Source of the DNA: Pseudoruegeria sp. HB172150
Lineage (GTDB): Bacteria; Pseudomonadota; Alphaproteobacteria; Rhodobacterales; Rhodobacteraceae
Reading direction: 5' to 3'
NCBI RefSeq assembly: GCF_013184805.1
Contig: NZ_JAATNG010000002.1
Span: 434,001 to 498,000, forward strand
Length of the DNA stretch: 64,000 nucleotides
Position numbers and translations under genes: made by a program. Of this stretch, positions 1 through 64,000 are shown piece by piece (the first letter of the stretch is position 1; every line of letters starts with the position of its first letter). A model generated the notes under the pieces. The model saw only the letters and a program-made list of their open reading frames with translations, was not told the origin of the DNA and did no database searches.

Positions 1-170
1 ATGATAACCTCCTGCACCGTGTCGGGGCCGGTACCGGAACGGGCCAGCGCCGCCGAGATGGCGGTGGATCCCAGCGCCGTTGCGCCGTGGCCCGATAGCC
101 CACCCTGAAACGCGCCCATTGGCGTTCGCGCGCTGCCGGTTATGACGATCTGTTGCTCTGCGCTGTTCAT
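1..170 (-). CDS. Thiolase (acetyl-CoA C-acetyltransferase family), N-terminal part
   Basis: Reading the minus strand from an ATG at 170 gives 56 codons before the window edge. The N-terminus contains SARTPMGAFQGGLS, the typical opening of biosynthetic or degradative thiolases, which cleave or condense acyl-CoA thioesters. An AGGAGGAG ribosome binding site sits just upstream (about 171-179). The catalytic Cys and His lie outside the window, so only the family call is safe. The gene is divergent from the TetR gene at 268, with a 12 bp palindrome between them, so the two probably share control. Confidence 0.8.
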   Translation of the reverse strand, partial: MNSAEQQIVITGSARTPMGAFQGGLSGHGATALGSTAISAALARSGTGPDTVQEVI

Positions 171-216
171 GGCTCCTCCTCACCGCGCTGATAGGCCGGT
201 CATTGACGTACGATTT

Positions 217-228
217 TACTCATGAGTA
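217..228. promoter_or_regulatory. Perfect palindrome, candidate TetR operator
   Basis: TACTCATGAGTA is a perfect 12 bp palindrome in the 97 bp gap between the divergent thiolase gene and the TetR gene. A local autoregulatory operator is the usual arrangement for TetR regulators. That role is inferred from position and symmetry only. Confidence 0.4.
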
Positions 229-267
229 TAGAGGTTACGCAAAGGGAAAATTCCCGGGAGAGTCGCA

Positions 268-912
268 TTGGCGAAAGCATTGCCCCAGACGGCCGGATCG
301 CCCTGGCCCACGGCCGAGGACCGCGACCGTGTGCGCCTTCGCAAGAAAGAGGCGGTGCTGTCGGCCGCGGTACGGCTGTTCAACTCGAAAGGGTTCAATG
401 CAACCTCGCTAGACGACGTAGCGGAAGCCTTGCAGGTAACGAAGCCGACGATCTACCACTATTTCGCCAACAAGGACGAAATTCTGTTCGAGTGCGTCCG
501 GCGCGGACTTTGCAGCATCAACGATGCCGCAGCGCGGGTAGCGGCGCAGGGAGGCAGCGGCGCGGATCGGCTGCGTGCGCTGATGACCGACTACGCTAAG
601 GTGATGACCCAGGATTTCGGCATGTGTGTCACGCGCACTGCCGACAGCGAACTGTCTGCCGAGTCGCGCAGCCAGTTCCGGGCACTGAAGCGGCAGATTG
701 ACCTGACCGTGCGCCGGGTGGTTGAGGAGGGCGTGAAGGACGGGTCGCTGCACACGGCGGATGCGCGGCTGGCGACCTTTACCATGACCGGGGCATTGAA
801 CTGGATCGGCCGCTGGTACGATCCCGAGGGCGAGATGAGCGCCGAAGCTGTCGCTGCCGGGATTGTGAGCACACTGATGAACGGTCTCGCCGCAACCGGG
901 AAGGCCGCGTGA
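268..912 (+). CDS. TetR/AcrR family transcriptional regulator
   Basis: The 214-residue length is normal for TetR regulators. Residues about 46-67 form the helix-turn-helix (TSLDDVAEALQVTKPTIYHYF), followed by the typical YFANKDEI segment. The C-terminal half should be the ligand and dimer domain. The start is a TTG preceded by CGGGAG at 255-260; no in-frame ATG fits better. It heads an operon with a nitronate monooxygenase-like enzyme, a crotonase and a thiolase, and its stop overlaps the next start (TGATG). It probably represses its own operon and the divergent thiolase in response to an acyl-CoA or acid ligand (inference). Confidence 0.88.
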   Translation: MAKALPQTAGSPWPTAEDRDRVRLRKKEAVLSAAVRLFNSKGFNATSLDDVAEALQVTKPTIYHYFANKDEILFECVRRGLCSINDAAARVAAQGGSGADRLRALMTDYAKVMTQDFGMCVTRTADSELSAESRSQFRALKRQIDLTVRRVVEEGVKDGSLHTADARLATFTMTGALNWIGRWYDPEGEMSAEAVAAGIVSTLMNGLAATGKAA

Positions 913-1850
913 TGCCGCTGCCATCAGCGCTGTCCAGTCTGCGCCTGCCCGCTATCGCCGCACCAATGTTCCTGACTTCCGGCCCCGATCTCGTGGTCGA
1001 GGTGTGCCGTTCCGGTCTTGTCGGCACCTTTCCGGCATTGAACCAGCGCAGCACCGAAGGGCTTTCGGACTGGCTAAGCGAGATCGAGGAACGGCTTTCA
1101 GCGGGCACGCCCTATGGCGTGAATCTGATCGTGCACCGGTCGAACCCGCGGATGCAGGCCGATCTTGCGGAGGTGGTGCGCCACAAGGTGCCGCTGGTCA
1201 TCACATCGCTCGGTGCGGTGGCCGAGGTGGTGGATGCGGTGCATTCCTATGGCGGGCTGGTTTTTCACGACGTGATTTCACGTCGGCATGGCGAGAAGGC
1301 TGCGGCAGCTGGGGTAGACGGACTGATCGCCGTCTGCGCCGGTGCGGGCGGCCATGCCGGAGCGCTGTCTCCTTTTGCTCTGGTGCCGGAACTGCGGGAC
1401 GTATTTGACGGCACCGTTGTGCTCGGCGGTGCGATTTCGACCGGAGCACATATCGCGGCGGCGCGCATTATGGGGGCGGACATGGCCTATCTTGGCACTC
1501 GGTTCATCGCGACGGCCGAAGCGATGGTGCCGGAAGAATACAAGGCGATGATTGTCGAAACCCATGCGTCCGATATCCTTTACACGCCGAACATCTCTGG
1601 CGTGCATGCGAATTTCATGCGGCCGAGCATGGTGGCGGCGGGGCTCGACCCTGACAACCTGCCGCCGCATGCGGTGCTGGACATGGCGAACGAGGCGAAG
1701 GCATGGAAGACGGTGTGGTCTGCCGGGCAAGGCGTGGGCTCGATCCGGGACCTGCCTGGCGCGGCTGAGCTGTGCGCGCGCCTTATCGATGAGTACCGGG
1801 AAGCGGTGCTGGAAATGTGCGGCGATTCCTTTGTGCGGGTACCATTGTGA
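912..1850 (+). CDS. Nitronate monooxygenase-like FMN oxidoreductase (NPD family)
   Basis: The 312-residue TIM-barrel flavoprotein belongs to the 2-nitropropane dioxygenase/enoyl-reductase-like family. It has the PI.APM-type start (IAAPMF, 15-20), the phosphate-binding AGAGGHAG at 143-150 with His148 in the catalytic position, and LGGAIST/GADMAYLGTRF in the C-terminal half. ATG 912 overlaps the TetR stop by one base, with GGGAAGG upstream. In acyl-CoA degradation clusters such proteins can act as flavin oxidoreductases on CoA or ring intermediates; one in actinobacterial steroid degradation is IpdC. A role in nitroalkane oxidation is not implied by the neighbours. Substrate unknown. Confidence 0.82.
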   Translation: MPLPSALSSLRLPAIAAPMFLTSGPDLVVEVCRSGLVGTFPALNQRSTEGLSDWLSEIEERLSAGTPYGVNLIVHRSNPRMQADLAEVVRHKVPLVITSLGAVAEVVDAVHSYGGLVFHDVISRRHGEKAAAAGVDGLIAVCAGAGGHAGALSPFALVPELRDVFDGTVVLGGAISTGAHIAAARIMGADMAYLGTRFIATAEAMVPEEYKAMIVETHASDILYTPNISGVHANFMRPSMVAAGLDPDNLPPHAVLDMANEAKAWKTVWSAGQGVGSIRDLPGAAELCARLIDEYREAVLEMCGDSFVRVPL

Positions 1851-2629
1851 GCGATCTGGTCCTTTACGAGGCGGCTGACGGCATCGCCCGCATACGGTTC
1901 AACCGCGCCGGAGCGCTGAACGCGCTCGACGTGGAGTTGACTGAGGCCTTTCTGCTGGCAGCGCGGCGGGCGGTAGAAGATCCAAAAAACCGCGTAATCG
2001 TGGTGAGCGGCACCGGACAGGCGTTCATGGCGGGTGGCGATCTTGGCTATTTCCGCCATGCCGCGGATCCGTGCGCGGCGCTGGTCGCGGTGATCGAGCC
2101 GGCGCATGGGGCGCTGAAGCTGCTGGCGGCGTCGCCTGCCATCGTGATCGCGTCGGTTCAGGGCGCAGCCGCCGGGGCTGGAATGTCGATCGCGCTGGGC
2201 GCGGATCTGTGCGTCGCGGCGGAGGACCTGTCGATGAGCTTTGCCTATCCGCGGGTAGGCGGGCCGGGGGACTGCGGCGGCACATGGGCGCTGCCGAGGC
2301 TGGTTGGCCTGCGCCGCGCGATGGAGATTGCATTACTGTCGGACAGGCTGGATGCGGCGACGTGCCTGGAGCTGGGCCTTGTGACGCGGGTGGTCACAGT
2401 CGAGGCGCTGGACGAGGAGACTGATCGGCTGGCCCGCCGGATCGCCGCCGGGCCCCCGCTGGCGCAGGGGCGGCTGAAGTCACTGTTGCGTACGGCACTG
2501 GATACACCTTACGACGCGCAGCTCGACGCCGAAGCAGCGGCGTTTGCCGAGTGCGCCGCGACCGAGGATTTCCGCGAGGCGGTAGCGGCGTTTTTTGACA
2601 AACGGCGCCCACAATTCATCGGCTGCTGA
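1847..2629 (+). CDS. Enoyl-CoA hydratase/isomerase family protein
   Basis: A 260-residue crotonase-fold enzyme starting at a GTG that overlaps the previous stop (GTGA). The oxyanion-hole segments FMAGGDLG (60-67) and GAAAGAGM (107-113) are present. The hydratase Glu of the PEI segment is Arg here (YPRVGG), while Asp142 in GDCGGTW sits where PaaG-like isomerases carry their acid. The enzyme is therefore more likely an isomerase or ring-opening hydrolase type than a plain hydratase (inference). It is translationally coupled to the flavoprotein gene and followed by a thiolase. Confidence 0.85.
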   Translation: MSDLVLYEAADGIARIRFNRAGALNALDVELTEAFLLAARRAVEDPKNRVIVVSGTGQAFMAGGDLGYFRHAADPCAALVAVIEPAHGALKLLAASPAIVIASVQGAAAGAGMSIALGADLCVAAEDLSMSFAYPRVGGPGDCGGTWALPRLVGLRRAMEIALLSDRLDAATCLELGLVTRVVTVEALDEETDRLARRIAAGPPLAQGRLKSLLRTALDTPYDAQLDAEAAAFAECAATEDFREAVAAFFDKRRPQFIGC

Positions 2630-2650
2630 CGACCAACCCGGGAGGATACT

Positions 2651-3784
2651 ATGCAAGACGCCTACATTGCCGGTTACGTTCGCACGCCCTTCACCTTCGC
2701 GCACAAAGGGGCGCTGGCGGAGGTTCGGCCGGACGACCTTGGAGCGCATGTGATCCGGGCGTTGCTGGAACGGACCGGTGTTCCCGGCGGTGAGATCGAG
2801 GACGTCATCTGGGGCTGCGCCTTTCCCGAGGTGGAACAAGGCCTGAACATCGGGCGGATTGTCGGGATGCTGGCGGGTCTGCCGGAAACGGTGGCGGGCG
2901 CAACAGTGAACCGCTGGTGCGGATCGTCGATCCAGGCGGTTCAGATGGCGACGGGCATGATGCTGATGGGGGCCGGCGAGGCGTTCATCGCCGGCGGTAC
3001 CGAAAGCATGTCGCGTGTTCCGATGATGGGTTTCAATACCTCGCCCCACCCAAGCTGGAGCCAGCAGGATCGGGACGATTACATGAATGTCGGGCTGACG
3101 GCCGAACGGGTGGCGCGGGAACATGGCGTCAGCCGCGAGGAGCAGGATGCCTTTGCCTTTGCCAGCCATTCAAAGGCGCGGGCGGCGCAGCTGGATAGGC
3201 GGCTGGCCAGCGAGATCGCACCCTACGAAATCGTAGATGGTACCGTGGCCAATGACGGTTGCGTGCGCGAGACCAGCCTGGAGAAATTGGCGAGCCTGAA
3301 GACGGTGTTTCTGGAGGACGGGACGGTGACGGCCGGTTCGTCCTCGCCCATGACGGACGGGGCGACCGCGGTGCTTGTCTGCAGCGAGGGGTTCGCGAAG
3401 CGTCATGGATTGACGCCGATGGCGCGGGTCCGGAGCTTCGCGGTTTCAGGCTGCGCGCCGGGGGTGATGGGGCTGGGGCCCATTGACAGTTCACGCAAGG
3501 CACTGGCGCGCGCGGGGCTGGACATCGGGGACATCGACATTGTCGAGATGAATGAGGCTTTCGCCTCTCAGGCGGAGGCCTGCCGCCGGGCTTTGGAGAT
3601 TGACCCGGCCAAACTGAACATCGACGGTGGCGCGCTGGCACTGGGCCATCCGCTGGGAGCTACAGGCTCGCGTCTGGTCGGCAAGGCGGCGACACTGCTG
3701 CAGCGGGAGGGCGGCCGATACGCACTGGCGACCCAGTGCATCGGCGGCGGCATGGGGATCGCGATGGTGCTCGAGGCCGCCTGA
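2651..3784 (+). CDS. Acetyl-CoA acyltransferase (thiolase)
   Basis: A full thiolase of 377 residues. The nucleophile is Cys90 in NRWCGSS, the NEAFAS segment is present, His333 lies in GHPLGATG and the second active-site Cys363 in QCIGGGMG. It should perform the last thiolytic step of a beta-oxidation-like pathway, releasing acetyl-CoA or a similar fragment. A GGGAGG ribosome binding site precedes the ATG. It closes the tetR-flavoprotein-crotonase operon and is a FadA/PaaJ-type enzyme. Confidence 0.93.
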   Translation: MQDAYIAGYVRTPFTFAHKGALAEVRPDDLGAHVIRALLERTGVPGGEIEDVIWGCAFPEVEQGLNIGRIVGMLAGLPETVAGATVNRWCGSSIQAVQMATGMMLMGAGEAFIAGGTESMSRVPMMGFNTSPHPSWSQQDRDDYMNVGLTAERVAREHGVSREEQDAFAFASHSKARAAQLDRRLASEIAPYEIVDGTVANDGCVRETSLEKLASLKTVFLEDGTVTAGSSSPMTDGATAVLVCSEGFAKRHGLTPMARVRSFAVSGCAPGVMGLGPIDSSRKALARAGLDIGDIDIVEMNEAFASQAEACRRALEIDPAKLNIDGGALALGHPLGATGSRLVGKAATLLQREGGRYALATQCIGGGMGIAMVLEAA

Positions 3785-4126
3785 CCAGATTTCTGGCCTG
3801 TCTAGAAACCTCATCTGTGGACCTGGCCACTCCGCGACCTGTCAGCCGCGGGGCGGTTGAGCGTGCTCTCTCATCTATAATATGTCCTACAATATGGAAC
3901 TTATTTCATAAGCGGTCGGAAATGTCGATGTTAAGCAGCTCGATTTCGCATCCATAAACTATTGAGTATTGACACAATTAGGAAATCGCTTCATCCATAG
4001 AGTCGGCCCGTACGCATTCCATCATTCCACATCTTGGGACAAGCTGGCCGTACTGTCCCGGCCCGGAGTTCAGCCGCTCCAGATGCGCGCGGGCAGAGCA
4101 AACGGACTGGAGGGGAGGCCAGCATC
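3785..4126. other. Intergenic promoter region between thiolase and SDR-liv operon
   Basis: This 342 bp holds no convincing gene. A small inverted repeat (CCAGATTTCTGG, about 3784-3795) follows the thiolase stop. The central part is AT-richer than its surroundings, contains the RTCC...GGA-type box at 3884-3899 and a TTGACA at about 3969-3974, and ends with a strong GGGGAGG ribosome binding site at 4112-4118. It probably carries the promoter of the downstream importer operon. Confidence 0.6.
3884..3899. promoter_or_regulatory. Regulon box 1 (RTCC-N8-GGA palindrome)
   Basis: GTCCTACAATATGGAA. The same imperfect palindrome appears upstream of the other catabolic operons (12470, 12590, 14753, 20839, 20999). 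It lies about 230 bp before the SDR-liv operon, inside the AT-rich promoter zone. Confidence 0.5.
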
Positions 4127-4927
4127 GTGACAGACATGTCGCCAGCCGACAGGCTGACATCCTACGCAGCCACCGAGATGTTCTCGCTCGCCGGAAAGAC
4201 GGTTCTCGTCACCGGAGCTTCCTCTGGCATGGGCGAGGCGCTGGCATTGACGATGGCGGCGGCTGGGGCGGCGAAGGTCATCATCGTGGCGCGCCGGAAG
4301 GAGCGGCTAGATGCGCTGGCCGCGGCGCATTCCGCATTTGTGCCGATCGCCTGCGACCTGATTTCCGAAACCGCCCGGTCCGAACTGATCGAGGAGGTTC
4401 ACGGCCACGGCCGGGTCGATGTGCTGATCAATACAGCGGGAATGATCGCAGATGTCGTTCCCGGCGAGGACGAGACGCGCGAGAACATCGAGCGGACCAT
4501 GCAGCTGAACCTGATCGCGCCATTCGAGATGTGCCAGGCGGTAGCGCCCCAAATGCGGGAAGCCGGGTCGGGGGCAATCATCAACGTGGCCTCGATCAGC
4601 GGTGTGGTCGGCGTCGGGCGTATTCCGCAGGCTTCCTACGTCGCGTCGAAATCAGGGCTGGTCGGCCTTACCCGCGAGCTCGCGGCGCAATGGGGGCGCT
4701 GGGGCATCCGGGTCAACTCCATCGCCGCGGGGTATTTCATGAGCGACCTGACGGTCGACATGTTCGCCTCTCCGAAAATGGCCGAATGGCAGCGGAGTCG
4801 GCAGCCGATGAACTTCCGGGGTGAGCCGAGCGACTTTGCCGGGACCGCGCTGCTGCTGGCCAGCGACGCGGGACGCTTCATCACCGGGCAGGCCATTGCC
4901 GTAGACGGGGGATGGACCGCGATCTGA
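4127..4927 (+). CDS. SDR family NAD(P)-dependent oxidoreductase
   Basis: A classical short-chain dehydrogenase of 266 residues. The cofactor motif TGASSGMG is at 29-36, NTAG at 102-105 and the catalytic Tyr171/Lys175 in YVASK. The C-terminus IAVDGGWTAI is typical of the FabG-like group. The GTG at 4127 is chosen because GGGGAGG lies 8 bases upstream; ATG 4136 is an alternative. The likely reaction is oxidation of a hydroxyl or 3-hydroxyacyl group. It is the first gene of the operon that continues with a Liv-type importer, so it probably acts on the imported compound or its CoA ester. Confidence 0.88.
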   Translation: MTDMSPADRLTSYAATEMFSLAGKTVLVTGASSGMGEALALTMAAAGAAKVIIVARRKERLDALAAAHSAFVPIACDLISETARSELIEEVHGHGRVDVLINTAGMIADVVPGEDETRENIERTMQLNLIAPFEMCQAVAPQMREAGSGAIINVASISGVVGVGRIPQASYVASKSGLVGLTRELAAQWGRWGIRVNSIAAGYFMSDLTVDMFASPKMAEWQRSRQPMNFRGEPSDFAGTALLLASDAGRFITGQAIAVDGGWTAI

Positions 4928-5004
4928 CTTCACCGGGTTCAGGCAAGCGGCGGGATACAACGCCGGACGGACCGAACTAGCTAGCATTAGGGAGGAAATT
5001 GAGA

Positions 5005-6189
5005 ATGCAGAAAGCCAAACAGTCCGGCCGGGCAGGGTTCATGGCCGCAGCCGTACTTGCCCTGACCGCGGCCGCTGCAGCGGCGCAGGACCCGTACCGC
5101 ATCGGCATGTCCATCGACCTGACCGGTCCGATCAGTTTCAACGGCAAGATCGCCGCTGCAGGGCTGGAAACCTATGTCGACAAGCTGAACGCCGAGGGTG
5201 GCGTCAACGGCCGGCAAGTCGAGCTGACCGTGGCCGACGACGCGTCGGACCTTGCCAAGGGCAAGGCAAATACCCAGCGCTTTGCCGATAACGGCTCACT
5301 GGCTGCTTTCGGTTTCATCCTGACATCCGTCAGCGCGGCGGTGGCACCGCAGGCGGCGGAAGACGAGATACCCATCGTCGGCCTGGGCGGGCTGGAAGAG
5401 CTCCTTAACCCGCCGCAGCCCTATTACTTTTCCTATGAACTGACGGCAGCCGACCTGTCTTTGCCGATTTTGCAGTTCATCGAGCAGCACGCCGCCGAGA
5501 ATGGCATCGAAACGCCGCGCGTCGCCATCCTCGTCGTGGACGTGCCGTCGAACCACCAGGTGGCGGAACGAGCCGCCGCAGAGATCGAGAAACGCGGCTG
5601 GACGGTCGCAGAGACCCAGTATTTCGCCATCTCTCCCACCGACATAACTTCGCAGGCGGCGGCAATTCGGGCGTCGAAGCCGGACTACGTGCTGATGAGC
5701 CATAACGATGCCGGCGCGCTCGTCGGGGTCAAGGGGCTGCGGCGGCAGGGCATTTCCGTGCCGGTGATAAACCAGTGGGCCGGGTCGGCGGATGCGACCA
5801 TCGAGCAGCTGGGTGAGGGCTATTATGCCTTCCGCACGTTCGTCGGCCCCGCCGAGGAAGGCAATCCCGCCATCGAGGAGATGCGCGCCGCGGCCGAGGA
5901 ACACGGCTATTCCGGTGACATGACGAACTCTTACTTCACGCAAGGCTATGTCGGCGGGATGATCCTGGAGAAGGCGCTGATGGAGTGCGGCGCGGATTGC
6001 GCCAGTGGCGCGGAGTTCGCCGCCGCGCTGGAGAAGGTCGGCGAGATCGACACCGGTGGTATGGCCGGGCCGCTGGCGATCAATGCCGACACGCACGAGG
6101 CGGTGAAATCCGTCCGCTTCTATACCTGGGATGACGCCGAGGGTGGTGTCGTCGCGGTGACTGACTGGATCGGCAAAGGCACGGAATAA
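5005..6189 (+). CDS. Liv-type ABC transporter substrate-binding protein (first system)
   Basis: A periplasmic type-I binding protein of 394 residues with a Sec signal peptide (KAKQSGR, then a hydrophobic Ala-rich core, cleavage near residue 27) and the mature start DPYRIGMSIDLTGP typical of LivK-like proteins. It captures the substrate for the permeases and ATPases that follow. ATG 5005 is preferred over TTG 4999 because of GGAGG at 4991-4995. Its neighbours suggest an aromatic or branched carboxylate rather than an amino acid. No strong hairpin follows this binding-protein gene, unlike the other three in the window. Confidence 0.92.
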   Translation: MQKAKQSGRAGFMAAAVLALTAAAAAAQDPYRIGMSIDLTGPISFNGKIAAAGLETYVDKLNAEGGVNGRQVELTVADDASDLAKGKANTQRFADNGSLAAFGFILTSVSAAVAPQAAEDEIPIVGLGGLEELLNPPQPYYFSYELTAADLSLPILQFIEQHAAENGIETPRVAILVVDVPSNHQVAERAAAEIEKRGWTVAETQYFAISPTDITSQAAAIRASKPDYVLMSHNDAGALVGVKGLRRQGISVPVINQWAGSADATIEQLGEGYYAFRTFVGPAEEGNPAIEEMRAAAEEHGYSGDMTNSYFTQGYVGGMILEKALMECGADCASGAEFAAALEKVGEIDTGGMAGPLAINADTHEAVKSVRFYTWDDAEGGVVAVTDWIGKGTE

Positions 6190-6223
6190 CCGGGTCCTTC
6201 GAACGGAGAGAAGGAGGCGCCAG

Positions 6224-7090
6224 ATGGATATCCTGGTCGGTACGCTCTTGCTGGCGTCGATGTACGCGCTGGTGGCCTTCGCTTGGGTGCTGATGTTCAA
6301 GACGACGGGCATTCTGAACCTGGCCACTGGTGCCCATCTGGCAATCGGCGCCTATCTCTTCGACACCTTCGCGACCCGTTGGGAGCTGCCTTGGGCGATA
6401 ACGATCGCGGGCTGGCTGGTCAGCGGCCTTGCGATCGCCTGGGTGACACAGATGGGGCTGTTCCGCCGGCTGGCGGGACAGCCCGAATTCGTGCTGGTCA
6501 TCGCGACGTTGGGGCTTGCCAGCCTGCTAAAGGGCGTGCAGTCGCTGACTTGGGGGACCGACAGTCGCCTGATCCGCGAGCCATTTCGCGACGAGTTCTA
6601 CTTCCTGCCCGGAGACGCGGTGATTTCCGCATATGGGATCGCCACCATCGGGGTGGCGGTGGTGGTGTTCGTCGCGTCCGGCATCTTCTTTTCCCGCACC
6701 AAGATCGGTGTTGAGATGCGGGTGACCGCGGAACACGCGATCCTTGCGGCACAGAGCGGCATCCGCGTCGACCGGATCTACATCATCGGCTGGTGGATTG
6801 CGTTCAGCATCGCGTCGCTGGCGGGCATCCTGTACGCCTATAACACCGCACTGTCGCCGAACATGGGGGATGCGCTGGGTCTGCGAGGCATCGCGCCGGC
6901 GCTGGTGGGCGGGCTGGATTCAATCCGCGGGGTCATTCCCGGAGCGCTGATCGTCGCGTTCGCCGAGGTCGTCGGCGTGCGCCTGCTCGGCGGACAGATG
7001 CAGGACGTGACCGCGTGGATCGTCATCCTCGCCGTGCTGCTGATCAAGCCGAACGGGCTGTTCGGGTCCGCCTCTGTGAACCGGGTCTGA
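6224..7090 (+). CDS. Branched-chain-type ABC transporter permease LivH-like (first system)
   Basis: A 288-residue inner-membrane protein with multiple hydrophobic helices and the LivH signature GILNLATGAHLAIGAY near the N-terminus. The C-terminal LRGIAPALVGGLDSIRGVIPGA segment is typical of the cytoplasmic loop that contacts the ATPase. AGAAGGAGG precedes the ATG. It pairs with the LivM-like permease whose start overlaps its stop (TGATG). Confidence 0.93.
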   Translation: MDILVGTLLLASMYALVAFAWVLMFKTTGILNLATGAHLAIGAYLFDTFATRWELPWAITIAGWLVSGLAIAWVTQMGLFRRLAGQPEFVLVIATLGLASLLKGVQSLTWGTDSRLIREPFRDEFYFLPGDAVISAYGIATIGVAVVVFVASGIFFSRTKIGVEMRVTAEHAILAAQSGIRVDRIYIIGWWIAFSIASLAGILYAYNTALSPNMGDALGLRGIAPALVGGLDSIRGVIPGALIVAFAEVVGVRLLGGQMQDVTAWIVILAVLLIKPNGLFGSASVNRV

Positions 7091-8127
7091 TGACCACGAC
7101 GACAGAGATCGACCGGCCGCGAACGCCGCCACGGGCTATCGGCCTTGCCAAGACTGGGCTGGTGCTGGCAGCGGCGCTGGCCCTGCCGCTGATGCTGCAG
7201 CGATATCAGCTTGGCCTTGTCAGCAACGCGATGATCCTGGCGCTGGGCGCCATCGCACTGAACGTGGTGATGGGGTTGGCAGGGCTGGTTTCGGCCGGAA
7301 ACGCGGCGCTGTTCGCGGTGGGTGCTTATGGCGCGGCCACCTGCGCTGTGTTCCTCGGGCTGCCGTTTCCGCTGACACTTCTTGTCTGTGCCGCGCTCGG
7401 TGCGTTGGTGGGTCTGCTTGTCGGGCTGCCAGCATTGCGGGTCAGGGGGATCTACCTGGCCATCGCGACGCTGGCACTGCACTACGTTGTGATCTTTGTG
7501 CTCAGCCGATACCAGGCCGGTACGGTAGGGCCGATGGGCTTTGTCCTGCCGAAGGCGAACCTTTTCGGGTTTGTGCTGAACGAGGAATGGAAGTGGTACT
7601 ATCTCATCCTCGTTTCGCTGGTCCTGTGCTTTGTCGCTGTCAACAACATCAAGGCGTCGCGCATTGGCCGCGCGTGGATGCTGTTGAGGGATTCGCCCAT
7701 CGCGGCCGCCAGCCAAGGCATCGCTGTGTCGCGCTACAAGCTGCTGGCCTTCGTCTTTTCTTCGGCCATCATCGGCTTTTCCGGCGGGCTTCATGCCTAT
7801 TACCACAGCAACGTCTACATCGAGGCATTCCCGCTGGAATTGGCGATCCAGGTCATTGCGATGATCGTGATCGGTGGCTGGGGCTCGACCGGGGGCGCAA
7901 TCGCTGGGGCATTCTTCATCTCGCTTCTGCCGACTGCATTGTCGCTGCTGCTGTCCGTGCTGCCGCGCAATGCGGCCGCAACTGAGTTCCTGGCGCGCAA
8001 TGTCGGGGACGTGCAGCTGATCGTCTATGGCGGGTTGATCATCGGCTTTCTCGTGCTGGAGCCGGACGGGCTGGCCGGGCTGTGGAAACGGTGGGAGAAA
8101 CGGCTGCTGCGAGGGTTGGGCACATGA
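7090..8127 (+). CDS. Branched-chain-type ABC transporter permease LivM-like (first system)
   Basis: A 345-residue permease with many transmembrane segments and the LivM-type features NVVMGLAGLVSAGNAALFAVGAYG and VIGGWGSTGGAIAGAFF. ATG 7090 overlaps the livH stop by one base. The first about 20 residues are hydrophilic and precede the first helix. It forms the translocation channel with the preceding protein. Confidence 0.93.
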   Translation: MTTTTEIDRPRTPPRAIGLAKTGLVLAAALALPLMLQRYQLGLVSNAMILALGAIALNVVMGLAGLVSAGNAALFAVGAYGAATCAVFLGLPFPLTLLVCAALGALVGLLVGLPALRVRGIYLAIATLALHYVVIFVLSRYQAGTVGPMGFVLPKANLFGFVLNEEWKWYYLILVSLVLCFVAVNNIKASRIGRAWMLLRDSPIAAASQGIAVSRYKLLAFVFSSAIIGFSGGLHAYYHSNVYIEAFPLELAIQVIAMIVIGGWGSTGGAIAGAFFISLLPTALSLLLSVLPRNAAATEFLARNVGDVQLIVYGGLIIGFLVLEPDGLAGLWKRWEKRLLRGLGT

Positions 8128-8864
8128 GCGCGATCCTTGAGGTCGAGAATCTACACGTAAAGTATAAGGGCTTGGCGACGGCAGTGTCTGACGTTTCCCT
8201 CGTCGTCAACGAGGGTGAGGCCACCATTGTCATCGGTGCGAATGGGGCCGGAAAGACGTCGCTTCTGCGTGGGATCGCGGGGTTCTGGCGGACGGAAACG
8301 GGGACCGTGTCGGAAGGGCGTATCCGGTTCGAGGGGCGCGACATCACCCGCCAGTCGCCGATTGATATCGCGCGCGGCGGCATTGCGATGGTACCGGAAA
8401 CGACGAAGATCTTTGCCACCGCCAGTGTCCGCGACAACCTGTATTCAGTCCCCCGGTTGGGGTCGCATCACGACTACCGTGTGCGGCTCGACACCGTGAT
8501 GGACCTGTTCCCGATCCTGCGCGAACGGCTGTCGCAGCAGGCGGGCTACCTTAGCGGTGGCGAACGCCAGATGCTTGGGCTGGCGCGGGCGTTGCTTCTG
8601 AATCCGCGGCTTCTGCTGATCGACGAGGCAACACTGGGTCTCGCGCCCATCGCGGTGGACGCGGTGTTCAACCGGCTGGAGCATATCATCGCCGAGCTGC
8701 GCACGACCGTCCTGCTGGTGGAGCAAAACATCGGAGCCGCGATGCGGATCGCGCAGAAGGTCCACGTGATGGAGACAGGGCGGCTGACCTTCAGCGGTAC
8801 AAAGGAGTCGCTGCTGGCGTCCGGCATTGTCGAGGAAAGCTACCTGGGACGGCGGGCATCATGA
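8124..8864 (+). CDS. ABC transporter ATP-binding protein LivF-like (first system)
   Basis: A 246-residue ATPase with Walker A GANGAGKTS, signature LSGGERQ and Walker B LLLIDEATLGLAP. It matches the LivF subgroup in length and in the ATLGLAP segment. The start overlaps the livM stop as ATGA. It powers the importer together with the following LivG-like subunit; here livF precedes livG, the reverse of the second system in this window. Confidence 0.93.
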   Translation: MSAILEVENLHVKYKGLATAVSDVSLVVNEGEATIVIGANGAGKTSLLRGIAGFWRTETGTVSEGRIRFEGRDITRQSPIDIARGGIAMVPETTKIFATASVRDNLYSVPRLGSHHDYRVRLDTVMDLFPILRERLSQQAGYLSGGERQMLGLARALLLNPRLLLIDEATLGLAPIAVDAVFNRLEHIIAELRTTVLLVEQNIGAAMRIAQKVHVMETGRLTFSGTKESLLASGIVEESYLGRRAS

Positions 8865-9640
8865 GCCACGACAGCGCCATCGTCCTGCAGGATGTCTCGG
8901 TGACGCTGGGTGGCAACCGGATCCTCAAAAACGTGTCTCTGGACTTCGCGCAAGGCGTGACATCGGGTCTGATTGGTCCGAACGGCGCCGGGAAGACGAC
9001 GCTGCTGAACTACATCTGCGGCATCGTTCCGGCCGTGTCCGGGACGCGGCGGATCCTAGGTCGCGATGCCACGCGGCTCGGCACACATGACATGCTGACC
9101 GCGGGACTGGCACGGACCTTCCAGGGGGCGCAGTTCGTCGGGGACCTGACAGCGGTGGAGAATGTGATGCTGGGTGCGCATCTGCGGACGCGGGTCAACA
9201 TCCTTACCGCCGCTCTGCGCACTCCGGCGGCGATGCGCAGCGAGGCGGAGATCCGAGCGCGGGCGCGGGTGGCGCTGGAACGGATAGGGGTCGCGGCCCT
9301 GGCGGACAGGCAGATTAACGAGCTGAGTTTCGGCGACCAGCGCAAGGTGGATCTTGCCCGCGCGCTGGTGACGGAGGCGGAATGTATCTTATTGGACGAG
9401 CCGATGGCAGGACTGTCCGCCGAGGAGAAGGACAGCCTGTGCGAAGTGCTCCGGGAGTTGCGGCGCGAGGGCGGTCCGACCATTGTGCTGATCGAGCATG
9501 ACATGCGGGTGGTCAGCGAGCTGTGCGCTTGGACTGCGGTGCTGGACGCGGGCGAGTTGATCGCGCAGGGGCCGACCGACGAGGTGCTGAGCGCCGATGT
9601 GGTCATCGAGGCGTATATGGGGACCGGGCAGACTGCCTGA
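8861..9640 (+). CDS. ABC transporter ATP-binding protein LivG-like (first system)
   Basis: A 259-residue ATPase with Walker A GPNGAGKTT, signature LSFGDQRKV and Walker B CILLDEPMAGLS; the C-terminal VVIEAYMG is typical of LivG. It overlaps livF by four bases (ATGA) and ends the operon. The convergent ligase gene stops only five bases away, so there is no room for a normal terminator between them. Confidence 0.93.
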   Translation: MSHDSAIVLQDVSVTLGGNRILKNVSLDFAQGVTSGLIGPNGAGKTTLLNYICGIVPAVSGTRRILGRDATRLGTHDMLTAGLARTFQGAQFVGDLTAVENVMLGAHLRTRVNILTAALRTPAAMRSEAEIRARARVALERIGVAALADRQINELSFGDQRKVDLARALVTEAECILLDEPMAGLSAEEKDSLCEVLRELRREGGPTIVLIEHDMRVVSELCAWTAVLDAGELIAQGPTDEVLSADVVIEAYMGTGQTA

Positions 9641-9645
9641 TCGGG

Positions 9646-11211
9646 TCAGGTGCCGCACAGTTGCAGCAGCTTGCGTAGCGCCAGTCGGTCGATCTTTCCG
9701 GTCACGTTCCGGGCGAAGTCCGACAGGGCGATGATGTGGATCTCGCTGGGAATCTTGTAGCCGGCGATATGGCCGCGAAGGTGCTGTTTCAGCGCGTCCG
9801 GTCCGCAGATTGCGCCGTCGCTCAGCGAGACGAAGGCCACGGGTGTTTCGCCCCATTTCGGATGCGTTACGCCGATTGCAGCGGCTTCGGTGACGTCGGC
9901 GTGGGCCAGCAGGGCGCGTTCGATCTCGGCGGGATAGATGTTCTCTCCTCCCGACTTGATCATCCCGCTGACGCGTCCGACGAATTGCAGCGTGCCGTCC
10001 GCGTTTCGGCGCAGCACATCGCCGGAGTGGTACCAGCCGCCGGCAAAGGCTTTGGCTGTCGCCTCGGAATTGTTCCAGTAGCCGGAGGCAAGGGTCTGGC
10101 TGCGGATCAGGAGTTGACCCGGCTCGCCGTCAGGCACGTCCTGCCCGGCCTCGTCGATCAGGCGGATACTGCACATCGCGCTCTGCATCTTGGGGAGCGT
10201 CTGGCCGATGCCTTCCGAAGATTCCGTCACCGATGGTACGCATGGGATGAGCCCGGATTCGGTCATCCCGTAGCTGTTGAGGTAACGGGCGCCGGTGACG
10301 GCGCAGATGCGCTGCATCTCTGCAGGGGGTATCAGGTCCGCCATGACACCGACAAGCTTCATCTGACCTCCCGGAAGGGGGGCGGAACCCAGAGCTTCGA
10401 TCAGCGGTTCGACGGTGCCGGGGACGAGGAACAACCAGCCGATTTTGCGCGCGCGGGCGGTGTCGGCGATCACCTCGGCGCGGAACCCGTCGACGACGAC
10501 ATAGGTGCCGCTCATCACCATCGTGGTGAATACGTAATCGGAGGCGGCGATGTGGAACAGCGGTGCCCAGCCGACAAAGGCGTCTCCCGGTTCCAGTAGC
10601 CAGTCGATCCCGATTACCGCGGCCCGGGCAAGCAGCGCCCGGTGCGAGATCGCCACGGCCTTGGGGTGGCCGGTGCTGCCGCTGGTGAAGGTGATCGAAA
10701 CGATGTCCTCGGATTGGATTTCGAACCGTTCGGGCGAAGTGTTACTCAGATCGCCGAAGGACAGGGTCGAGCCGCCGGTTTCGTAACGGTCCATCAGGAT
10801 CCGGGGTATCTCGACCCGTGCGCGGTCGAGCAGGGTGCCACATTCCTCGGAGACGGCGATATAGGCCGGTTCCACAACGCTAATCGCGTGTTCGAGTTCG
10901 GCGGGCGCGAAGCGCCAGTTCAGCGCGGCGATGGCAATGCCGGCCTTTGCGGCGGCGTGAAACAGCAGCACATATCGGATTGAGTTGTGCGACAGCACCG
11001 CTAAGCGGTCGCCTCGACGCATGCCCGTTTGTCGGAGACCCGTGGCGAGACGGTCCGTGATATCGTTCAACTCGCGGTAGGTCAGGGAGGACTCGCCCAT
11101 CACCAGCGCCTCGGCATCGGGGCGGATGGTGGCTTGGGTCCGCAGGACGTCGGCGAGTGTCAAATCGGTGGCGGCTCGAATCAGAGCGCCCGGGGTCGGG
11201 TCGTCATGCAT
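9646..11211 (-). CDS. Acyl-CoA synthetase (AMP-binding, ANL superfamily)
   Basis: A 521-residue adenylate-forming ligase that activates a carboxylic acid to its CoA thioester. It shows the P-loop TFTSGSTGHPKAV, the YGMTESG motif, YHSGD, the hinge GRVSGMIKSGGENIYPAEIE and the C-terminal catalytic Lys in NVTGKIDR. The start is ATG 11211 with an upstream GGGAG; longer readings run into the preceding gene. It overlaps the racemase-like gene by 8 bases and shares its operon. Substrate unknown. Confidence 0.92.
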   Translation of the reverse strand: MHDDPTPGALIRAATDLTLADVLRTQATIRPDAEALVMGESSLTYRELNDITDRLATGLRQTGMRRGDRLAVLSHNSIRYVLLFHAAAKAGIAIAALNWRFAPAELEHAISVVEPAYIAVSEECGTLLDRARVEIPRILMDRYETGGSTLSFGDLSNTSPERFEIQSEDIVSITFTSGSTGHPKAVAISHRALLARAAVIGIDWLLEPGDAFVGWAPLFHIAASDYVFTTMVMSGTYVVVDGFRAEVIADTARARKIGWLFLVPGTVEPLIEALGSAPLPGGQMKLVGVMADLIPPAEMQRICAVTGARYLNSYGMTESGLIPCVPSVTESSEGIGQTLPKMQSAMCSIRLIDEAGQDVPDGEPGQLLIRSQTLASGYWNNSEATAKAFAGGWYHSGDVLRRNADGTLQFVGRVSGMIKSGGENIYPAEIERALLAHADVTEAAAIGVTHPKWGETPVAFVSLSDGAICGPDALKQHLRGHIAGYKIPSEIHIIALSDFARNVTGKIDRLALRKLLQLCGT

Positions 11212-12415
11212 CGGCGGCGCTCCCTGTCTGTCCGTCGGCGGTGACCCCGGTTGAGATCGCGCCGGAGTTTTCGAGGATGGAGATTTCTGTGTCGTTGAAG
11301 CCGAGTTCGATGAGAATTTCAGTGCTTTGCTGGCCCAGGGCCGGAGCAGGGCCCATTGCGAACTGGCGCCTGCCATCGTGGTGGAATGGGCTTCCGATGG
11401 GAGGCATGTTCTCGCCCTCTGTGGACGTTGCCAGGTAGTCGCGTGCCTTGGCGTGGTCCGAGACCAGCATGTCGCCGTAGTTGTTCACGGCCGTTACGCA
11501 GGTGTCGGAGCTGCGGAACAGGGTTTCCACTTCGGCGCGCGTCATATTGCGGAACTTCTCGGCGATCTCTGCCCGCATCACGGCGTCGGTACTGGCGGAA
11601 GGGTCCAGCTTCATGATCCGGCAGAATTTAGTCCAGAACTGTGGTTCCACTGCGCCCACCGCGACATGGCCGTCGCGGAGTTCGTAAGTGGTGTAGTTGG
11701 CGGCGCCGCCGGAGAATGGTGCCTTTTCCCGGTCCGGCTCGGCGAGGCCGAGTATTGCGGCGGAGAGGATCTCGTTCGGCAACATCGGCAATGCGTCAGC
11801 CATGGCGGTGTCAGATAAGCCCCCGCGACCGATTGTCCGCGCGCGCAGCAGCAGCGAAACGGCGCTGAGCGCCGGGACGAGGCCGCCGCCGATCAGGTCG
11901 ACCAGAGGGGTCTCCGGCAGGCCGTCGCCATGGTGGAGCGGGCGTGCGATGGCGCCGGAATAGGCGAGGTAGTTGATGTCGTGCGCAGCTGTGTCGCGGA
12001 GAGGGCTGTTCGCGCCGAAGCCGCTGATCGAGATGCAGACGAGTTCGGGACGATCCGAGAGCAGCTTGTCGAAGTCGAGGCCCAGCCGGGCGGCAACGCC
12101 GGGTCGGAAACTTTCGACCAAGATGTCCGAGGTGGCCACAAGGCGCTGCAGGACAGGGGCGGCGGCGGGGTTTTTTAGGTCTAGGCCGAGCGAACGCTTG
12201 CCGCCGTTGACATGTTGGAAAACGGCGCCACCGCGCGGACCGGCCTGCAGGCCGAGGTCGCGCTGGTAGTCGCCTCGGCCGGGCTGCTCGACCTTGATCA
12301 CCTCGGCGCCGAGCGATGTCAGCAACCAGGTGCAATAGGCGCCAGGAAGGAGGCGTGAGAAATCCGCGATGCGCACCCCATGGAGGGGGGGAGTCGGGTC
12401 GGTTCCGCCGGGCAT
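11204..12415 (-). CDS. CaiB/BaiF-family protein resembling alpha-methylacyl-CoA racemase
   Basis: A 403-residue class III CoA-transferase fold protein. It keeps the racemase pair: His145 in AAHDINYLAYSG and Asp173 in LVDLIGGG, plus the Glu of AVEPQFW. These align with His126, Asp156 and Glu241 of mycobacterial alpha-methylacyl-CoA racemase. A formyl-CoA-transferase-like role is the alternative. It probably interconverts 2-methyl epimers so that a stereospecific dehydrogenase can act (inference). It heads the operon with the ligase; regulon boxes lie 55-190 bp upstream. No strong ribosome binding site is seen before ATG 12415. Confidence 0.82.
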   Translation of the reverse strand: MPGGTDPTPPLHGVRIADFSRLLPGAYCTWLLTSLGAEVIKVEQPGRGDYQRDLGLQAGPRGGAVFQHVNGGKRSLGLDLKNPAAAPVLQRLVATSDILVESFRPGVAARLGLDFDKLLSDRPELVCISISGFGANSPLRDTAAHDINYLAYSGAIARPLHHGDGLPETPLVDLIGGGLVPALSAVSLLLRARTIGRGGLSDTAMADALPMLPNEILSAAILGLAEPDREKAPFSGGAANYTTYELRDGHVAVGAVEPQFWTKFCRIMKLDPSASTDAVMRAEIAEKFRNMTRAEVETLFRSSDTCVTAVNNYGDMLVSDHAKARDYLATSTEGENMPPIGSPFHHDGRRQFAMGPAPALGQQSTEILIELGFNDTEISILENSGAISTGVTADGQTGSAADA

Positions 12416-12469
12416 TATCGGAAGGGCCGTTGTGGGACCAAGTAGGCTTCGGCGGTGCGGACCGAGTAT

Positions 12470-12485
12470 GTCCTAAAATGTGGAT
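12470..12485. promoter_or_regulatory. Regulon box 2
   Basis: GTCCTAAAATGTGGAT lies 55 bp upstream of the racemase-ligase operon start at 12415. It differs from box 1 at few positions and keeps the GTCC-N8-GGA spacing. Confidence 0.5.
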
Positions 12486-12589
12486 TCAAACTATGCCCTC
12501 CCTGACCTGAGGGTTGCTGGACAAACTCTAATTGTCAAAGAAATTCAGAGTTGTTTTGTGGTTGTGGTGAGACGAAGATAGAAATGTTT

Positions 12590-12606
12590 ATACCATAATG
12601 TGGTAC
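12590..12606. promoter_or_regulatory. Regulon box 3 (variant palindrome)
   Basis: ATACCATAATGTGGTAC has near-perfect inverted arms TACC/GGTA around ATAATGT. It shares the AATGTGG core with box 2 and lies in the same 220 bp gap, just after the SDR gene end. It could be a second operator for the 12415 promoter. Confidence 0.4.
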
Positions 12607-12635
12607 ATCTTTCGTTTGCCTGGTGAGATTACGGT

Positions 12636-13427
12636 TCATTTCCGCACTGCACCGAGAAAATCGAGCCCCGGTCCCAGATGTCCTCCGCCGTCGATCTGGA
12701 TCAGTTGGCCCGTCATCATCTCTGCCGCCGGGCTGGCGAGGAAGGCGGCGAGTTCCGCCACCTCCTCTGGCCGGGTGGCGCGTTGCATCGGGGTGGCCGG
12801 CTGGATCTTCGCCTGAATGTCGTGGGTGTAGTTCGCGGCGGCGGCTTCGGTTACCACGATGCCGGGTCCGATGCAGTTCACACGGATCCGGTGCGGAGCC
12901 CATTCCAGCGCGAGGCTGCGGGACAGGCCCAGAACGCCAGCGCGGGCGGCGATGGAGTGCGAGACCCCGGCCGTTCCTCGTTCTACCAGCGAGAGCGACA
13001 TGTTGAGAATGCTGCCGCCGTTGCGGGCGAGAAAAGGGAAGGCCGCCGCGACCGCAGTGTGTACCGTGTTCAGGTTCAGGTCGATCACTGCTTCCCAGCC
13101 ACGGCGCGAGATGTCCTCCGCGCGGCTAACGAACTGCCCGCCGGCATTGTTGACCAGAGTGTCGATGCCGCGCGCGTCACCGATCTGCTTAATCAGGTTC
13201 GCGAACGCCTCGTGGTCGCGGATATCGCACGCGGTGTAGTCGTAGAACCCGGTGTAGGTGGCGCGTTTCCCTGTTTCGCGGAGCGCGTCATTGCGGCGGC
13301 CGACACCGTGAACACGCGCGCCTAGAGCGTTCAGGCGCAGCGCGATTGCGCGGCCGATTCCGCTGCCGGCGCCGGTGACAATGCAGGACTGTCCACGCAG
13401 GCAGCCGTCGGCGAGAACGCCGGTCAC
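12636..13427 (-). CDS. SDR of the peroxisomal trans-2-enoyl-CoA reductase (PECR/DECR) type
   Basis: 263 residues with the cofactor motif TGAGSGIG (18-25) and VNNAGG (92-97). The classical YxxxK is absent: the aligned residues are Ser158 and Arg162 in SHSIAARAGV. This is the pattern of PECR-type enzymes (AARAGV followed by SLALEW), so it probably reduces a trans-2-enoyl- or dienoyl-CoA rather than oxidising an alcohol. The GTG start at 13427 overlaps the racemase stop as GTGA. In context it may saturate a double bond of the imported acid after CoA activation. Confidence 0.83.
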   Translation of the reverse strand: MTGVLADGCLRGQSCIVTGAGSGIGRAIALRLNALGARVHGVGRRNDALRETGKRATYTGFYDYTACDIRDHEAFANLIKQIGDARGIDTLVNNAGGQFVSRAEDISRRGWEAVIDLNLNTVHTAVAAAFPFLARNGGSILNMSLSLVERGTAGVSHSIAARAGVLGLSRSLALEWAPHRIRVNCIGPGIVVTEAAAANYTHDIQAKIQPATPMQRATRPEEVAELAAFLASPAAEMMTGQLIQIDGGGHLGPGLDFLGAVRK

Positions 13428-14530
13428 GGCGCCTGGTCCGCGTCAGGCAGGCCAAGTTCCGCGCGGATCTCGCTGCCGTGCTCGCCGCGTTGGGGGATCG
13501 GCGGCGGTGACCAGGGGCTGGCGCCTACGAAACGTGGGGCGGGCGCGGCTTGCAGACCGCTCTCGGGCACATGCCAGGTCTGCCGCGCGGCGTTCATTTC
13601 ATGGCCGAGGGCTTCGTCGGGGCTGAGAACCGGCGCGACGCAGGCGTCACTGCCTGCAAAGTGTTCCGCCCAGCTATCTCGAGTGTGTTGGGCAAACAGT
13701 GCGGCCAGCCGTTTGGTCAGCGCGGGCCAGCGGGCGCGGTCGAATTGATCGGCGAAGTCCGGGTCCTGCGACAGGCCCAACCGGTCAAGGAGGGCGGCGT
13801 AGAACTTCGGCTCCAAGCATTGCACCGAGATGTGGCCGCCATCGGATGTGCGATAGCTGCGCGCCCAGTGCGGGCCATCCAGGATGCCGGTGCCACGTTC
13901 TGCCGGCATTCCGCCGGCCTGCCGCAGCGCCATCAGCAAGTTCATCATATGTGCCGAGCCGTCATAAATCGCAGCATCAACCACAGTGCCCTTGCCCGTT
14001 TCGCGCGCCTTCATGATGCCGGCCAGCAGGCCGGCCACAAGGTATAGCGCCCCACCGCCGATATCGCCCACCATTGTGGGTGGCGGAAACGGCGACTGAC
14101 CTGCATTGGAGGCGTACCAGGCGGCGCCGGAGAGGCTAAGGTAGTTCAGATCGTGGCCGGCCCGATCTGCGAGCGGGCCGGTCTGGCCCCAACCGGTCAT
14201 CCGACCATAAACGAGTGCGGGATTGACCGCGTGGCAGTCTTCCGGGCCGAGGCCGAGCCGTTCCATGACGCCGGGGCGGAAGCCCTCTATCAGGCCGTGG
14301 GCGGTGGCGATGAGGTATTTTGCGGTAACGGTATCCTCGGCGGATTTCAGGTCCAGCGAGATTGAGCGTTTGCCACGGTCAAGAATCGAGCGTTCCGGCA
14401 TGCCCGGTGTGACAGCGCCGCCCTTGCGATGTACGACGATCACGTCAGCGCCTAGATCCGCTAGTAACATGCCGGCGAAGGGGCCGGGGCCGAGACCTTC
14501 AATTTCGACGATCCGGACGCCATCGAGCAT
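13424..14530 (-). CDS. Alpha-methylacyl-CoA racemase
   Basis: 368 residues, very close in layout to mycobacterial Mcr. His126 lies in AGHDLNYLSLSG, Asp156 in MVGDIGGG and the third catalytic Glu in CLEPKFY at 240. The VYGRMTGWGQTGPL and GKGTVVDAA segments also match the racemase subgroup. The enzyme epimerises the alpha carbon of 2-methyl-branched acyl-CoAs. GGGAGGAAG precedes the ATG. It is co-transcribed with the enoyl-CoA reductase-like SDR and divergent from a ligase gene; box 4 lies between them. Two racemase-like genes 1 kb apart suggest two chiral centres or two substrates. Confidence 0.88.
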   Translation of the reverse strand: MLDGVRIVEIEGLGPGPFAGMLLADLGADVIVVHRKGGAVTPGMPERSILDRGKRSISLDLKSAEDTVTAKYLIATAHGLIEGFRPGVMERLGLGPEDCHAVNPALVYGRMTGWGQTGPLADRAGHDLNYLSLSGAAWYASNAGQSPFPPPTMVGDIGGGALYLVAGLLAGIMKARETGKGTVVDAAIYDGSAHMMNLLMALRQAGGMPAERGTGILDGPHWARSYRTSDGGHISVQCLEPKFYAALLDRLGLSQDPDFADQFDRARWPALTKRLAALFAQHTRDSWAEHFAGSDACVAPVLSPDEALGHEMNAARQTWHVPESGLQAAPAPRFVGASPWSPPPIPQRGEHGSEIRAELGLPDADQAP

Positions 14531-14839
14531 AGTGCTTCCTCCCGTCTCAGGTGTAGCGGTGATGCGGTTGCTTGTACAACGGGTTTGAAAAAAGGTCAGC
14601 CAGCTTGTGCCACTATGCGGGAGAAGCGGAGTCTGAGAAGAATGGCGCTCGAGTCGGTAGCTGTGCCTCGCTAATCCGGCTTGTTGGCTTTGTTTTTGCC
14701 GTTTACTATTTAAGGTGTAAACGGAGGATTTTGCCGGTAGTTAGGAAAATATATCCCACAATACGGACAATATGCCTTGTTCGCTTCAGAATCTGGCTGC
14801 GCGCCGGGGAAGCGGTATACGGCACGGGGGAAAACTCGC
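14531..14839. other. Divergent promoter region, racemase / ligase
   Basis: 309 bp with no convincing gene. It contains an inverted repeat GTTTAC...GTAAAC (14701-14722), regulon box 4 (14753-14768) and a G-rich ribosome binding site before ATG 14840. The AT-rich part near 14690-14780 is the likely promoter zone. Confidence 0.6.
14753..14768. promoter_or_regulatory. Regulon box 4
   Basis: ATCCCACAATACGGAC, same spacing as boxes 1, 2 and 5, 72 bp before the ligase start at 14840 and inside the divergent promoter region. Confidence 0.5.
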
Positions 14840-16408
14840 ATGACGACGATGCATAACGTGCTCCGGAACGGCGCTGAATTGTACGGCGACAGGGCGGCCA
14901 TCCTGTTCGGCGAGGACATCCTTTCCTACAGCGCCGTACTGGAGATGGCTGAGCGGTTTGCTGCGGGACTGGGCGCGCTTGGGGTCGGGCCAGGGGACAG
15001 CGTCGCCTGCTTGATGGACAATTCGATGGATGCGATCCGGGTGTGGTTCGGTGTCGCGCTATTGGGGGCGGCGGACGTGCCGATGAACCCGCAATACCGA
15101 GGAGACCTGCTGGCCTATCTGCTGTCAGATTCCGGGGCAACGGTCGTGATCTGCGATGCTGAGTACTTTCCGGGCGTGCTTGAACTAACGGACCGATTGC
15201 CGGAACTGCGGCTGATGGTGATACGGGGGGAGATGCCACGCGATGTGCCGGAGCGCCCTGCGCTCGTTCCGATGGCTGAGGTGGACGGTTCCGAGAGTGC
15301 CGAGGTGAACGGGGCGGAAGAGCGGGTGATCCTGTACACCTCGGGCACAACCGGGCCGTCGAAAGGGGTCGTCCACACGCAGGCTTCGAGCCTGGTTCTG
15401 TCCGAGTACAACGCGGCGTGCCTGGAATACGGGCCGAAAGACCGGCTGCTGAACTTCTTCCCGTTGTTCCACCAGAATGCGCGCTATACCGGAGTGCTGC
15501 CGGCCCTCGTCAGCGGTGGAAGTATCCGGATGCAGCGCAAATTCAGTTCCAGCCGGTTTTGGGATGTCGTTGGCGAAGACGGGATCACGGCGTTCAATTA
15601 TCTGGGTTCAGTCCTGCGGCTGATCCTGAACGTGACGCCGGAGGGCTGGGGGAGAGGCGATCACACCCTGACAAAAGCCTTCGGGGCGGGGGCGACACCG
15701 GCCCTATGGGAGGAATGCGAGCGGCGGCTGGCGATCCGGCTGGTGGAGACGTACGGACTGAGCGAGGCGCCGATGGCCACGCTGAACTCCGGGCTGGCGG
15801 GCTGTGCGGGGCCGGTGGGTTCAGCGGGCCGAGCGAGTGAGTTGTTCGAGGTGGCGGTGGTAGACGAAGCCGACCGCCAGGTGCCGGCCGGCACAATCGG
15901 CGAGATCGTGATGCGGCCGCGCCGGCCAAACGCGTTGATGCAGGGCTACTTGAACAAGGACGCAGCGACTGTGAGGGCATTCCGGAACCTTTGGTTCCAT
16001 TCGGGCGACCGGGGCCGTCTGAATGAGGAAGGTTTCCTGTACTTTGAGGCGCGTGACAAGGATTCGATCCGCCGGCGAGGCGAGAACATTTCTGCCTGGG
16101 AGGTGGAGAGCGTGCTGGACCGACACCCGGATGTGGCCGAAACGGCGGTGTTCGGGATCCCGTGCGAAGAGACCGACGAGGAAGTTGCGGCGGCGGTAGT
16201 GTGGAAGTGCGGCAAGGGCGATTTCGCAGCGCTGCTCGCGCATGCGGAGGCGAGGCTGCCGGAATACGCGGTGCCGACGTGGTTCCGCGTAATGGAGGAC
16301 CTGCCGCGCACCTCGACGGAAAAGGTGCAGAAGGCGGAATTGCGTAAGGCAGGCCGCGACGCTTGCGTCGCTGCGGCCGAACTGAAGGGTGCGGTGGCCG
16401 AGACGTAA
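14840..16408 (+). CDS. Acyl-CoA synthetase (AMP-binding, CaiC-like)
   Basis: A 522-residue adenylate-forming ligase. The P-loop LYTSGTTGPSKGV, the VETYGLSEAP motif, HSGDRGR, the hinge RDKDSIRRRGENISAWEVE and the C-terminal STEKVQKAEL with its catalytic Lys are all present. The RRRGENIS form of the hinge resembles crotonobetaine/carnitine-CoA ligases. ATG 14840 (MTTMHN) follows GGGGGA; earlier in-frame ATG codons overlap the promoter. It is a single-gene unit facing the crotonase of the next operon, with 19 bp between the stops. Confidence 0.92.
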   Translation: MTTMHNVLRNGAELYGDRAAILFGEDILSYSAVLEMAERFAAGLGALGVGPGDSVACLMDNSMDAIRVWFGVALLGAADVPMNPQYRGDLLAYLLSDSGATVVICDAEYFPGVLELTDRLPELRLMVIRGEMPRDVPERPALVPMAEVDGSESAEVNGAEERVILYTSGTTGPSKGVVHTQASSLVLSEYNAACLEYGPKDRLLNFFPLFHQNARYTGVLPALVSGGSIRMQRKFSSSRFWDVVGEDGITAFNYLGSVLRLILNVTPEGWGRGDHTLTKAFGAGATPALWEECERRLAIRLVETYGLSEAPMATLNSGLAGCAGPVGSAGRASELFEVAVVDEADRQVPAGTIGEIVMRPRRPNALMQGYLNKDAATVRAFRNLWFHSGDRGRLNEEGFLYFEARDKDSIRRRGENISAWEVESVLDRHPDVAETAVFGIPCEETDEEVAAAVVWKCGKGDFAALLAHAEARLPEYAVPTWFRVMEDLPRTSTEKVQKAELRKAGRDACVAAAELKGAVAET

Positions 16409-16427
16409 TCCGCCGGTCGCGCGGCGC

Positions 16428-17174
16428 TCAGCGGGCGCTGAACGCCTTCAGACGCATCAGCACATCGGGCTTCATCAGCGACAGGTTGGCATCCGTCATC
16501 GGCGACAGGGTGCGAGTTTCATTTATGATCTTCTTGCAGGCCGCGATGGCTTCGAGCGAGCTGGCCTTGAGCTCGGACAGGACCCTGTCCAGCGTCGCAC
16601 CCAGTTCAGCCTGAGGAACCACCTTGGTCAGCATGCCGACGGAATCCGCTTCGGCCGCTGGGAACAGGGCGCCGGTATACATCCAGTAGCGCAGTTTCGC
16701 GGGCGGGATTTCCTGCCGCAGAAGGCGGGGCATGTGGCCGTCGACGATACCAACCTTCGCCTCGGGGATTGCGAACCGCGAATTCTCGGTCGCGATGCGG
16801 ATGTCGCACATCAGCGCCAGGGTCAGACCGCCGCCGAGACAGAGGCCGTCGATGGCGGCGACGGTGGGTTTCGACATGGAACGCAGGGCTTCGAAGGGCA
16901 GGTAGTCTTCGTAATCGAAAATGTCGGTTGGCCGCTCGCCGTCCAGCACCTCAAGGATCTCCTTTAGGTCGCCGCCTACTGCGAATGCGCCGTTCGAGCC
17001 CTGCACGACCAGAGCATCGACCTCCGCATCGCAGTCCGCGGCTTCGCAAGCCGAGCGGATCGCGGCATACATCGACTTGGTCATGGCGTTCTTTGCTTCG
17101 GGGCGGTTCAGGGTGACATAGGCCACCCGGTCGCGCACTTCGTAGAGAATACGGGCGTCGGTCTGCGCGTTCAT
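16428..17174 (-). CDS. Enoyl-CoA hydratase/isomerase family protein
   Basis: A 248-residue crotonase. The oxyanion-hole segments FAVGGDLKE and LCLGGGLTLAL are present. The Glu of AIPEAKVG, equivalent to the first hydratase Glu, is retained, followed by VDGHMPRLL. Hydration of an enoyl-CoA is the simplest role. The start overlaps the upstream SDR stop as ATGA, and it is the last gene of the five-gene minus-strand operon beginning at 20819. Confidence 0.87.
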   Translation of the reverse strand: MNAQTDARILYEVRDRVAYVTLNRPEAKNAMTKSMYAAIRSACEAADCDAEVDALVVQGSNGAFAVGGDLKEILEVLDGERPTDIFDYEDYLPFEALRSMSKPTVAAIDGLCLGGGLTLALMCDIRIATENSRFAIPEAKVGIVDGHMPRLLRQEIPPAKLRYWMYTGALFPAAEADSVGMLTKVVPQAELGATLDRVLSELKASSLEAIAACKKIINETRTLSPMTDANLSLMKPDVLMRLKAFSAR

Positions 17175-17998
17175 TCATTGTCCTTTCGTTTCGGCGGTTT
17201 ACCGGAATGGGTCCAGTCGGTTGGCGCGAGCGCGCGCTCCGCCTCGAGGGCCGATTCGGTGAGGAATTTCGTGGTGGTCCAGCCGCCGTCGACGGCAAGA
17301 GTCTGGCCGTTGATCCATCCGGACTGAGGAGAGGACAGGAACCAGATCGCCTGTGCCACGTCTTCGACCGTGCCCATGCGCGCGGCGGGAGTCATGTCGT
17401 AGTTCATCCGGCGGAAGCCTTCGACCTCCAGCCGGTGCTCCGTCATTGGTGTCGGTATCACGCCAGGCGCGACGGAGTTGCAGCGAACACCGGAGGTGCC
17501 GTATTGCGCCGCCATGTGGCGGGTAAGCCCGTCGAGCCCGGCCTTGGCCGCCGAATAGGCGCCGCCGCGCAGCCCGCCGAGGATGGAATAGGTGGAGGAT
17601 ACGTTGACGACAGTTGCCTCGTTTCCGAACGCCTTCAGCGCCTCGCGGCACATCCGGAACGGTGCGCGCAGCATGAGGCCGAGGAAGTAGTCGAGAGTTT
17701 CATCATCAGTCTCGTGCACCGGCTTCGGGCTACCGATGCCCGCGTTGTTCACAAGGTGATCAAGCCGGCCGAAATGCTCCAGAACGGAAGCAACCGCACA
17801 CTCCGGCGCATTGTCGGCCATGACGTCGAGGGCCGCTGTTGCAAGCGGGGAGTCAAGGTCGGCGCAGGCGTCTTTCATCGCAGCGAGTTTTGCGGGGTCG
17901 CGGGCTACGCCGAGGACGGCACAGCCGTTCTGCAGGAAGGTGCGGGCGGTGGCGAGACCGATGCCGCTCGACGCACCGGTGATCAGGGCTGCACGCAA
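17171..17998 (-). CDS. SDR family NAD(P)-dependent oxidoreductase
   Basis: 275 residues with TGASSGIG at the N-terminus, VNNAGIG, a Ser in VNVSSTY and the active YSAAK, so a catalytically normal dehydrogenase. It starts at TTG 17998 with GGAGGA placed 6 bases upstream; no ATG fits. The C-terminal tail after VDGGWTT is about 35 residues longer than usual and charged. A 3-hydroxyacyl-CoA or ring-hydroxyl oxidation is likely from the operon, which also holds two acyl-CoA dehydrogenase genes and a crotonase. Confidence 0.87.
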   Translation of the reverse strand: MRAALITGASSGIGLATARTFLQNGCAVLGVARDPAKLAAMKDACADLDSPLATAALDVMADNAPECAVASVLEHFGRLDHLVNNAGIGSPKPVHETDDETLDYFLGLMLRAPFRMCREALKAFGNEATVVNVSSTYSILGGLRGGAYSAAKAGLDGLTRHMAAQYGTSGVRCNSVAPGVIPTPMTEHRLEVEGFRRMNYDMTPAARMGTVEDVAQAIWFLSSPQSGWINGQTLAVDGGWTTTKFLTESALEAERALAPTDWTHSGKPPKRKDNE

Positions 17999-18007
17999 AG
18001 TGTCCTC

Positions 18008-18988
18008 CTATGCCGGTTGATAGGGCGCAAGCGCCGCGGCCAGATCCAGCAGCGGCGCGGCGGCGCCAAGGCGGGACAGAACGTGCGCCTGTTTCAGGTA
18101 GTGGTGGGCGTCGGCTTCGGCGGAGAAGCCGATGCCGCCGTGGATCTGGATGCAGGTGCGTGCGTTGAATAGCGCCACGCGCGGCGCCAGGCGACGAAGC
18201 GCGGCAATCTGGAAAGCTGCATCGGCGCGGCCGTCGCGCGCGGCAATAGCGGCCATGTCGAGCTGGGTCGATAGCATCTCCGCCTGGATCGCCATGTCGG
18301 CCGCCTGGTGCTTGATCGCCTGGAACGCACCGATGGGTTTTCCGAACTGGCGGCGCACCTGGGCGTAGTCGACGGCGAGATCCAGTGTTGCCTCGGCTAT
18401 TCCGAGGAGCTGAGCGGATACAAGCAGGTCGGCGATTTCGAGGAGTGGGCCGCCGTTGCTGGCGGCAACTGTTTTGCCTGCGCCGAGAGCGAGGCGGCGT
18501 GTGGTGACGCTGCCATGGCCAAGGCCTTCGACCACCGTTGTATGTGTGTCGGCGAGATCGAGGATCGACAGGTGCCGGTCGCCGAAGAGCAGGGCGTAGC
18601 GGCAGCCTTCGGACGCGATCAGCAAAGTGCCTTCTGCGGCGGGGATCGCCGCGCAAACGGTTTCGGTACCATCAGCGAAAGCACTGGCCAGATCCGCCGC
18701 ACCTTGTCCGGCCGCGACACGGGCGGCGATTGGCGCCGCCAGCGCCCTGACCGAAACGACATGGCGACCGAGGAGAACGTGGAGCAGCGCCTCTTCGACG
18801 AGGGTGAAACCGGTGCCGCCCTGGTCCTCAGGCAATGCAAGGTTGAAGCCGCCGAATTCGGCGATGGCCGTGACTGTGTCGTCCTGCGAATCCCGCAGGC
18901 GCGACACAGGGTGGCCCTGACTTAGCATTGCGGCGGCGGCATCGAGGATCTGGCGCTGGTCTTCACTGAGATTCAGGTCACAGGTCAT
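18008..18988 (-). CDS. Acyl-CoA dehydrogenase, short (second) subunit
   Basis: 326 residues of the acyl-CoA dehydrogenase fold, shorter than the usual 380. The N-terminal LNLSEDQRQILDAA and C-terminal IQIHGGIGFSAEADAHHYLKQ segments are clear, but the C-terminal GT-EIQR segment found in active homotetramers is missing. It follows the longer dehydrogenase gene by 3 bp. Such long/short pairs are known as heterotetramers (for example the ChsE1-ChsE2 type in steroid degradation) sharing an FAD site. The same arrangement is repeated at 21027-23107. Confidence 0.86.
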   Translation of the reverse strand: MTCDLNLSEDQRQILDAAAAMLSQGHPVSRLRDSQDDTVTAIAEFGGFNLALPEDQGGTGFTLVEEALLHVLLGRHVVSVRALAAPIAARVAAGQGAADLASAFADGTETVCAAIPAAEGTLLIASEGCRYALLFGDRHLSILDLADTHTTVVEGLGHGSVTTRRLALGAGKTVAASNGGPLLEIADLLVSAQLLGIAEATLDLAVDYAQVRRQFGKPIGAFQAIKHQAADMAIQAEMLSTQLDMAAIAARDGRADAAFQIAALRRLAPRVALFNARTCIQIHGGIGFSAEADAHHYLKQAHVLSRLGAAAPLLDLAAALAPYQPA

Positions 18989-18991
18989 CGG

Positions 18992-20113
18992 CTACTCCCG
19001 CGGCAGGCCGAGAATGCGCTCGGCGATGATGTTGCGCTGGATCTCGGCGGTGCCGCCGGCGATGGTTTCGGAATAGGCCTCCAGATAGTCGTGCGTCAGC
19101 GCTGTGTCGGTCAGCGCCTCCGGCCCGAGCACGTCCATCGATGCCTGCGCGATCCGTTGCGCCAGTTCGGCGAAGTAGAGGCGCATCAGCGAGCCTTCGG
19201 ACGGGTTTGCGGGTTCGCGGAAGATCGTGCGGTAGGTCATTGCGCGGAGCGCCGCACCTTCCGCCCGCAGGTCGGCGAGGCGTTCGGCCATAGCGCTGCC
19301 GGGAGTGGGTTCGGCGCGGGCGATCAGGTCCTCGATGCGGATGGAGAGGGCGAGCTGGACGCCCATCGCCGCGGTCTTGCGCTCGAAGCCAAGCGTTGTC
19401 ATGGCGGTGCGCCAGCCGTCGTGGAGTCCACCGACGACATTAGAAAGAGGGATGCGGACGTCGTCATAGAAAACTTCGGCGAAATGGGTGACTCCAGCCA
19501 TGTTGCGGATTGGCCGGACGGTGATGCCAGGGCTTTCCATATCGCAGATCACCCAGCTCAACCCGCGGTGGCGCTTCTGCTCGGGGTCGGTTCGGATCAG
19601 CAGTTCCTGATAATCTGCGATGTCGGCAAAGCTAGTCCAGATTTTCTGACCGTTCACGACGATCTCGTCACCCTCCACGCGACCCGTGGTCGACAGCGAG
19701 GCGAGGTCGGAGCCGGCACCGGGTTCCGAGAAGCCCTGGCACCAGACCGATTTGCCCTCGAGGATGCGGGGCAGGTGGAACGTCTTCTGTTCGTCGGTGC
19801 CGAGGGCGATCAGGGTAGGGCCGGCGTGGTTCACCGAAACGAAGGTGCAGTCGAGGACCGAGGGCGCACGGGCGCGGACATATTCCTCGTACCAGAGGAT
19901 CAGTTTCGACGGCGCCAGGCTCTGGCCGCCGTACTCTCTTGGCCAGCCGATACCGGACCAGCCGCCCGCGTGGCATTTCGCGAGCCAGGACAACGCATAG
20001 TCACGCGCCGGCTGGCCGTCGTAAGGCGGCGTGTCTGTTGGTGCATTGGCGGCGAGCCAGTCGCGGGCGGCCTGGCGAAAGCGTTCGTCGTCTTCTGAGA
20101 ATTCTAGCTGCAT
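18992..20113 (-). CDS. Acyl-CoA dehydrogenase, long (first) subunit
   Basis: 373 residues, FAD-dependent. WCQGFSEPGAGSDLASL and IWTSFADIADYQELLIRT mark the flavin and substrate regions. The C-terminus reads AGGTAEIQRNIIAER (from 352), so the Glu of the YEGT motif of medium-chain dehydrogenases is Gly here, as in the FadE AGGT subgroup. The start ATG 20113 has GAGAGGGA upstream. It introduces the 2,3-double bond in an acyl-CoA, probably as a heteromer with the next gene product. Confidence 0.9.
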   Translation of the reverse strand: MQLEFSEDDERFRQAARDWLAANAPTDTPPYDGQPARDYALSWLAKCHAGGWSGIGWPREYGGQSLAPSKLILWYEEYVRARAPSVLDCTFVSVNHAGPTLIALGTDEQKTFHLPRILEGKSVWCQGFSEPGAGSDLASLSTTGRVEGDEIVVNGQKIWTSFADIADYQELLIRTDPEQKRHRGLSWVICDMESPGITVRPIRNMAGVTHFAEVFYDDVRIPLSNVVGGLHDGWRTAMTTLGFERKTAAMGVQLALSIRIEDLIARAEPTPGSAMAERLADLRAEGAALRAMTYRTIFREPANPSEGSLMRLYFAELAQRIAQASMDVLGPEALTDTALTHDYLEAYSETIAGGTAEIQRNIIAERILGLPRE

Positions 20114-20120
20114 GTCCCTC

Positions 20121-20819
20121 TCATGACATCCATCCCCCGGCCACGTCGACAACGGCGCCGGTCATGTAACTAGAGGCGTCGCTGGCGAGGAAGGCGACGA
20201 CGCTTGCGATTTCCTCTGGTTCGCCCCAGCGATCCATAGGCACATTGTACATCTGCCGCTCCATCTGTACCGGGTCCACACCTTCGGCCATCGGGGTGCG
20301 TATGGTGCCGGGTGCGATGGCGTTCACGCGGATACCGTACGGTGCCAGAGTCTTGGCAAGGCTCTTGGTAAGGCCGATCAGCCCGGCCTTGGAGGCGCCG
20401 TAGGGCACCATCGGGCTGCCGAGCTTGCCATTGATCGACGCGATGTTGACGATGGCGCCTTGCCCTACCTTCGCCATTCGGCGTGCGACACGCTGGGAGA
20501 GAAGGAACGGCGCGCGCAGGTTGACCGCGAGTACGCGGTCGAAGTCGTCGAGCGACAGGTCGAATATTGCCTTTCGTTCGTAAAGGCCGGCGCAGTTGAC
20601 CAGGCAGCCGACGGGTTCGTCTCTGTCGAATTGCGGCAGGAGCTCGGCCACGGCGCCGAGGTCTGACAGATCGCAGGGAAGGAATCGGTCGGGCCCGTCG
20701 GAACCAGCAGAGGTATCGGGGTGGTCTATGCCAATCACATGGTCGCCCGCGGCCTTTAGCGTGGCGCAGATCGACCTGCCCATTCCGCCATGACAGCCGG
20801 TGACCACCGAAACGCGCAT
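20121..20819 (-). CDS. SDR family NAD(P)-dependent oxidoreductase
   Basis: 232 residues with TGCHGGMG as cofactor motif, NCAG, and the active-site YGASK. This is a short, FabG-like dehydrogenase. ATG 20819 is chosen because GGAGGAG lies directly upstream (20822-20828) and longer readings cross the promoter. It opens the minus-strand operon SDR-dehydrogenase-dehydrogenase-SDR-crotonase. Regulon box 5 sits 20 bp before the start. Confidence 0.88.
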   Translation of the reverse strand: MRVSVVTGCHGGMGRSICATLKAAGDHVIGIDHPDTSAGSDGPDRFLPCDLSDLGAVAELLPQFDRDEPVGCLVNCAGLYERKAIFDLSLDDFDRVLAVNLRAPFLLSQRVARRMAKVGQGAIVNIASINGKLGSPMVPYGASKAGLIGLTKSLAKTLAPYGIRVNAIAPGTIRTPMAEGVDPVQMERQMYNVPMDRWGEPEEIASVVAFLASDASSYMTGAVVDVAGGWMS

Positions 20820-20838
20820 GTTCTCCTCCACAGAAAGT

Positions 20839-20854
20839 GTCCCAATATATGGAC
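20839..20854. promoter_or_regulatory. Regulon box 5
   Basis: GTCCCAATATATGGAC is the most symmetric copy: GTCC and GGAC arms with 8 bases between. It lies 20 bp upstream of the SDR start at 20819, where it would cover the transcription start region. Confidence 0.55.
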
Positions 20855-20998
20855 GAATCTTTCCTGCTCGCCTTGATGTCGGGACCCGCTTGGAGCGTAG
20901 GCTTTGGTTTGCAAATGTACAATGGTGAATTTTACATCGAAAGCTTGACAAAAAATGCCGCTATCGGCAGCTTTGCTGCAGGAGTCGTTGTATATAGA

Positions 20999-21015
20999 AT
21001 CCCGAATAATGGGAC
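20999..21015. promoter_or_regulatory. Regulon box 6
   Basis: ATCCCGAATAATGGGAC, with TCCC/GGGA arms, ends 11 bp before the dehydrogenase ATG at 21027. Boxes 5 and 6 flank the divergent promoter almost symmetrically, each close to the start codon it probably controls. A TTGACA at 20945-20950 and TATATA at 20991-20996 are nearby. Confidence 0.5.
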
Positions 21016-21026
21016 AAATGGGGAGG

Positions 21027-22187
21027 ATGGGATTGGATTTCGACTGGACCGACGAGGAGCGCGCCTATCGTGCGCGCATCCGGGACTTCCTACGCAGGGA
21101 GCTTCCACCGGAATGGGGCGACATCGCGCGTCACGGTCCCGGGTCGAAGGAACAGACCGACTTCAGCCGCACCTTCTGTCCGAAGCTTGCAGAAGCGGGC
21201 TTGCTGGTGCCGCACTGGCCGGCGGAATGGGGCGGCGCGGACCGGCCGACATGGGAACACTTCATCCTCGGCGAGGAGATGTGGGCCTCAGGGGAGCCGC
21301 GCGGCGCCCAATACATGAACGTTAACTGGATTGGGCCGACGCTTATGCGTTACGGCTCGGACGAACAGAAACAGCGATACATCCCGCCGATGGCGAAGGG
21401 TCAAGCGATCTGGTGCCAGGGGTTTTCCGAGCCGAATGCCGGATCTGACCTGGCTGCGCTGCGCACTCGCGCGGTCCGCGACGGCGACGACTATGTGATC
21501 AACGGAACGAAGATCTGGACCTCCTATGCCGGGCTGGCCGAGACCTGTTTCCTGCTGGCCCGTACCGGTGGCGCCGATACGGGCAAGGCCGGCATCGCGA
21601 TCTTCCTCGTACCAATGGATACGCCCGGGGTCGAGGTGCGGGCGATTCCCAGCCTGATCGGACACGGCGACATTCATGAATGTTTCTTCACCGATGTACG
21701 CGTGCCTGCCAGTTCTCGACTTGGCGCTGAAGGCGAAGCGTGGTCGATCATCCGGTATTCTCTGGCGAACGAAAGGGTGGGCATTCCCCGCTATGAGCTG
21801 TCGGCGAGGGTGCTGGAGGAAATGGTCGAGGATCTGAAGCAGCAGGGCCGTTTCGACGATCCTGCGATCCAGATCCGCGCTGGAGAGGCGGCAGCTGCCT
21901 GCGAGGCGGCGCGGCTACTGACCTACCGGGTTGTGGACCAGAAGGCGCGCGGCGGTGCACCCGGGCCGGAGGCGAATGTCGCCCGGTTCGCGGTTGTGAC
22001 GGCTGACAATTCGGTGACGGACTTCGGGTTGGATTTCCTGCCCGATTTTTTCTCGGGCCTGAACCGCCCAGGCTATCTTGCCCACCATGAACGAGCCATC
22101 GTTGCAGGCATTGCGGCTGGCGCGGCGGAAATCCAGCTGAACCTGATTGCCCACCGCTTCCTCGATCTCCCGAAGGTGGCGTCCTGA
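21027..22187 (+). CDS. Acyl-CoA dehydrogenase, long (first) subunit of second pair
   Basis: 386 residues. WCQGFSEPNAGSDLAALRT and KIWTSYAGLAETCFLLART mark the flavin/substrate core. The C-terminal segment is AAGAAEIQLNLIAHR (from about 363), so the YEGT Glu is Ala. The start is uncertain: ATG 21027 directly abuts GGGAGG (21021-21026), whereas TTG 21033 would have ideal 6-base spacing. The stop overlaps the next start. It leads a 12-gene operon that continues to 31881. Confidence 0.88.
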   Translation: MGLDFDWTDEERAYRARIRDFLRRELPPEWGDIARHGPGSKEQTDFSRTFCPKLAEAGLLVPHWPAEWGGADRPTWEHFILGEEMWASGEPRGAQYMNVNWIGPTLMRYGSDEQKQRYIPPMAKGQAIWCQGFSEPNAGSDLAALRTRAVRDGDDYVINGTKIWTSYAGLAETCFLLARTGGADTGKAGIAIFLVPMDTPGVEVRAIPSLIGHGDIHECFFTDVRVPASSRLGAEGEAWSIIRYSLANERVGIPRYELSARVLEEMVEDLKQQGRFDDPAIQIRAGEAAAACEAARLLTYRVVDQKARGGAPGPEANVARFAVVTADNSVTDFGLDFLPDFFSGLNRPGYLAHHERAIVAGIAAGAAEIQLNLIAHRFLDLPKVAS

Positions 22188-23107
22188 TGTATTTCGAGCC
22201 GAACGAAGATCAGGCGACGTTTCTGTCCGTCCTCGATCAGATTGCGTCGGGAGACGGTTCCGGTTGGAAGGTGCCGGCCGACTGGTCCCGGTTTCACTGG
22301 GCTGACGAGCTTGACCGGACGCTGGAAGACAACGGTTTCTACGATTGCGCAATTGAGGAGACGCTTGGTCCGGTGACGGCTGCCGCGATGATCCATCGGC
22401 TGGCGCGGCTTTCGGTCACGATGGAGTTCGCCGCCTCGGCGATGCTGCGCCCGTTTCTGCCGCCGGACCTGCCACGCCCAATTGCTGTAATTGATGGTGA
22501 TCCGGCGGCGGCCATCCGCTACCTGCCGGTGGCGCGGTCTGTGCTTTCCATCGGCGAGTATGAGGTGCGCGCAGCGATGCTCGACGACGGCGATGTGCAG
22601 CCGGTGGAGAGCCTGTTCGCCTATCCGATGGGCGTCTTCTCGGCCACTATCGGCCGGTGGCAGAGAATTGATGTCGATCCGCGTCGGGTACGGGAAAGCT
22701 GGCGCGTCGCCGTGGCGGCAGAGCTTGGCGGTACGCTTCTGGGCGGACGCGACGCAGTGCTGGCACATTTGCGCGAACGGCGGCAGTTCGGGCAGGCGCT
22801 TGGGAGTTTCCAGGGGTTGCAGCACCGGCTTGCTGCCTCTGCCACAAAGATCGAGGCGGCCTACTGGCTGACCCTGAAGGCAGCACAGGGCCTTGAGGCA
22901 GCGGATTCGGCGGTGGCGCTGGGCTATGTCCAGAATGCCGCGACCACTGTGGTCTACGATCTGCACCAGTTCATGGGCGCTATGGGGCTGACACTGGAGC
23001 ATCCGCTGCACCGCTGGACCTACCGCGCGCGCTTGCTGAAATCGGCACTTGGCGGGGCGGGTGAGAACCTGAAACTGGCGGCCAGCCGTAAATGGAGGGC
23101 CGCATGA
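22187..23107 (+). CDS. Acyl-CoA dehydrogenase, short (second) subunit of second pair
   Basis: 306 residues, distinctly shorter than a full acyl-CoA dehydrogenase and of low similarity in its N-terminal half. The C-terminal FMGAMGLTLEHPLHRWTYRARLLK segment identifies the fold. It overlaps the preceding dehydrogenase gene (stop and start share the A at 22187). It probably forms a heteromer with the product of 21027 and is unlikely to work alone. Confidence 0.82.
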   Translation: MYFEPNEDQATFLSVLDQIASGDGSGWKVPADWSRFHWADELDRTLEDNGFYDCAIEETLGPVTAAAMIHRLARLSVTMEFAASAMLRPFLPPDLPRPIAVIDGDPAAAIRYLPVARSVLSIGEYEVRAAMLDDGDVQPVESLFAYPMGVFSATIGRWQRIDVDPRRVRESWRVAVAAELGGTLLGGRDAVLAHLRERRQFGQALGSFQGLQHRLAASATKIEAAYWLTLKAAQGLEAADSAVALGYVQNAATTVVYDLHQFMGAMGLTLEHPLHRWTYRARLLKSALGGAGENLKLAASRKWRAA

Positions 23108-23895
23108 CAGATTTGCCGTCATTCGAGATGCTGAAGCTTACCCGCAAGGGACGGCGGCTCGACATCATGCTGAACCGGCCGGAGGTGCTGAACGCTTTTG
23201 GCAAGGTGATGCATATCGAGATCATCGACGCGCTTAGGTTCGCCTCTGCCGATGAGGGTTCCGATGTGATCGTGCTGACAGGCGCAGGGAAAGCTTTCTC
23301 GGCCGGTGGGGATCTGGTGCGGATGGAGGAATTTCAGGTCGACCCGACCGAATTCGACCGCGAGGCGGAGGATGCCAAGCGTATCATCTTCACCCTGCTC
23401 GATATCGAGAAGCCGGTGGTCGCGCGGGTGAACGGCGCTGCCGTCGGGCTCGGCGCGACCGTGGCGCTGTTCTGTGACGTGATCTTTGCCGCCGAACGGG
23501 CCAAGATCGGCGATCCGCACGTGAAGGTCGGCCTTGTCGCCGGTGATGGCGGGGCCGCGATCTGGCCACAGCTGATCGGCTTCGCCCGGGCGAAGGAATA
23601 CCTTCTGACAGGAAGGCTGCTGACAGCCGCCGAAGCGGTGGAGATCGGGCTGATCAACCACGCGGTTCCGGCAGAGGAGCTGGACGCGCGGGTCGATGCT
23701 TTTTGCGAGGAGCTTATCGGCGGCGCGGCACAGGCGATCCGCTGGACGAAGGTCGTCGTCAATCTCGAACTGAAGCGCATCGCGCATGCGCTGATGGATC
23801 CGGGCATCGCATATGAATCTCTGGCCGTACGGACAGAGGATCACCGCAAGGCGGTGCAGAAGATGAAGGAAGAGATCGCGAAGAAGAAGGAATAG
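23104..23895 (+). CDS. Enoyl-CoA hydratase/isomerase family protein
   Basis: 263 residues with the crotonase segments FSAGGDLVRME and NGAAVGLGATVALFCD. At the first catalytic position GDPHVKVG lacks Glu, and an Asp appears in AGDGGAAIWPQ, a combination of isomerase or decarboxylase-like family members. It overlaps the dehydrogenase stop as ATGA. The Lys/Glu-rich C-terminus (MKEEIAKKKE) is unusual. Exact reaction open. Confidence 0.84.
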   Translation: MTDLPSFEMLKLTRKGRRLDIMLNRPEVLNAFGKVMHIEIIDALRFASADEGSDVIVLTGAGKAFSAGGDLVRMEEFQVDPTEFDREAEDAKRIIFTLLDIEKPVVARVNGAAVGLGATVALFCDVIFAAERAKIGDPHVKVGLVAGDGGAAIWPQLIGFARAKEYLLTGRLLTAAEAVEIGLINHAVPAEELDARVDAFCEELIGGAAQAIRWTKVVVNLELKRIAHALMDPGIAYESLAVRTEDHRKAVQKMKEEIAKKKE

Positions 23896-23928
23896 GTCCG
23901 CGACGGGCCGACGATCAGGGAGGAAAAC

Positions 23929-25179
23929 ATGAAGACCAACAGACGCCAATTCATCGGCGGCGCGCTCGGCGCCACCGCACTTTCCGGACTGGCTAGCCCG
24001 ATGCTGGGTCAGAACGCCCCGATCCGGATCGGCTGTATTACCACGCTATCCGGTGGCTACAGCCTCTTCGGCGAGGCGCAGGCACTGGGCATGCAGATGG
24101 CCATCGACGAGATCAACGCGAATGGTGGCGTCGGCGGCAGCCAGCTTGAGCTGGTGGTGCGCAACGACGACATCAAGCCGGACGTCGCGCTTGCCGCGGC
24201 GCGGGAGTTGCAGGGAGAAGGCGTGCACATCTACGCGGGCGTTCTTGCCTCCGGCGTGGCGCTGGCGCTGAGCGGGGTGATGGAGGAATTGGACAGTGTC
24301 TTCCTCAACGCCGCCTCGCATGGAAACAACCTGACCCACGAGGACTTCAACAAGAACTACTTCCGCGTCACCGATTACTCGGCGATGCGCATCTGGGCTG
24401 CCGCCAACCTGATGGCGGACCGCTATCCGGACAACACAAAGTGGGGCGCAATCCTGCCGGACGCAGAGATCGGACGCTCGACGCTCGAGGTGTTCTCGGC
24501 CCGGCTGCCGCAGGAGCATCAGACGCTCAACGGGCACGGCGCCACGATCGATGAGCCGGTCTGGACCAAGTTCGGTTCCACAGACTTCCGCGCACCTATC
24601 GCGCGGCTGATGAGCCAGGATATCGACGGCCTGTTCGTGGGCCTGGGCGGGGCCGACGAGGTGACCTTCCTGCAGCAGGCAGGGCAGCTTGGGCTGACGA
24701 ACAAGGTCGGCGCCATCATCACTTCCGGCAGCGAGTTCCTGACGCCCATCGCCCTGAAACAGCGCACGCCCCCGAACTACTGGAGCGGCTTCCACTGGTA
24801 TTATGGCGCCTACTACGGTGAGAACCCGGTCGCTACCAAGGTGGTCGATACCTATCGCGCCGCCGGGCACGGTCAGCATCCCGACGGCTTTGTGGGCATG
24901 GGTCACACCGCGATCCAGGCTATTGCGGCGGGTCTGGAGATATCCGGCAGTACCATGGCCGGCGACCTCGTTCCTGCGCTCGAAGGGGTGACCTTCGAGA
25001 CGGTGAAGGGGCCAGTCGAGCTACGGGCCGAGGATCACCAGGCCCTTTGCGACGTCAATTACGCGTTGATTGCCGGAGCTGAGAACGAGGACGGCTGGGA
25101 AGTTCTGGAAGCCGCCAAGGTCGATGGCCGCCCGTTGGCGGGGGAGCCTTCTCCCGGTGAGGAAATGAGCTTCGGCTGA
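23929..25179 (+). CDS. Liv-type ABC transporter substrate-binding protein (second system, Tat signal)
   Basis: 416 residues, type-I periplasmic binding protein (APIRIGCITTLSGGYSLFGEAQALG). The N-terminus NRRQFIGG followed by an Ala/Gly/Leu-rich stretch is a twin-arginine signal, so it is probably exported folded through Tat, unlike the Sec-type protein at 5005. GGGAGG precedes the ATG. It is followed by a strong hairpin at 25191-25218 and then by the ligase and permease genes, so this importer and its CoA ligase form one unit. Confidence 0.92.
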   Translation: MKTNRRQFIGGALGATALSGLASPMLGQNAPIRIGCITTLSGGYSLFGEAQALGMQMAIDEINANGGVGGSQLELVVRNDDIKPDVALAAARELQGEGVHIYAGVLASGVALALSGVMEELDSVFLNAASHGNNLTHEDFNKNYFRVTDYSAMRIWAAANLMADRYPDNTKWGAILPDAEIGRSTLEVFSARLPQEHQTLNGHGATIDEPVWTKFGSTDFRAPIARLMSQDIDGLFVGLGGADEVTFLQQAGQLGLTNKVGAIITSGSEFLTPIALKQRTPPNYWSGFHWYYGAYYGENPVATKVVDTYRAAGHGQHPDGFVGMGHTAIQAIAAGLEISGSTMAGDLVPALEGVTFETVKGPVELRAEDHQALCDVNYALIAGAENEDGWEVLEAAKVDGRPLAGEPSPGEEMSFG

Positions 25180-25190
25180 TGTGAACTGAA

Positions 25191-25218
25191 CCACCCGCCG
25201 GCCGGAACTGGCGGGTGG
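25191..25218 (+). terminator. Intercistronic hairpin after the binding-protein gene
   Basis: CCACCCGCC (25191-25199) pairs perfectly with GGCGGGTGG (25210-25218) around a 10-base loop. There is no U-run and the operon continues, so it more likely protects the upstream mRNA or attenuates transcription than ends it. Confidence 0.6.
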
Positions 25219-25251
25219 CGGACTGTCGCCGTGGCGGCAACGGGAAGCGAA

Positions 25252-26850
25252 ATGACACGACTGGATGACAGGCTGGCGGCGCTGAGGGCCGCGGGGCGGG
25301 CGGGACAGGCGCGCGGCCAGGGGCTTGGCGCCATCGCACTGCGGCGGACAGCGGAAGCGCCGGAGCGTGTGGTCGTGATCGACGGCGACCGTGTCGTTAC
25401 CCGGGGCGAGATGCTGGACATGGCATTGCGTCTTGGCGGCGCGCTACGCGAGCGAGGGCTGCAGCCCGGCGCTGCCATCGCTTTTCAGCTGCCGAATTGG
25501 TGGGAAGCCTGCGTCATCAACCTGGCCGCGGCGCTTTTCGGCTACCGTCTGGCACCGCTGATGCCGATCTACCGCTCAGCGGAACTTGGCATGATCCTGC
25601 CCGCCTGCGAGGTGCAATCGATCTTTGTTCCGGAACGGTTCGGGACCACTGACTATCCGTCCCTTGTCGCCGGTCTCGCGGAACGGCCTGCGCATGTGTT
25701 TACTGTCCGTGGCGCGCCGTCGGATGACGATTTCAAAGCGTTGGTGAGCGGCGCGCCGGCCGATCCAAAACTGCCCGAGGAAGATGATATCAAGATCGTC
25801 TTCTTCACCTCGGGCAGCACCGGCCATCCCAAAGGCGTTCTGCACAGCCATGCGGGCGTCGATACAATGATCCGGACCACCGCGTCGTTCTGGGGCGTTG
25901 GCGATGCGGACACGCTCTATGTGCCATCGCCGATCGGGCATATTGGCGGCTCCATCTATGCCTTCGAGTTTCCGTGGATCACCGGATGCCGCGCGGTTCT
26001 GGCGGAGCGCTGGGATGCGGCGCAGGCTGTGCGGGATATCGACCTGCACAATGCAAGTTTGATGGCCGGCGCGACCCCGTTCTTGGTGAACCTGATCGCT
26101 GCGGCCGAGGCGGCGGGGACAAGCCTCCCCAGTCTCCGCCGCTACATCTGCGGCGGCGCTAACGTGTCGCCGGAACTGGTCCGGCGGGGGCTCGCGGCCT
26201 TTCCGAATGCGGTGGTGTCGCGAGCCTACGGTTCCTCCGAGGTGCCGCTGGTCTGCCCTGGCATCTCTACGCGGGAAGAAGCGATGCAACGGGCCGATAC
26301 CGACGGCGAATGTACTGCGGACCTGAAGTTGATCGGAATGGACGGATCGGATGTGTCCGAGGGTACAGACGGCGAGATCGCCGTGCGCGCGTCGCGCATG
26401 TTCCTGGGCTATCTCGATGCTTGCGACGAGCAGGGAGCTTTCACGCCCGACGGCTATTTCCGGATGGGCGACCTTGGACGACTGATCGGGGGGCGTTTTC
26501 TGGAAATCACCGGACGGATCAAAGACATCATCATCCGTAAGGGCGAGAATATCAGCCCGCTGGAGATAGAGAACGCACTGGCACGGCATCCGGCGGTGCG
26601 GCAGGTGGCGGTAGTCGGCATTCCCGATACCGAACGCGGCGAGATGGTGGTGGCTTTCGTTGTGCCGGCAGCGCGGAAGAGTTTCGAATTCGCCGCCATG
26701 ACCGCGCATCTGACTGCGTTAGGGCTCGCCAGGCAGAAATTTCCGGAGAGGCTGGAGATCGCCGAGGCGCTGCCGCTGACAGCCATCGGCAAGGTGCAAA
26801 AGGCCGAGTTGCGCCAACTGGCGATGGCGCGGGCGGGAGAGACGGCATGA
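25252..26850 (+). CDS. Acyl-CoA synthetase (AMP-binding), probably cyclic or branched acid-CoA ligase
   Basis: 532 residues with FFTSGSTGHPKGVLHSH, RAYGSSEVPL, YFRMGDLG, the hinge GRIKDIIIRKGENISPLEIE and the catalytic Lys in AIGKVQKAEL. The RKGENISPLEIE hinge resembles cyclohexanecarboxylate-CoA-ligase-like enzymes (AliA type). ATG 25252 follows GGGAAGCGA; GTG 25231 is the alternative. It lies between binding protein and permease genes, strongly suggesting that it activates the acid imported by this system. Confidence 0.9.
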   Translation: MTRLDDRLAALRAAGRAGQARGQGLGAIALRRTAEAPERVVVIDGDRVVTRGEMLDMALRLGGALRERGLQPGAAIAFQLPNWWEACVINLAAALFGYRLAPLMPIYRSAELGMILPACEVQSIFVPERFGTTDYPSLVAGLAERPAHVFTVRGAPSDDDFKALVSGAPADPKLPEEDDIKIVFFTSGSTGHPKGVLHSHAGVDTMIRTTASFWGVGDADTLYVPSPIGHIGGSIYAFEFPWITGCRAVLAERWDAAQAVRDIDLHNASLMAGATPFLVNLIAAAEAAGTSLPSLRRYICGGANVSPELVRRGLAAFPNAVVSRAYGSSEVPLVCPGISTREEAMQRADTDGECTADLKLIGMDGSDVSEGTDGEIAVRASRMFLGYLDACDEQGAFTPDGYFRMGDLGRLIGGRFLEITGRIKDIIIRKGENISPLEIENALARHPAVRQVAVVGIPDTERGEMVVAFVVPAARKSFEFAAMTAHLTALGLARQKFPERLEIAEALPLTAIGKVQKAELRQLAMARAGETA

Positions 26851-27722
26851 TGTCGCTTTATCTCTTCTCGCTGTTCAACGGGCTGGTGATGGGGCAGGCG
26901 ATCTTCCTCGTCGCGGCCGGATTGACGCTGGCCTTCGGAATCATGAAGATCTTCAACTTTGCCCATGGCGCCTTTTTCATGATCGGCGCCTATGTGGCAC
27001 ATGCACTGACCGGACAGGAGGCGGCGAGCCTGCCATTGTTCCTTGGTGCCGCATTCGCCGCCGCGATCGTGGTCGGCGCGATGGGCGTGGCGACGGACCT
27101 GGTCGTGTTCCGGCGGTTGGCGGGAGTGCCGACCGAGTACACTCTGATCGCCGCCTTCTCGGTCATGCTGCTGGCCAGCGGCGGGGCGGAGCTGGTGTTC
27201 GGCCAGGGCATCCACGCAATCTATCCGCCGGCGGCGCTGGGCGGGCTGATCCAGATGGGTATCCCCATTTCGGTCTACTCGATCTTCATCGTCGGCGCTG
27301 GGGTCGTGGCCTTCTTGGTGCTGGAGATCGGGCTGAATCGGCTGTGGTTCGGCAAGCTGATCCAGGCAGTGGCGCGCGACCCGTGGATGTCGGATGTGGC
27401 GGGGTTGCGGGTGCAGCGGATCAAGCTGATTTCTGTCGCAATCTCCTTTGCGCTGGCGGGGTTGGCGGGGGGACTATTGGTGGCGAACCAGTCGCTGTCG
27501 CTGGATCTTGGCCATTCCTACCTGCTGCTCGCCTTCTGCGCGGTGATCGTAGGCGGGCTGGGATCGGTCAAGGGCGCTTTCTTTGCGGCGATCCTTTTCG
27601 GACTGGCGGACAGCCTGAATTACATCCTGCTGCCGACGATGCCGGGCGTCGCGGTCTACGCGCTGCTGATCGTGCTGGTGCTGATCCGGCCGCAGGGCTT
27701 CTACCCGGAGCTTTCGCAATGA
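26847..27722 (+). CDS. Branched-chain-type ABC transporter permease LivH-like (second system)
   Basis: 291 residues, polytopic, with AFGIMKIFNFAHGAFFMIGAY and the C-terminal FCAVIVGGLGSVKGAFF loop of LivH permeases. The start overlaps the ligase stop as ATGA. It forms the membrane channel with the next protein. Confidence 0.93.
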   Translation: MMSLYLFSLFNGLVMGQAIFLVAAGLTLAFGIMKIFNFAHGAFFMIGAYVAHALTGQEAASLPLFLGAAFAAAIVVGAMGVATDLVVFRRLAGVPTEYTLIAAFSVMLLASGGAELVFGQGIHAIYPPAALGGLIQMGIPISVYSIFIVGAGVVAFLVLEIGLNRLWFGKLIQAVARDPWMSDVAGLRVQRIKLISVAISFALAGLAGGLLVANQSLSLDLGHSYLLLAFCAVIVGGLGSVKGAFFAAILFGLADSLNYILLPTMPGVAVYALLIVLVLIRPQGFYPELSQ

Positions 27723-28699
27723 AGCGCCTGATTGCCTATGGGCTGGTGCTCCTGTTCCTGCTGTTCGCGACCGCTCCCTACACCGTCAATGCCGGATTGG
27801 TCTTCATCGCGGGGATCGCGATGACCGAGATCATTTTTGCCCTGTCGTGGAATATGCTGTTTTCCTACGCCGGGCTCGCCTCTTTTGGCCATGCGGCTTT
27901 TTTCGGGGTCGGGGCCTACACGGCGGCAGTCTTCCTGAAGTACGATTATGGCCTGCATTTTCTGCTGGTGATCGCGCTGGGAACGTTTCTGGGGGGCGTC
28001 TCCTCTTTCGTTGTAGCGATCATCGTGCTGCGTCGGGCGAGCGGTATCCAGCTGGCGATCCTGACACTGGCTTTGTCGCAGCTTGTCGTCACGCTGATTG
28101 GCTACTCTGCCTTCCTGGGCCGTGACGAGGGAATCCCGTCGATCCCGCGGCCGGTGATGGAATTTGGCCTGTTCCGGATCGATATGAACGACCAGGTGCA
28201 GGCCTATTACTTCCTCTTCGTGATGTCCCTGCTGGCGGTCGCGTTGATGTGGCTGCTTCTGCACGGGTATGTCGGGCGCCGCATGAAAGCGGTGGCCATC
28301 GATCCGGAGCGCGCCGCGTTCGTCGGGATCGATGTCTGGCGGGTGCGTGTGTTTGCCTTCACCATCGGCGGCGCGTTTGCTGCCTTCGCCGGCTGCCTGC
28401 TGGTGCCCTGGGCGCAGATTGTTACGCCGGACTTGGTAATGTGGCTGCATTCGGCGCAACCGATGCTGGCGACGCTGCTCGGCGGGGCCGGGTTTTTCTG
28501 GGGGCCGATCATCGGCGTGCTGGTGCTGAGCATGGTGAACTACGCAACGCGCACCTTCGCGGGTCTCAGCGAGGTGCTGGTGGGCGGCATCCTTCTGATC
28601 GTGGTGCTGTTGGCGCCACAGGGGATCATGGGTTTCCTGCGCAGGATCGTCGAGCGGAGCAGCACCGGCAAACCAGCCATGGTGGAGGAACAGGCGTGA
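27719..28699 (+). CDS. Branched-chain-type ABC transporter permease LivM-like (second system)
   Basis: 326 residues with the LivM signature FALSWNMLFSYAGLASFGHAAFFGVGAYT and the late loop TLLGGAGFFWGPIIG. ATG 27719 overlaps the livH stop by four bases; longer readings in this frame are inside livH. Confidence 0.93.
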   Translation: MKRLIAYGLVLLFLLFATAPYTVNAGLVFIAGIAMTEIIFALSWNMLFSYAGLASFGHAAFFGVGAYTAAVFLKYDYGLHFLLVIALGTFLGGVSSFVVAIIVLRRASGIQLAILTLALSQLVVTLIGYSAFLGRDEGIPSIPRPVMEFGLFRIDMNDQVQAYYFLFVMSLLAVALMWLLLHGYVGRRMKAVAIDPERAAFVGIDVWRVRVFAFTIGGAFAAFAGCLLVPWAQIVTPDLVMWLHSAQPMLATLLGGAGFFWGPIIGVLVLSMVNYATRTFAGLSEVLVGGILLIVVLLAPQGIMGFLRRIVERSSTGKPAMVEEQA

Positions 28700-29457
28700 T
28701 CCTCGAAGCCAATGGCATCGAAAAGAGTTACGGGGCGCTGAAGGTGTTGCACGGTATCGACCTGTCGGTGGACGAAGGCGAAACCTTTGCGATCATCGGC
28801 CCTAACGGCGCGGGGAAGACCACACTATTCAAAGTGCTGACCGGCGAAAGTCCGGCGAATTCTGGTGTGGTCCGATTCCGCGGGCAGGATGTGACGAAGA
28901 TGTCCGATTTCCGCAGGGCGCGGCTGGGATTCGGGCGCACGTTCCAGGTGGCGCGGATCTTTCCCGAGGTCGATGTCTTCACAAATGTCGCCATCGCCGT
29001 AGAGGCGCGGCTCTCTGCCGAGGGTCGCTCTCCCGGACGCTGGTGGGACTGGCGTGCTTCGTCTCAGGTGGCGTTGGAGGTGGAGGAGATCCTCGAACGG
29101 TTCGGTTTTGCCCGCGCGCGCTGGCGGACCGAAGCGCGTTACCTTTCGCACGGGGACCGTAAGCGACTGGAATTCTGCATCGCCCTGGCGACGCGTCCGG
29201 CACTGCTGATGCTGGACGAACCAACGGCGGGCATGTCGCCCTCGGATCGGCGCGAGATGACAGGTCTGCTGGCGAGGCTTAAGCGGGACGGCGGAGTGTC
29301 GATCGTGATGACCGAGCACGACATGGACATCATCTTCGAGCTGGCAGACCGACTGATGGTTCTGAACTATGGCGAGGCGCTGGCGACGGGCGAACCGGCT
29401 GCCGTGCGACGGGATCCAGTGGTGCGCGAGGTCTATCTTGGGCAGCATCATGCTTGA
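28696..29457 (+). CDS. ABC transporter ATP-binding protein LivG-like (second system)
   Basis: 253 residues with Walker A GPNGAGKTT, signature YLSHGDRKRLEF (SHGDRK in place of SGGQ, a LivG habit) and Walker B LLMLDEPTAGMS. The start is GTG 28696 in a GTGA overlap with livM. Confidence 0.93.
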   Translation: MILEANGIEKSYGALKVLHGIDLSVDEGETFAIIGPNGAGKTTLFKVLTGESPANSGVVRFRGQDVTKMSDFRRARLGFGRTFQVARIFPEVDVFTNVAIAVEARLSAEGRSPGRWWDWRASSQVALEVEEILERFGFARARWRTEARYLSHGDRKRLEFCIALATRPALLMLDEPTAGMSPSDRREMTGLLARLKRDGGVSIVMTEHDMDIIFELADRLMVLNYGEALATGEPAAVRRDPVVREVYLGQHHA

Positions 29458-30154
29458 ACTGAACGGCATCGAAGCCTTCTATGGCCAGGCGCATATTTTG
29501 CATGGCATCTCGCTGGCCGTGGGAGAAGGTGAGCGGGTGGCAATCGTCGGCCGGAACGGCGCCGGCAAGTCGACATTGCTCAAGAGCGTCATGAATGCTG
29601 GGCCAAAGGTACGGGGCGAGATCCGTTTCGACGGGATGTCGCTCGGGACGATCAGCGCCTGCGATCGGACTCGGCGTGGCATGACCCTCGTGCCGGAAGA
29701 CCGGCGCATCTTTACCCATATCACCGTAGCGGAGAATATCCGGCTGGCGCAGCACGGCGCGGGGCCGGGCCGAGACCTGCCGGCACTCGATGAAGTGATC
29801 CGCGCCTTCCCGATCCTGAAAGACCTGACCCAGCGGCCCGGCGGCCAGCTTTCCGGCGGGCAGCAGCAGATCCTCGCCGTTGCGCGCGGCATTGCAACGC
29901 GGCCTCGGCTGATGCTGCTCGACGAGCCGACAGAAGGCCTGGCGCCGGTGATCGTCGAAAGCCTGGCGCAGGAGGTGATAACCGCCTGCGATCGTTTTGG
30001 CATCGCACTATTGTTGGCGGAACAGAATCTTTGGTTCGCCCGGCAATGTGCGACGCAGGTCGTGATCATTGATTCCGGCCAGATCGTCTTTTCGGGCGAC
30101 TGGGCGGCATTCGATGCGTCTGCGGAACTTGTCGAGCGATACCTCGCTGTCTAG
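29450..30154 (+). CDS. ABC transporter ATP-binding protein LivF-like (second system)
   Basis: 234 residues with Walker A GRNGAGKST, signature LSGGQQQILAVARG and Walker B LMLLDEPTEGLAP. The ATG lies inside the end of livG (8-base overlap), so translation is coupled. It completes the second importer. Confidence 0.93.
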   Translation: MLELNGIEAFYGQAHILHGISLAVGEGERVAIVGRNGAGKSTLLKSVMNAGPKVRGEIRFDGMSLGTISACDRTRRGMTLVPEDRRIFTHITVAENIRLAQHGAGPGRDLPALDEVIRAFPILKDLTQRPGGQLSGGQQQILAVARGIATRPRLMLLDEPTEGLAPVIVESLAQEVITACDRFGIALLLAEQNLWFARQCATQVVIIDSGQIVFSGDWAAFDASAELVERYLAV

Positions 30155-30156
30155 TG

Positions 30157-30975
30157 ATGTCGGAACGAAATGAACCGGAGCCTATCGCCATGGCGCAAGA
30201 CGGAACACAGGCCATCCGCCGCGCCGCTGCCATCCTGCAGCGCATCGCGCGCGTGTCAGAGTCGTCGCCGCCGACGCTGCGCGAGATCTCCCGTGCGGTG
30301 GACCTGCCGCGTTCCACGACGCACCGGATCCTGAAATGCCTGACGGATACCGGGTTGGCGGCCTACAACCCGGAGAGCCGTGAGTACGAAATCGGGCTGC
30401 TGAGCTATGAATTGGGTCTCGCGGTGACCGACCGTGTCCTCGACATGCTGCCGCTGCGCGCTGCTGTCGACCGCGTCGCGGCGCGGACCAAGGTGACCAC
30501 CTATCTGATGCGGCGCTCGGGGATTGAGGCGGTGTGCATCTACAAGGCAGACGGCACTGCCGTGATCCGGGTGATCCCGGTTGAGGTCGGACAGCGTCGG
30601 TACCTGGGCGTGGGGGCCGGCGCAACTGCGCTTCTGGCCGAGCTGGACGACGCGACCATTGAGCGGATACTCGCGGCGATTGAGCCGGAGCTGGGTTGTT
30701 ACGCCGACCTGAGCATCGACAACATTCGGCAATCGGTTCGCAGCACGCGGGAGAGCGGTTTTGCCGTCAGCGAAAAGCGCGTCTACAATTCCACATTCGG
30801 CCTGGGAGTCGCGGTCCGCACCGATCACGGCACGGCGGATTTTGCGATTTCCATCGCCGCACACGCACCGGAAGTCCAGGATCAACACGTCAGCGAATAC
30901 AAGGCGATCATCCAGGAAGAGATCGGCCGCGCTACGGCCGTGACCGGATACGGTTCGAAGGCAAGTCATGGATAG
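30157..30975 (+). CDS. IclR family transcriptional regulator
   Basis: 272 residues. The N-terminal winged helix includes TLREISRAVDLPRSTTHRILKCL, and the C-terminal effector domain shows VGQRRYLGVGAGATALLAEL and ESGFAVSEKR, as in IclR proteins of aromatic and fatty-acid pathways. ATG 30157 follows the livF stop; ATG 30190 with GGAG upstream is an alternative. It lies within the long catabolic operon and so should be controlled by boxes 5 and 6. It is the better candidate for binding the regulon palindrome, because the TetR promoter lacks that box (inference). Confidence 0.88.
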   Translation: MSERNEPEPIAMAQDGTQAIRRAAAILQRIARVSESSPPTLREISRAVDLPRSTTHRILKCLTDTGLAAYNPESREYEIGLLSYELGLAVTDRVLDMLPLRAAVDRVAARTKVTTYLMRRSGIEAVCIYKADGTAVIRVIPVEVGQRRYLGVGAGATALLAELDDATIERILAAIEPELGCYADLSIDNIRQSVRSTRESGFAVSEKRVYNSTFGLGVAVRTDHGTADFAISIAAHAPEVQDQHVSEYKAIIQEEIGRATAVTGYGSKASHG

Positions 30976-31471
30976 AGCACCGGCGACGCCGCGCGGATTG
31001 TTCGACCGGTCCACCGCTGGGCTGCGGATCAAGGCTCCGTCCTATCCGGTTGAGCGCGGACGCATAGCCTTTCTCTGCTCGGTTATCGGCGAGACGAATG
31101 CGATCCATTTCGATGCCTCGGCGGCGCGAGCGCGGGGTTATCCGGGCATCGTCGCCCCGCCCACCTTCGCTCAGGTGATAGAGCAGGAGTCCACCCGCAT
31201 TGCCGAGTTCAATGGAGAACGGACAGTGTTCAATGCGATCCGTGCTGATTATCGCTACCTGCTGCACGGCGCCGAACGTTATGATTTTGCCGGTTACATG
31301 CTGGCCGGCGATGAACTGACTGTTTGCCACGAGGTGGTTGGATTCGAATTCAAGAAGGGTGGGGTGCTGGAAATGGCGTATCTGCACACGGTAATCGAAA
31401 GTCCGGAGCGTGGGCCTGTCGTGGAGATTGCCCGCACGGTGATCCATCGCCTTCCGGAGCGTGCCGAGTGA
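30968..31471 (+). CDS. MaoC-like dehydratase, FAS1-type N-terminal domain protein
   Basis: 167 residues, a single hot-dog domain with SVIGETNAIHFDASAARARGYPGIVAPPTF. The hydratase-2 motif normally reads GD.N..H; here the Asp is Glu (GETNAIH). The next gene has the intact motif, so this one may be the structural or substrate-binding partner in a heteromeric enoyl-CoA hydratase, as in the ChsH1-ChsH2 type. It overlaps the IclR gene by 8 bases. Confidence 0.82.
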   Translation: MDRAPATPRGLFDRSTAGLRIKAPSYPVERGRIAFLCSVIGETNAIHFDASAARARGYPGIVAPPTFAQVIEQESTRIAEFNGERTVFNAIRADYRYLLHGAERYDFAGYMLAGDELTVCHEVVGFEFKKGGVLEMAYLHTVIESPERGPVVEIARTVIHRLPERAE

Positions 31472-31881
31472 TGCCCGGTCCCCTGCACGCGGAGCCGGGA
31501 ATTGGCTTGCCGCCGCTCACATTCGGCCCGGTCACGCGGCGTATGCTCGCACTATTCGCCGGTGCCTCCGGCGATCATAACGCAGTGCATATCGACAGCG
31601 ATTTCGCGATGGAATCTGGGCTTGAGGACGTATTTGCCCAGGGCATGCTGATGATGGGTCCGCTGACGCGGGTCGTGACGGACTGGGCCGGTCTGCACCG
31701 TCTAGAAAGCATCAGCGTCCGGTTCCTAGCGATCACGCCGGTCGGCGCCGTCTGCCGTTGCGAGGGTCAGGTAGAGGAGCGTTTCGAGACCGATGCGGGT
31801 CCGCGGCTGAGGGTCGCGCTTTCATCCGTGATCGAAGGCGGCGCCCCGAACCTTTCGGGTGAGGCTATCGTCCGGCTTTAG
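31471..31881 (+). CDS. MaoC family enoyl-CoA hydratase (catalytic subunit)
   Basis: 136 residues with the hydratase-2 motif GASGDHNAVHIDSDFA, keeping the catalytic Asp and His. It hydrates an enoyl-CoA, probably as a complex with the preceding protein, whose stop overlaps this ATG by one base. It is the last gene of the operon that began at 21027. The following 74 bp before the convergent glpD gene show no strong terminator. Confidence 0.86.
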   Translation: MPGPLHAEPGIGLPPLTFGPVTRRMLALFAGASGDHNAVHIDSDFAMESGLEDVFAQGMLMMGPLTRVVTDWAGLHRLESISVRFLAITPVGAVCRCEGQVEERFETDAGPRLRVALSSVIEGGAPNLSGEAIVRL

Positions 31882-31955
31882 CCTCTGGTTCCTCGCCGCT
31901 GTGAGAGGCGGGATTGCAGCGTTGCGGACAACTCAAATGGCCGCAGCATTAGGGT

Positions 31956-33527
31956 TTATTTCTGGGCGGTTCTGGCCTCGATATGAGCGGCGATTTCCGC
32001 CGCCTGCGCCTCAGTCAGCTGAAGGCCCAGTTTGGTGCGTCTCCGGAGGAAATCTTCCGCCGTCCGCACCCATTCATTCGCGACTGTCCAGTCAATTTCC
32101 CGAGCCGTAACCGTCGCGCCAAAATCTTGGCCGAGATCGTCCAGCGATTTCGCCCCGTCCAGGATCGTCAGCGCCTCAGTGCCGTAGGTTTTGACCAGCC
32201 TGCGTGCCCACACGCCCGTCAGGAAAGGATAGGCCGCGCGCAGGTCGTCCGCCAGGGCCGGTGCGCCGTGCACTGGGAAATCGCCACCGGGCAGTGGCAC
32301 GCCTGCGGTCCAGGCGGCACCAATCGCGGGCAGCGCCGTCGACAGCTTTTCCAACGCCGCCTCGGCCAGCTTGCGGTAGGTCGTGATCTTGCCGCCGAAG
32401 ACGTTCAGCAGCGGCGCGCCTTTCCGATCGAGCTTTAGCACGTATTCCCGCGTCGCCGCGGTGGCGGAGGCGGCGCCGTCGTCGTAGAGAGGGCGGACCC
32501 CGGAATAGGTCCAGACGATGTCTTCCTTCCCGATGGGGGTCTTGAAGTAACCGCTGGCGAAGTCGCGCAGGTAGTCGGCCTCTGCCTCGGTGCAGACGGG
32601 CGGCGTCCAGGGATCTTCGTGTTCGGCATCTGTGGTGCCGATCAGGGTGAAATCCTCCTCGTAGGGGATCGCGAAGATGATGCGGCCGTCGGTGCCCTGC
32701 AGGAAGTAGGCCTTGCCGTGGTCGAAAAGCTTATTCACCACGATATGGCTGCCCCGGACGAGGCGGATGTGCTCGGCAGCGTTGAGGCTCAGTGTTCCGG
32801 TGATCACGTCGGAGACCCAGGGGCCGGCGGCATTGACGAGGGCGCGCGCGATGTGGGTCCGGGTAATGCCGGCAGTTTCGGTCTCGATCCGCCACAGGTC
32901 ACCGTCGCGGGTGGCGGAGGTGACTTTGGTGCGCGTCAGAATGGTCGCGCCGCGCTGGGCGGCATCGCGGGCGTTGAGGACGACGAGGCGGGCGTCCTGG
33001 ACCCAGCAGTCGGAATACTCGTAGGCGGTCTCGAAGCGGTCCTGCAGGGGCGCGCCTTCCGGCGTGCCCTTCAGGTCGAGTGTGGTGGTTGATGGCAGGA
33101 TCTTGCGCCCGCCGAGGCTGTCATAGAGGAACAGGCCGAGCCGGATCATCCAGGCTGGGCGGCGGCCCTTCATCCAGGGCATGACCGTGGTCATGAGCCT
33201 GGAGGCCGGGGTGCTCCCGTCGAAGCGCATGTCCTTGTGGTATGGCAGGATGAAGCGCATCGGCCAGGAGATGTGGGGCATGGCCTGCAGCAGGACCTCG
33301 CGCTCGCGCAGGGCTTCGCGGACCAGCCGGATCTCGAAATATTCGAGGTAGCGGAGGCCGCCGTGGAACAGCTTGGTGGAGGCCGAGGAGGTGGCCGAGG
33401 CGAGGTCGTTCATCTCGGCCAGGGTGACGCTCAGGCCGCGGCCGGCGGCGTCTCGGGCGATGCCGCAGCCATTGATGCCGCCGCCGATGATGAAGAGGTC
33501 GACAGGGTCGGTCTCGGGCGTCGTCAT
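31956..33527 (-). CDS. glpD: Aerobic glycerol-3-phosphate dehydrogenase
   Basis: 523 residues, the usual length. It has the FAD-binding GGGINGCGIARDAAGRG at the N-terminus, SSASTKLFHGGLRYLEYFE, and the conserved FGGKITTYRKLAE near residue 380, followed by the C-terminal domain. It oxidises glycerol-3-phosphate to dihydroxyacetone phosphate at the inner membrane and passes electrons to quinone. GAGGAG lies before ATG 33527. It stands alone here with no glpK or glpF beside it; a perfect 20 bp palindrome lies 83 bp upstream. Confidence 0.95.
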   Translation of the reverse strand: MTTPETDPVDLFIIGGGINGCGIARDAAGRGLSVTLAEMNDLASATSSASTKLFHGGLRYLEYFEIRLVREALREREVLLQAMPHISWPMRFILPYHKDMRFDGSTPASRLMTTVMPWMKGRRPAWMIRLGLFLYDSLGGRKILPSTTTLDLKGTPEGAPLQDRFETAYEYSDCWVQDARLVVLNARDAAQRGATILTRTKVTSATRDGDLWRIETETAGITRTHIARALVNAAGPWVSDVITGTLSLNAAEHIRLVRGSHIVVNKLFDHGKAYFLQGTDGRIIFAIPYEEDFTLIGTTDAEHEDPWTPPVCTEAEADYLRDFASGYFKTPIGKEDIVWTYSGVRPLYDDGAASATAATREYVLKLDRKGAPLLNVFGGKITTYRKLAEAALEKLSTALPAIGAAWTAGVPLPGGDFPVHGAPALADDLRAAYPFLTGVWARRLVKTYGTEALTILDGAKSLDDLGQDFGATVTAREIDWTVANEWVRTAEDFLRRRTKLGLQLTEAQAAEIAAHIEARTAQK

Positions 33528-34212
33528 GGATGCTCCTCAAGGGTGGTCGGGGGCAGGATAGGGGGAGCCGGGGGCGGGGTAAAACCGATAGTTCTGAGGA
33601 GTGTTTCGGGGCGTCCCCATGGGGACGCCTTTCAACTGGCTGACTTTAAACAGTAAAAGTATGACTGCGATATTAACCTATTGCGGGGTGGCCAAACGAG
33701 CGATCCGCCTCTTTGCTGGCTGGGAGTATCCCGCGTCCTAAATTCCAGACCGAACCGACCGTCCTGCCACATCGCGGAGCCGGTCTGCGGTGCGCGGCCG
33801 AGGAGTGGCGAATGCGTCAGACGCATCGAAGGACGGCATTGGGCCCAAAGTGGACCTCGATAGCGATCGCAGCATCCGTCAAGATGCGCCGGTTCAGACG
33901 GTCGATCTCAGTGTGTTCGCGGGATACTGCCCCCAGGGCCTATATAGACGAAGGCGTCCCAAACACCGCACGCCACGCGATCATCCCGCGGCGCGATGGA
34001 TGCGGCCTCGCTCGTCGGCAGCCCGGAGCTGCCGTTTGTCGTCTCGGTACTGCGCGGCTCGTCGGCGGCTGACCGCATACCCAGGAATGCTGCTAGTAGC
34101 ATCGGACGCTCCTTCGTTCACCTGACGCCGGAGCATGGAGCTATTGGTCGTTGAGACGTGATAGACGAAAACTGTATAATGGTGACGGATTCACCATCTC
34201 CGGGGACGCTTT
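33528..34212. other. Gene-free interval upstream of glpD and the GlxA-like regulator
   Basis: About 685 bp between divergent genes. The only sharp structure is the palindrome at 33610-33629. An AT-rich patch at 33640-33680 may be the glpD promoter. Possible reading frames here are short, lack good ribosome binding sites and resemble nothing I recognise; one reads 33996-34154 (52 codons), which I do not trust. It could hold remnants of a lost gene. Confidence 0.5.
33610..33629. repeat. Perfect 20 bp palindrome
   Basis: GGCGTCCCCATGGGGACGCC reads the same on both strands. It can form an 8 bp stem with a 4-base loop and is followed by only three T residues. It may be an operator or leader hairpin for glpD, which starts 83 bp away. 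Confidence 0.6.
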
Positions 34213-35232
34213 GTGCCGATGTCGACATCAGTCTTGATCATGGCACCGCCACAGGCGAGCACATCCAGCTTATTCGGCCTCCAAGACACGCTCATGGCGG
34301 CTGGAAGAGACTGGGAAGCGCTCGTGACCGGCGAACACGAAACGCCGGTATTCGACGTGAAACTGGTAGGGCCAGACAGAGAGCCTTATCCATGCGGTCG
34401 ATCCGTTCGGATTGCGCCCGAGGTCACGTTCGATGGGCCCCCGGATTGTGACCTCGTCGTCGTGCCGGGGCTCGAGCTTTCCCCCTGGGACCGGCCGGTC
34501 CGCGCCGACCACCCGGGGCTCGACTGGCTCGCTTCGCTCGACCAGGCGCGCACTCGGATCGTCTCGGCATGCACGGGTGCGATTTATCTCGCCGAGACGG
34601 GCCTGCTCGATGGCGTCGAGGCGACTTCCCATTGGGCTTTCGAGGATGTGTTCCGCCGGCACTATCCAAAAGTTCGACTCCGCCTCGACCGTGGTCTCTG
34701 CTTCGCAGAGGCTGATCGAGGCCCAGTGACATCCGGCGGCACCACCGGCTGGCAGGAGCTGGCGCTCTTTCTGATCGCTCACTATGGCGGCGCGCGCCGC
34801 GCCGCCCGGGCCGCCAAGATTTGGCTGATGGCTGATCGTGGAGAGCTTCAGGCGCCCTTCACCTCGATGATCCGGGCGACGCCGCACGAGGACGCGCCGA
34901 TCCGGGCGGCTCAGATATGGATAGCGGATAACTACACGGCCGAGAACCCGGTTCGGGGAATGGCGGCAAGGTCCGGCCTGCCGTCCACGACGTTCGCCCG
35001 AAGGTTCCGGAGCGCGACAGGTAGGAGGCCAATGGACTATGTTCAGGCAATCCGGATAGAGGAGGCGCGGCAGCTGCTGGAGACGTCGCCGGCATCGGTC
35101 GCCGAGGTCGGCGAACAGGTTGGATTCGAGGACGCGGCATACTTCCGACGCCTATTCAAGAAGAGGACTGGGCTCACGCCAGCGGAGCATCGTCGTATGT
35201 TTGGGGCCACGCGCTTCGCGCACTTCGAATGA
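34213..35232 (+). CDS. GlxA/FtrA-type AraC family transcriptional regulator
   Basis: 339 residues with two domains. Residues 1-190 form a DJ-1/PfpI-like domain with the Cys nucleophile-elbow sequence SACTGAIYLAETGLLDG and SHWAFED. Residues about 220-330 are a double helix-turn-helix AraC domain (GMAARSGLPSTTFARRFRSATGRRP, VAEVGEQVGFEDAAYFRRLFKK). It should be a transcriptional activator. GTG 34213 has GGGGA six bases upstream; ATG 34219 is the alternative. Its target may be the esterase gene downstream (276 bp gap), but this is only position-based. Confidence 0.88.
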   Translation: MPMSTSVLIMAPPQASTSSLFGLQDTLMAAGRDWEALVTGEHETPVFDVKLVGPDREPYPCGRSVRIAPEVTFDGPPDCDLVVVPGLELSPWDRPVRADHPGLDWLASLDQARTRIVSACTGAIYLAETGLLDGVEATSHWAFEDVFRRHYPKVRLRLDRGLCFAEADRGPVTSGGTTGWQELALFLIAHYGGARRAARAAKIWLMADRGELQAPFTSMIRATPHEDAPIRAAQIWIADNYTAENPVRGMAARSGLPSTTFARRFRSATGRRPMDYVQAIRIEEARQLLETSPASVAEVGEQVGFEDAAYFRRLFKKRTGLTPAEHRRMFGATRFAHFE

Positions 35233-35334
35233 TCCGGACGCGGCGGTTGAGGCGACGAGGACAACGGTCCGGAAGGTCCGCCCTTCCGCCATTCACCAGA
35301 TGTCCAGCCCGAGCCCGCTTCAAACACATCCCCC

Positions 35335-35355
35335 GCGCGAACAGCGGCGAAGGCG
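35335..35355 (+). repeat. Direct repeat, copy 1, flanking the esterase gene
   Basis: A 21 bp sequence beginning GCGCGAAC and ending AAGGCG; copy 2 at 36175-36195 differs at two positions. The copies are 840 bp apart in the same orientation. Confidence 0.4.
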
Positions 35356-35508
35356 CGGTGGGCCGGCTTGACTCAAGCCCCCCAGAGCCTGAGACATTCC
35401 CTTGCTGCGGGAAGTCCTGCGAAGTCTTGCTTTCGACGGTGCGAAAGCAGGTCAAACCTTGCGAGACGGGCGGTGTGACTGTCGAACGCAAAAGAAGAGG
35501 ATGTTCCG

Positions 35509-36141
35509 ATGCTGGTAACAGAGACATTTCCCTTCGACGGCGGCCGACAGGTTTCGGCCTATGTGCCGGAGCGGCCGATCGAGGCGGTCGTGTACTGCGC
35601 AGATGGCCAGCTCATCGTGCCATGGGGCGCCGATATCGAGGCTGAAGACTTCCCCTCGACACTGGTCGTGGGAGCCCATCGGAACCGCGACGAAACCCTC
35701 AGGCTGCACGAGTACTCTCCCAAGTTCGACCCGGCAGCATTCGGACAGCACGAAGAGTTCTTCATCGGGGACCTGTGCGCATGGGCCGGCTCCCGGTTTG
35801 GACTGAAAGTCCCGAGGGAGCGAACGGCGGTCTTCGGGGTGTCGGCGAGCGGGGAGTTCGCCCTCGCGATGGGCGCCCGCCATCCGGACCAGTTCGGAGC
35901 GGTTTTTTCCGCGTCGCCCGGGGCTGGTTTCAGGCCGTCTGAGGATACGATCAGTTCGATGCCGCCAACCTACATGGTGGCCGGTCGCGAGGAACCGTTC
36001 TTTCTTGCGAATGCGCGGCGGTGGGCCAATTCACTGCGTGACAACGGTGTCGAGGTTGTCATGACCGAACGCGATGCAGGGCACGACGATGCGATGTGGC
36101 GGGCGGAATTTCCCCGGATGATCTCGTGGGCGTTTTCCTGA
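35509..36141 (+). CDS. Putative alpha/beta-hydrolase esterase
   Basis: 210 residues resembling the small enterochelin-esterase-like hydrolases. The nucleophile elbow is FGVSASGE (Ser112), followed by PDQFGAVFSASPG, and the catalytic His is 192 in DAGHDDAMW; an acid near 160 (VAGREEPFF) fits. No signal peptide, so cytoplasmic. AGAAGAGGA precedes the ATG. The substrate is unknown. It is flanked by a 21 bp imperfect direct repeat, and no partner genes are close except the GlxA-like regulator. Confidence 0.78.
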   Translation: MLVTETFPFDGGRQVSAYVPERPIEAVVYCADGQLIVPWGADIEAEDFPSTLVVGAHRNRDETLRLHEYSPKFDPAAFGQHEEFFIGDLCAWAGSRFGLKVPRERTAVFGVSASGEFALAMGARHPDQFGAVFSASPGAGFRPSEDTISSMPPTYMVAGREEPFFLANARRWANSLRDNGVEVVMTERDAGHDDAMWRAEFPRMISWAFS

Positions 36142-36174
36142 GGCTGTCGGCTGGACGGTTGGAACCTTTTGCCG

Positions 36175-36195
36175 GCGCGAATAGCGGCGAAGCCG
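36175..36195 (+). repeat. Direct repeat, copy 2, flanking the esterase gene
   Basis: Begins GCGCGAAT and ends AAGCCG; matches copy 1 at 35335-35355 in 19 of 21 positions. It lies 34 bp after the esterase stop. Confidence 0.4.
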
Positions 36196-36404
36196 CCGCG
36201 CATCGACGGGCCGTCCCTGGGCCCGGCGATTTGGGTGCCGCAAGCGAATATCTCCATGTGTAGAGGGGTGTGGCCGGCATGAAGCGCCTACGCTTTCCGG
36301 TCGGATCGCCGCGCCGCGGCACGTCGATGCGCGGTCCGGGTTACTCTGTCCGAAGCGTCCGCAAGCCCAGCCTTTCTCGGGCCACGACCGGAACTCCGCG
36401 CTGC

Positions 36405-37031
36405 CTACTCCGCCGCCTGCCTGACGCCGTATTTCTCGATGAATTCCTCGATCGACAGCTTCCGGATGTCCGGCAGCGCCGCGCGCAGCGCGTCGTGCGA
36501 CCAGTCCCACCATGCGATCTGTTGCAGCGCTGCGGCCTGCGCCTCGGTGAAACGCGGCTTGATGGGTTTCGCGGGCACGCCGCCGACGATGGTGTAGGGG
36601 GCGACGTCCTTTGACACCACGGCCCCGGCGCCCACAACGGCGCCGTCGCCGATGGTGACGCCGGGCAGCACGGTGACGCCGTGGCCGATCCAGACGTCGT
36701 TGCCGATAGTCACCCAGTGATCCTTGCGCCACTGGAAGAACTCGGCGTCGTCCTCGCCCAGGTCGAACATTTCCGCCCGGTAGGTGAAGTGATGCTGTGC
36801 CGCGCGCCAAGTGGCGTGGTTGCCGGGGTTGATCCGGGCACCCTGTGCGATGGAGCAGAACTTGCCGATGGTCGACCACACAGCCGAGCTGTCGGTGACG
36901 ATGTAGGAATAATCGCCGAACTCAACCTCGCGCAGGGTGACACGCGCCTGGATGTCGGTCCAGCGGCCGAGGGTGCAGTTGGTGACCTTCGCCGTCTCGT
37001 GGATGGTGGGGGCTTCGGAGAGTTTCTTCAC
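36405..37031 (-). CDS. Hexapeptide-repeat acetyltransferase of phosphonate clusters
   Basis: 208 residues of left-handed beta-helix type ([50 protein letters not shown]), like xenobiotic/chloramphenicol acetyltransferases of the family often found beside C-P lyase genes. It should transfer an acetyl group from acetyl-CoA to an amino or hydroxyl group, possibly of an aminophosphonate. GTG 37031 overlaps the previous stop as GTGA; a longer reading extends through the upstream gene in another frame and is not credible. Confidence 0.83.
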
Positions 37032-37894
37032 AGGGTGGCCTCGGTTGGCTGGATGTCTGTCAGCGCGGGGTGGCGCAGGCGGATGCTGGCGGATTCCCGG
37101 CGTTCGGCCCGACCGTCGCGGAGCAGGATCGGTTCGGAGAGCAGCTTTACCTCGCGCACTCCCAGTTCCGGAAAGTCGAGACCCATCGAATGCGCCAGCG
37201 CAGCGCGGAAGCCGGGTTTCGGATTCAGCGCCGGTGCGATGTCGCGGCTGCCCAGTTTGAGGTAATGCGCGATGTCCCATTCCTGAAACACATCGTCGAT
37301 CCGGGTGACGACCCAGCAGTGCATGTCCTCGCACCAGTCACGTTTTTCGGCGGGGAAGAAGCAGCCGGTGATGTAGCCCGCTTCGATCCCGGCGGCGCGC
37401 AGCGATGCGATGAAATAGGTGTTGATGTCGACGCAGGAGCCCTCTGTCAGGCCGCAGCCGAGCAGGGGCACCTCGTCCATGCCATCGTTGAACCGGATAT
37501 CGGGGTGGCCGTAGGTGAAACGTTCTGCCACGGCGCAGGCGATGCGGCGGGAGCGCTCGTCGTCTGGCCCGGTTCCGGCGATGTCGGATGCCTCGGCCAG
37601 CAGGGCCTCGGCGGCGCGGGTGTAGCGCGAGGCGGTCGGGTGGAACATCGCCTCGGGATAGGTTCCGTCTTTGCTTTCCTCGTAGCGATAACGAAGGGTG
37701 AGGGCAGGGCCAGCGGCGCTGATGGCAAGCGCGGGCAGGCCGGTGGCGGCCTCGGTGACGTGGCGGACCTGACCGCCGGAGACGTCGCAGCCGCGCGATA
37801 CGGCATGGGGCGTCGACTGGCCGCAGGCGGCCAGCACAAGTGCGCCGGGAGGCAGGTTGTCGACGGTGACGGTGATCTCGAATTCGGAGGTCAT
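37028..37894 (-). CDS. Transglutaminase-like domain protein in the phn operon
   Basis: 288 residues. The second half is a transglutaminase-like papain fold: Cys154 in [22 protein letters not shown], His192 in DMHCWVV and Asp207 in EWDIAHY form the expected triad. The first about 75 residues form a separate small beta-rich segment. No signal peptide. It may be a protease, amidase or ligase acting on a peptide-like or amide substrate. It is translationally coupled to the acetyltransferase gene and lies in the phnCDEE operon, where such a protein is not a standard member. Confidence 0.75.
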
Positions 37895-37989
37895 GTGCGC
37901 GCTTTCTCTCCGGAAGGCGGGATTGCGGTGCCGCGGTGGGAGGGGCCGGAGGTGTTCGGGAGTTCTGCGGTGGTTCGTGCCATCCCGGA

Positions 37990-38535
37990 TCACTCCAGCG
38001 ACAGGCGGGTGAAGGTCATGGGCCGGTCCCCCGAGAAGGTCAGATCGAACAGATCCGGGTTGGCCAGCGCGAACATTTCGTCCGGACCGAAGGCGGGGTC
38101 GATGCCGCTGAGGAGCGCCGCGATCAGGCCGCCATGGGACACCACCGCGGGGCGGTCGCGACCGAGGGCTGCGATGCGGGCTAGGGCCCGCAGGGCGCGG
38201 GATTCGGTTGCTGCAAGGCTTTCGCCACCGGGCAGGTACATCTGCCGGTCGGCAAAGCCCAGGCGCAGCTGCTCGCGCCAGTCGTCGCGGGGTTCGGCGG
38301 TCAGCACACGCTCGCGCAGGTCGTCGTCGGTATCCACCGCCGCGCCGATGCTGGCGGCGAAGGGTTCGGCGGTTTCCACGGCCCGCCTGTACGGGCTCGA
38401 ATGGATGGCGCAGGCGCCGAGTGCGCGCAGGCGCGGGGCGAGCGCCTGCGCCTGGGCGCGACCGGACGTGGTCAGCAGGGCCTCGGGCGCCTGGCCGGTG
38501 GTTTCCGCGTGGCGTATCAGCAGGATGGTGTTCAC
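37990..38535 (-). CDS. Histidine phosphatase family protein (phosphoglycerate mutase-like)
   Basis: 181 residues with the phospho-accepting RHAET at 8-12, the IHSSPYRRAVETA segment and the second His in VVSHGG. It should remove phosphate from a small phosphorylated metabolite. It overlaps phnE by four bases (ATGA), so it belongs to the transport operon. No phnN or phnP gene is present in the window; this phosphatase could act on a pathway intermediate instead (speculative). Confidence 0.85.
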   Translation of the reverse strand: MNTILLIRHAETTGQAPEALLTTSGRAQAQALAPRLRALGACAIHSSPYRRAVETAEPFAASIGAAVDTDDDLRERVLTAEPRDDWREQLRLGFADRQMYLPGGESLAATESRALRALARIAALGRDRPAVVSHGGLIAALLSGIDPAFGPDEMFALANPDLFDLTFSGDRPMTFTRLSLE

Positions 38536-39392
38536 TTCGCCCCTTCGTGCCGCCCGATGATCCGCGACCGGATCAGCCCGGACAGGTAGTCGATGACGTA
38601 GACCATAGCGATGATCAGAAAGATGATCGACCAGGCCTCGTCCCAGCGGTAGGCGGCGATGCGGTCGGAGAGCATGAAGCCGATGCCGCCTGCGCCGACG
38701 ATGCCGAGAATGGTGCCGGAGCGGACGTTGGATTCGAAGTTGTAGAGCAGGATCGACAGGATCACCGGCATCACCTGCGGCAGGGTTCCGAAACGGATCT
38801 GCTGCAGGCGGGACCCGCCGGCGGCCTTGACGCCTTCGACCGGTTTCTCGGAGGTGTTCTCGATGGCCTCCGAGAAAAGCTTGGCGAAGGTGCCGATCTC
38901 GGACACCGCGATGGCGAGGATGCCGGGCAGGGGACCGAGGCCGAAGGCCCGGATGAAGATCAGCGCGAGGATCAGCGTCTCGAAGGCGCGGATGACATCG
39001 TAGCCGCGGCGAACGGTCAGCCGCAGGAAACCCAGCCGGTTGATGTTCTTGGCGCCGAGGAAGGACAGCGGGAAGGCGAAGACGGCTCCGATCAATGTGC
39101 CGAGGAAGGCCATGGAGAGGGTTTCGCCCAGCCCCTCGAGCACCGGCTCGAACTCTTCCCAGGTGGTCCAGATATGCGGCGGGAACATGAAGGAGAGAAC
39201 GTTGCCGAAACGCTCGATGCCGGTCCAGATCCGCGCGGGCGAGAAGTCGAAGGCCCAGAGGCAGTAGGCGAAGAGTCCGAGGAAGCCGGTCCAGAGCACG
39301 GCGCGCCTGATGCGGACGGGGAGCGGCGCTTCGAAGGCCAGCGGGTGGTCGGAGCGGGCGGCGGCGATGCGGGCGTCGGTGATGTCGGTCAT
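38532..39392 (-). CDS. phnE: Phosphonate ABC transporter permease PhnE (second)
   Basis: 286 residues with about six hydrophobic segments, the EAA loop VEGVKAAGGSRLQQIRFGTLPQVMP and the SNVRSGTILGIVGAGGIG stretch typical of PhnE. It pairs with the preceding PhnE as heterodimeric channel of the PhnCDE importer. The start overlaps the upstream phnE stop by four bases. Confidence 0.93.
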   Translation of the reverse strand: MTDITDARIAAARSDHPLAFEAPLPVRIRRAVLWTGFLGLFAYCLWAFDFSPARIWTGIERFGNVLSFMFPPHIWTTWEEFEPVLEGLGETLSMAFLGTLIGAVFAFPLSFLGAKNINRLGFLRLTVRRGYDVIRAFETLILALIFIRAFGLGPLPGILAIAVSEIGTFAKLFSEAIENTSEKPVEGVKAAGGSRLQQIRFGTLPQVMPVILSILLYNFESNVRSGTILGIVGAGGIGFMLSDRIAAYRWDEAWSIIFLIIAMVYVIDYLSGLIRSRIIGRHEGAK

Positions 39393-40333
39393 TCCCGGTC
39401 TCCCAGTCCGATGACGCGGTGGCGCAGCTTTTCCGAGCCGTAGTCGATGATTACAACGGTCACGAAGATGATGATGAACAGCGCCGAGAGGTCGGTGTAT
39501 TCCTGGAACGACATGGCGGTGCGGATCTCCTGCCCCAGTCCGCCGGCGCCGACATAGCCGATGATCGAAGAGGAGCGCACGTTGATCTCGAACCTGAGCA
39601 GCGTGTAGCTGATCACATTCGGCAGCACCTGCGGCACGGCGCCATAGCGGATCTGGTCGAACCAGTTACCGCCGGCGGCCTTTACACCTTCGAGCGGGCG
39701 CATGTCGATGTTTTCGATAGCTTCGGAGTAAAGCTTGCCGAGCGCGCCGGTGGCGTGCAGGCCGATGGCCATGACGCCTGCCATCGGGCCGACCGAGAAG
39801 CAGAACACGAAGATCAGCGCCCAGACGAGCTCCGGTACGGTCCGGGCGATTTCCAGGTAGCGGCGGGTGATCCACAGGATCCACCGGTTCGGCGCCAGGT
39901 TGCGCGAGGCGGGAAAGGCCAGGGTAAAGCCGCCGATGACGCCGAATGTAGTGGCCATGAAGGCGATCAGGATGGTTTCGATCAGCAGGCGCAGCCATGT
40001 CTGCCAGCGCCAGAACCAGTTTGCGAGATCGGCGCCGAGGGTTTCCCAGTGCAGATCCGGGAAGGTCTGGACGATGTATTCACCCAGCCGCGGCAGGCCG
40101 GCGGGAATGATCCAGCGCCATTCGCGGCTGCCGTCGGGCATGGTCACCTGGGTGACCTTGAAGAAGTCGCCGAGCCAGGCGGTGAGGCAGAATGCGGCGA
40201 AGAAAAGAATGGTCCCCACGGCCCAGGAGATGCGGGCGGAGCGGCGTTTTTCGGCGTAGTCGCGCTCGAAGGCGGCGATCGCGCTTGGTCCGGAGACCGG
40301 CGGGTTGGTGGTGAACTCGGCGGTTATGGTCAT
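39389..40333 (-). CDS. phnE: Phosphonate ABC transporter permease PhnE (first)
   Basis: 314 residues with the PhnE EAA loop LEGVKAAGGNWFDQIRYGAVPQVLP and INVRSSSIIGYVGAGGLG. The N-terminus carries a cytoplasmic segment before the first helix. It is 58 bp downstream of phnD with a strong hairpin in the gap. Two permease genes in tandem are common in alphaproteobacterial phosphonate importers. Confidence 0.93.
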   Translation of the reverse strand: MTITAEFTTNPPVSGPSAIAAFERDYAEKRRSARISWAVGTILFFAAFCLTAWLGDFFKVTQVTMPDGSREWRWIIPAGLPRLGEYIVQTFPDLHWETLGADLANWFWRWQTWLRLLIETILIAFMATTFGVIGGFTLAFPASRNLAPNRWILWITRRYLEIARTVPELVWALIFVFCFSVGPMAGVMAIGLHATGALGKLYSEAIENIDMRPLEGVKAAGGNWFDQIRYGAVPQVLPNVISYTLLRFEINVRSSSIIGYVGAGGLGQEIRTAMSFQEYTDLSALFIIIFVTVVIIDYGSEKLRHRVIGLGDRE

Positions 40334-40350
40334 GGGATCGCGCGCATGAA

Positions 40351-40376
40351 AAGGGCGGGCAACGGCGCCCGCCCTT
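40351..40376 (-). terminator. Intercistronic hairpin between phnD and phnE
   Basis: AAGGGCGGGC (40351-40360) and GCCCGCCCTT (40367-40376) form a perfect 10 bp stem with a 6-base loop. It lies after the binding-protein gene and before the permease genes on the transcribed strand, with no U-run. Confidence 0.65.
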
Positions 40377-40391
40377 CATGGCCTGTTTGTC

Positions 40392-41312
40392 TTACGAACC
40401 GCGGCGCTGTTCTTTCAGCCACTGGCGCATGTCGACGATCCACTGGTAGCGTTCGTGATCGACGCGCTTGAAGCCGGCATCGGGGTTCGGATCGTTCGGA
40501 TCGATGCGGTTGTAGGCGGCCCAACCTTCGGGATCGGCAGTCGGGAAGGATTCGAAGGCTGCAGTGATCTCTTCGATCATTTCCGGCGGCAGATTGGTGC
40601 GGAAGGCGAGCGGGCCGCTGGTGATCTCGGGGCTTTCCCAAATCTTGCAGACAACACCCTTCTCGATCATGCCCTTGTTTTCCATGTTCTGGAAAACGCC
40701 GTCGAGGTCGCTCGACTGGTTGGTGGAGGCGGTGTCGAAGGTGCCGTTCACCACGCCCTGCACGCCGGCTTCGTGGCTGCCCGAGAACGGAGTGGCAGAG
40801 AAATACTCGGCCGGGTCGATCCCTTCTTTGGAGACGAAGTTGAAGTAGGGCACGGCGTAACCCGAGGTCGAGTCGGGATCGGCGAAGGCGTGAACCTTGC
40901 CCTCGGCATCGGCCAGCGATTTGATGCCGCTGTCGCAGCGGGTGACCACGATGGAGTTGTAGCCCGAGTTGCCGTCTTTCTTGACCGTGGTCAGGGTCGG
41001 CACGACGCCGCCTTCGGTGGCGGTATAGGCGGCAGCATAGGAGGAGGAGCCGAAGCGCGCCGCTTCGATCTGGTTGGCGGCGATGGCCTGGATCACGCCG
41101 TCGTAGTTGCCGGCGGTAAAGATCTCGACCGAAACGCCGAGCGTGTCCTCAAGGTAGGCCCGCAGCGGTTCGTTGCGTTCCAGCCGGTCCTTTTCGTTTT
41201 CGCCCGACAGGACGCCGAACTTGACGACCTGATAGTCGTCGCGCCAGCCCTCGGCAAAGAGCGGGCCGGCGGCGGTCAGCGCCACGATGGCAGCGGTGGT
41301 GAACAGTTTCAT
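40392..41312 (-). CDS. phnD: Phosphonate ABC transporter substrate-binding protein
   Basis: 306 residues with a Sec signal peptide (MKLFTTAAIVALTAAGPLFA) and PhnD-type features: FGVLSGENEKDRLER, FTAGNYDGVIQAIAANQIEAARFG and FADPDSTSGYAVPYF, where the Ser/Thr cluster binds the phosphono group in the family. It delivers phosphonate or phosphate esters to the PhnE channel. It is 36 bp after phnC and followed by a stem-loop. Confidence 0.94.
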   Translation of the reverse strand: MKLFTTAAIVALTAAGPLFAEGWRDDYQVVKFGVLSGENEKDRLERNEPLRAYLEDTLGVSVEIFTAGNYDGVIQAIAANQIEAARFGSSSYAAAYTATEGGVVPTLTTVKKDGNSGYNSIVVTRCDSGIKSLADAEGKVHAFADPDSTSGYAVPYFNFVSKEGIDPAEYFSATPFSGSHEAGVQGVVNGTFDTASTNQSSDLDGVFQNMENKGMIEKGVVCKIWESPEITSGPLAFRTNLPPEMIEEITAAFESFPTADPEGWAAYNRIDPNDPNPDAGFKRVDHERYQWIVDMRQWLKEQRRGS

Positions 41313-41348
41313 CGAGTGGTCTCCCTTGGTGTCAATGTCGGGGTGGCC

Positions 41349-42161
41349 TTACGCCGGAACCTTTTCGCGGTGCCGGATCGAAGTGGAGGTGACGGCCTCG
41401 TTGAACTCCTCGAGTCCCTCGGAACCGTAGATGTCGCGCACAACCTCGTCGGTGAGCTGCGGCGCGGTGCCGTCGAACATGACCCGGCCGTCGCGCATCG
41501 CGATGACGCGGTCGCAGTAGGCGCGGGCCGTATCGAGGGTGTGGAGGTTGACCAGAACGGTCAGTCCGTCCTCGCGGTTGATGGATTTCAGCGCTTCCAT
41601 CACGCGGGTGGCGTTGCCCGGGTCGAGCGAGGCGATGGGTTCGTCGGCCAGCATGATGCGCGGGTTCTGGACCAGGGCGCGGGCGATGGCGACGCGCTGC
41701 TGCTGGCCGCCGGAGAGCGTGCCGGCGCGCTGCAGCGCCTTCGGCGCCATGTCGAGCCGGTCGAGCGCTTCGATTGCCATCGTCCGTTCGGCGTCGGAAA
41801 AGCGCATCGCCATCGAGTTGACGAAGCTGTGGTCGGCGAGGCGGCCGACCAGCACGTTGGTCAGCACGTCGAGCCGTTCCACCAGGTTGAACTGCTGGAA
41901 GATCATCGCGCAGTCGCGGCGCCATTCCCGCAGCGCCTTGCCGCGTAGCGATGTTATCGTTCGCTCGCCGAAGCTGACCTGCCCCTCGGACGGGTCTATC
42001 AGGCGGTTGATCAGGCGCAGAAGCGTGGACTTTCCTGCGCCGGAGCGACCGATGACGCCGACGAACTGACCGGGCAGGATCGTCAGTGATACCTGATCCA
42101 CCGCGGCGACACTGCCGAAACGTCGGGTGAGGTTCTGGAGCGTGAGTTCGTGTCTGTTCAT
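41349..42161 (-). CDS. phnC: Phosphonate ABC transporter ATP-binding protein
   Basis: 270 residues with Walker [11 protein letters not shown]-loop region [23 protein letters not shown], signature [15 protein letters not shown] and Walker [14 protein letters not shown]; all typical of PhnC. It opens the minus-strand operon phnC-D-E-E-phosphatase-transglutaminase-acetyltransferase. A 14 bp palindromic box shared with the phnF promoter lies 38 bp upstream. Confidence 0.95.
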
Positions 42162-42497
42162 GCACTCCGTTCTGGAGCGATTCCGTAACCCGGGATTTTC
42201 ATTCGGATGAATTTTCTGCTGCCTCCCTGCGACGGGAATGTGACGCCTGGCGGGTGCCGCATCCGGGGATCGCGGGGGGCGGAACGGGTTTTGATGCAGC
42301 CTTGTGCAAAGTCATCCGGAGGCTTCGCGTTCCCGTTACATTTCCGCAAAGGAACCGTCATGAAAACGATGGCCCCGTGTCACTCCGGCCAGTTGCGAGG
42401 GCGTCCGGCCCGCCGTGATGGAGAGCGACGGTCTTGCCGTCATGGCGCGGCGGTCCTATTCGGACGCTGAGGCGAATCCAGCACAAGGGGCAGGGAC
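42162..42497. other. Divergent promoter region phnC / phnM
   Basis: 336 bp without a convincing gene. It contains the shared phn operator at 42199-42212. Further right, CGTTACA (42334-42340) and CGTCATG (42356-42362) lie 22 bp apart, which would fit two half-sites of a degenerate PHO box with a poor middle repeat; this is weak. An AGGGGC ribosome binding site precedes phnM. Confidence 0.55.
42199..42212. promoter_or_regulatory. Candidate PhnF operator, phnC promoter copy
   Basis: TCATTCGGATGAAT. The reverse complement of the same 14 bp occurs at 50206-50219 over the phnF start. The core ATTCGGAT is nearly palindromic. GntR/HutC regulators such as PhnF bind short palindromes of this kind, so both phn transcription units are probably controlled together. 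Confidence 0.65.
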
Positions 42498-43721
42498 ATG
42501 GACGGGACGGGCATGATGCAGGCGACCGTGTTCGAAGGCGCGGAGGTTGTGCTGGGCGACCGGATCGAGAAGGTCTCGGTCCGGGTGGAGGACGGGGTGA
42601 TCACCGGGCTCGACGTATCACACGATGGGGCGCGGGTGGTGGAGGCGAAGGGGCGGTTGCTGGCACCGGCGCTGGTCGATGTGCACGGCGACGCTTTCGA
42701 GCGGCAGCTGATGCCGCGGCCGGGTGTGTTCTTTCCCATCGACGTGGCCGTGCTGGAGACCGACCGGCAGCTGGCCGGGAACGGCATCGCCACTGCCTAT
42801 CATGCCATGACCATGGGCTGGGAGCCGGGGCTGCGGTCGATCGACCGGGGCAGGGAGCTGGTTCAGAAACTGTCGGACATGGCGCCGCGGCTGGCCGTGG
42901 AGAATCGGGTGCAGTTGCGCTGGGAGACGTTCTGCCTGGAGGCGGAGGACGCGCTGGCCGACATGCTGGCCTCCGGGCTGACGCCGTCGGTCGCGTTCAA
43001 CGATCACACCTCGATGGGTCTGCTTGCGCCGGACGTGCGGCTGCAGGACCGGCCGTTCGAACTGTCGCCGGATTTTCCGGTGGTCGATACGACTTCTGCC
43101 GAGTTCCGCCGAAAGATGGAGAAGCGGGCGATGCGGTCGGACATTCCGGTCGACGCGTTCATTTCGCTGATGCTGGGTGTCTGGGAGCGGCGCCCGCAGG
43201 TGGCCGATGGCATTGCACGGGTGGCCGAAAAGGCGCGAGCCGTGGGGGCGCCGATGCTGAGCCATGACGATACGCAGATCGAGACGCGGGATTTCTATCG
43301 CGGACACGGCTCGCGTATCTCAGAGTTTCCAATGAACGACACGGTGACAGAAGCGGCGCGCGAGGCGGGGGACTGGATCGTCTTCGGATCGCCCAACGTG
43401 GTGCGGGGCGGCAGTCACATCGGGTCGCCCTCGGCGGCGGAGATGGTGGAGCGGGGCCTCTGTGATATCCTCGCGTCGGATTACTATTATCCGGCGGTGC
43501 TGGCAGCGGTTGCACGGCTGCACGCAGAAGAACGCGCGCCTCTGCATGAGCTGTGGAAGCTGATTTCCACCAATGCCGCGGCCGCCTCGGGCCTGACCGA
43601 CCGGGGCGAGATCGCGACAGGGAAGCGGGCCGATCTGGTGCTTGTCGACTGGCCCGACAGTGCGGCGCCGAAAATCGACATGACGCTCAGCGCCGGGCGC
43701 GTGGCACACAGCGCGTTCTGA
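42498..43721 (+). CDS. phnM: PhnM-like amidohydrolase (alpha-D-ribose 1-methylphosphonate 5-triphosphate diphosphatase family), first copy
   Basis: 407 residues. The metal-binding start is LVDVHGDAFERQLMPRPGV; the late GSPNVVRGGSHIGS and SDYYYPAVL segments are PhnM features. The VHGDAFERQ form differs from DMHGDMIERE of the second copy at 43830, so the two are separate subtypes (about 40% similar by eye, not recent duplicates). PhnM removes diphosphate from the ribose-triphosphate phosphonate intermediate. It is transcribed opposite to the rest of the locus. Confidence 0.9.
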   Translation: MDGTGMMQATVFEGAEVVLGDRIEKVSVRVEDGVITGLDVSHDGARVVEAKGRLLAPALVDVHGDAFERQLMPRPGVFFPIDVAVLETDRQLAGNGIATAYHAMTMGWEPGLRSIDRGRELVQKLSDMAPRLAVENRVQLRWETFCLEAEDALADMLASGLTPSVAFNDHTSMGLLAPDVRLQDRPFELSPDFPVVDTTSAEFRRKMEKRAMRSDIPVDAFISLMLGVWERRPQVADGIARVAEKARAVGAPMLSHDDTQIETRDFYRGHGSRISEFPMNDTVTEAAREAGDWIVFGSPNVVRGGSHIGSPSAAEMVERGLCDILASDYYYPAVLAAVARLHAEERAPLHELWKLISTNAAAASGLTDRGEIATGKRADLVLVDWPDSAAPKIDMTLSAGRVAHSAF

Positions 43722-43772
43722 ACCGGGGCCCGGATCCTCTATTCTTCTGGCTGAAAGTATCCCAAGGGGCTC

Positions 43773-43819
43773 CCGGGGGACAACGCCCCCGGCAGGTCGG
43801 ATTGCAGGCTTCAATCCGA
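43773..43819. terminator. Pair of stem-loops between convergent phnM genes
   Basis: CCGGGGG (43773-43779) pairs with CCCCCGG (43786-43792), and TCGGATTG (43797-43804) pairs with CAATCCGA (43812-43819). Both lie in the 108 bp gap between two convergent stops, so a bidirectional terminator is likely, though no long U-run follows. Confidence 0.55.
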
Positions 43820-43829
43820 GAGCCTGCGA

Positions 43830-44999
43830 TCAGGCCGCCGCGTGCAGCAGCAACGAGCCGTCCGAGAAGATCTTGCGCCCGCCGCGGAAGGTGGCGCGGA
43901 CATGTCCCACGCCCTCGTCATCGGCGATGACCAGATCGGCGCGCTTGCCCAGGGCGATCTCGCCGCGGTCGGCGAGACCCAGGGCGCGGGCCGGATTGGC
44001 GGTGGCGAGGCGGGTTGCGCCGGCGAGGCCCTGCGGGTCGGCCCGGCCGAGGATCAGAATAGCTGGCAGGATCGCTGAAGGGTGGTAGTCGGCGGCGAGT
44101 ATGTCGAGCAGGCCTTTCAAATGGGCCTCCCGGGCCGAGAGATTGCCGGAATAGCTTTCGCCGCGCAGCGCGTTGGGCGCGCCCATCGCGGTCAGGAGAC
44201 CGCGTGAACGCGCGGCGCGCGCGGCTTCCTCGGTGACCGGGAATTCCGAAATCGTGGCGCCGAGGGAGTGCATCAGCGCGACCTTTTCGGGGGTATCGTC
44301 ATCATGGCTTGCCAGAGCGATGCCATGTTCGGCGCAGGTGGCCGAAATGGCGGCGAGGGTGGCGGCGACGTCGCCGGCGGAGCGGCGTTTCTCGTCGATG
44401 CGTTCCTGCACGTCTGCGACGGCCTCGGCCTCGGTCATGCCCTTTTCCTTTACGGTGCGGGCGGTCAGGCGCTCGATGTCGCGGTACTGGCCCTGGCCGG
44501 GTGTGTGGTCGGTCAGCGAGACCAGATCGACCGTGCCATCGGAAATCAGTTCTTCGACCACGGCGAGGGCGTTGGGGTAGTTGATCTCGAACCGCGCGTG
44601 GACGCGGTGGTCGACCTTTAGGACCTGGCGCATCGTCTTCAGCGCGCGGAGCATCTCCTTGGAATGCTCGTAGCTGCGCAGGTGGCCGTAGGCGGATTTC
44701 GGGTTGAACGAGACGGCGGCGTAGCCGGTCGTGACGCCGTTGACCTTGAGTCGGCGGTCGAGGTCGCGCAGGCCAAGCTCCATCGGCATCTTCACGTTCG
44801 GGCGCGGCTCGACTTCGCGCTCGATCATGTCGCCGTGCATGTCGATGAAGCCGGGCATCAGCAGCAGGCCGTCGCCGTCGAGGGCGGGGTTGTCGACCGG
44901 GTGACCGGTGATTTCGGCGATCCTGCCGTCCTCGATGCGCAGCGCGCCTCGGTTCAGTACGGCTTCGGGCAGGACGATGCGGAAATTGCTAAGCCACAT
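43830..44999 (-). CDS. phnM: Alpha-D-ribose 1-methylphosphonate 5-triphosphate diphosphatase PhnM, second copy
   Basis: 389 residues of the amidohydrolase superfamily. LMPGFIDMHGDMIEREVEPRPNVKMPMELGLRDLDRRL is the standard PhnM start with the HxD metal motif; SLTDHTPGQGQYRD and ALASHDDDTPEKV carry further metal ligands. It ends the phnFGHIJKLM unit and overlaps phnL by 11 bases. It hydrolyses the triphosphate intermediate after the PhnGHIL step. Two phnM genes of different type in one locus are unusual. Confidence 0.93.
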   Translation of the reverse strand: MWLSNFRIVLPEAVLNRGALRIEDGRIAEITGHPVDNPALDGDGLLLMPGFIDMHGDMIEREVEPRPNVKMPMELGLRDLDRRLKVNGVTTGYAAVSFNPKSAYGHLRSYEHSKEMLRALKTMRQVLKVDHRVHARFEINYPNALAVVEELISDGTVDLVSLTDHTPGQGQYRDIERLTARTVKEKGMTEAEAVADVQERIDEKRRSAGDVAATLAAISATCAEHGIALASHDDDTPEKVALMHSLGATISEFPVTEEAARAARSRGLLTAMGAPNALRGESYSGNLSAREAHLKGLLDILAADYHPSAILPAILILGRADPQGLAGATRLATANPARALGLADRGEIALGKRADLVIADDEGVGHVRATFRGGRKIFSDGSLLLHAAA

Positions 45000-45690
45000 C
45001 GGAAAGTTCCTTGGGTTTGAGCCGGATATCCCGGTCGATCAGGTGGGCCACGTCAGCGGCGTGGTGGAAGACGCCGATCATTGCGACGCCCTGGGACTTG
45101 AGGTCGGCGAGGCGGGTGACCAAGGCCTCGCGCGCACCCACGTCCAGAGAGGCGGTCGGCTCGTCAAGGAGTAGCAGGCGCTGCGGCAGGATCAAGGCGC
45201 GTGCGAGGTTCACCTTCTGCTGCTCGCCGCCTGAGAAGGTGGTGGGATAGGCGCGCCAGAGGTCTTGCTTGACGCCGAAGGTTTTGAGCCAGTGGCAGGC
45301 TTCCTTGAGCGCATCGTCGCGGGAGTGGCCGGCGAGGCGGAGCGGTTCGGCGACGATATCCTCGGCCGGCACGCGCGGGCGGGCGGTAAGGAACTGGGTG
45401 ACAAAGCCGATCTCTGTCCGGCGCAGGTGGGCGATATCGATATCGGCCGCCTGCGCGAGGTCGATGACGCCCTCGCGGCTGTCGTACCGGATCTGGCCGG
45501 CGACGGGCAGGTAGCTGCGGTAGAGGGTGCGTAGCAGGGTGGATTTTCCGACACCGTTGGGGCCGGAGAGCAGCAGAAACTCGCCGGGAGAGACGGTGAA
45601 GGACAGGTCCTCGAAGGCCATCAGGGACTGTCCGAGGTGGTGCATCTGGAAGGTCTTGGTCAGACCTTCGACGGTGAGGATGGGAGGCAT
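44989..45690 (-). CDS. phnL: C-P lyase accessory ATP-binding protein PhnL
   Basis: 233 residues, ABC-type ATPase: Walker A GPNGVGKST, signature FSGGEQQKVNLARAL, Walker B LLLLDEPTASLD, and the PhnL-specific VTQFLTARPRVPAEDIVAEPL. In E. coli PhnL helps the PhnGHI complex attach the phosphonate to the ribose of a nucleoside triphosphate. ATG 45690 with GGGAGG is the start; earlier codons lie in phnK. Confidence 0.94.
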   Translation of the reverse strand: MPPILTVEGLTKTFQMHHLGQSLMAFEDLSFTVSPGEFLLLSGPNGVGKSTLLRTLYRSYLPVAGQIRYDSREGVIDLAQAADIDIAHLRRTEIGFVTQFLTARPRVPAEDIVAEPLRLAGHSRDDALKEACHWLKTFGVKQDLWRAYPTTFSGGEQQKVNLARALILPQRLLLLDEPTASLDVGAREALVTRLADLKSQGVAMIGVFHHAADVAHLIDRDIRLKPKELSDVA

Positions 45691-45694
45691 CTGG

Positions 45695-46495
45695 TTACAG
45701 TTTCGCGTGGACGAGTTGCTGGGTGTAGGCATGCTGCGGATCCTGGAATACCTGATCGACGAGGCCGTCCTCGACGACTTGACCGCGACGCATGACCATG
45801 ACACGGTCGGCCATGGTGCGGATGACGCCGAGGTCATGACTGACCAGTACCATGGTGATGCGACGTTCCTGTTGCAGGCGCTTGAGTGTGTCGAGCACCA
45901 GCGCCTGAACCGAGACGTCGAGACCGGTTGTCGGCTCGTCGAGCAGCAGCACCGCCGGTTCTAGTGCGATGGCCTTGGCGAGCTGGACGCGTTGCTGCAT
46001 GCCGCCGGACAGTTCAATCGGCGGGGCGTCCATGCGGGGGATCGGAAATTCGGAGGCTTCGAGGGCTGACTGCGCCTTTTCGCGGAGGACGTGGAAGCGG
46101 CGTTCCCCGGCGATCAGCAGCCGTTCGGCGACGTTTCCGGATGAGGAATGCGTCATCAGCAGGCCCTCATGCGGATTCTGGTAGACGATGCCGATCTGCC
46201 GGGCGCAGAGCATCCGGCGCTCGAACCGGTCGAGGGTGAAGAGGTTATCGGGCAGGTCCGGCAGGTCGAGGTGGTAGCTGCCGCTGTCGGGGGTTTCCTG
46301 CAGGTTCATCAGGCGGAGGAAGGTGGACTTGCCGGAGCCGCTTTCGCCGACGATGCCGAGGACCTCGCCGGGGTAGACCTGGGCGGAAACATCGTCCAGC
46401 GCCGTCACGTCGTCGTAGGTTTTCGAGATACCATTCAGGGTCATCAGCGGCCGGGTGCGGACGAGTTGCGGCGGCTGTTTTGCGAGCGCGGTCAT
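45695..46495 (-). CDS. phnK: C-P lyase accessory ATP-binding protein PhnK
   Basis: 266 residues with Walker A GESGSGKST, signature LSGGMQQRVQLAKAI, Walker B LLLDEPTTGLD, and the PhnK-like IVYQNPHEGLLMTHSSSGNVAERL. PhnK binds the PhnGHIJ core through PhnJ in E. coli. The start at 46495 overlaps the phnJ stop as ATGA. The N-terminus has about 16 residues before the usual ABC start. Confidence 0.94.
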   Translation of the reverse strand: MTALAKQPPQLVRTRPLMTLNGISKTYDDVTALDDVSAQVYPGEVLGIVGESGSGKSTFLRLMNLQETPDSGSYHLDLPDLPDNLFTLDRFERRMLCARQIGIVYQNPHEGLLMTHSSSGNVAERLLIAGERRFHVLREKAQSALEASEFPIPRMDAPPIELSGGMQQRVQLAKAIALEPAVLLLDEPTTGLDVSVQALVLDTLKRLQQERRITMVLVSHDLGVIRTMADRVMVMRRGQVVEDGLVDQVFQDPQHAYTQQLVHAKL

Positions 46496-47406
46496 TGCTG
46501 CATCTCCCCGTCCTTGTACCAGGTCTCGCCGAACTCGACCTGTTCGCCAGAGGTGCGGTCGATGGCCTTGATGCCGAGATGGCTGTCGGACACCTCGTGG
46601 GCCGCTGTGCCGTCCTCCTGCGGGATCTCGTTCATGAAGAAGCCCTTCAGGCCGGACCGGATGCAGGTGAGGTGGCCGTGATCCTCGACCTTGTACGGCA
46701 CGTCGTCGAAGACCAGCGGCTCGACGGAGGTGTGGGGCGGGACGGCGTAGATGCGCTTTTCGCGGCCCGCCGAGAGGATCGTCAGATGCTCGGCCATGTT
46801 GAGCTTCGGCACGTCCCAGCGGGGGATGGGCGACGGGGCCATGACATGGCGGCGATTGACCATCGAGGGGTAGGCGGCGCCCTGCATGATGCGCCCGGAG
46901 CGGACGATCTGTTCGTAGAGCGTCAGCCAGAGGCGGCCGTAATCTGCATCCGCATGCATCTGGCGCGCGACGGACATGTTGGGTTCCACCGGGCGCAGCG
47001 GTTCCGGGTTCGGAACCTGCAGGATCAGGATCTGGTCGGACCGCAGCTTTTCCTCGGGCACGCGGTGGCGCGACTGGATCAGCGTGGCATCGAGCGTGTC
47101 CCATGTCGCCTCTGCGCCTGAGACGCGGGTGAGGAAGCGGCGGATCGAAGCGGCGTTGACGCTGTCATCGGCGCCCTGGTCGATGACCTTCACGACGGAC
47201 GCCTTGTTGAGCAGTGTCAGCGTGACCTGCAGGCCGCCGGTGCCCCAGCCGCGTGCGATCGGCACTTCCCTGCTGGCATAGGGCATCTGGCAGCCGGGGA
47301 CGGCGACTGCCTTTATCATCTTGCGCCGCATCTCGCGCTTGGCGGATGCGTCGAGGAAGCCGTAGGAGAAGGCTTTCCAGTTTTCGGTGAGGCTGGCGAG
47401 GGTCAT
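46492..47406 (-). CDS. phnJ: PhnJ homologue (C-P lyase core subunit) lacking the canonical cysteines
   Basis: 304 residues. The first about 240 match PhnJ well: KAVAVPG with Gly38 (E. coli radical Gly32), RGWGTGGLQVT, VIDQGADDSVNA, HRVPEE, QVPNPEPLRPVEP and FGAGREKRIYAVPP-like SAGREKRIYAVPP. E. coli PhnJ then has CAICG and CSDTDYC, whose four Cys hold the iron-sulfur cluster or metal and the radical thiol. Here the aligned parts are CIRSG (248-252) and VSDSHLG (272-278): only Cys248 remains. The other Cys in the protein, Cys39, directly follows the radical glycine. No frameshift explains it. The C-terminus is also replaced. Canonical C-P lyase activity is doubtful. Confidence 0.85.
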   Translation of the reverse strand: MTLASLTENWKAFSYGFLDASAKREMRRKMIKAVAVPGCQMPYASREVPIARGWGTGGLQVTLTLLNKASVVKVIDQGADDSVNAASIRRFLTRVSGAEATWDTLDATLIQSRHRVPEEKLRSDQILILQVPNPEPLRPVEPNMSVARQMHADADYGRLWLTLYEQIVRSGRIMQGAAYPSMVNRRHVMAPSPIPRWDVPKLNMAEHLTILSAGREKRIYAVPPHTSVEPLVFDDVPYKVEDHGHLTCIRSGLKGFFMNEIPQEDGTAAHEVSDSHLGIKAIDRTSGEQVEFGETWYKDGEMQQ

Positions 47407-48476
47407 GCGGGTTCTTCGGTCTGGACGGGGGATTTGGCGGGCTCGCGTTTAGCCCTGGCCGCGCGAAGGTTGTCGAGGGCGGACTGGAAGGTCACGTAAT
47501 GCGGCAGTTTGAAGTGGATGCAGAAGCCCGAGCTTTCGACCGGTTCGGTGTGGTAGAGGAAGAATTCCTCGTTCACCGGCGAATTCTTCGGCGCGCCGGG
47601 AGCGTTGAGGTCGAGCGTGGCGCCGGCGATGACCTTGACCTCGTTCCAGCCAAGCGTGGCGCAGAATCCGATACTCAGATCCGTCTTGCCCCGCGCGGTT
47701 ACTACCTCTGCCTGCGAGGTCTTGACCCGGCCCGCCGAGAAGGTGGCGCCGCCTGGGTGCCTGACCATGACTTCGACTTCGGACAGGCGCAGTTCGTTCA
47801 CCGTAGGGTGGGCGTTGCCGTAGCCGCGCATGGCGGAATAGCCGAGCGCGAGCATGCCGCCGGTATCGGCACGTGCGAGGCTTTGCAGGCTGTGGGCGCG
47901 TTTGGCCGGGAACAGCAGCGGTTCGCGGGTTAGGTCGGGGATATCGTCCTTTTCGACCGGCTGCAGGGGCTTGTCGGCTATGAGCCCCTGCTCCTTCTGC
48001 CATTCCGCGAGGGACGGGTGCCGGGCCGGTGCCGGTTTCCTTGCTGGTTCCACCGGGGCGGGCGAGAAGGTGTCGCCCTGCAGCACGTCCGTGGCCAGCA
48101 GGCGGTGCGCGTAGTCGAGTGTCGGACCAAGGATCTGGCCGCCGGGAATGTCCTTGAAGGCGGCGGATATGCGGCGGTGGGTGAAGCCCTGGTCAGGCTC
48201 GACCACCTCGGCGATCTGCAGGCGCGGCTGGGTGGTGCGCCAGGCGCGAAGGAGCAGCAGCGCTTCGTAAAGGTCGCCGCCGGATTGTGCCAGTGCCAGG
48301 GCGGCCAGGTCGGGGGCGTAGAGGCTGGCCTCTCCCATCACGCGGTCGATAAGGGAGGGGAGCGCCGCTTCGATCTCGGCGACGGTGCCGGCATCGATGG
48401 GACCCATCTGGGCGCGGTAGAGGCGCTCCGCCTGTTCGATGGCGCGCTCGCCACCGCGGGTTGCGACATAGGCCAT
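47403..48476 (-). CDS. phnI: PhnI homologue (core subunit), divergent
   Basis: 357 residues, close to E. coli PhnI in length. Conserved parts are YVATRGGERAI, DRVMGEASLYAPDLAALAL, RRISAAFKDIPGGQILGPTLDYAHRLL and the two His of HFKLPHY (321 and 326, equivalent to the metal-binding pair in E. coli). The usual RGYGLVFG.SERKAMAM.LVDRAL segment is absent; residues 250-290 read ...DLSIGFCATLGWNEVKVIAGATLDL instead. PhnI is the nucleosidase subunit that loads the phosphonate on ribose. Its stop overlaps phnJ by four bases. Confidence 0.88.
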   Translation of the reverse strand: MAYVATRGGERAIEQAERLYRAQMGPIDAGTVAEIEAALPSLIDRVMGEASLYAPDLAALALAQSGGDLYEALLLLRAWRTTQPRLQIAEVVEPDQGFTHRRISAAFKDIPGGQILGPTLDYAHRLLATDVLQGDTFSPAPVEPARKPAPARHPSLAEWQKEQGLIADKPLQPVEKDDIPDLTREPLLFPAKRAHSLQSLARADTGGMLALGYSAMRGYGNAHPTVNELRLSEVEVMVRHPGGATFSAGRVKTSQAEVVTARGKTDLSIGFCATLGWNEVKVIAGATLDLNAPGAPKNSPVNEEFFLYHTEPVESSGFCIHFKLPHYVTFQSALDNLRAARAKREPAKSPVQTEEPA

Positions 48477-48480
48477 GCGG

Positions 48481-49023
48481 TCAGCCTTCCGTAACTAGAG
48501 TGGAGCGGGGGATGGCGACGAGGCGGCGGCCATCCACGAAGATCAGTTCGATGCCCAGCGGGTAGCGGCAGAGGCCAGCGCGTACGCGCCAGATCGCGGG
48601 GTGCAGGTTGCCAATTGCGATGGTGGCGCTGCCGGGGGTGCCGGGGCCGGAAAGGGTGATCTGCGGCCCGGTGTCCAGTGAGGCGGGGACGGTCACGGTG
48701 GCGCCCTGGTCGGGGTAGAGCTGCGAACCGGCAGTGACGCGGGCGAGGTGGTCGATGGCCTCTTCGCTGTCGAGCGACATCAGCAGATGGTCGGCGAGTT
48801 CCGGTGGGACTAGCGTGGCACCTGTGGTCTTCAGCGTGGCGGCAAGTTCGGGGTCGTCGGCGAAGGCGCGGCATTCGCGGTCGATCAGGGCGAGGGCGAC
48901 CGGCAGAAGGCCCGGTTCCGGCATTTCGTGGATCGTGCCGGGGCGCGAGAGGGCGTTGAGGAGCGCGGAGAAGGTGGCGTTGTCGCGGTGTTCCTCGGCG
49001 TCGGGTTCGGGAGTGGTGAGCAT
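48481..49023 (-). CDS. phnH: C-P lyase core subunit PhnH
   Basis: 180 residues. The family marks are FSALLNALSRPGTIHEMP near the N-terminus, GPGTPGSATIAI and the C-terminal YPLGIELIFVDGRRLVAIPRST. PhnH is a structural member of the PhnGHIJ core. It starts at ATG 49023, whose first base also ends phnG. Confidence 0.91.
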   Translation of the reverse strand: MLTTPEPDAEEHRDNATFSALLNALSRPGTIHEMPEPGLLPVALALIDRECRAFADDPELAATLKTTGATLVPPELADHLLMSLDSEEAIDHLARVTAGSQLYPDQGATVTVPASLDTGPQITLSGPGTPGSATIAIGNLHPAIWRVRAGLCRYPLGIELIFVDGRRLVAIPRSTLVTEG

Positions 49024-49466
49024 CAGAAGGTTTCCATGTCGACGCGCGTCGCTTCGATATTGCGAAGGGTGTCGCGGTCTTCTTCGGCCTGGGTGGCGGC
49101 CATGCGGGCAACGAAGGCGGTAAGGCTGTCGGTTTCGATCCCGGCGGTGAGGGCAGCGTCGATCAGCGCCATCGCCATGGCGCGTTCGAGGTCGCGGCCG
49201 ATGATCATGCCGTAGCCTTCGACGCCGTGGGCTGTGAGACGAATATGGGCTTCGGCGACAAGGACTTCGCCGAGGTGGAAATCGGTGCCTTCGACGGTGT
49301 CGCGCATCGGAAGCATGACGAGCCCGGTGCGGCTGTTGACCACCTCGATGTCACCGAGCATGGGGAGGATGGCTTCAGCCTCCCCCTTGATGGCTGTCGC
49401 ATCGGCGCGGGCGAGGACGGTCAGGCGGTCCCCGTGATCGCGCGGGGAGGTGTTTTCGTCAAACAT
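49023..49466 (-). CDS. phnG: C-P lyase core subunit PhnG
   Basis: 147 residues, like E. coli PhnG (150). RTGLVMLPMRDTVEGTDFHLGEVLVAEAHIRL and GYGMIIGRDLERAMAMALIDAAL are the family core, and ATRVDMETF replaces the usual ATRVDFFT end. PhnG pairs with PhnI in the core complex. ATG 49466 overlaps the phnF end by 8 bases; longer readings lie inside phnF. Confidence 0.9.
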   Translation of the reverse strand: MFDENTSPRDHGDRLTVLARADATAIKGEAEAILPMLGDIEVVNSRTGLVMLPMRDTVEGTDFHLGEVLVAEAHIRLTAHGVEGYGMIIGRDLERAMAMALIDAALTAGIETDSLTAFVARMAATQAEEDRDTLRNIEATRVDMETF

Positions 49467-50211
49467 CGATAGTGCCTTGCGAACTGTCGAAGAGGAAGCG
49501 GATGCGGCCGGCGACCCAGGCGGCTTCGGAATAGCCGATGGGAATGCCTTCGAGATCGACGTCGAGCTTGCACATGATGAGGACCGGCTGGTCTGCCGGC
49601 ATCTCCAGCAGGCGCGCTTCCCATTTTTCGGGCAGGCGGGCGTAGATCGACGTCTCGCGGCGGCTGTAATCGGAGATGCCGTGGTCGGCGTAGATGGCGG
49701 TGACGGATTCCTCCTTGCCGCGGCGCTCGCCCAGATCGGGGAAGCGAGCGGCGGGGTGGAAGCTTTGGCTGAGGCTGATCGGGCGACCGTCGGCATGGCC
49801 GCGGCGCTGGATACAATGGACTGCCGTGCCGGTGTTGACGGCCAGTGCCTCGGCCACGTCGGGCCGAGCCTCGACGATATCTTCGGTGATCGACTCACCG
49901 CCGGGGCGGACGCCTTGCGACAACATGTTCTCGCGGTAGCGCGTGCGGCTGCCGATGCGGTAGGTGATCTTGGGCAGACCGCGCACGAAGGTGCCGCGTC
50001 CCTGCTCAACGCTCAGCACGCCTTCTGCCGCGAGCGCGGCGACGGCGCGGCGCAGCGAGTGGCGGCCGACGCCGATCTCGCGCTGCATCTGCGGTTCTGG
50101 GGGGAGCTTATCGCCCTCGGCCAGCGCCGCATTGGCAATGCTCTCCACGATCCAGTCGCGGGCCCGTTCCCAGTTGCTGGTTCCAGACAAGATACTCTCC
50201 GGCTGATTCAT
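49459..50211 (-). CDS. phnF: GntR/HutC family regulator PhnF
   Basis: 250 residues: a winged helix-turn-helix at about 13-77 (GDKLPPEPQMQREIGVGRHSLRRAVAALAAEGVLSVEQGRGTFV) and a C-terminal UTRA ligand domain. It is the expected repressor of the phn genes. The start codon at 50211 lies inside the 14 bp box at 50206-50219, and no ribosome binding site is seen before it, so the message could be leaderless or the true start slightly different. Confidence 0.92.
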   Translation of the reverse strand: MNQPESILSGTSNWERARDWIVESIANAALAEGDKLPPEPQMQREIGVGRHSLRRAVAALAAEGVLSVEQGRGTFVRGLPKITYRIGSRTRYRENMLSQGVRPGGESITEDIVEARPDVAEALAVNTGTAVHCIQRRGHADGRPISLSQSFHPAARFPDLGERRGKEESVTAIYADHGISDYSRRETSIYARLPEKWEARLLEMPADQPVLIMCKLDVDLEGIPIGYSEAAWVAGRIRFLFDSSQGTIDV

Positions 50212-50219
50212 CCGAATGA
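50206..50219. promoter_or_regulatory. Candidate PhnF operator, phnF promoter copy
   Basis: ATTCATCCGAATGA, the exact reverse complement of the box at 42199-42212. It overlaps the phnF start codon, which suggests tight autoregulation. Confidence 0.65.
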
Positions 50220-50755
50220 CTTTTGATAGGCCGCGAATTTTTCCGCCCGATGACAGGATGGTAAAAGTGATGCGACAATCGCGGCGGCCAGGCGAACTGC
50301 TATCCGAAGATTCGAAAGACCCGGATATCACAGGCGATGTGGGTTCACGGAAACTGACGAGCAGTCAGGCCGTGGCAGTATTTCGCCGAAACGCAGTACT
50401 CGCGTCAAAACCAATACTGCAACTGCGAAATCGCGCTATAGTTGTAAATAGTGATGTCTGCGGAGCCTGGGGCCGATGGACGATGCGCGACAATGCTCCT
50501 CTCCGGGGCGGTTCGGTACTGCCGGAAATCTATCTCCGATTAATTTCTGTGCGACTGGCCCCAGCCAGCGGAATCCTTCCAACCTAAACGAGATGCCGCA
50601 GTGCAACAAAGCCATGTTGCAAATGTTTCACATGCGAAACTTGAGGTTCTGAGTTGACGACAGGTTAACCTTAACGAATTCTGGACGTGCTTGGGTGAGT
50701 TATCAACAGCAGACTCCACAACTTGTGGATAGTTTGCGAAGCATGATGGATGCGA
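50212..50755. other. Gene-free interval phnF / sugar transferase
   Basis: 544 bp, AT-richer than its surroundings, no credible gene. It holds inverted repeats GCAAC...GTTGC (about 50604-50620) and GTTTC-N6-GAAAC (50625-50640), and the palindrome AGGTTAACCT at 50662-50671 about 85 bp before the sugar transferase start. These may be regulatory sites for the exopolysaccharide gene. Confidence 0.5.
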
Positions 50756-51424
50756 ATGGAAGTGTTCGATTTCAGTGCCGTAGATAGCTCCGCCCTCGCG
50801 GAACGGAGCAAACCTTCTCGCCATTCGGCGGAGAATCGCAATTTTTTCAATACGTGCAAACGTGCGTTTGATATCGGGATGTGTATCCTTCTCATCCCAT
50901 TCTTTCTGACGGTGGCCGCTGCGCTCGTGCTGCTCAATCCCTGGCTGAACTCCGGTCCGTTGTTCTTTGTCCAGAAGCGCATGGGACGGCATTGTGAACC
51001 GTTCGGAGCGATCAAGTTCCGGTCCATGAGCGAGGCGGAGGTGATCGAGCGGTCGCCTGAATGTCCTCTTGAGGTACATCGGATCACCGTGCTTGGCCGG
51101 TTCATTCGCCGGATCCGTATCGACGAGCTGCCGCAGATCCTGAACGTGCTGCGCGGGGAGATGAGCCTGATCGGTCCCCGACCGGATTGTTACGAACATG
51201 CGGAGCACTATCTGCGCGAGGTTCCCGGTTACAGGTATCGCCACAGCGTACGGCCGGGTATCAGCGGGCTGGCACAAACCGAGGTTGGCTATGTCGAAGG
51301 ATCCAACGCGACCCGCCGCAAGGTCAGCGCCGATCTGTATTACATATCTCACACCGGGTTCCTCATGGAAGCCTGGCTGGTGTGGAGAACGCTTGCGGTG
51401 ATTCTGGGTCGGCAGGGGAACTGA
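50756..51424 (+). CDS. ExoY/WcaJ-type bacterial sugar transferase
   Basis: 222 residues. One strong hydrophobic segment (MCILLIPFFLTVAAALVLL, about 40-60) precedes the cytoplasmic catalytic part with FVQKRMGRHCEPFGAIKFRSM, RIRIDELPQILNVLRGEMSLIGPRPD and SVRPGISGLAQ, the polyprenyl-phosphate hexose-1-phosphate transferase signature. It starts exopolysaccharide repeat units at the inner membrane. ATG 50756 is preferred over 50750 because MEVFDFS then matches MFDFS of its paralogue at 52311. Confidence 0.91.
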   Translation: MEVFDFSAVDSSALAERSKPSRHSAENRNFFNTCKRAFDIGMCILLIPFFLTVAAALVLLNPWLNSGPLFFVQKRMGRHCEPFGAIKFRSMSEAEVIERSPECPLEVHRITVLGRFIRRIRIDELPQILNVLRGEMSLIGPRPDCYEHAEHYLREVPGYRYRHSVRPGISGLAQTEVGYVEGSNATRRKVSADLYYISHTGFLMEAWLVWRTLAVILGRQGN

Positions 51425-51464
51425 CCCGCCAGCAGGTAGGTTCCACGAGCGATCGTTGCGTTGC

Positions 51465-51478
51465 CCGGCTTTGGCCGG
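51465..51478 (+). terminator. Possible terminator after the first sugar transferase
   Basis: CCGGC-TTTG-GCCGG is a short 5 bp stem followed by ATTTT, 40 bp after the stop. The stem is short, so this is tentative. Confidence 0.35.
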
Positions 51479-51648
51479 ATTTTGTCGTTGAGAGACCGCC
51501 AGACTTTTCCCCGTGTTACAATGTCGAACGACCGGACGATGGATACGCTGCCCGTTTCTGTTTCGTTGTTTCGTACCGGTTCATGATGTTGGCGGTCTGC
51601 CGCGTGTTCGTCCGCATGGTGAGCGCGATCACTATCGAATTGGATAGG

Positions 51649-52311
51649 TCAGCTGCCCTTGAAGGCGCCGCAGATGAGTATTGAGCGCCAGAGGATCCAC
51701 GCTTCGAGCCCGAGGCTGGCATTGCTGATGTAATGCAGGTCGGCTTGGACCTTTCTGCGGGTTTCCTCGGTGCCGACGACGTAGCCGATCTCTGTCTGCG
51801 CCAGGCCGGTGATCCCGGGGCGGACGGAGTGGCGTTCGCGGTAGCCGGGGATATCACGCAGGTACTGTTCCGCCAGTTCGTACATGTCCGGTCGCGGGCC
51901 GATCAGGCTCATTTCGCCCCTCAGCACGTTAATCGCTTGCGGAAACTCATCGATGCGGCTGCGTCGCAGAAACCGCCCGAGGAGCGTTATCCGGTCGGTT
52001 TCCAGTGGGCTGTCGGCGGTTCGATTGCAGAAGGCCGTCTCGCGCATGCTGCGGAACTTGATCATCCGGAAGGCAGTACAGCCCTGACCCATTCTCGTCT
52101 GGCAGAAGAACAAGGGGCCGCGGTTGAGCCAGGGATTGAGGAACCAGAGAGTGGCGGCGATGGGAACTGTAGTCAGGAGGATTAGGAGGCTTCCGACGAT
52201 GTCGAAGCTGCGCTTTGCCTTCTGGTAGGAAATCGGTCGGGGCGATGGCGCGTCGGAATAGGCCGGCAGGCCCGGACAGGGTGCGGGCCCTGTATTGCTG
52301 AAGTCAAACAT
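51649..52311 (-). CDS. ExoY/WcaJ-type bacterial sugar transferase (paralogue)
   Basis: 220 residues with one N-terminal membrane segment (VGSLLILLTTVPIAATLWFL), FCQTRMGQGCTAFRMIKFRSM, RSRIDEFPQAINVLRGEMSLIGPRPD and SVRPGITGLAQTEIGYV. It is clearly a paralogue of the protein at 50756 and converges on it. ATG 52311 gives MFDFS; a longer reading lacks support. Two priming transferases suggest two polysaccharides or conditional use. Confidence 0.9.
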   Translation of the reverse strand: MFDFSNTGPAPCPGLPAYSDAPSPRPISYQKAKRSFDIVGSLLILLTTVPIAATLWFLNPWLNRGPLFFCQTRMGQGCTAFRMIKFRSMRETAFCNRTADSPLETDRITLLGRFLRRSRIDEFPQAINVLRGEMSLIGPRPDMYELAEQYLRDIPGYRERHSVRPGITGLAQTEIGYVVGTEETRRKVQADLHYISNASLGLEAWILWRSILICGAFKGS

Positions 52312-52693
52312 GTCGCTGGTGAACCCAAACTGAACTCGTGGACGCGGCAGGGACGCGTGTAGGAGACCCAACTGACAGGAGGCGTCAACATCGTGGTTAT
52401 CGAAATGATAATGGTTAACCTAATGCCGGGAACATATTGTGTCTGACGGGGCTGTCGGCGCAACGACGTTAAGGAAATTCGCCGCTGTTTTGCCTAATGA
52501 GTAGGCATGCACATTTTGGATTAACAATTTGATTCGAATAGTTAAATTGGCACAGCTGCGGTAACAGGTTGTTAGGTTCCGTTAACACGGGTGTCCTCGG
52601 GCCGCTGGGCCGGAAGCGACGTTCCCTACCGGTTCCTCACAAGGGTTTCCGTCGCCGGCGAAGAGTCCGAATGGTAATCGGGGCTCATATTCC
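52312..52693. other. Gene-free interval sugar transferase / RTX glycosidase
   Basis: 382 bp. It contains GGTTAACC at 52413-52420, read on the minus strand as TTAACCAT, which resembles a CtrA half-site, and the inverted repeat TGCCT-N7-AGGCA at 52491-52507. Several further TTAAC words lie at 52520-52590. It probably carries the promoter of the minus-strand sugar transferase and the end of the RTX gene transcript. Confidence 0.5.
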
Positions 52694-55315
52694 TCAGAAC
52701 TGCTGTGCCTCGATGTCGGAGAGTGTATGCCCCTCTATCCGGAGGCTGCAGATCCCGAAGATGTCGATGAGCACGTCATCGCCATCCTGCACCGCAACCT
52801 CGTCCCAGAGCGCGGATTGCGGCGACAGGCCGTGGATGATGAGGCGGTCCGTGCCGATCTCGAAATCGGTGATGGTGTCGCGGCCCGCGTCGCGGCCGAG
52901 GTTGAACAGGAAAATGTCCGCGCCGCCGCCGCCGGTCAGGATGTCATCGCCCTGGCCGCCGTTCAGCAGGTCGTCGCCGTCGCCGCCGTCGAGGATCTCG
53001 GCATAATCGCCGCCGTGCAGGGTGTCGTTGCCAGTGCCGCCTGCGGCGATGCTGCCGGTGCCGTCCACGGTAATGCGGTCGTTGCCGTCGCCGCCGTCCG
53101 CAAGGCCGTCTGCGCCGTGGAGGTCGATGCTGTCGTCGCCGCCTTCGCCGTGGGCGATGGCGCCGTCGGACTGTACCCGGATTGCATCGCCGCCGTCGCC
53201 CGCGTGGATCTCTGGCGCGGGGCCAGTAAAGACGAACTGATCCGCGCGGACGGTGCCGGCGATATGATCGATGCCGTCGAAGGTGAGCGGCAGAGGGTTC
53301 TGCGGCGGGATCCACGCGGAGCCGTCGCGGACGTGCAGGCTGAAATCGCCGTCGGCGTTGGAGAAGTCCAATGTGTCGATGCCGTCACCGCCATGGACTT
53401 CGCCCGCGCCGGACTCAAAGCGGATCAGGTCGTCGCCGCCGCCGGCGAAGACAACATTGGTGCCACCGTCGAGGTGAATCAGGTCGTTGCCGTCGCCGGC
53501 GCGAAGAGTGTCGTCGCCGGTGCCGCCGGAGAGGGTGTCGTTGCCGGTGCCGCCATCGAGCAGGTCATTTCCGGCACCGCCAAACAGCAGGTCGTCGCCG
53601 TCCAGCGCAGTGATCGTGTCGTTGCCGTTACCACCATGAATGGTGTCGGTGCCGTACCGGCCGGCCTGGGCGATATCGAGGAAGGTATCGTCGCCGTCGT
53701 CGAGGTAGACGAGATCCGGACCGTAGCCGCCCTCGACATAATCATTTCCCGAGCCGCCGTGGATGGTGTCGGCCTGACCGCCGCCCAGGAGCGTGTCGTT
53801 GCCCGGGCCGCCGTCGATGAAGTCGGCGCCACCGGAACCATCAATGCGGTCGTTGCCGTCGAAGCCTTGGAACGTGTCTGCATTCATGGTGCCGGTGAGG
53901 TCGTCCGCGAAGCCGGCGCGGTCGGAGACGTTGGCGCCAAAGGCGTTCTGGCCGGCGATGGTTACACCGGTACCAGCGGCTGCGAGAGTGACCATTGCGA
54001 TTTCGTAAGGTTGCAGGTCGAGGCTCAAGGTGCTGCTGCTCAGGTCTAGCCCAGTTTCCAGGTGCAGGCTTGCGAGGGTGTTCTTGTGATCCGGGATGCC
54101 GTCCGCGCCGAGCACGAGGGACCAGCCGAAATCGCCCGTTTCTGCGGTGGTGCCTAGATCGAGCGTGAAGGTTTCGGCACTGGCTGTGCGGTTGACGACG
54201 TAAATCACGTCGGACTTGCCCACCGTGAAATGATAAAGTGCGTGGTCCGTCGCGTAGTCCCGGCCACGCAAGTAGGCGCCGGAGAGGTTTTCGCTGATGA
54301 GACGGAACATCTCGCCGCCGGTGGTCAGGAATGTCTGGCCCTCGTTGCCAAAAAGGTCGTTCGTGGTGTTCTGCTGGACCGGCCAGGCCCAGGCGCCATC
54401 GACACCCAGCGCGACCATTTCCGAGAACATGTGCAGCATGGTCGCGCTTTGGCGAAGGCCGAATTCCTGCGTATGCGCGTGGTCGGTGTTCCATTCGGTC
54501 ACGATGGCGTCGAGGCCGGAGAACTTCGCGTTATCATTCCACTCGTCCATGCGGTCGAAGAACCAGTTGGTCTGGGTGACCGAGTCGAAACCGCCACCGT
54601 TGTAGTAGTGGCCGACGATGGCATCGACGGCGGCGGCCTCTGCCGTGCTGAACTCGGCCATGATCAGTTCGTTCTGCTGCCAGCCAGGACGGGTGTCATG
54701 TTTGCCGTACTGGCCGATCTGGACGGCGATGGAGGGCTCGGTCCAGTCGGCGCCTGGCTGTGCCGTTGCGACGAAGTTGTCGACCTCGCGCTGGATCGCG
54801 AGGGCGAAAGCGCTGGAAACGCGGCCGTATTCCTCGGCGGTCATGGCGCCGCCGAGCCAGTATTCGTTGCCGATCTCGAACGTGTCTACGGTGACGTCTC
54901 CGTAGTGGCCTTTGAGGATGTCGCGGACGAAAGCGCGGATCGCGGTGACAGCTTCAGGGTCCACCATGCGCTCGCCCTGAGCGCCAGAAAGCAGCGCGGT
55001 GCGTGTGGGCAAAACAATGTCGGCGGTCAGGCCGTTGGCAGCGCAATGCGCCATGAATTCGGAGAAAGGAAGCAGGTCGACCGTAGCGCCGGTATCCGGG
55101 TGCTGGGCGGTGGTAGCGTCGGGGTTGGTTACGTCGAAGTAGAGCTCGGTGACGGTGCCGCCGGGATAGCGCACGGATTTCAGGCCGAGCGCCGCGATGG
55201 CCTCGTCGAAGGTGCCGACGCCAAGACGGTCGCGGTCGATCAGGATGTTGCCGCCGAACATGCGGTCGGAGACGGCGGCAGCGTAGCTCGTGATGGTTTC
55301 GAGTGTCAGGTCCAT
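52694..55315 (-). CDS. Glycoside hydrolase-like protein with C-terminal RTX calcium-binding repeats
   Basis: 873 residues. The first about 450 residues look like a clan GH-A (beta/alpha)8 glycosidase: acid/base Glu151 in TFEIGNEYW and nucleophile candidate Glu274 in AIVTEWN, followed by a beta-sandwich-like part. Residues about 470-830 carry many GGxGxDxxx nonapeptides (GGPGNDTLL, GGAGNDLLD, GGTGNDTLS), the RTX calcium-binding roll. The C-terminus FLFNLGRDAGRDTITDFEIGTDRL is the usual type I secretion end. No Sec signal. It is probably exported and cuts a surface or environmental polysaccharide. ATG 55315 chosen; GTG 55324 possible. GH family not certain. Confidence 0.85.
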   Translation of the reverse strand: MDLTLETITSYAAAVSDRMFGGNILIDRDRLGVGTFDEAIAALGLKSVRYPGGTVTELYFDVTNPDATTAQHPDTGATVDLLPFSEFMAHCAANGLTADIVLPTRTALLSGAQGERMVDPEAVTAIRAFVRDILKGHYGDVTVDTFEIGNEYWLGGAMTAEEYGRVSSAFALAIQREVDNFVATAQPGADWTEPSIAVQIGQYGKHDTRPGWQQNELIMAEFSTAEAAAVDAIVGHYYNGGGFDSVTQTNWFFDRMDEWNDNAKFSGLDAIVTEWNTDHAHTQEFGLRQSATMLHMFSEMVALGVDGAWAWPVQQNTTNDLFGNEGQTFLTTGGEMFRLISENLSGAYLRGRDYATDHALYHFTVGKSDVIYVVNRTASAETFTLDLGTTAETGDFGWSLVLGADGIPDHKNTLASLHLETGLDLSSSTLSLDLQPYEIAMVTLAAAGTGVTIAGQNAFGANVSDRAGFADDLTGTMNADTFQGFDGNDRIDGSGGADFIDGGPGNDTLLGGGQADTIHGGSGNDYVEGGYGPDLVYLDDGDDTFLDIAQAGRYGTDTIHGGNGNDTITALDGDDLLFGGAGNDLLDGGTGNDTLSGGTGDDTLRAGDGNDLIHLDGGTNVVFAGGGDDLIRFESGAGEVHGGDGIDTLDFSNADGDFSLHVRDGSAWIPPQNPLPLTFDGIDHIAGTVRADQFVFTGPAPEIHAGDGGDAIRVQSDGAIAHGEGGDDSIDLHGADGLADGGDGNDRITVDGTGSIAAGGTGNDTLHGGDYAEILDGGDGDDLLNGGQGDDILTGGGGADIFLFNLGRDAGRDTITDFEIGTDRLIIHGLSPQSALWDEVAVQDGDDVLIDIFGICSLRIEGHTLSDIEAQQF

Positions 55316-55521
55316 GGGTCTCACAGCGTCGTTTGCTGCCCGCAGGTCATGCCTGTGAAGGGCGACTATCTGGTTGCTAGGACCTTCGCGCCAATCATTG
55401 CTGCGCAGGTGGTGAGACTGCGGCGAAACCGGGTTCTAACTGGAGGATTCAAGATTAACGCAAGCGATGCTGCAGGATTTGGCGTGCCGCATGGTTTGCC
55501 ATTGTCATCGGTGGCAGGCGA

Positions 55522-56373
55522 TTAGGCAGGATCTTCGGCAGCTATTTGCGCCGAGGCGCGCCTCGTAATGTGGATGCGCCGGAGGAAGGCCAGGACGAAA
55601 AGACTGGTCAGGATCAGGATGATCGTGGGGGCCGGGGCGCTGTCTAGGAAGAAACTGAGATAGGTGCCGCCGAGCATGGCGGTGAGGCAGGTGAGGCAAG
55701 CCACGATCATCATGTGGCCGAAGCTGCGGACGGTTAGGAACGCGATGGCGCCGGGGGCGATCAGAAGTCCCACCGCAAGGATCAGGCCGGTCGCGGAGAG
55801 GGTGGCCACGATAGTCAGCGACAGGATCGTCAGCAGCCCATAATGCAGCAGGTTGACCGGCAGGCCCGAAGCGCGGGCCTGTGCGGGGTCGAAAGTGTGG
55901 AGGACGAGATCCTTCCATTTCAGTACCAGTGCGGCGGTGACGAAGACGGAGATCAGCCCAGCGGTCCACAGGTCTTCGGTCCCGACGCCGAGCATGTTGC
56001 CGAACAGGATGTGGTCGAGATGTGCGTTGGTGCTGATCGAGGTGTAGAGGATGATGCCGATTCCGAACATGCCGGAGAAGACGACGCCCATCACGGTGTC
56101 CTGTTTCACGCGGCTGTTCTGCGACAGGTAGCCGGTAAGGAGCGCCGTGGTCATACCCGCGCCGAAGGCGCCGAGGATCAGCGGGAAGCCGAAGATGTAG
56201 GCCAGCACGATGCCCGGTAGGACGGCGTGGCTGATAGCGTCGCCCATCAGCGCCCAACCTTTGAGGACGAGGAAGCACGAGAGCAGGGCGGTCGGGAAGG
56301 CGACGAGGATGCAGATCAGGAAAGCGCTCTGCATGAACGGGAACTGGAACGGGAAGAGAAGGGTCTCGATCAT
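55522..56373 (-). CDS. sitD: Manganese/iron ABC transporter permease (SitD-like)
   Basis: 283 residues, ABC-3 type permease with about eight hydrophobic segments, KGWALMGDAISHAVLPGIVLAYI and GLLIAPGAIAFLT. The start overlaps the other permease stop (ATGA). A long frame extends upstream but is the shadow of the neighbouring gene. It forms a heterodimeric channel with the next gene product. Confidence 0.9.
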   Translation of the reverse strand: MIETLLFPFQFPFMQSAFLICILVAFPTALLSCFLVLKGWALMGDAISHAVLPGIVLAYIFGFPLILGAFGAGMTTALLTGYLSQNSRVKQDTVMGVVFSGMFGIGIILYTSISTNAHLDHILFGNMLGVGTEDLWTAGLISVFVTAALVLKWKDLVLHTFDPAQARASGLPVNLLHYGLLTILSLTIVATLSATGLILAVGLLIAPGAIAFLTVRSFGHMMIVACLTCLTAMLGGTYLSFFLDSAPAPTIILILTSLFVLAFLRRIHITRRASAQIAAEDPA

Positions 56374-57257
56374 GCGGCGGCCTCCTCTGCCTGCGGTTCG
56401 GTGGTTTCCTCGCGCAGGGCCTCGGCGGCCTTGCGTTTCGCGGCTACCAGCCCGTGCTTTGGAGCGAAGACGAAGGTGATCAGGAAGATTGCTGTCTGGA
56501 GAGTGACGATGACGCCGCCGGTGGCGCCGTCGAGGAAAAAACTGACATAGGCGCCGACGAAGCTCGTGACGGTGCCGATCACGACCGACAGGGCGATCAG
56601 GCGCGGGAAACGGTCGCAGAGCAGGTAGGCGGTGGCGCCGGGCGTGACGACCATGGCGATGACGAGGAAGGCGCCGACTGTCTGCATCGCTGCGACGACG
56701 GAGGCGGAGAGCAGGACGAAGAACACCGCTTTCAGCAGATCGGGGCGAAGGCCGATGGACCGGGCGTGGCTTTCGTCGAAGAAGGTCACCATCAGGTCCT
56801 TCCACTTCGCCAGCAGGACGGCGAGCGAGACAAAGCCGATGATGGCAAGCTGCAGCGTGTCTTCCGGTGTGATGGCGAGGATGTTGCCCATGGTGATGGT
56901 CTGGATCGAGATCGCCATCGGGTTGATCGAGACCATGAACAGGCCGAGCCCGAAGAAGGAGGTGAAGATCAGGCCGATCACGACGTCGACCTTCAGGCCC
57001 GAGCGATCCGACAGGAACAGCATTGCCCCTGCGGCCAGTCCGCCGGAGATGAAGGCGCCAAGCGCGAAGGGCAGGCCGAGCATGTAGGCGCCGGCGACAC
57101 CGGGGACCACGGAGTGGGACAGAGCGTCGCCGATCAGGGACCAGCCCTTGAGCATCAGGTAGGAGGACAGGAAGGCGCAGACCGCGCCGACCAGCGCCGA
57201 GACCCACATGGCGTTGGTCATGTACGCGTAACCGAAAGGTTCCAGCAGGTAGCTCAT
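56370..57257 (-). CDS. sitC: Manganese/iron ABC transporter permease (SitC-like)
   Basis: 295 residues, ABC-3 permease: [29 protein letters not shown] and [16 protein letters not shown]. The C-terminus carries a charged tail ([21 protein letters not shown]). ATGA overlap with the ATPase gene. Sit-type importers take up Mn(II) and sometimes Fe(II). Confidence 0.9.
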
Positions 57258-58141
57258 TCCTCTTCCTCGGATTTCTCCGCGGGTTCGCCGTACTGGACGA
57301 ACGGCCGTTCATCGTCCGTCAGGATCGACACGCGGCGCGGGTCGTCGTCGTCGTGGAGGTCCTGACCGCTGAGAGTGAACTGGCGCAGGACGCCGCCGAA
57401 GGCGGTTGCGAGGTTTTCGTGGGTGAAGGTGGTCTCGGTCGGGCCGTAGGCGAGGACGGTGCCTTTCACCAGAATGGTGCGGTCGCAGAATTCCGGAACC
57501 GAGCCGAGGTTGTGGGTCGAGACCAGCATCACCCGTCCCTCGTCGCGCAATTCACGCAGGAGGGCGATGATCTGTGCCTCGGTTTTCACGTCGACTCCGG
57601 TGAATGGTTCGTCGAGCAGGATCACCTGGCCATCCTGGGCCAGTGCGCGTGCGAGGAAGACGCGTTTCTTCTGCCCGCCGGAAAGCTCGCCGATCTGACG
57701 GTGGCGGTAATCGAGCATGTTCACGCGTTTCAGTGCCGCGTCGACGGCGGCGCGGTCATTGTCGGATGCGCGGCGCAGGAACCCCATATGGCCGTAGCGG
57801 CCCATCATCACCACATCCTCGACGAGGACGGGGAAGGCCCAGTCAACCTCTTCCGACTGCGGAACATAGGCAACAAGGTTCTTTTTCAGAGCTTCGCGCA
57901 CCGACATGCCGAGCAGGGTGATCGCACCGGCGGCGACGGGGATGAAGCCCATGATCGCCTTGAACAGCGTCGATTTGCCAGCGCCATTCACGCCGACGAG
58001 GGCAGTGACGGTACCACGAGGGATTTCGAATGTGGCGTGGCGCAGGGCGGTGTGGCCGTTGCGGTAGGTGACTGTGACATCGCGGGCGACGATCCCGTCG
58101 AATTTGGTATGCAGAAGACTGTCCGGAGTGGCGTCCATCAT
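57254..58141 (-). CDS. sitB: Manganese/iron ABC transporter ATP-binding protein (SitB-like)
   Basis: 295 residues: Walker [10 protein letters not shown], signature [15 protein letters not shown], Walker [13 protein letters not shown], and [24 protein letters not shown] typical of metal importers. A highly acidic tail ends in EKSEEEE. ATG 58141 has AAGGA upstream; a strong hairpin separates it from sitA. Confidence 0.91.
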
Positions 58142-58154
58142 GTTTATCCTTGCT

Positions 58155-58179
58155 TGCCGGGCCGTTAAACGGCCCGGCA
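58155..58179 (-). terminator. Intercistronic hairpin between sitA and sitB
   Basis: A 12 bp arm (58155-58166, TGCCGGGCCGTT) is the exact reverse complement of 58168-58179 with one base between. It lies after the binding-protein gene and just before the sitB ribosome binding site. Confidence 0.65.
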
Positions 58180-58237
58180 TGGCTATCATTGCGGTCCGGC
58201 TGCAGGCGCGGCAAGCCTCCGCGCGTGGCACGGCCGG

Positions 58238-59137
58238 TTACTTCATCGCACTGGTCAATCCTTCAGCAACCGTGGTGGCGGTGACGCGCAGAAGGTCGAG
58301 ATAGGTTGGCACCGGGCCGTTCGCCTCGCTCAAACTGTCGACATAGAGCACGCCGCCGTATTGGGCACCCGTTTCGCGCGCTACCTGCTCGGCCGGGGCG
58401 GTGTTGACGGTGCTTTCGCAGAAGACGACAGGGATCTCGTGTTCGCGCACACCGTCTATGACCGTGCGCACCTGCTGCGGCGTGCCCATCTGGTCTGCGT
58501 TCATCGGCCAGAGGTACAGTTCCTCCATGCCGAAGTCGCGGGCGAGATAGCTGAACGCGCCTTCGCAGGTGACCAGCCAGCGGCGGTCTTCCGGGATATC
58601 AGCGATCTGGTCGCGCAGCGGTTCCAAAGTCGCGCGGAGCTCATCCTTGTAGGCTTCGGCATTGGCGGCATAGGTTTCGGCATTGTCCGGATCGTACTCG
58701 GCAAAGGCGGCTGCGATATTGTCGATGTAGATCAGCGCGTTATCGAGACCCATCCAGGCATGAGGGTTCGGCTTGCCCTCATAAGCGCCGAGCGCGATCG
58801 GGATCGGGTCGATCCCTTCGGTGAGCGTGGCGGAGGGAATGTCGCCGAGGTTCGTCAGGAACTGTTCGAACCACAGCTCCAGGTTCAGGCCATTCCACAG
58901 GATCAGGTCGGCGTCATGGGCACGGACAATATCGCGCGGTGTGGGTTCGTAACCGTGGATCTCCGCCCCCGGCTTGGTGATCGAGACTACCTCTGCCACA
59001 TCGCCGGCGACGTTCTGGGCCATATCGGCAAGAACGGTGAACGTGGTGACGACCTTCATCTTGTCGGCGGCCATCGCTGCCGGTGTGAGCGCGAGCGATG
59101 CTGCGGCGGCCAGAAGGAGTTGAGGGAGGGAGTGCAT
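58238..59137 (-). CDS. sitA: Manganese/iron ABC transporter substrate-binding protein (SitA-like)
   Basis: 299 residues with a Sec signal peptide (ending AAMAA near 23) and the cluster A-I metal-binding fold: VVTTFTVLADMAQNVAGD, IHGYEPTPRDI (His ligand), NPHAWMGLDNA (His), CEGAFSYLARDFG and VVFCESTVN (Glu). The motifs fit SitA more than ZnuA because the His-rich loop is missing. Tandem Fur/Mur-like boxes lie upstream. It leads sitABCD. Confidence 0.9.
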   Translation of the reverse strand: MHSLPQLLLAAAASLALTPAAMAADKMKVVTTFTVLADMAQNVAGDVAEVVSITKPGAEIHGYEPTPRDIVRAHDADLILWNGLNLELWFEQFLTNLGDIPSATLTEGIDPIPIALGAYEGKPNPHAWMGLDNALIYIDNIAAAFAEYDPDNAETYAANAEAYKDELRATLEPLRDQIADIPEDRRWLVTCEGAFSYLARDFGMEELYLWPMNADQMGTPQQVRTVIDGVREHEIPVVFCESTVNTAPAEQVARETGAQYGGVLYVDSLSEANGPVPTYLDLLRVTATTVAEGLTSAMK

Positions 59138-59171
59138 GTTAATCTCTCTGTTGCATGTGCCGTCGATATAA

Positions 59172-59218
59172 GAATGAAAATCATTCGCAAAAAGTCAAGA
59201 GATGAGAATCATTCGCAA
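59172..59218. promoter_or_regulatory. Tandem Fur/Mur-like boxes upstream of sitA
   Basis: GAATGA-AAA-TCATTC at 59172-59186 is a perfect inverted repeat, and GATGA-GAA-TCATTC at 59201-59214 repeats it 28 bp later; both are followed by GCAA. They resemble Fur-family operators and lie 35-80 bp before sitA, so metal-dependent repression is likely. Confidence 0.75.
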
Positions 59219-59317
59219 GAAGAATTCTTCATGACACCACAATGCTGCCGGTCGAATGAGCGGGCATCCCGGCTCGAACGTTAATCTGGGCTGAAGTGCG
59301 GGCGCGGCCGCCGGTTG

Positions 59318-60622
59318 CTAGCGTCCGACCGCGCTGTAAGCGACGAACCCGGCGTCCTTGACGACCTTTGCGTTGTAGATGTTACGCAGGTCCGCCATGC
59401 GGGGCGTCGTCATGTTCTCGGCCATCCGGTCGAGATCCAGCGCGCGGAATTCGTTCCATTCCGTCAGGATGACGACTGCATCGGCCCGATCGGCGGCCTC
59501 GTAAGGATCCTCGGACCATGTGACGCCCGGCAGCAGCGCCTCGCCTTCGCGGCGGCCCTGCGGGTCGACGACGCGGACCTTCGCGCCGCCGCCGACCAAA
59601 GCAGGAACGATGGTGAGCGAGGGCGCGTCGCGCATGTCGTCGGTGTTGGGCTTGAAGGTAACGCCAAGTACGGCGATGGTTTTGCCGTTTACCGAGCCGT
59701 CGCAGAGGTCGAGGATCTTGTCGATCATCCGGCGCTTGGTCTCTTCGTTGACCTTGATCACGGACTCGACGATCTGGATCGGCGCCGCATGTTCCTGCCC
59801 GATACGGGCGAGTGCCATCGTGTCCTTCGGGAAGCAGGAGCCACCATAGCCCGGGCCAGCGTGCAGGAACTTGTTGCCGATGCGGCCGTCGAGGCCCATG
59901 CCCTTGGAAACCTGCTTGATATCGGCGCCGACCTTTTCGCAGAGGCGTGCAATCTCGTTGATGAACGTGATCTTGGTCGCGAGGAAGGCGTTCGCCGCGT
60001 ATTTGATCATCTCCGCCGACTCGAGGTCGGTCGTGACGATCGGGAAATCGCGCAGGTAGAGCGGACGATAGATTTCTTCCATCACCTTGGCGGCGCGCTC
60101 GCTTTCGATTCCGACGATTACCCTGTCGGGTTTCATGAAATCGTCGATCGCCGCCCCTTCGCGCAAGAATTCGGGGTTCGAGGCTACGTCGAACTCGGCT
60201 TGCGGGTTGGCGGCGGCGACGACGTCGCGGACCTTGCGGTTCGTGCCGACCGGGACGGTGGATTTCGTGACGATCACGGCATAGCCGGTCAGGGCGTGCG
60301 CGATTTCTTCGGCGGCGGCCATAACGTAGCTCAGATCGGCATGACCGTCGCCGCGCCGCGTGGGCGTGCCAACGGCGATGAACACGGCGTCGGCGCCGTT
60401 CACGGCCTTTGCGAGATCGGTCGTGAAGGTAAGTCGGCCGGCCTCGACGTTGCGAACCATCAGGGAATCGAGACCCGGTTCGTAGATCGGCACCTGGCCG
60501 GCCTCGAGCATCTCTATCTTGGCGGGGTTCTTGTCCACGCAGATCACATCATGACCGAAATCGGAAAAACAAACTCCAGAGACGAGCCCGACATAGCCCG
60601 TGCCGATCATTGCGATACGCAT
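59318..60622 (-). CDS. ugd: UDP-glucose 6-dehydrogenase
   Basis: 434 residues, standard length. The NAD-binding GTGYVGLVSG is at 7-16, FIAVGTPTRRGDGHADL follows, and the catalytic Cys263 lies in GPGYGGSCFPKD; the C-terminal NAD/UDP domain begins VLGVTFKPNTDDMRDAPSL. It oxidises UDP-glucose to UDP-glucuronate for acidic exopolysaccharide. GDP-mannose dehydrogenase is the nearest alternative. It stands alone on the minus strand, divergent from an ABC exporter gene. Confidence 0.93.
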   Translation of the reverse strand: MRIAMIGTGYVGLVSGVCFSDFGHDVICVDKNPAKIEMLEAGQVPIYEPGLDSLMVRNVEAGRLTFTTDLAKAVNGADAVFIAVGTPTRRGDGHADLSYVMAAAEEIAHALTGYAVIVTKSTVPVGTNRKVRDVVAAANPQAEFDVASNPEFLREGAAIDDFMKPDRVIVGIESERAAKVMEEIYRPLYLRDFPIVTTDLESAEMIKYAANAFLATKITFINEIARLCEKVGADIKQVSKGMGLDGRIGNKFLHAGPGYGGSCFPKDTMALARIGQEHAAPIQIVESVIKVNEETKRRMIDKILDLCDGSVNGKTIAVLGVTFKPNTDDMRDAPSLTIVPALVGGGAKVRVVDPQGRREGEALLPGVTWSEDPYEAADRADAVVILTEWNEFRALDLDRMAENMTTPRMADLRNIYNAKVVKDAGFVAYSAVGR

Positions 60623-61250
60623 GAAATGTCCTTCAGTATCACTGCCTGCATTCCGTCTGTGGGTTGGTCCGTCGCGGATGATCTGTCAACCCCAACGTTT
60701 CGACGCTGGCGGGACTGCTCACGAGATGCCCGCAATCCAAACGGTTCAGCCAAATAGAGTTACAGCCGTGGACGAATGCAATTCTCGGCAGAGCATCCGG
60801 CCGGCTTTGCCGAGCGGGTTCGCTAAACGGTCGCGGCGGTGCCCGGCGTGTGACTGTTCGAGTTCCAAGAAACCGGCGCTGAGGCTCATTCGTGTCATCC
60901 TGGTCCTTCGGCTGCGGTCGCAAACGGACGTAGCGGAAATCGGTGTCGGTGGCATTCGGACCGTGCTAAGCGCCGGTCGTAGATGATGAGAGTGCTCGGA
61001 ACGTTGAATTCTGTGCGTCGCCCGAAATGCGAAATATTGTCTGTGTACCGTAGATTGGGCGTGTGACGTGGAAGGAACTTTGAAGTGCGAATTCCTGGCA
61101 GGGTACCAAGACGACTAGAAGGCGCGTAAGGCCATGGTAGAATTGCCGAGCGTCAATCCGATGCAGGAGCGTCTCGTACCGGCCATGGCGGACAAGTAAA
61201 GAAAAGGCCTTGAGTCGGGCTGGGCAGGGACAGCAGGTGAAGTGAAACCG
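60623..61250. other. Gene-free interval ugd / ABC exporter
   Basis: About 630 bp. No frame has a credible start, ribosome binding site and family match; a 21-codon frame at 61134-61199 is too short to support. The stretch 61010-61060 is AT-richer and may be the promoter of the exporter. No clear inverted repeat noted. Confidence 0.45.
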
Positions 61251-63077
61251 ATGACCAGAAAGCGGATTTGGCGGAAAGCATGGGAACTGCTCGACGACCG
61301 GGACCGGCGCAATGCAGGATATCTCTTGGTTGTCATGATCATTGCGGCGCTTTCATCCGCAGTGATGGTCGGGTCAGTTCTGCCCTTTCTGTCGGTCCTG
61401 GCGGAACCGGAACGGATCCAGACAGTACCGGCCCTGAAATGGGTCTATGACACCGGTGGTTTCGAGAGCGACTATCAGTTCCTCAAGTTGCTGGGTTATG
61501 CTTCTATTGGCATCATTTTGGCGGCCAACCTGATCCAGATCGTGCGGGTCTGGGCGGTATCGCGATTTGCGTTAATGCGGATTCACTCGTTGAGCCTGAG
61601 GCTGCTGTCGAGCTACCTGCGACAACCATACGAGCTTTTCCTTAATCGCCATTCGGGCGACATGGGGACAAAGATCCTCGATGAGACGCAGCAGGTCGTG
61701 AAACAGTATCTGTTGCCGGCCACGGAAGCCATTGCGTCGCTGCTGTCGATCATCTGTGTCATTGCGGTTCTGTTCATCGTCGATCCAATCGTTGCGAGCT
61801 TTGCCTTCGTAATAGTTGGCGGCATTTACGGGGGGGCTCTGCTCTACAGCCGCCGTCTGGTCGGGCGGCTTGGGAAGATCCGTGCCAACACGAACAGGGC
61901 CCGGTTCAGGATTGCCGGTGAATCTCTGTCGGGAATCAAGGATATCAAGCTCGCCGGCCGCGAGACAGCATTCGTGAAACGCTACTCTCGGCCTTCGCGC
62001 CGCATGGCGATCACCCAGGTGCGGGCCAACGTCATCGGACAGACACCGCATTACATCATGCAGGTCGTTGCCTTTAGCGGTGTGATCGCAATCTGCCTAG
62101 TGTTGCTGGAGCCAGATGCGCTTGCGAGCGGCTCGTCGCTAAGCGCGATCCTGCCCACCCTCGGCGTATTCGCGTTCTCGGCACAGCGGTTGATCCCGGA
62201 ATTGTCGAAGTTCTACCGCTCGCTGACCCGGCTGACATATGGAAATGCGGCTGTTGACGCCGTGCATCGTGACTTGAACATTGGGGCGGCCACGCCTCTT
62301 GATTACAAGCAGAAGGAATTGGTTCGGCTTGGTTTATCTCGCGCTCTGACGCTCGACAATGTCGGCTATAGCTATCCGAATGCGGAACGGCCGGGGCTTT
62401 CAGGCGTGTCGCTGGAAATTCGCGCCGGAGAGAAAATCGGCATCGTCGGAGGCACCGGCGCAGGCAAGACGACACTCGCCGACCTTATCCTGGGACTACT
62501 GCCACCGTCGAAGGGGCAAATCCGGTCCGACGGCACCGAGATCGTACCCGAGAATTTGCGGGCCTGGCAGCGCACGGTCGGCTATGTGCCGCAAGAAATA
62601 TTCCTGACGGATTCGAGCATTGCCGAAAACATCGCTTTCGGTCTGCCGAAAGAGGAGGTCGAACAGGACCGGGTTCTGAAGGCAGCGCGGATCGCGCAGA
62701 TCCATGAGTTCATCTTGAACGACCTACCCGACGGGTATGATAGTGCGGTTGGCGAGCGCGGTGTAAGGCTTTCGGGCGGACAGCGGCAGCGCATCGGCAT
62801 AGCGCGCGCGCTGTACCACGACGCCGATCTGATCGTTTTCGATGAAGCGACCAGCGCGCTCGACAACCTGACCGAACGAGAGGTGATGAGCGCAATCCGG
62901 GCGCTACCCGGCGACAAGACGATCCTGATGATCGCGCACCGCCTGAGCACGGTGAAGGAATGCGATCGGATTGTCCTGATGAACCGTGGGCAGATCGAAG
63001 GGCTTGGCAGCTGGTCAGAACTTGCCAGTTCCAGCGATGAGTTTCGCCGTCTGATTGCCTCGACCGAGTTCGCCTGA
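61251..63077 (+). CDS. ABC exporter, fused permease and ATPase (PglK/MsbA-like flippase)
   Basis: 608 residues. About six membrane segments occupy residues 20-320, then the ATPase with Walker A GGTGAGKTTL, signature LSGGQRQRIGIARAL, Walker B LIVFDEATSALD and the H-loop MIAHRLSTV. Such half-size exporters move lipid-linked oligosaccharides or lipids across the inner membrane. Given ugd, a GT2 enzyme and ExoY-like enzymes nearby, a polysaccharide precursor is likely. ATG 61251 has AGGTGA upstream; GTG 61242 is possible. Confidence 0.88.
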   Translation: MTRKRIWRKAWELLDDRDRRNAGYLLVVMIIAALSSAVMVGSVLPFLSVLAEPERIQTVPALKWVYDTGGFESDYQFLKLLGYASIGIILAANLIQIVRVWAVSRFALMRIHSLSLRLLSSYLRQPYELFLNRHSGDMGTKILDETQQVVKQYLLPATEAIASLLSIICVIAVLFIVDPIVASFAFVIVGGIYGGALLYSRRLVGRLGKIRANTNRARFRIAGESLSGIKDIKLAGRETAFVKRYSRPSRRMAITQVRANVIGQTPHYIMQVVAFSGVIAICLVLLEPDALASGSSLSAILPTLGVFAFSAQRLIPELSKFYRSLTRLTYGNAAVDAVHRDLNIGAATPLDYKQKELVRLGLSRALTLDNVGYSYPNAERPGLSGVSLEIRAGEKIGIVGGTGAGKTTLADLILGLLPPSKGQIRSDGTEIVPENLRAWQRTVGYVPQEIFLTDSSIAENIAFGLPKEEVEQDRVLKAARIAQIHEFILNDLPDGYDSAVGERGVRLSGGQRQRIGIARALYHDADLIVFDEATSALDNLTEREVMSAIRALPGDKTILMIAHRLSTVKECDRIVLMNRGQIEGLGSWSELASSSDEFRRLIASTEFA

Positions 63078-63151
63078 TGCTGGCATCGGCTTTCGGATTG
63101 GCGGTGCGTTGATGGCCGGCCACCAGTTGTTTCGTACAAAGGAGAGCGTCA

Positions 63152-64000
63152 TTGCCTTCGGTTAGCGTCGTGATTCCGGCCTACCGCCCCGACGGTTTTG
63201 ACGCGCTGAGGGCGTCGATGGCCGTGAATACCGATACGGACGCGGAATGGATCGTTGTCGATGACGGGTCCGGACCCGCATATGACCCGGTTTTCGAAGG
63301 ACTTGCGGATACGGATGTGCGGGTGCTGCGCCTGCCGGAGAACCGGCGTCAGGGGGCTGCGCGCAATGCGGGGCTGGCGGAGGCTGGCGGGGCGTGGGTC
63401 AAGTTCCTCGACGCAGATGACCGCTTGGACCCCGAGCATCTCAGCGCGCTGTTGCGGGCTGCCCGGGGGGCCGCGTCCGGAGGCATTCCGTTCGCGCCGA
63501 CGAAGCATGTCTTTGTCGACGGTCGTGCGAGTCCGAACGATACTTGGCGGGATATTGCAGCAGAGCCCGAAGCGCAGCTTGCGCGCCTGCTTGCACGGCC
63601 ATTCCTGCACCATTGCGGGGTGCTGTTTCCGAAGGAGTTGCTGACCAAACTTGGCGGGTATGACGAAACACTTACAACGGACGAGGACGGCGATCTGCTG
63701 ATCCGCATGCTACAGACCGGCACGCATTTCATAGCGGTGCCGGAGGTCAATTACCTCTACGTCCATGCAGAGCGGGGCGGTCGTGTGTCGTCCGACAACG
63801 ATGTCAGGAAACTGGAGGCGCGGTTGCGGGTCTGCGACAAGGTCGAGGAAAGCTACGCGGCACAGGGGACGGAGATGCCGCCGGGTATTCGGCGCGCTCT
63901 GGCGCAGCGGTTGGACAAGATCGCGATGTCCTATTGGGCGGTGGACCGCGCGCAATCGAAGGCGGCGCTGAATCGCGCGTCGCGGTTGGATCCCGGGTAT
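63152..64000 (+). CDS. Glycosyltransferase family 2 protein, 3'-truncated by window end
   Basis: The frame starts at TTG 63152 with AAAGGAGAG at 63138-63146 and stays open for 283 codons to the window edge. MPSVSVVIPAYRPDGFDAL opens the GT-A fold, VVDDGS is at 35-40 and the metal-binding DADD at 87-90, followed by LHHCGVLFPKELLTKLGGYDE and TDEDGDLLIRML. It transfers a sugar from a nucleotide donor, probably to a polysaccharide or protein acceptor. It follows the ABC exporter by 74 bp and is probably co-transcribed. Confidence 0.88.
   Translation, partial: MPSVSVVIPAYRPDGFDALRASMAVNTDTDAEWIVVDDGSGPAYDPVFEGLADTDVRVLRLPENRRQGAARNAGLAEAGGAWVKFLDADDRLDPEHLSALLRAARGAASGGIPFAPTKHVFVDGRASPNDTWRDIAAEPEAQLARLLARPFLHHCGVLFPKELLTKLGGYDETLTTDEDGDLLIRMLQTGTHFIAVPEVNYLYVHAERGGRVSSDNDVRKLEARLRVCDKVEESYAAQGTEMPPGIRRALAQRLDKIAMSYWAVDRAQSKAALNRASRLDPGY

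Follow-up and report, generated by a model that had tools for sequence, protein, structure and literature searches.

A clade of PhnJ proteins lacking cluster cysteines of C-P lyase, encoded in phnGHIJKLM operons

The four cysteines of the PhnJ C-terminal domain are treated as a mark of this protein in the accessible parts of PMC11978286 and of one other of the papers cited below. The window, i.e. the whole stretch of 64,000 nucleotides of Pseudoruegeria sp. HB172150 analysed here, contains a phn operon whose PhnJ departs from this rule, raising the question of whether the gene is damaged, whether it assists a canonical enzyme encoded elsewhere, or whether it belongs to a complex that breaks its substrate in another way.

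By sequence and fold, the window PhnJ (304 aa; 46492-47406, minus strand) belongs to the PhnJ family and to an operon of the C-P lyase type. It matches PF06007 over residues 12-277 with 384.4 bits against a cut-off of 25, and finds the solved E. coli PhnJ at E 6.7e-80 with 48% identity and the same fold, the alignment extending into the C-terminal domain. In an alignment of 126 deduplicated PhnJ sequences, including that of E. coli K-12, G32, R107, H108, and Q124 of E. coli correspond to G38, R113, H114, and Q130 of the window protein, and the residues of the Zn site and of the site for the 1,2-cyclic phosphate PRcP are common to both. Conversely, C241, C244, C266, and C272 correspond to C248, S251, V272, and G278, whereby the three positions of the 4Fe-4S ligands (C241, C244, C266) read C, S, and V, and the thiyl cysteine C272 is replaced by glycine. 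These changes fall within residues 240-280, VEDHGHLTCIRSGLKGFFMNEIPQEDGTAAHEVSDSHLGIK, encoded by 46567-46689 (minus strand) and including the replaced motifs CIRSG and VSDSHLG. The first-pass annotation had placed this stretch and read the three substitutions and the equivalence of Gly38 with Gly32 correctly; its wording that the cysteines are lost holds for three of the four, C241 persisting as Cys248. Its remark that the other frames contain no cysteine was mistaken, as one occurs in frame +1, accompanied by two stops and by no cysteine motif. A supply of cysteines from shifted positions, which it had named as a possible refutation, can be dismissed, the only cysteines of the window PhnJ being C39 and C248. 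Cys39, next to the putative radical glycine, was considered as a substitute and rejected, several relatives having Tyr or His in its place. As the window protein lacks cysteines that define the radical-SAM subunit, the name of a canonical C-P lyase would be misplaced for it.

The genes around phnJ are open, and mostly overlap or abut, in agreement with the earlier description of an intact and tightly packed operon. Upstream on the same minus strand lie phnI (47403-48476, 357 aa; PF05861, 356.6 bits), phnH (48481-49023; PF05845, and TIGR03292 with 102 bits, over cut-off), phnG (49023-49490, its 5' end within this stretch; TIGR03293 with 95 bits, over cut-off), and phnF, coding for a GntR-type regulator (49459-50331, start uncertain; TIGR02325 with 183 bits, over cut-off). 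Downstream, phnJ overlaps by 4 nt the ATPase gene phnK (45695-46495), followed by the ATPase gene phnL (44989-45690, start placed by eye) and by phnM (43830-44999; NF011988 with 522 bits and TIGR02318 with 430 bits, both over cut-off). All seven genes from phnG to phnM are hence present, in the subunit composition and order G-H-I-J-K-L-M of the E. coli enzyme, of which Phn(GHIJKL)2 structures are available (PDB 4xb6, 7z15-7z19). Unlike in E. coli, PhnK and PhnL remain under the NCBIfam equivalog cut-offs (TIGR02323, 219 bits against 302.85; TIGR02324, 239 bits against 256.3). A search for Pho boxes upstream returned two matches in the window, fewer than the chance mean of 2.95.

Beyond phnM, a second PhnM-like amidohydrolase gene (42498-43721; NF011987 with 362 bits, over cut-off, TIGR02318 with 295 bits, under it) lies on the opposite, plus strand, between phnM and phnC; similar second copies are present in some related loci, and the source genome has at least three PhnM-like genes, counting one beside its canonical operon. 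On the minus strand there follow a phnC-type ABC ATPase gene (41349-42161; PF00005, 45% identity to E. coli PhnC), phnD for a substrate-binding protein (40392-41312; TIGR03431 with 255 bits, narrowly missing 261, and TIGR01098, over cut-off), and two permease genes (39389-40333 and 38532-39392; neighbourhood cluster 2), judged phnE-type by eye and from their location. The nearest solved chains of the window PhnD are PtxB and PhnD, which score alike, so that this protein was discarded as a pointer to the substrate. Further along are a histidine-phosphatase-like frame (37990-38535, minus strand, by eye from the start RHAET), overlapping the permease genes by 4 bases, a transglutaminase-like frame (37028-37993, minus strand, by eye), overlapping the former by 4 bases, and a hexapeptide-repeat transferase gene (36405-37334, minus strand; PF00132, neighbourhood cluster 19), two other cluster members of which score as TIGR03308 (phn_thr-fam). 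The frames of 36405-38535, directly after the permeases, look co-transcribed with phnCDE. On the other side of the operon, an 876-aa protein with RTX calcium-binding repeats (52694-55324, minus strand; PF00353) is adjoined by two bacterial sugar transferases encoded in opposite directions (50750-51424 and 51649-52371).

The replaced cysteines are not peculiar to the window. Among the 126 PhnJ, the four cysteines are complete in 91, and C244, C266, and C272 are missing together in 33 (hereafter, cluster-less); the other 2, that of locus L077 and the second copy of locus L069, are cut before the site and are not counted among the 33. No intermediates occur, which argues against background variation. 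With the two truncated rows set aside, C244 and C266 are replaced in 33 of 33 cluster-less proteins, the position of C272 is occupied by G in 24, A in 6, and M, W, and I in one each, and C241 is retained in 31, all four cysteines being gone in the other 2. Moreover, the group has gained residues of its own, namely N at 252 (32/33), P at 255, and E at 265 (both 33/33), whereas full-length PhnJ outside it have all four cysteines without exception (91/91). In a tree built without the C-terminal domain, the 33 distinct sequences form one clade (SH-aLRT 99), to which canonical PhnJ of a gamma type (L072, L074, L077, L078, L087, L099) are placed as sister with a weak support of 79; the tree is unrooted and derives from a quick search that gave a warning of long branches meeting. 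Cluster-less phnJ evolves with dN/dS well below 1 (from the 97 and 80 pairs that passed the filters, out of 150 sampled in each case), the C-terminal domain being less constrained than the core (0.54 for the window and L031, range 0.07-0.58). The clade without the cysteines that the earlier annotation proposed to look for is therefore found, in phnGHIJKLM operons, and this operon type is monophyletic and under purifying selection.

The hosts of the clade are Alphaproteobacteria, Anaerolineae, and two metagenome-assembled genomes (MAGs) labelled otherwise. Six of 61 genomes searched, including that of the source organism, have cluster-less phnJ, each together with a canonical copy. In a collection of species genomes, the form is found in 28 of the best 80 of 592 confirmed loci (594 stretches), so that canonical PhnJ are sampled with a bias for the forms closest to the query. 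Identity to the window PhnJ is 67-86% in Rhodobacterales, Devosia, Phyllobacterium, Mesorhizobium, Neorhizobium, Hoeflea, Aureimonas, and an alphaproteobacterium, and 59-62% in MAGs called Anaerolineae, Bacteroidetes, or just bacterium; the remaining PhnJ of these 80 loci are at about 55% and below, apart from the second copy of L069 (57%, C-terminus absent). A profile of the C-terminal domain matches strongly in 24 of 394 evenly drawn genomes of the window's family and, at class level, in 2 of 385, both from this same family. The ten loci fetched among the 24 are all cluster-less; these and G000, G024, and G026 were read, the other 11 being assigned by score only. Weak matches (7 in the class; G555 and G736 in the family) were also considered as cluster-less and proved to be canonical on reading, indicating that nothing intermediate connects the two forms. 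In Paracoccus shanxieyensis (L033) and Aureimonas altamirensis (L046), which belong to different families, the cluster-less phnJ and phnI are near-identical, which suggests a recent transfer; in L046, frames that by eye resemble a resolvase and a transposase follow phnM.

The other subunits were compared in 29 loci (the 28 and the window). BLAST with E. coli proteins finds PhnI, PhnJ, and PhnK in all 29, PhnL in 28, PhnM in 25, PhnH in 24, and PhnG in 7; clustering, better suited to the short or divergent PhnG and PhnH, raises these last two to 26 PhnH-like and 23 PhnG-like, with some loci cut by contig ends. In E. coli, the Zn site and the site of PRcP, a modelled ligand, comprise R107, H108, and Q124 of PhnJ and H219, H328, and H333 of PhnI (accessible part of PMC9947105). 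The PhnJ residues are invariant in 33 of 33 cluster-less proteins, the PhnI histidines in 29 of 29 loci (H321 and H326 of the window protein being H328 and H333 of E. coli), and the positions of Q90, D170, E171, and H204 of the E. coli PhnK likewise in 29 of 29; the substrate-site and ATPase residues are thus retained where the cluster ligands and the thiyl cysteine were lost. Gly32, putatively the radical residue, is kept in 33 of 33.

PhnI, in turn, has gained a cysteine. The position of V326, variable in canonical loci with Val the commonest residue, is Cys in 29 of 29 cluster-less loci, as opposed to 1 of 51 canonical ones, and also in 10 further Anaerolineae and 2 further Haematobacter loci. 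In the window, this is Cys319 (codon 47520-47522, minus strand), two residues before the Zn ligand H321 (E. coli H328), and both the alignment and this spacing would place it beside the Zn site. The residue is not exclusive to the clade, as it also occurs in one canonical locus of the gamma type, L099, and in the canonical-type PhnI that L069 carries as its second copy; the canonical PhnI of the source organism has Leu. Cluster-less PhnI also differ at sites that are nearly invariant in canonical loci (D318 to Glu in 29/29, E252 to Gln and Y273 to Phe in 27 each). At the thresholds applied, PhnG (seven sequences only), PhnH, PhnI, PhnK, PhnL, and PhnM showed no further cysteine that is new throughout the clade.

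The source organism has a second, canonical phnJ on another contig, with the motifs CGLCG and CSDTDYC, whose product is 73% identical to that of E. coli and 47% to the window PhnJ, within an operon of phnF, G, H, I, J, K, and L with phnN, phnM, and DUF1045 (G000 contig C1, L173). More generally, 19 of the 28 source genomes of cluster-less loci carry a further PhnJ (in G068, in two contig pieces), and in the other nine the cluster-less protein is the only PhnJ match. Two of the nine, G071 and G081, were set aside as stand-alone cases, being MAGs with separate DUF1045-phnM pieces that suggest an unassembled canonical operon; the remaining seven are Haematobacter massiliensis (G078) and six MAGs of Anaerolineae type. 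Haematobacter has exactly one PhnJ, cluster-less, in 3 of 3 genomes. In the Anaerolineae class of G082, PhnJ occurs in 12 of 396 genomes, the cluster-less form in 12 of 12, and in 11 of these it is the only PhnJ match. The remaining genome, G1024, adds a chimeric canonical fragment, an open frame (L195, contig C173) that begins as canonical PhnJ and continues as acyl-CoA-dehydrogenase-like sequence by eye, probably a misassembly. A Rhodobacteraceae MAG has three PhnJ matches, and its locus L069 (1-10785) comprises cluster-less phnIJKL, followed downstream by phnF, D, C, E and by a second phnGHIJ set, of the gamma type, that the contig end truncates. Since the cluster-less type is the only PhnJ found in some genera or classes, a canonical PhnJ is apparently dispensable for the complex.

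The neighbourhoods of cluster-less loci contain phnCD, phnF, TIGR03308 and, in two cases, PhnX. Specifically, in L052 (13277-15244, an Anaerolineae MAG) and L057 (10201-12930, a MAG labelled Bacteroidetes) the operon is followed by PhnX (TIGR01422) and a TIGR03364 FAD oxidoreductase; given how closely the two agree, the Bacteroidetes label may be mistaken. For DUF1045, a role as the PRcP-opening phosphodiesterase has been proposed (accessible part of PMC8235418), and PRPP is made by PhnN (accessible part of PMC10574752). PhnN adjoins the stand-alone Haematobacter operon in the three genomes, DUF1045 is near it in two of them, the contig ending in the third, and Phyllobacterium has a single run G-H-I-J-K-L-M-DUF1045-PhnN with the cluster-less J, implying that in both genera PRcP would still be made. 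This route is unsupported in the Anaerolineae type (G082-G087), where no PhnN exceeds the cut-off and DUF1045 gives only one weak match, in G085. PhnP was discarded as a pathway marker: it exceeds the cut-off in 5 of 20 genomes only, all with canonical loci (including 4 of 4 tested genomes with the gamma type, L072, L074, L078, and L099), and is uninformative because it stays below the cut-off even in three canonical Firmicutes (G089-G091), in which PhnN is likewise below it. Matches to E. coli phnP and phnO are absent from the 29 cluster-less neighbourhoods, and phnN is matched in 3.

These features are tentatively explained by a second, self-standing type of C-P-lyase complex (PhnGHIJKLM with a cluster-less J), which would keep ribosylation and cyclic-phosphate formation and would cleave its substrate without a radical cluster in PhnJ; its probability is judged to lie just short of even. 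A more specific proposal, held a shade more loosely, is that catalysis has moved from the Fe-S/thiyl site of PhnJ to the PhnI/PhnJ Zn site with the PhnI cysteine, where ribosyl 1,2-cyclic phosphate would be produced without PhnJ's own radical-SAM cluster, meaning either that other phosphorus bonds are cleaved or that the C-P bond is broken by something other than the PhnJ cluster. In such a pathway, PhnGHIL would attach ATP-derived ribose to a phosphonate-like substrate, PhnM would trim the triphosphate, the Zn site would form PRcP, and DUF1045 and PhnN would convert it to PRPP. Formation of a 1,2-cyclic phosphate consists of an attack of the ribose 2-OH on phosphorus with departure of a leaving group, and a radical is required only for an unactivated carbon leaving group. 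The absence of the 4Fe-4S ligands, of C272, and of any radical-SAM-like motif among 531 neighbourhood genes favours an ionic cleavage, in which the 2-OH would attack P and the leaving group might be stabilised by Zn, His, and Cys. This ionic step is the least certain part of the proposal; with it, substrates would have a better leaving group than methyl, such as activated phosphonates or P-O, P-N, and P-S compounds, and methylphosphonate would not be expected to yield methane. Against this reading counts the conservation of Gly32, which a glycyl radical that is still in use, or else a structural role of the residue, would predict; moreover, no neighbour names a non-phosphonate substrate, all being ordinary phosphonate genes.

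Of the alternatives, a pseudogene, frameshift, or sequencing error, which the canonical phnJ elsewhere in the source genome could have made plausible, has a negligible probability: 33 distinct sequences share the replacements, with open frames, purifying selection, and clade-specific residues gained. The first-pass annotation had already argued against a frameshift or decay, and had listed a canonical copy elsewhere, with this one a pseudogene, among the outcomes that would overturn it; the copy exists, the pseudogene does not. A complex that serves as a front end only, ribosylating the substrate for the canonical PhnJ to finish, or that regulates or buffers the canonical complex, would fit the presence of both types in the source genome, its five relatives, and 19 of 28 source genomes. 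However, nine of 28 genomes have the cluster-less type alone (G071 and G081 with the reservation made above), as do the three Haematobacter and 11 of the 12 Anaerolineae, and this explanation is regarded as rather improbable.

Less easily put aside, though still unlikely, is that C-P bonds are cleaved by the usual radical route in spite of the missing PhnJ cysteines. Either no C-P lyase would draw its radical from the C-terminal site, or the radical would be installed in trans; the accepted PhnJ mechanism would then be incomplete, and the cysteine that PhnI has at the Zn site might do what is ascribed to C272. Glycyl radical enzymes, pyruvate formate-lyase among them (accessible part of PMC7916636), offer a possible parallel, in that the conserved glycine and a cysteine close to the substrate site could be interpreted alike. 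No activase over cut-off was found in 10 genomes with the pyruvate formate-lyase activase model (TIGR02493). Gly32 and the substrate site are conserved throughout the clade, and the published structures put the cluster site about 30 Å from Gly32 (accessible parts of PMC9947105 and PMC7916636); Zn in place of the cluster is mentioned in PMC7916636, which calls for further work, and zinc also in PMC11978286, as far as their accessible text goes. The phnF, phnCD, and PhnX neighbours point to phosphonates, and PhnN and DUF1045 imply the normal product. On the other hand, the invariance of the four cysteines in all 91 full-length PhnJ outside the clade indicates that they matter in the canonical form, and neither CxxxCxxC nor CxxCxxCxxxC occurs in the 531 genes picked in the 29 neighbourhoods; three unpicked frames carry such a motif, none of them recurrent, and the recurrent gene clusters were otherwise assessed by eye or through family scans of some members. 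TIGR02493, which models the pyruvate formate-lyase type of activase only, has no match whatsoever in H. massiliensis or G081, and scores 159-189 bits, below the cut-off of 231.75, in G082, G084, and G085, which leaves room for a putative activase in trans in these three Anaerolineae genomes. The earlier suggestion that another protein supplies the cluster gains little from these searches.

As to whether such a variant is already known, no PhnJ without these cysteines was found by title or abstract start among the papers listed from the open-licence full-text literature, consistent with the first-pass annotation, which knew of none. The accessible portions of PMC9947105, PMC11978286, PMC12413358, PMC9381506, PMC8774927, PMC6852614, PMC10574752, PMC10132767, PMC8235418, PMC9426474, and PMC7916636 make no mention of it either. 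PhnJ is employed as a marker gene for phosphonate use and for methane from methylphosphonate (PMC11978286, PMC9381506, PMC8774927, and PMC6852614, in their accessible parts), and the cluster-less clade, far above the PF06007 cut-off, could be miscounted as methane-producing. If cleavage were radical after all, the clade would bear on the 30 Å gap between the cysteine site and Gly32. More broadly, the clade offers a natural test of the open problem of how the E. coli cluster site relates to a glycine some 30 Å away (PMC9947105 and PMC7916636, accessible parts), and in Haematobacter and the Anaerolineae, where only the cluster-less form was found, the question may be asked with no canonical enzyme in the background.
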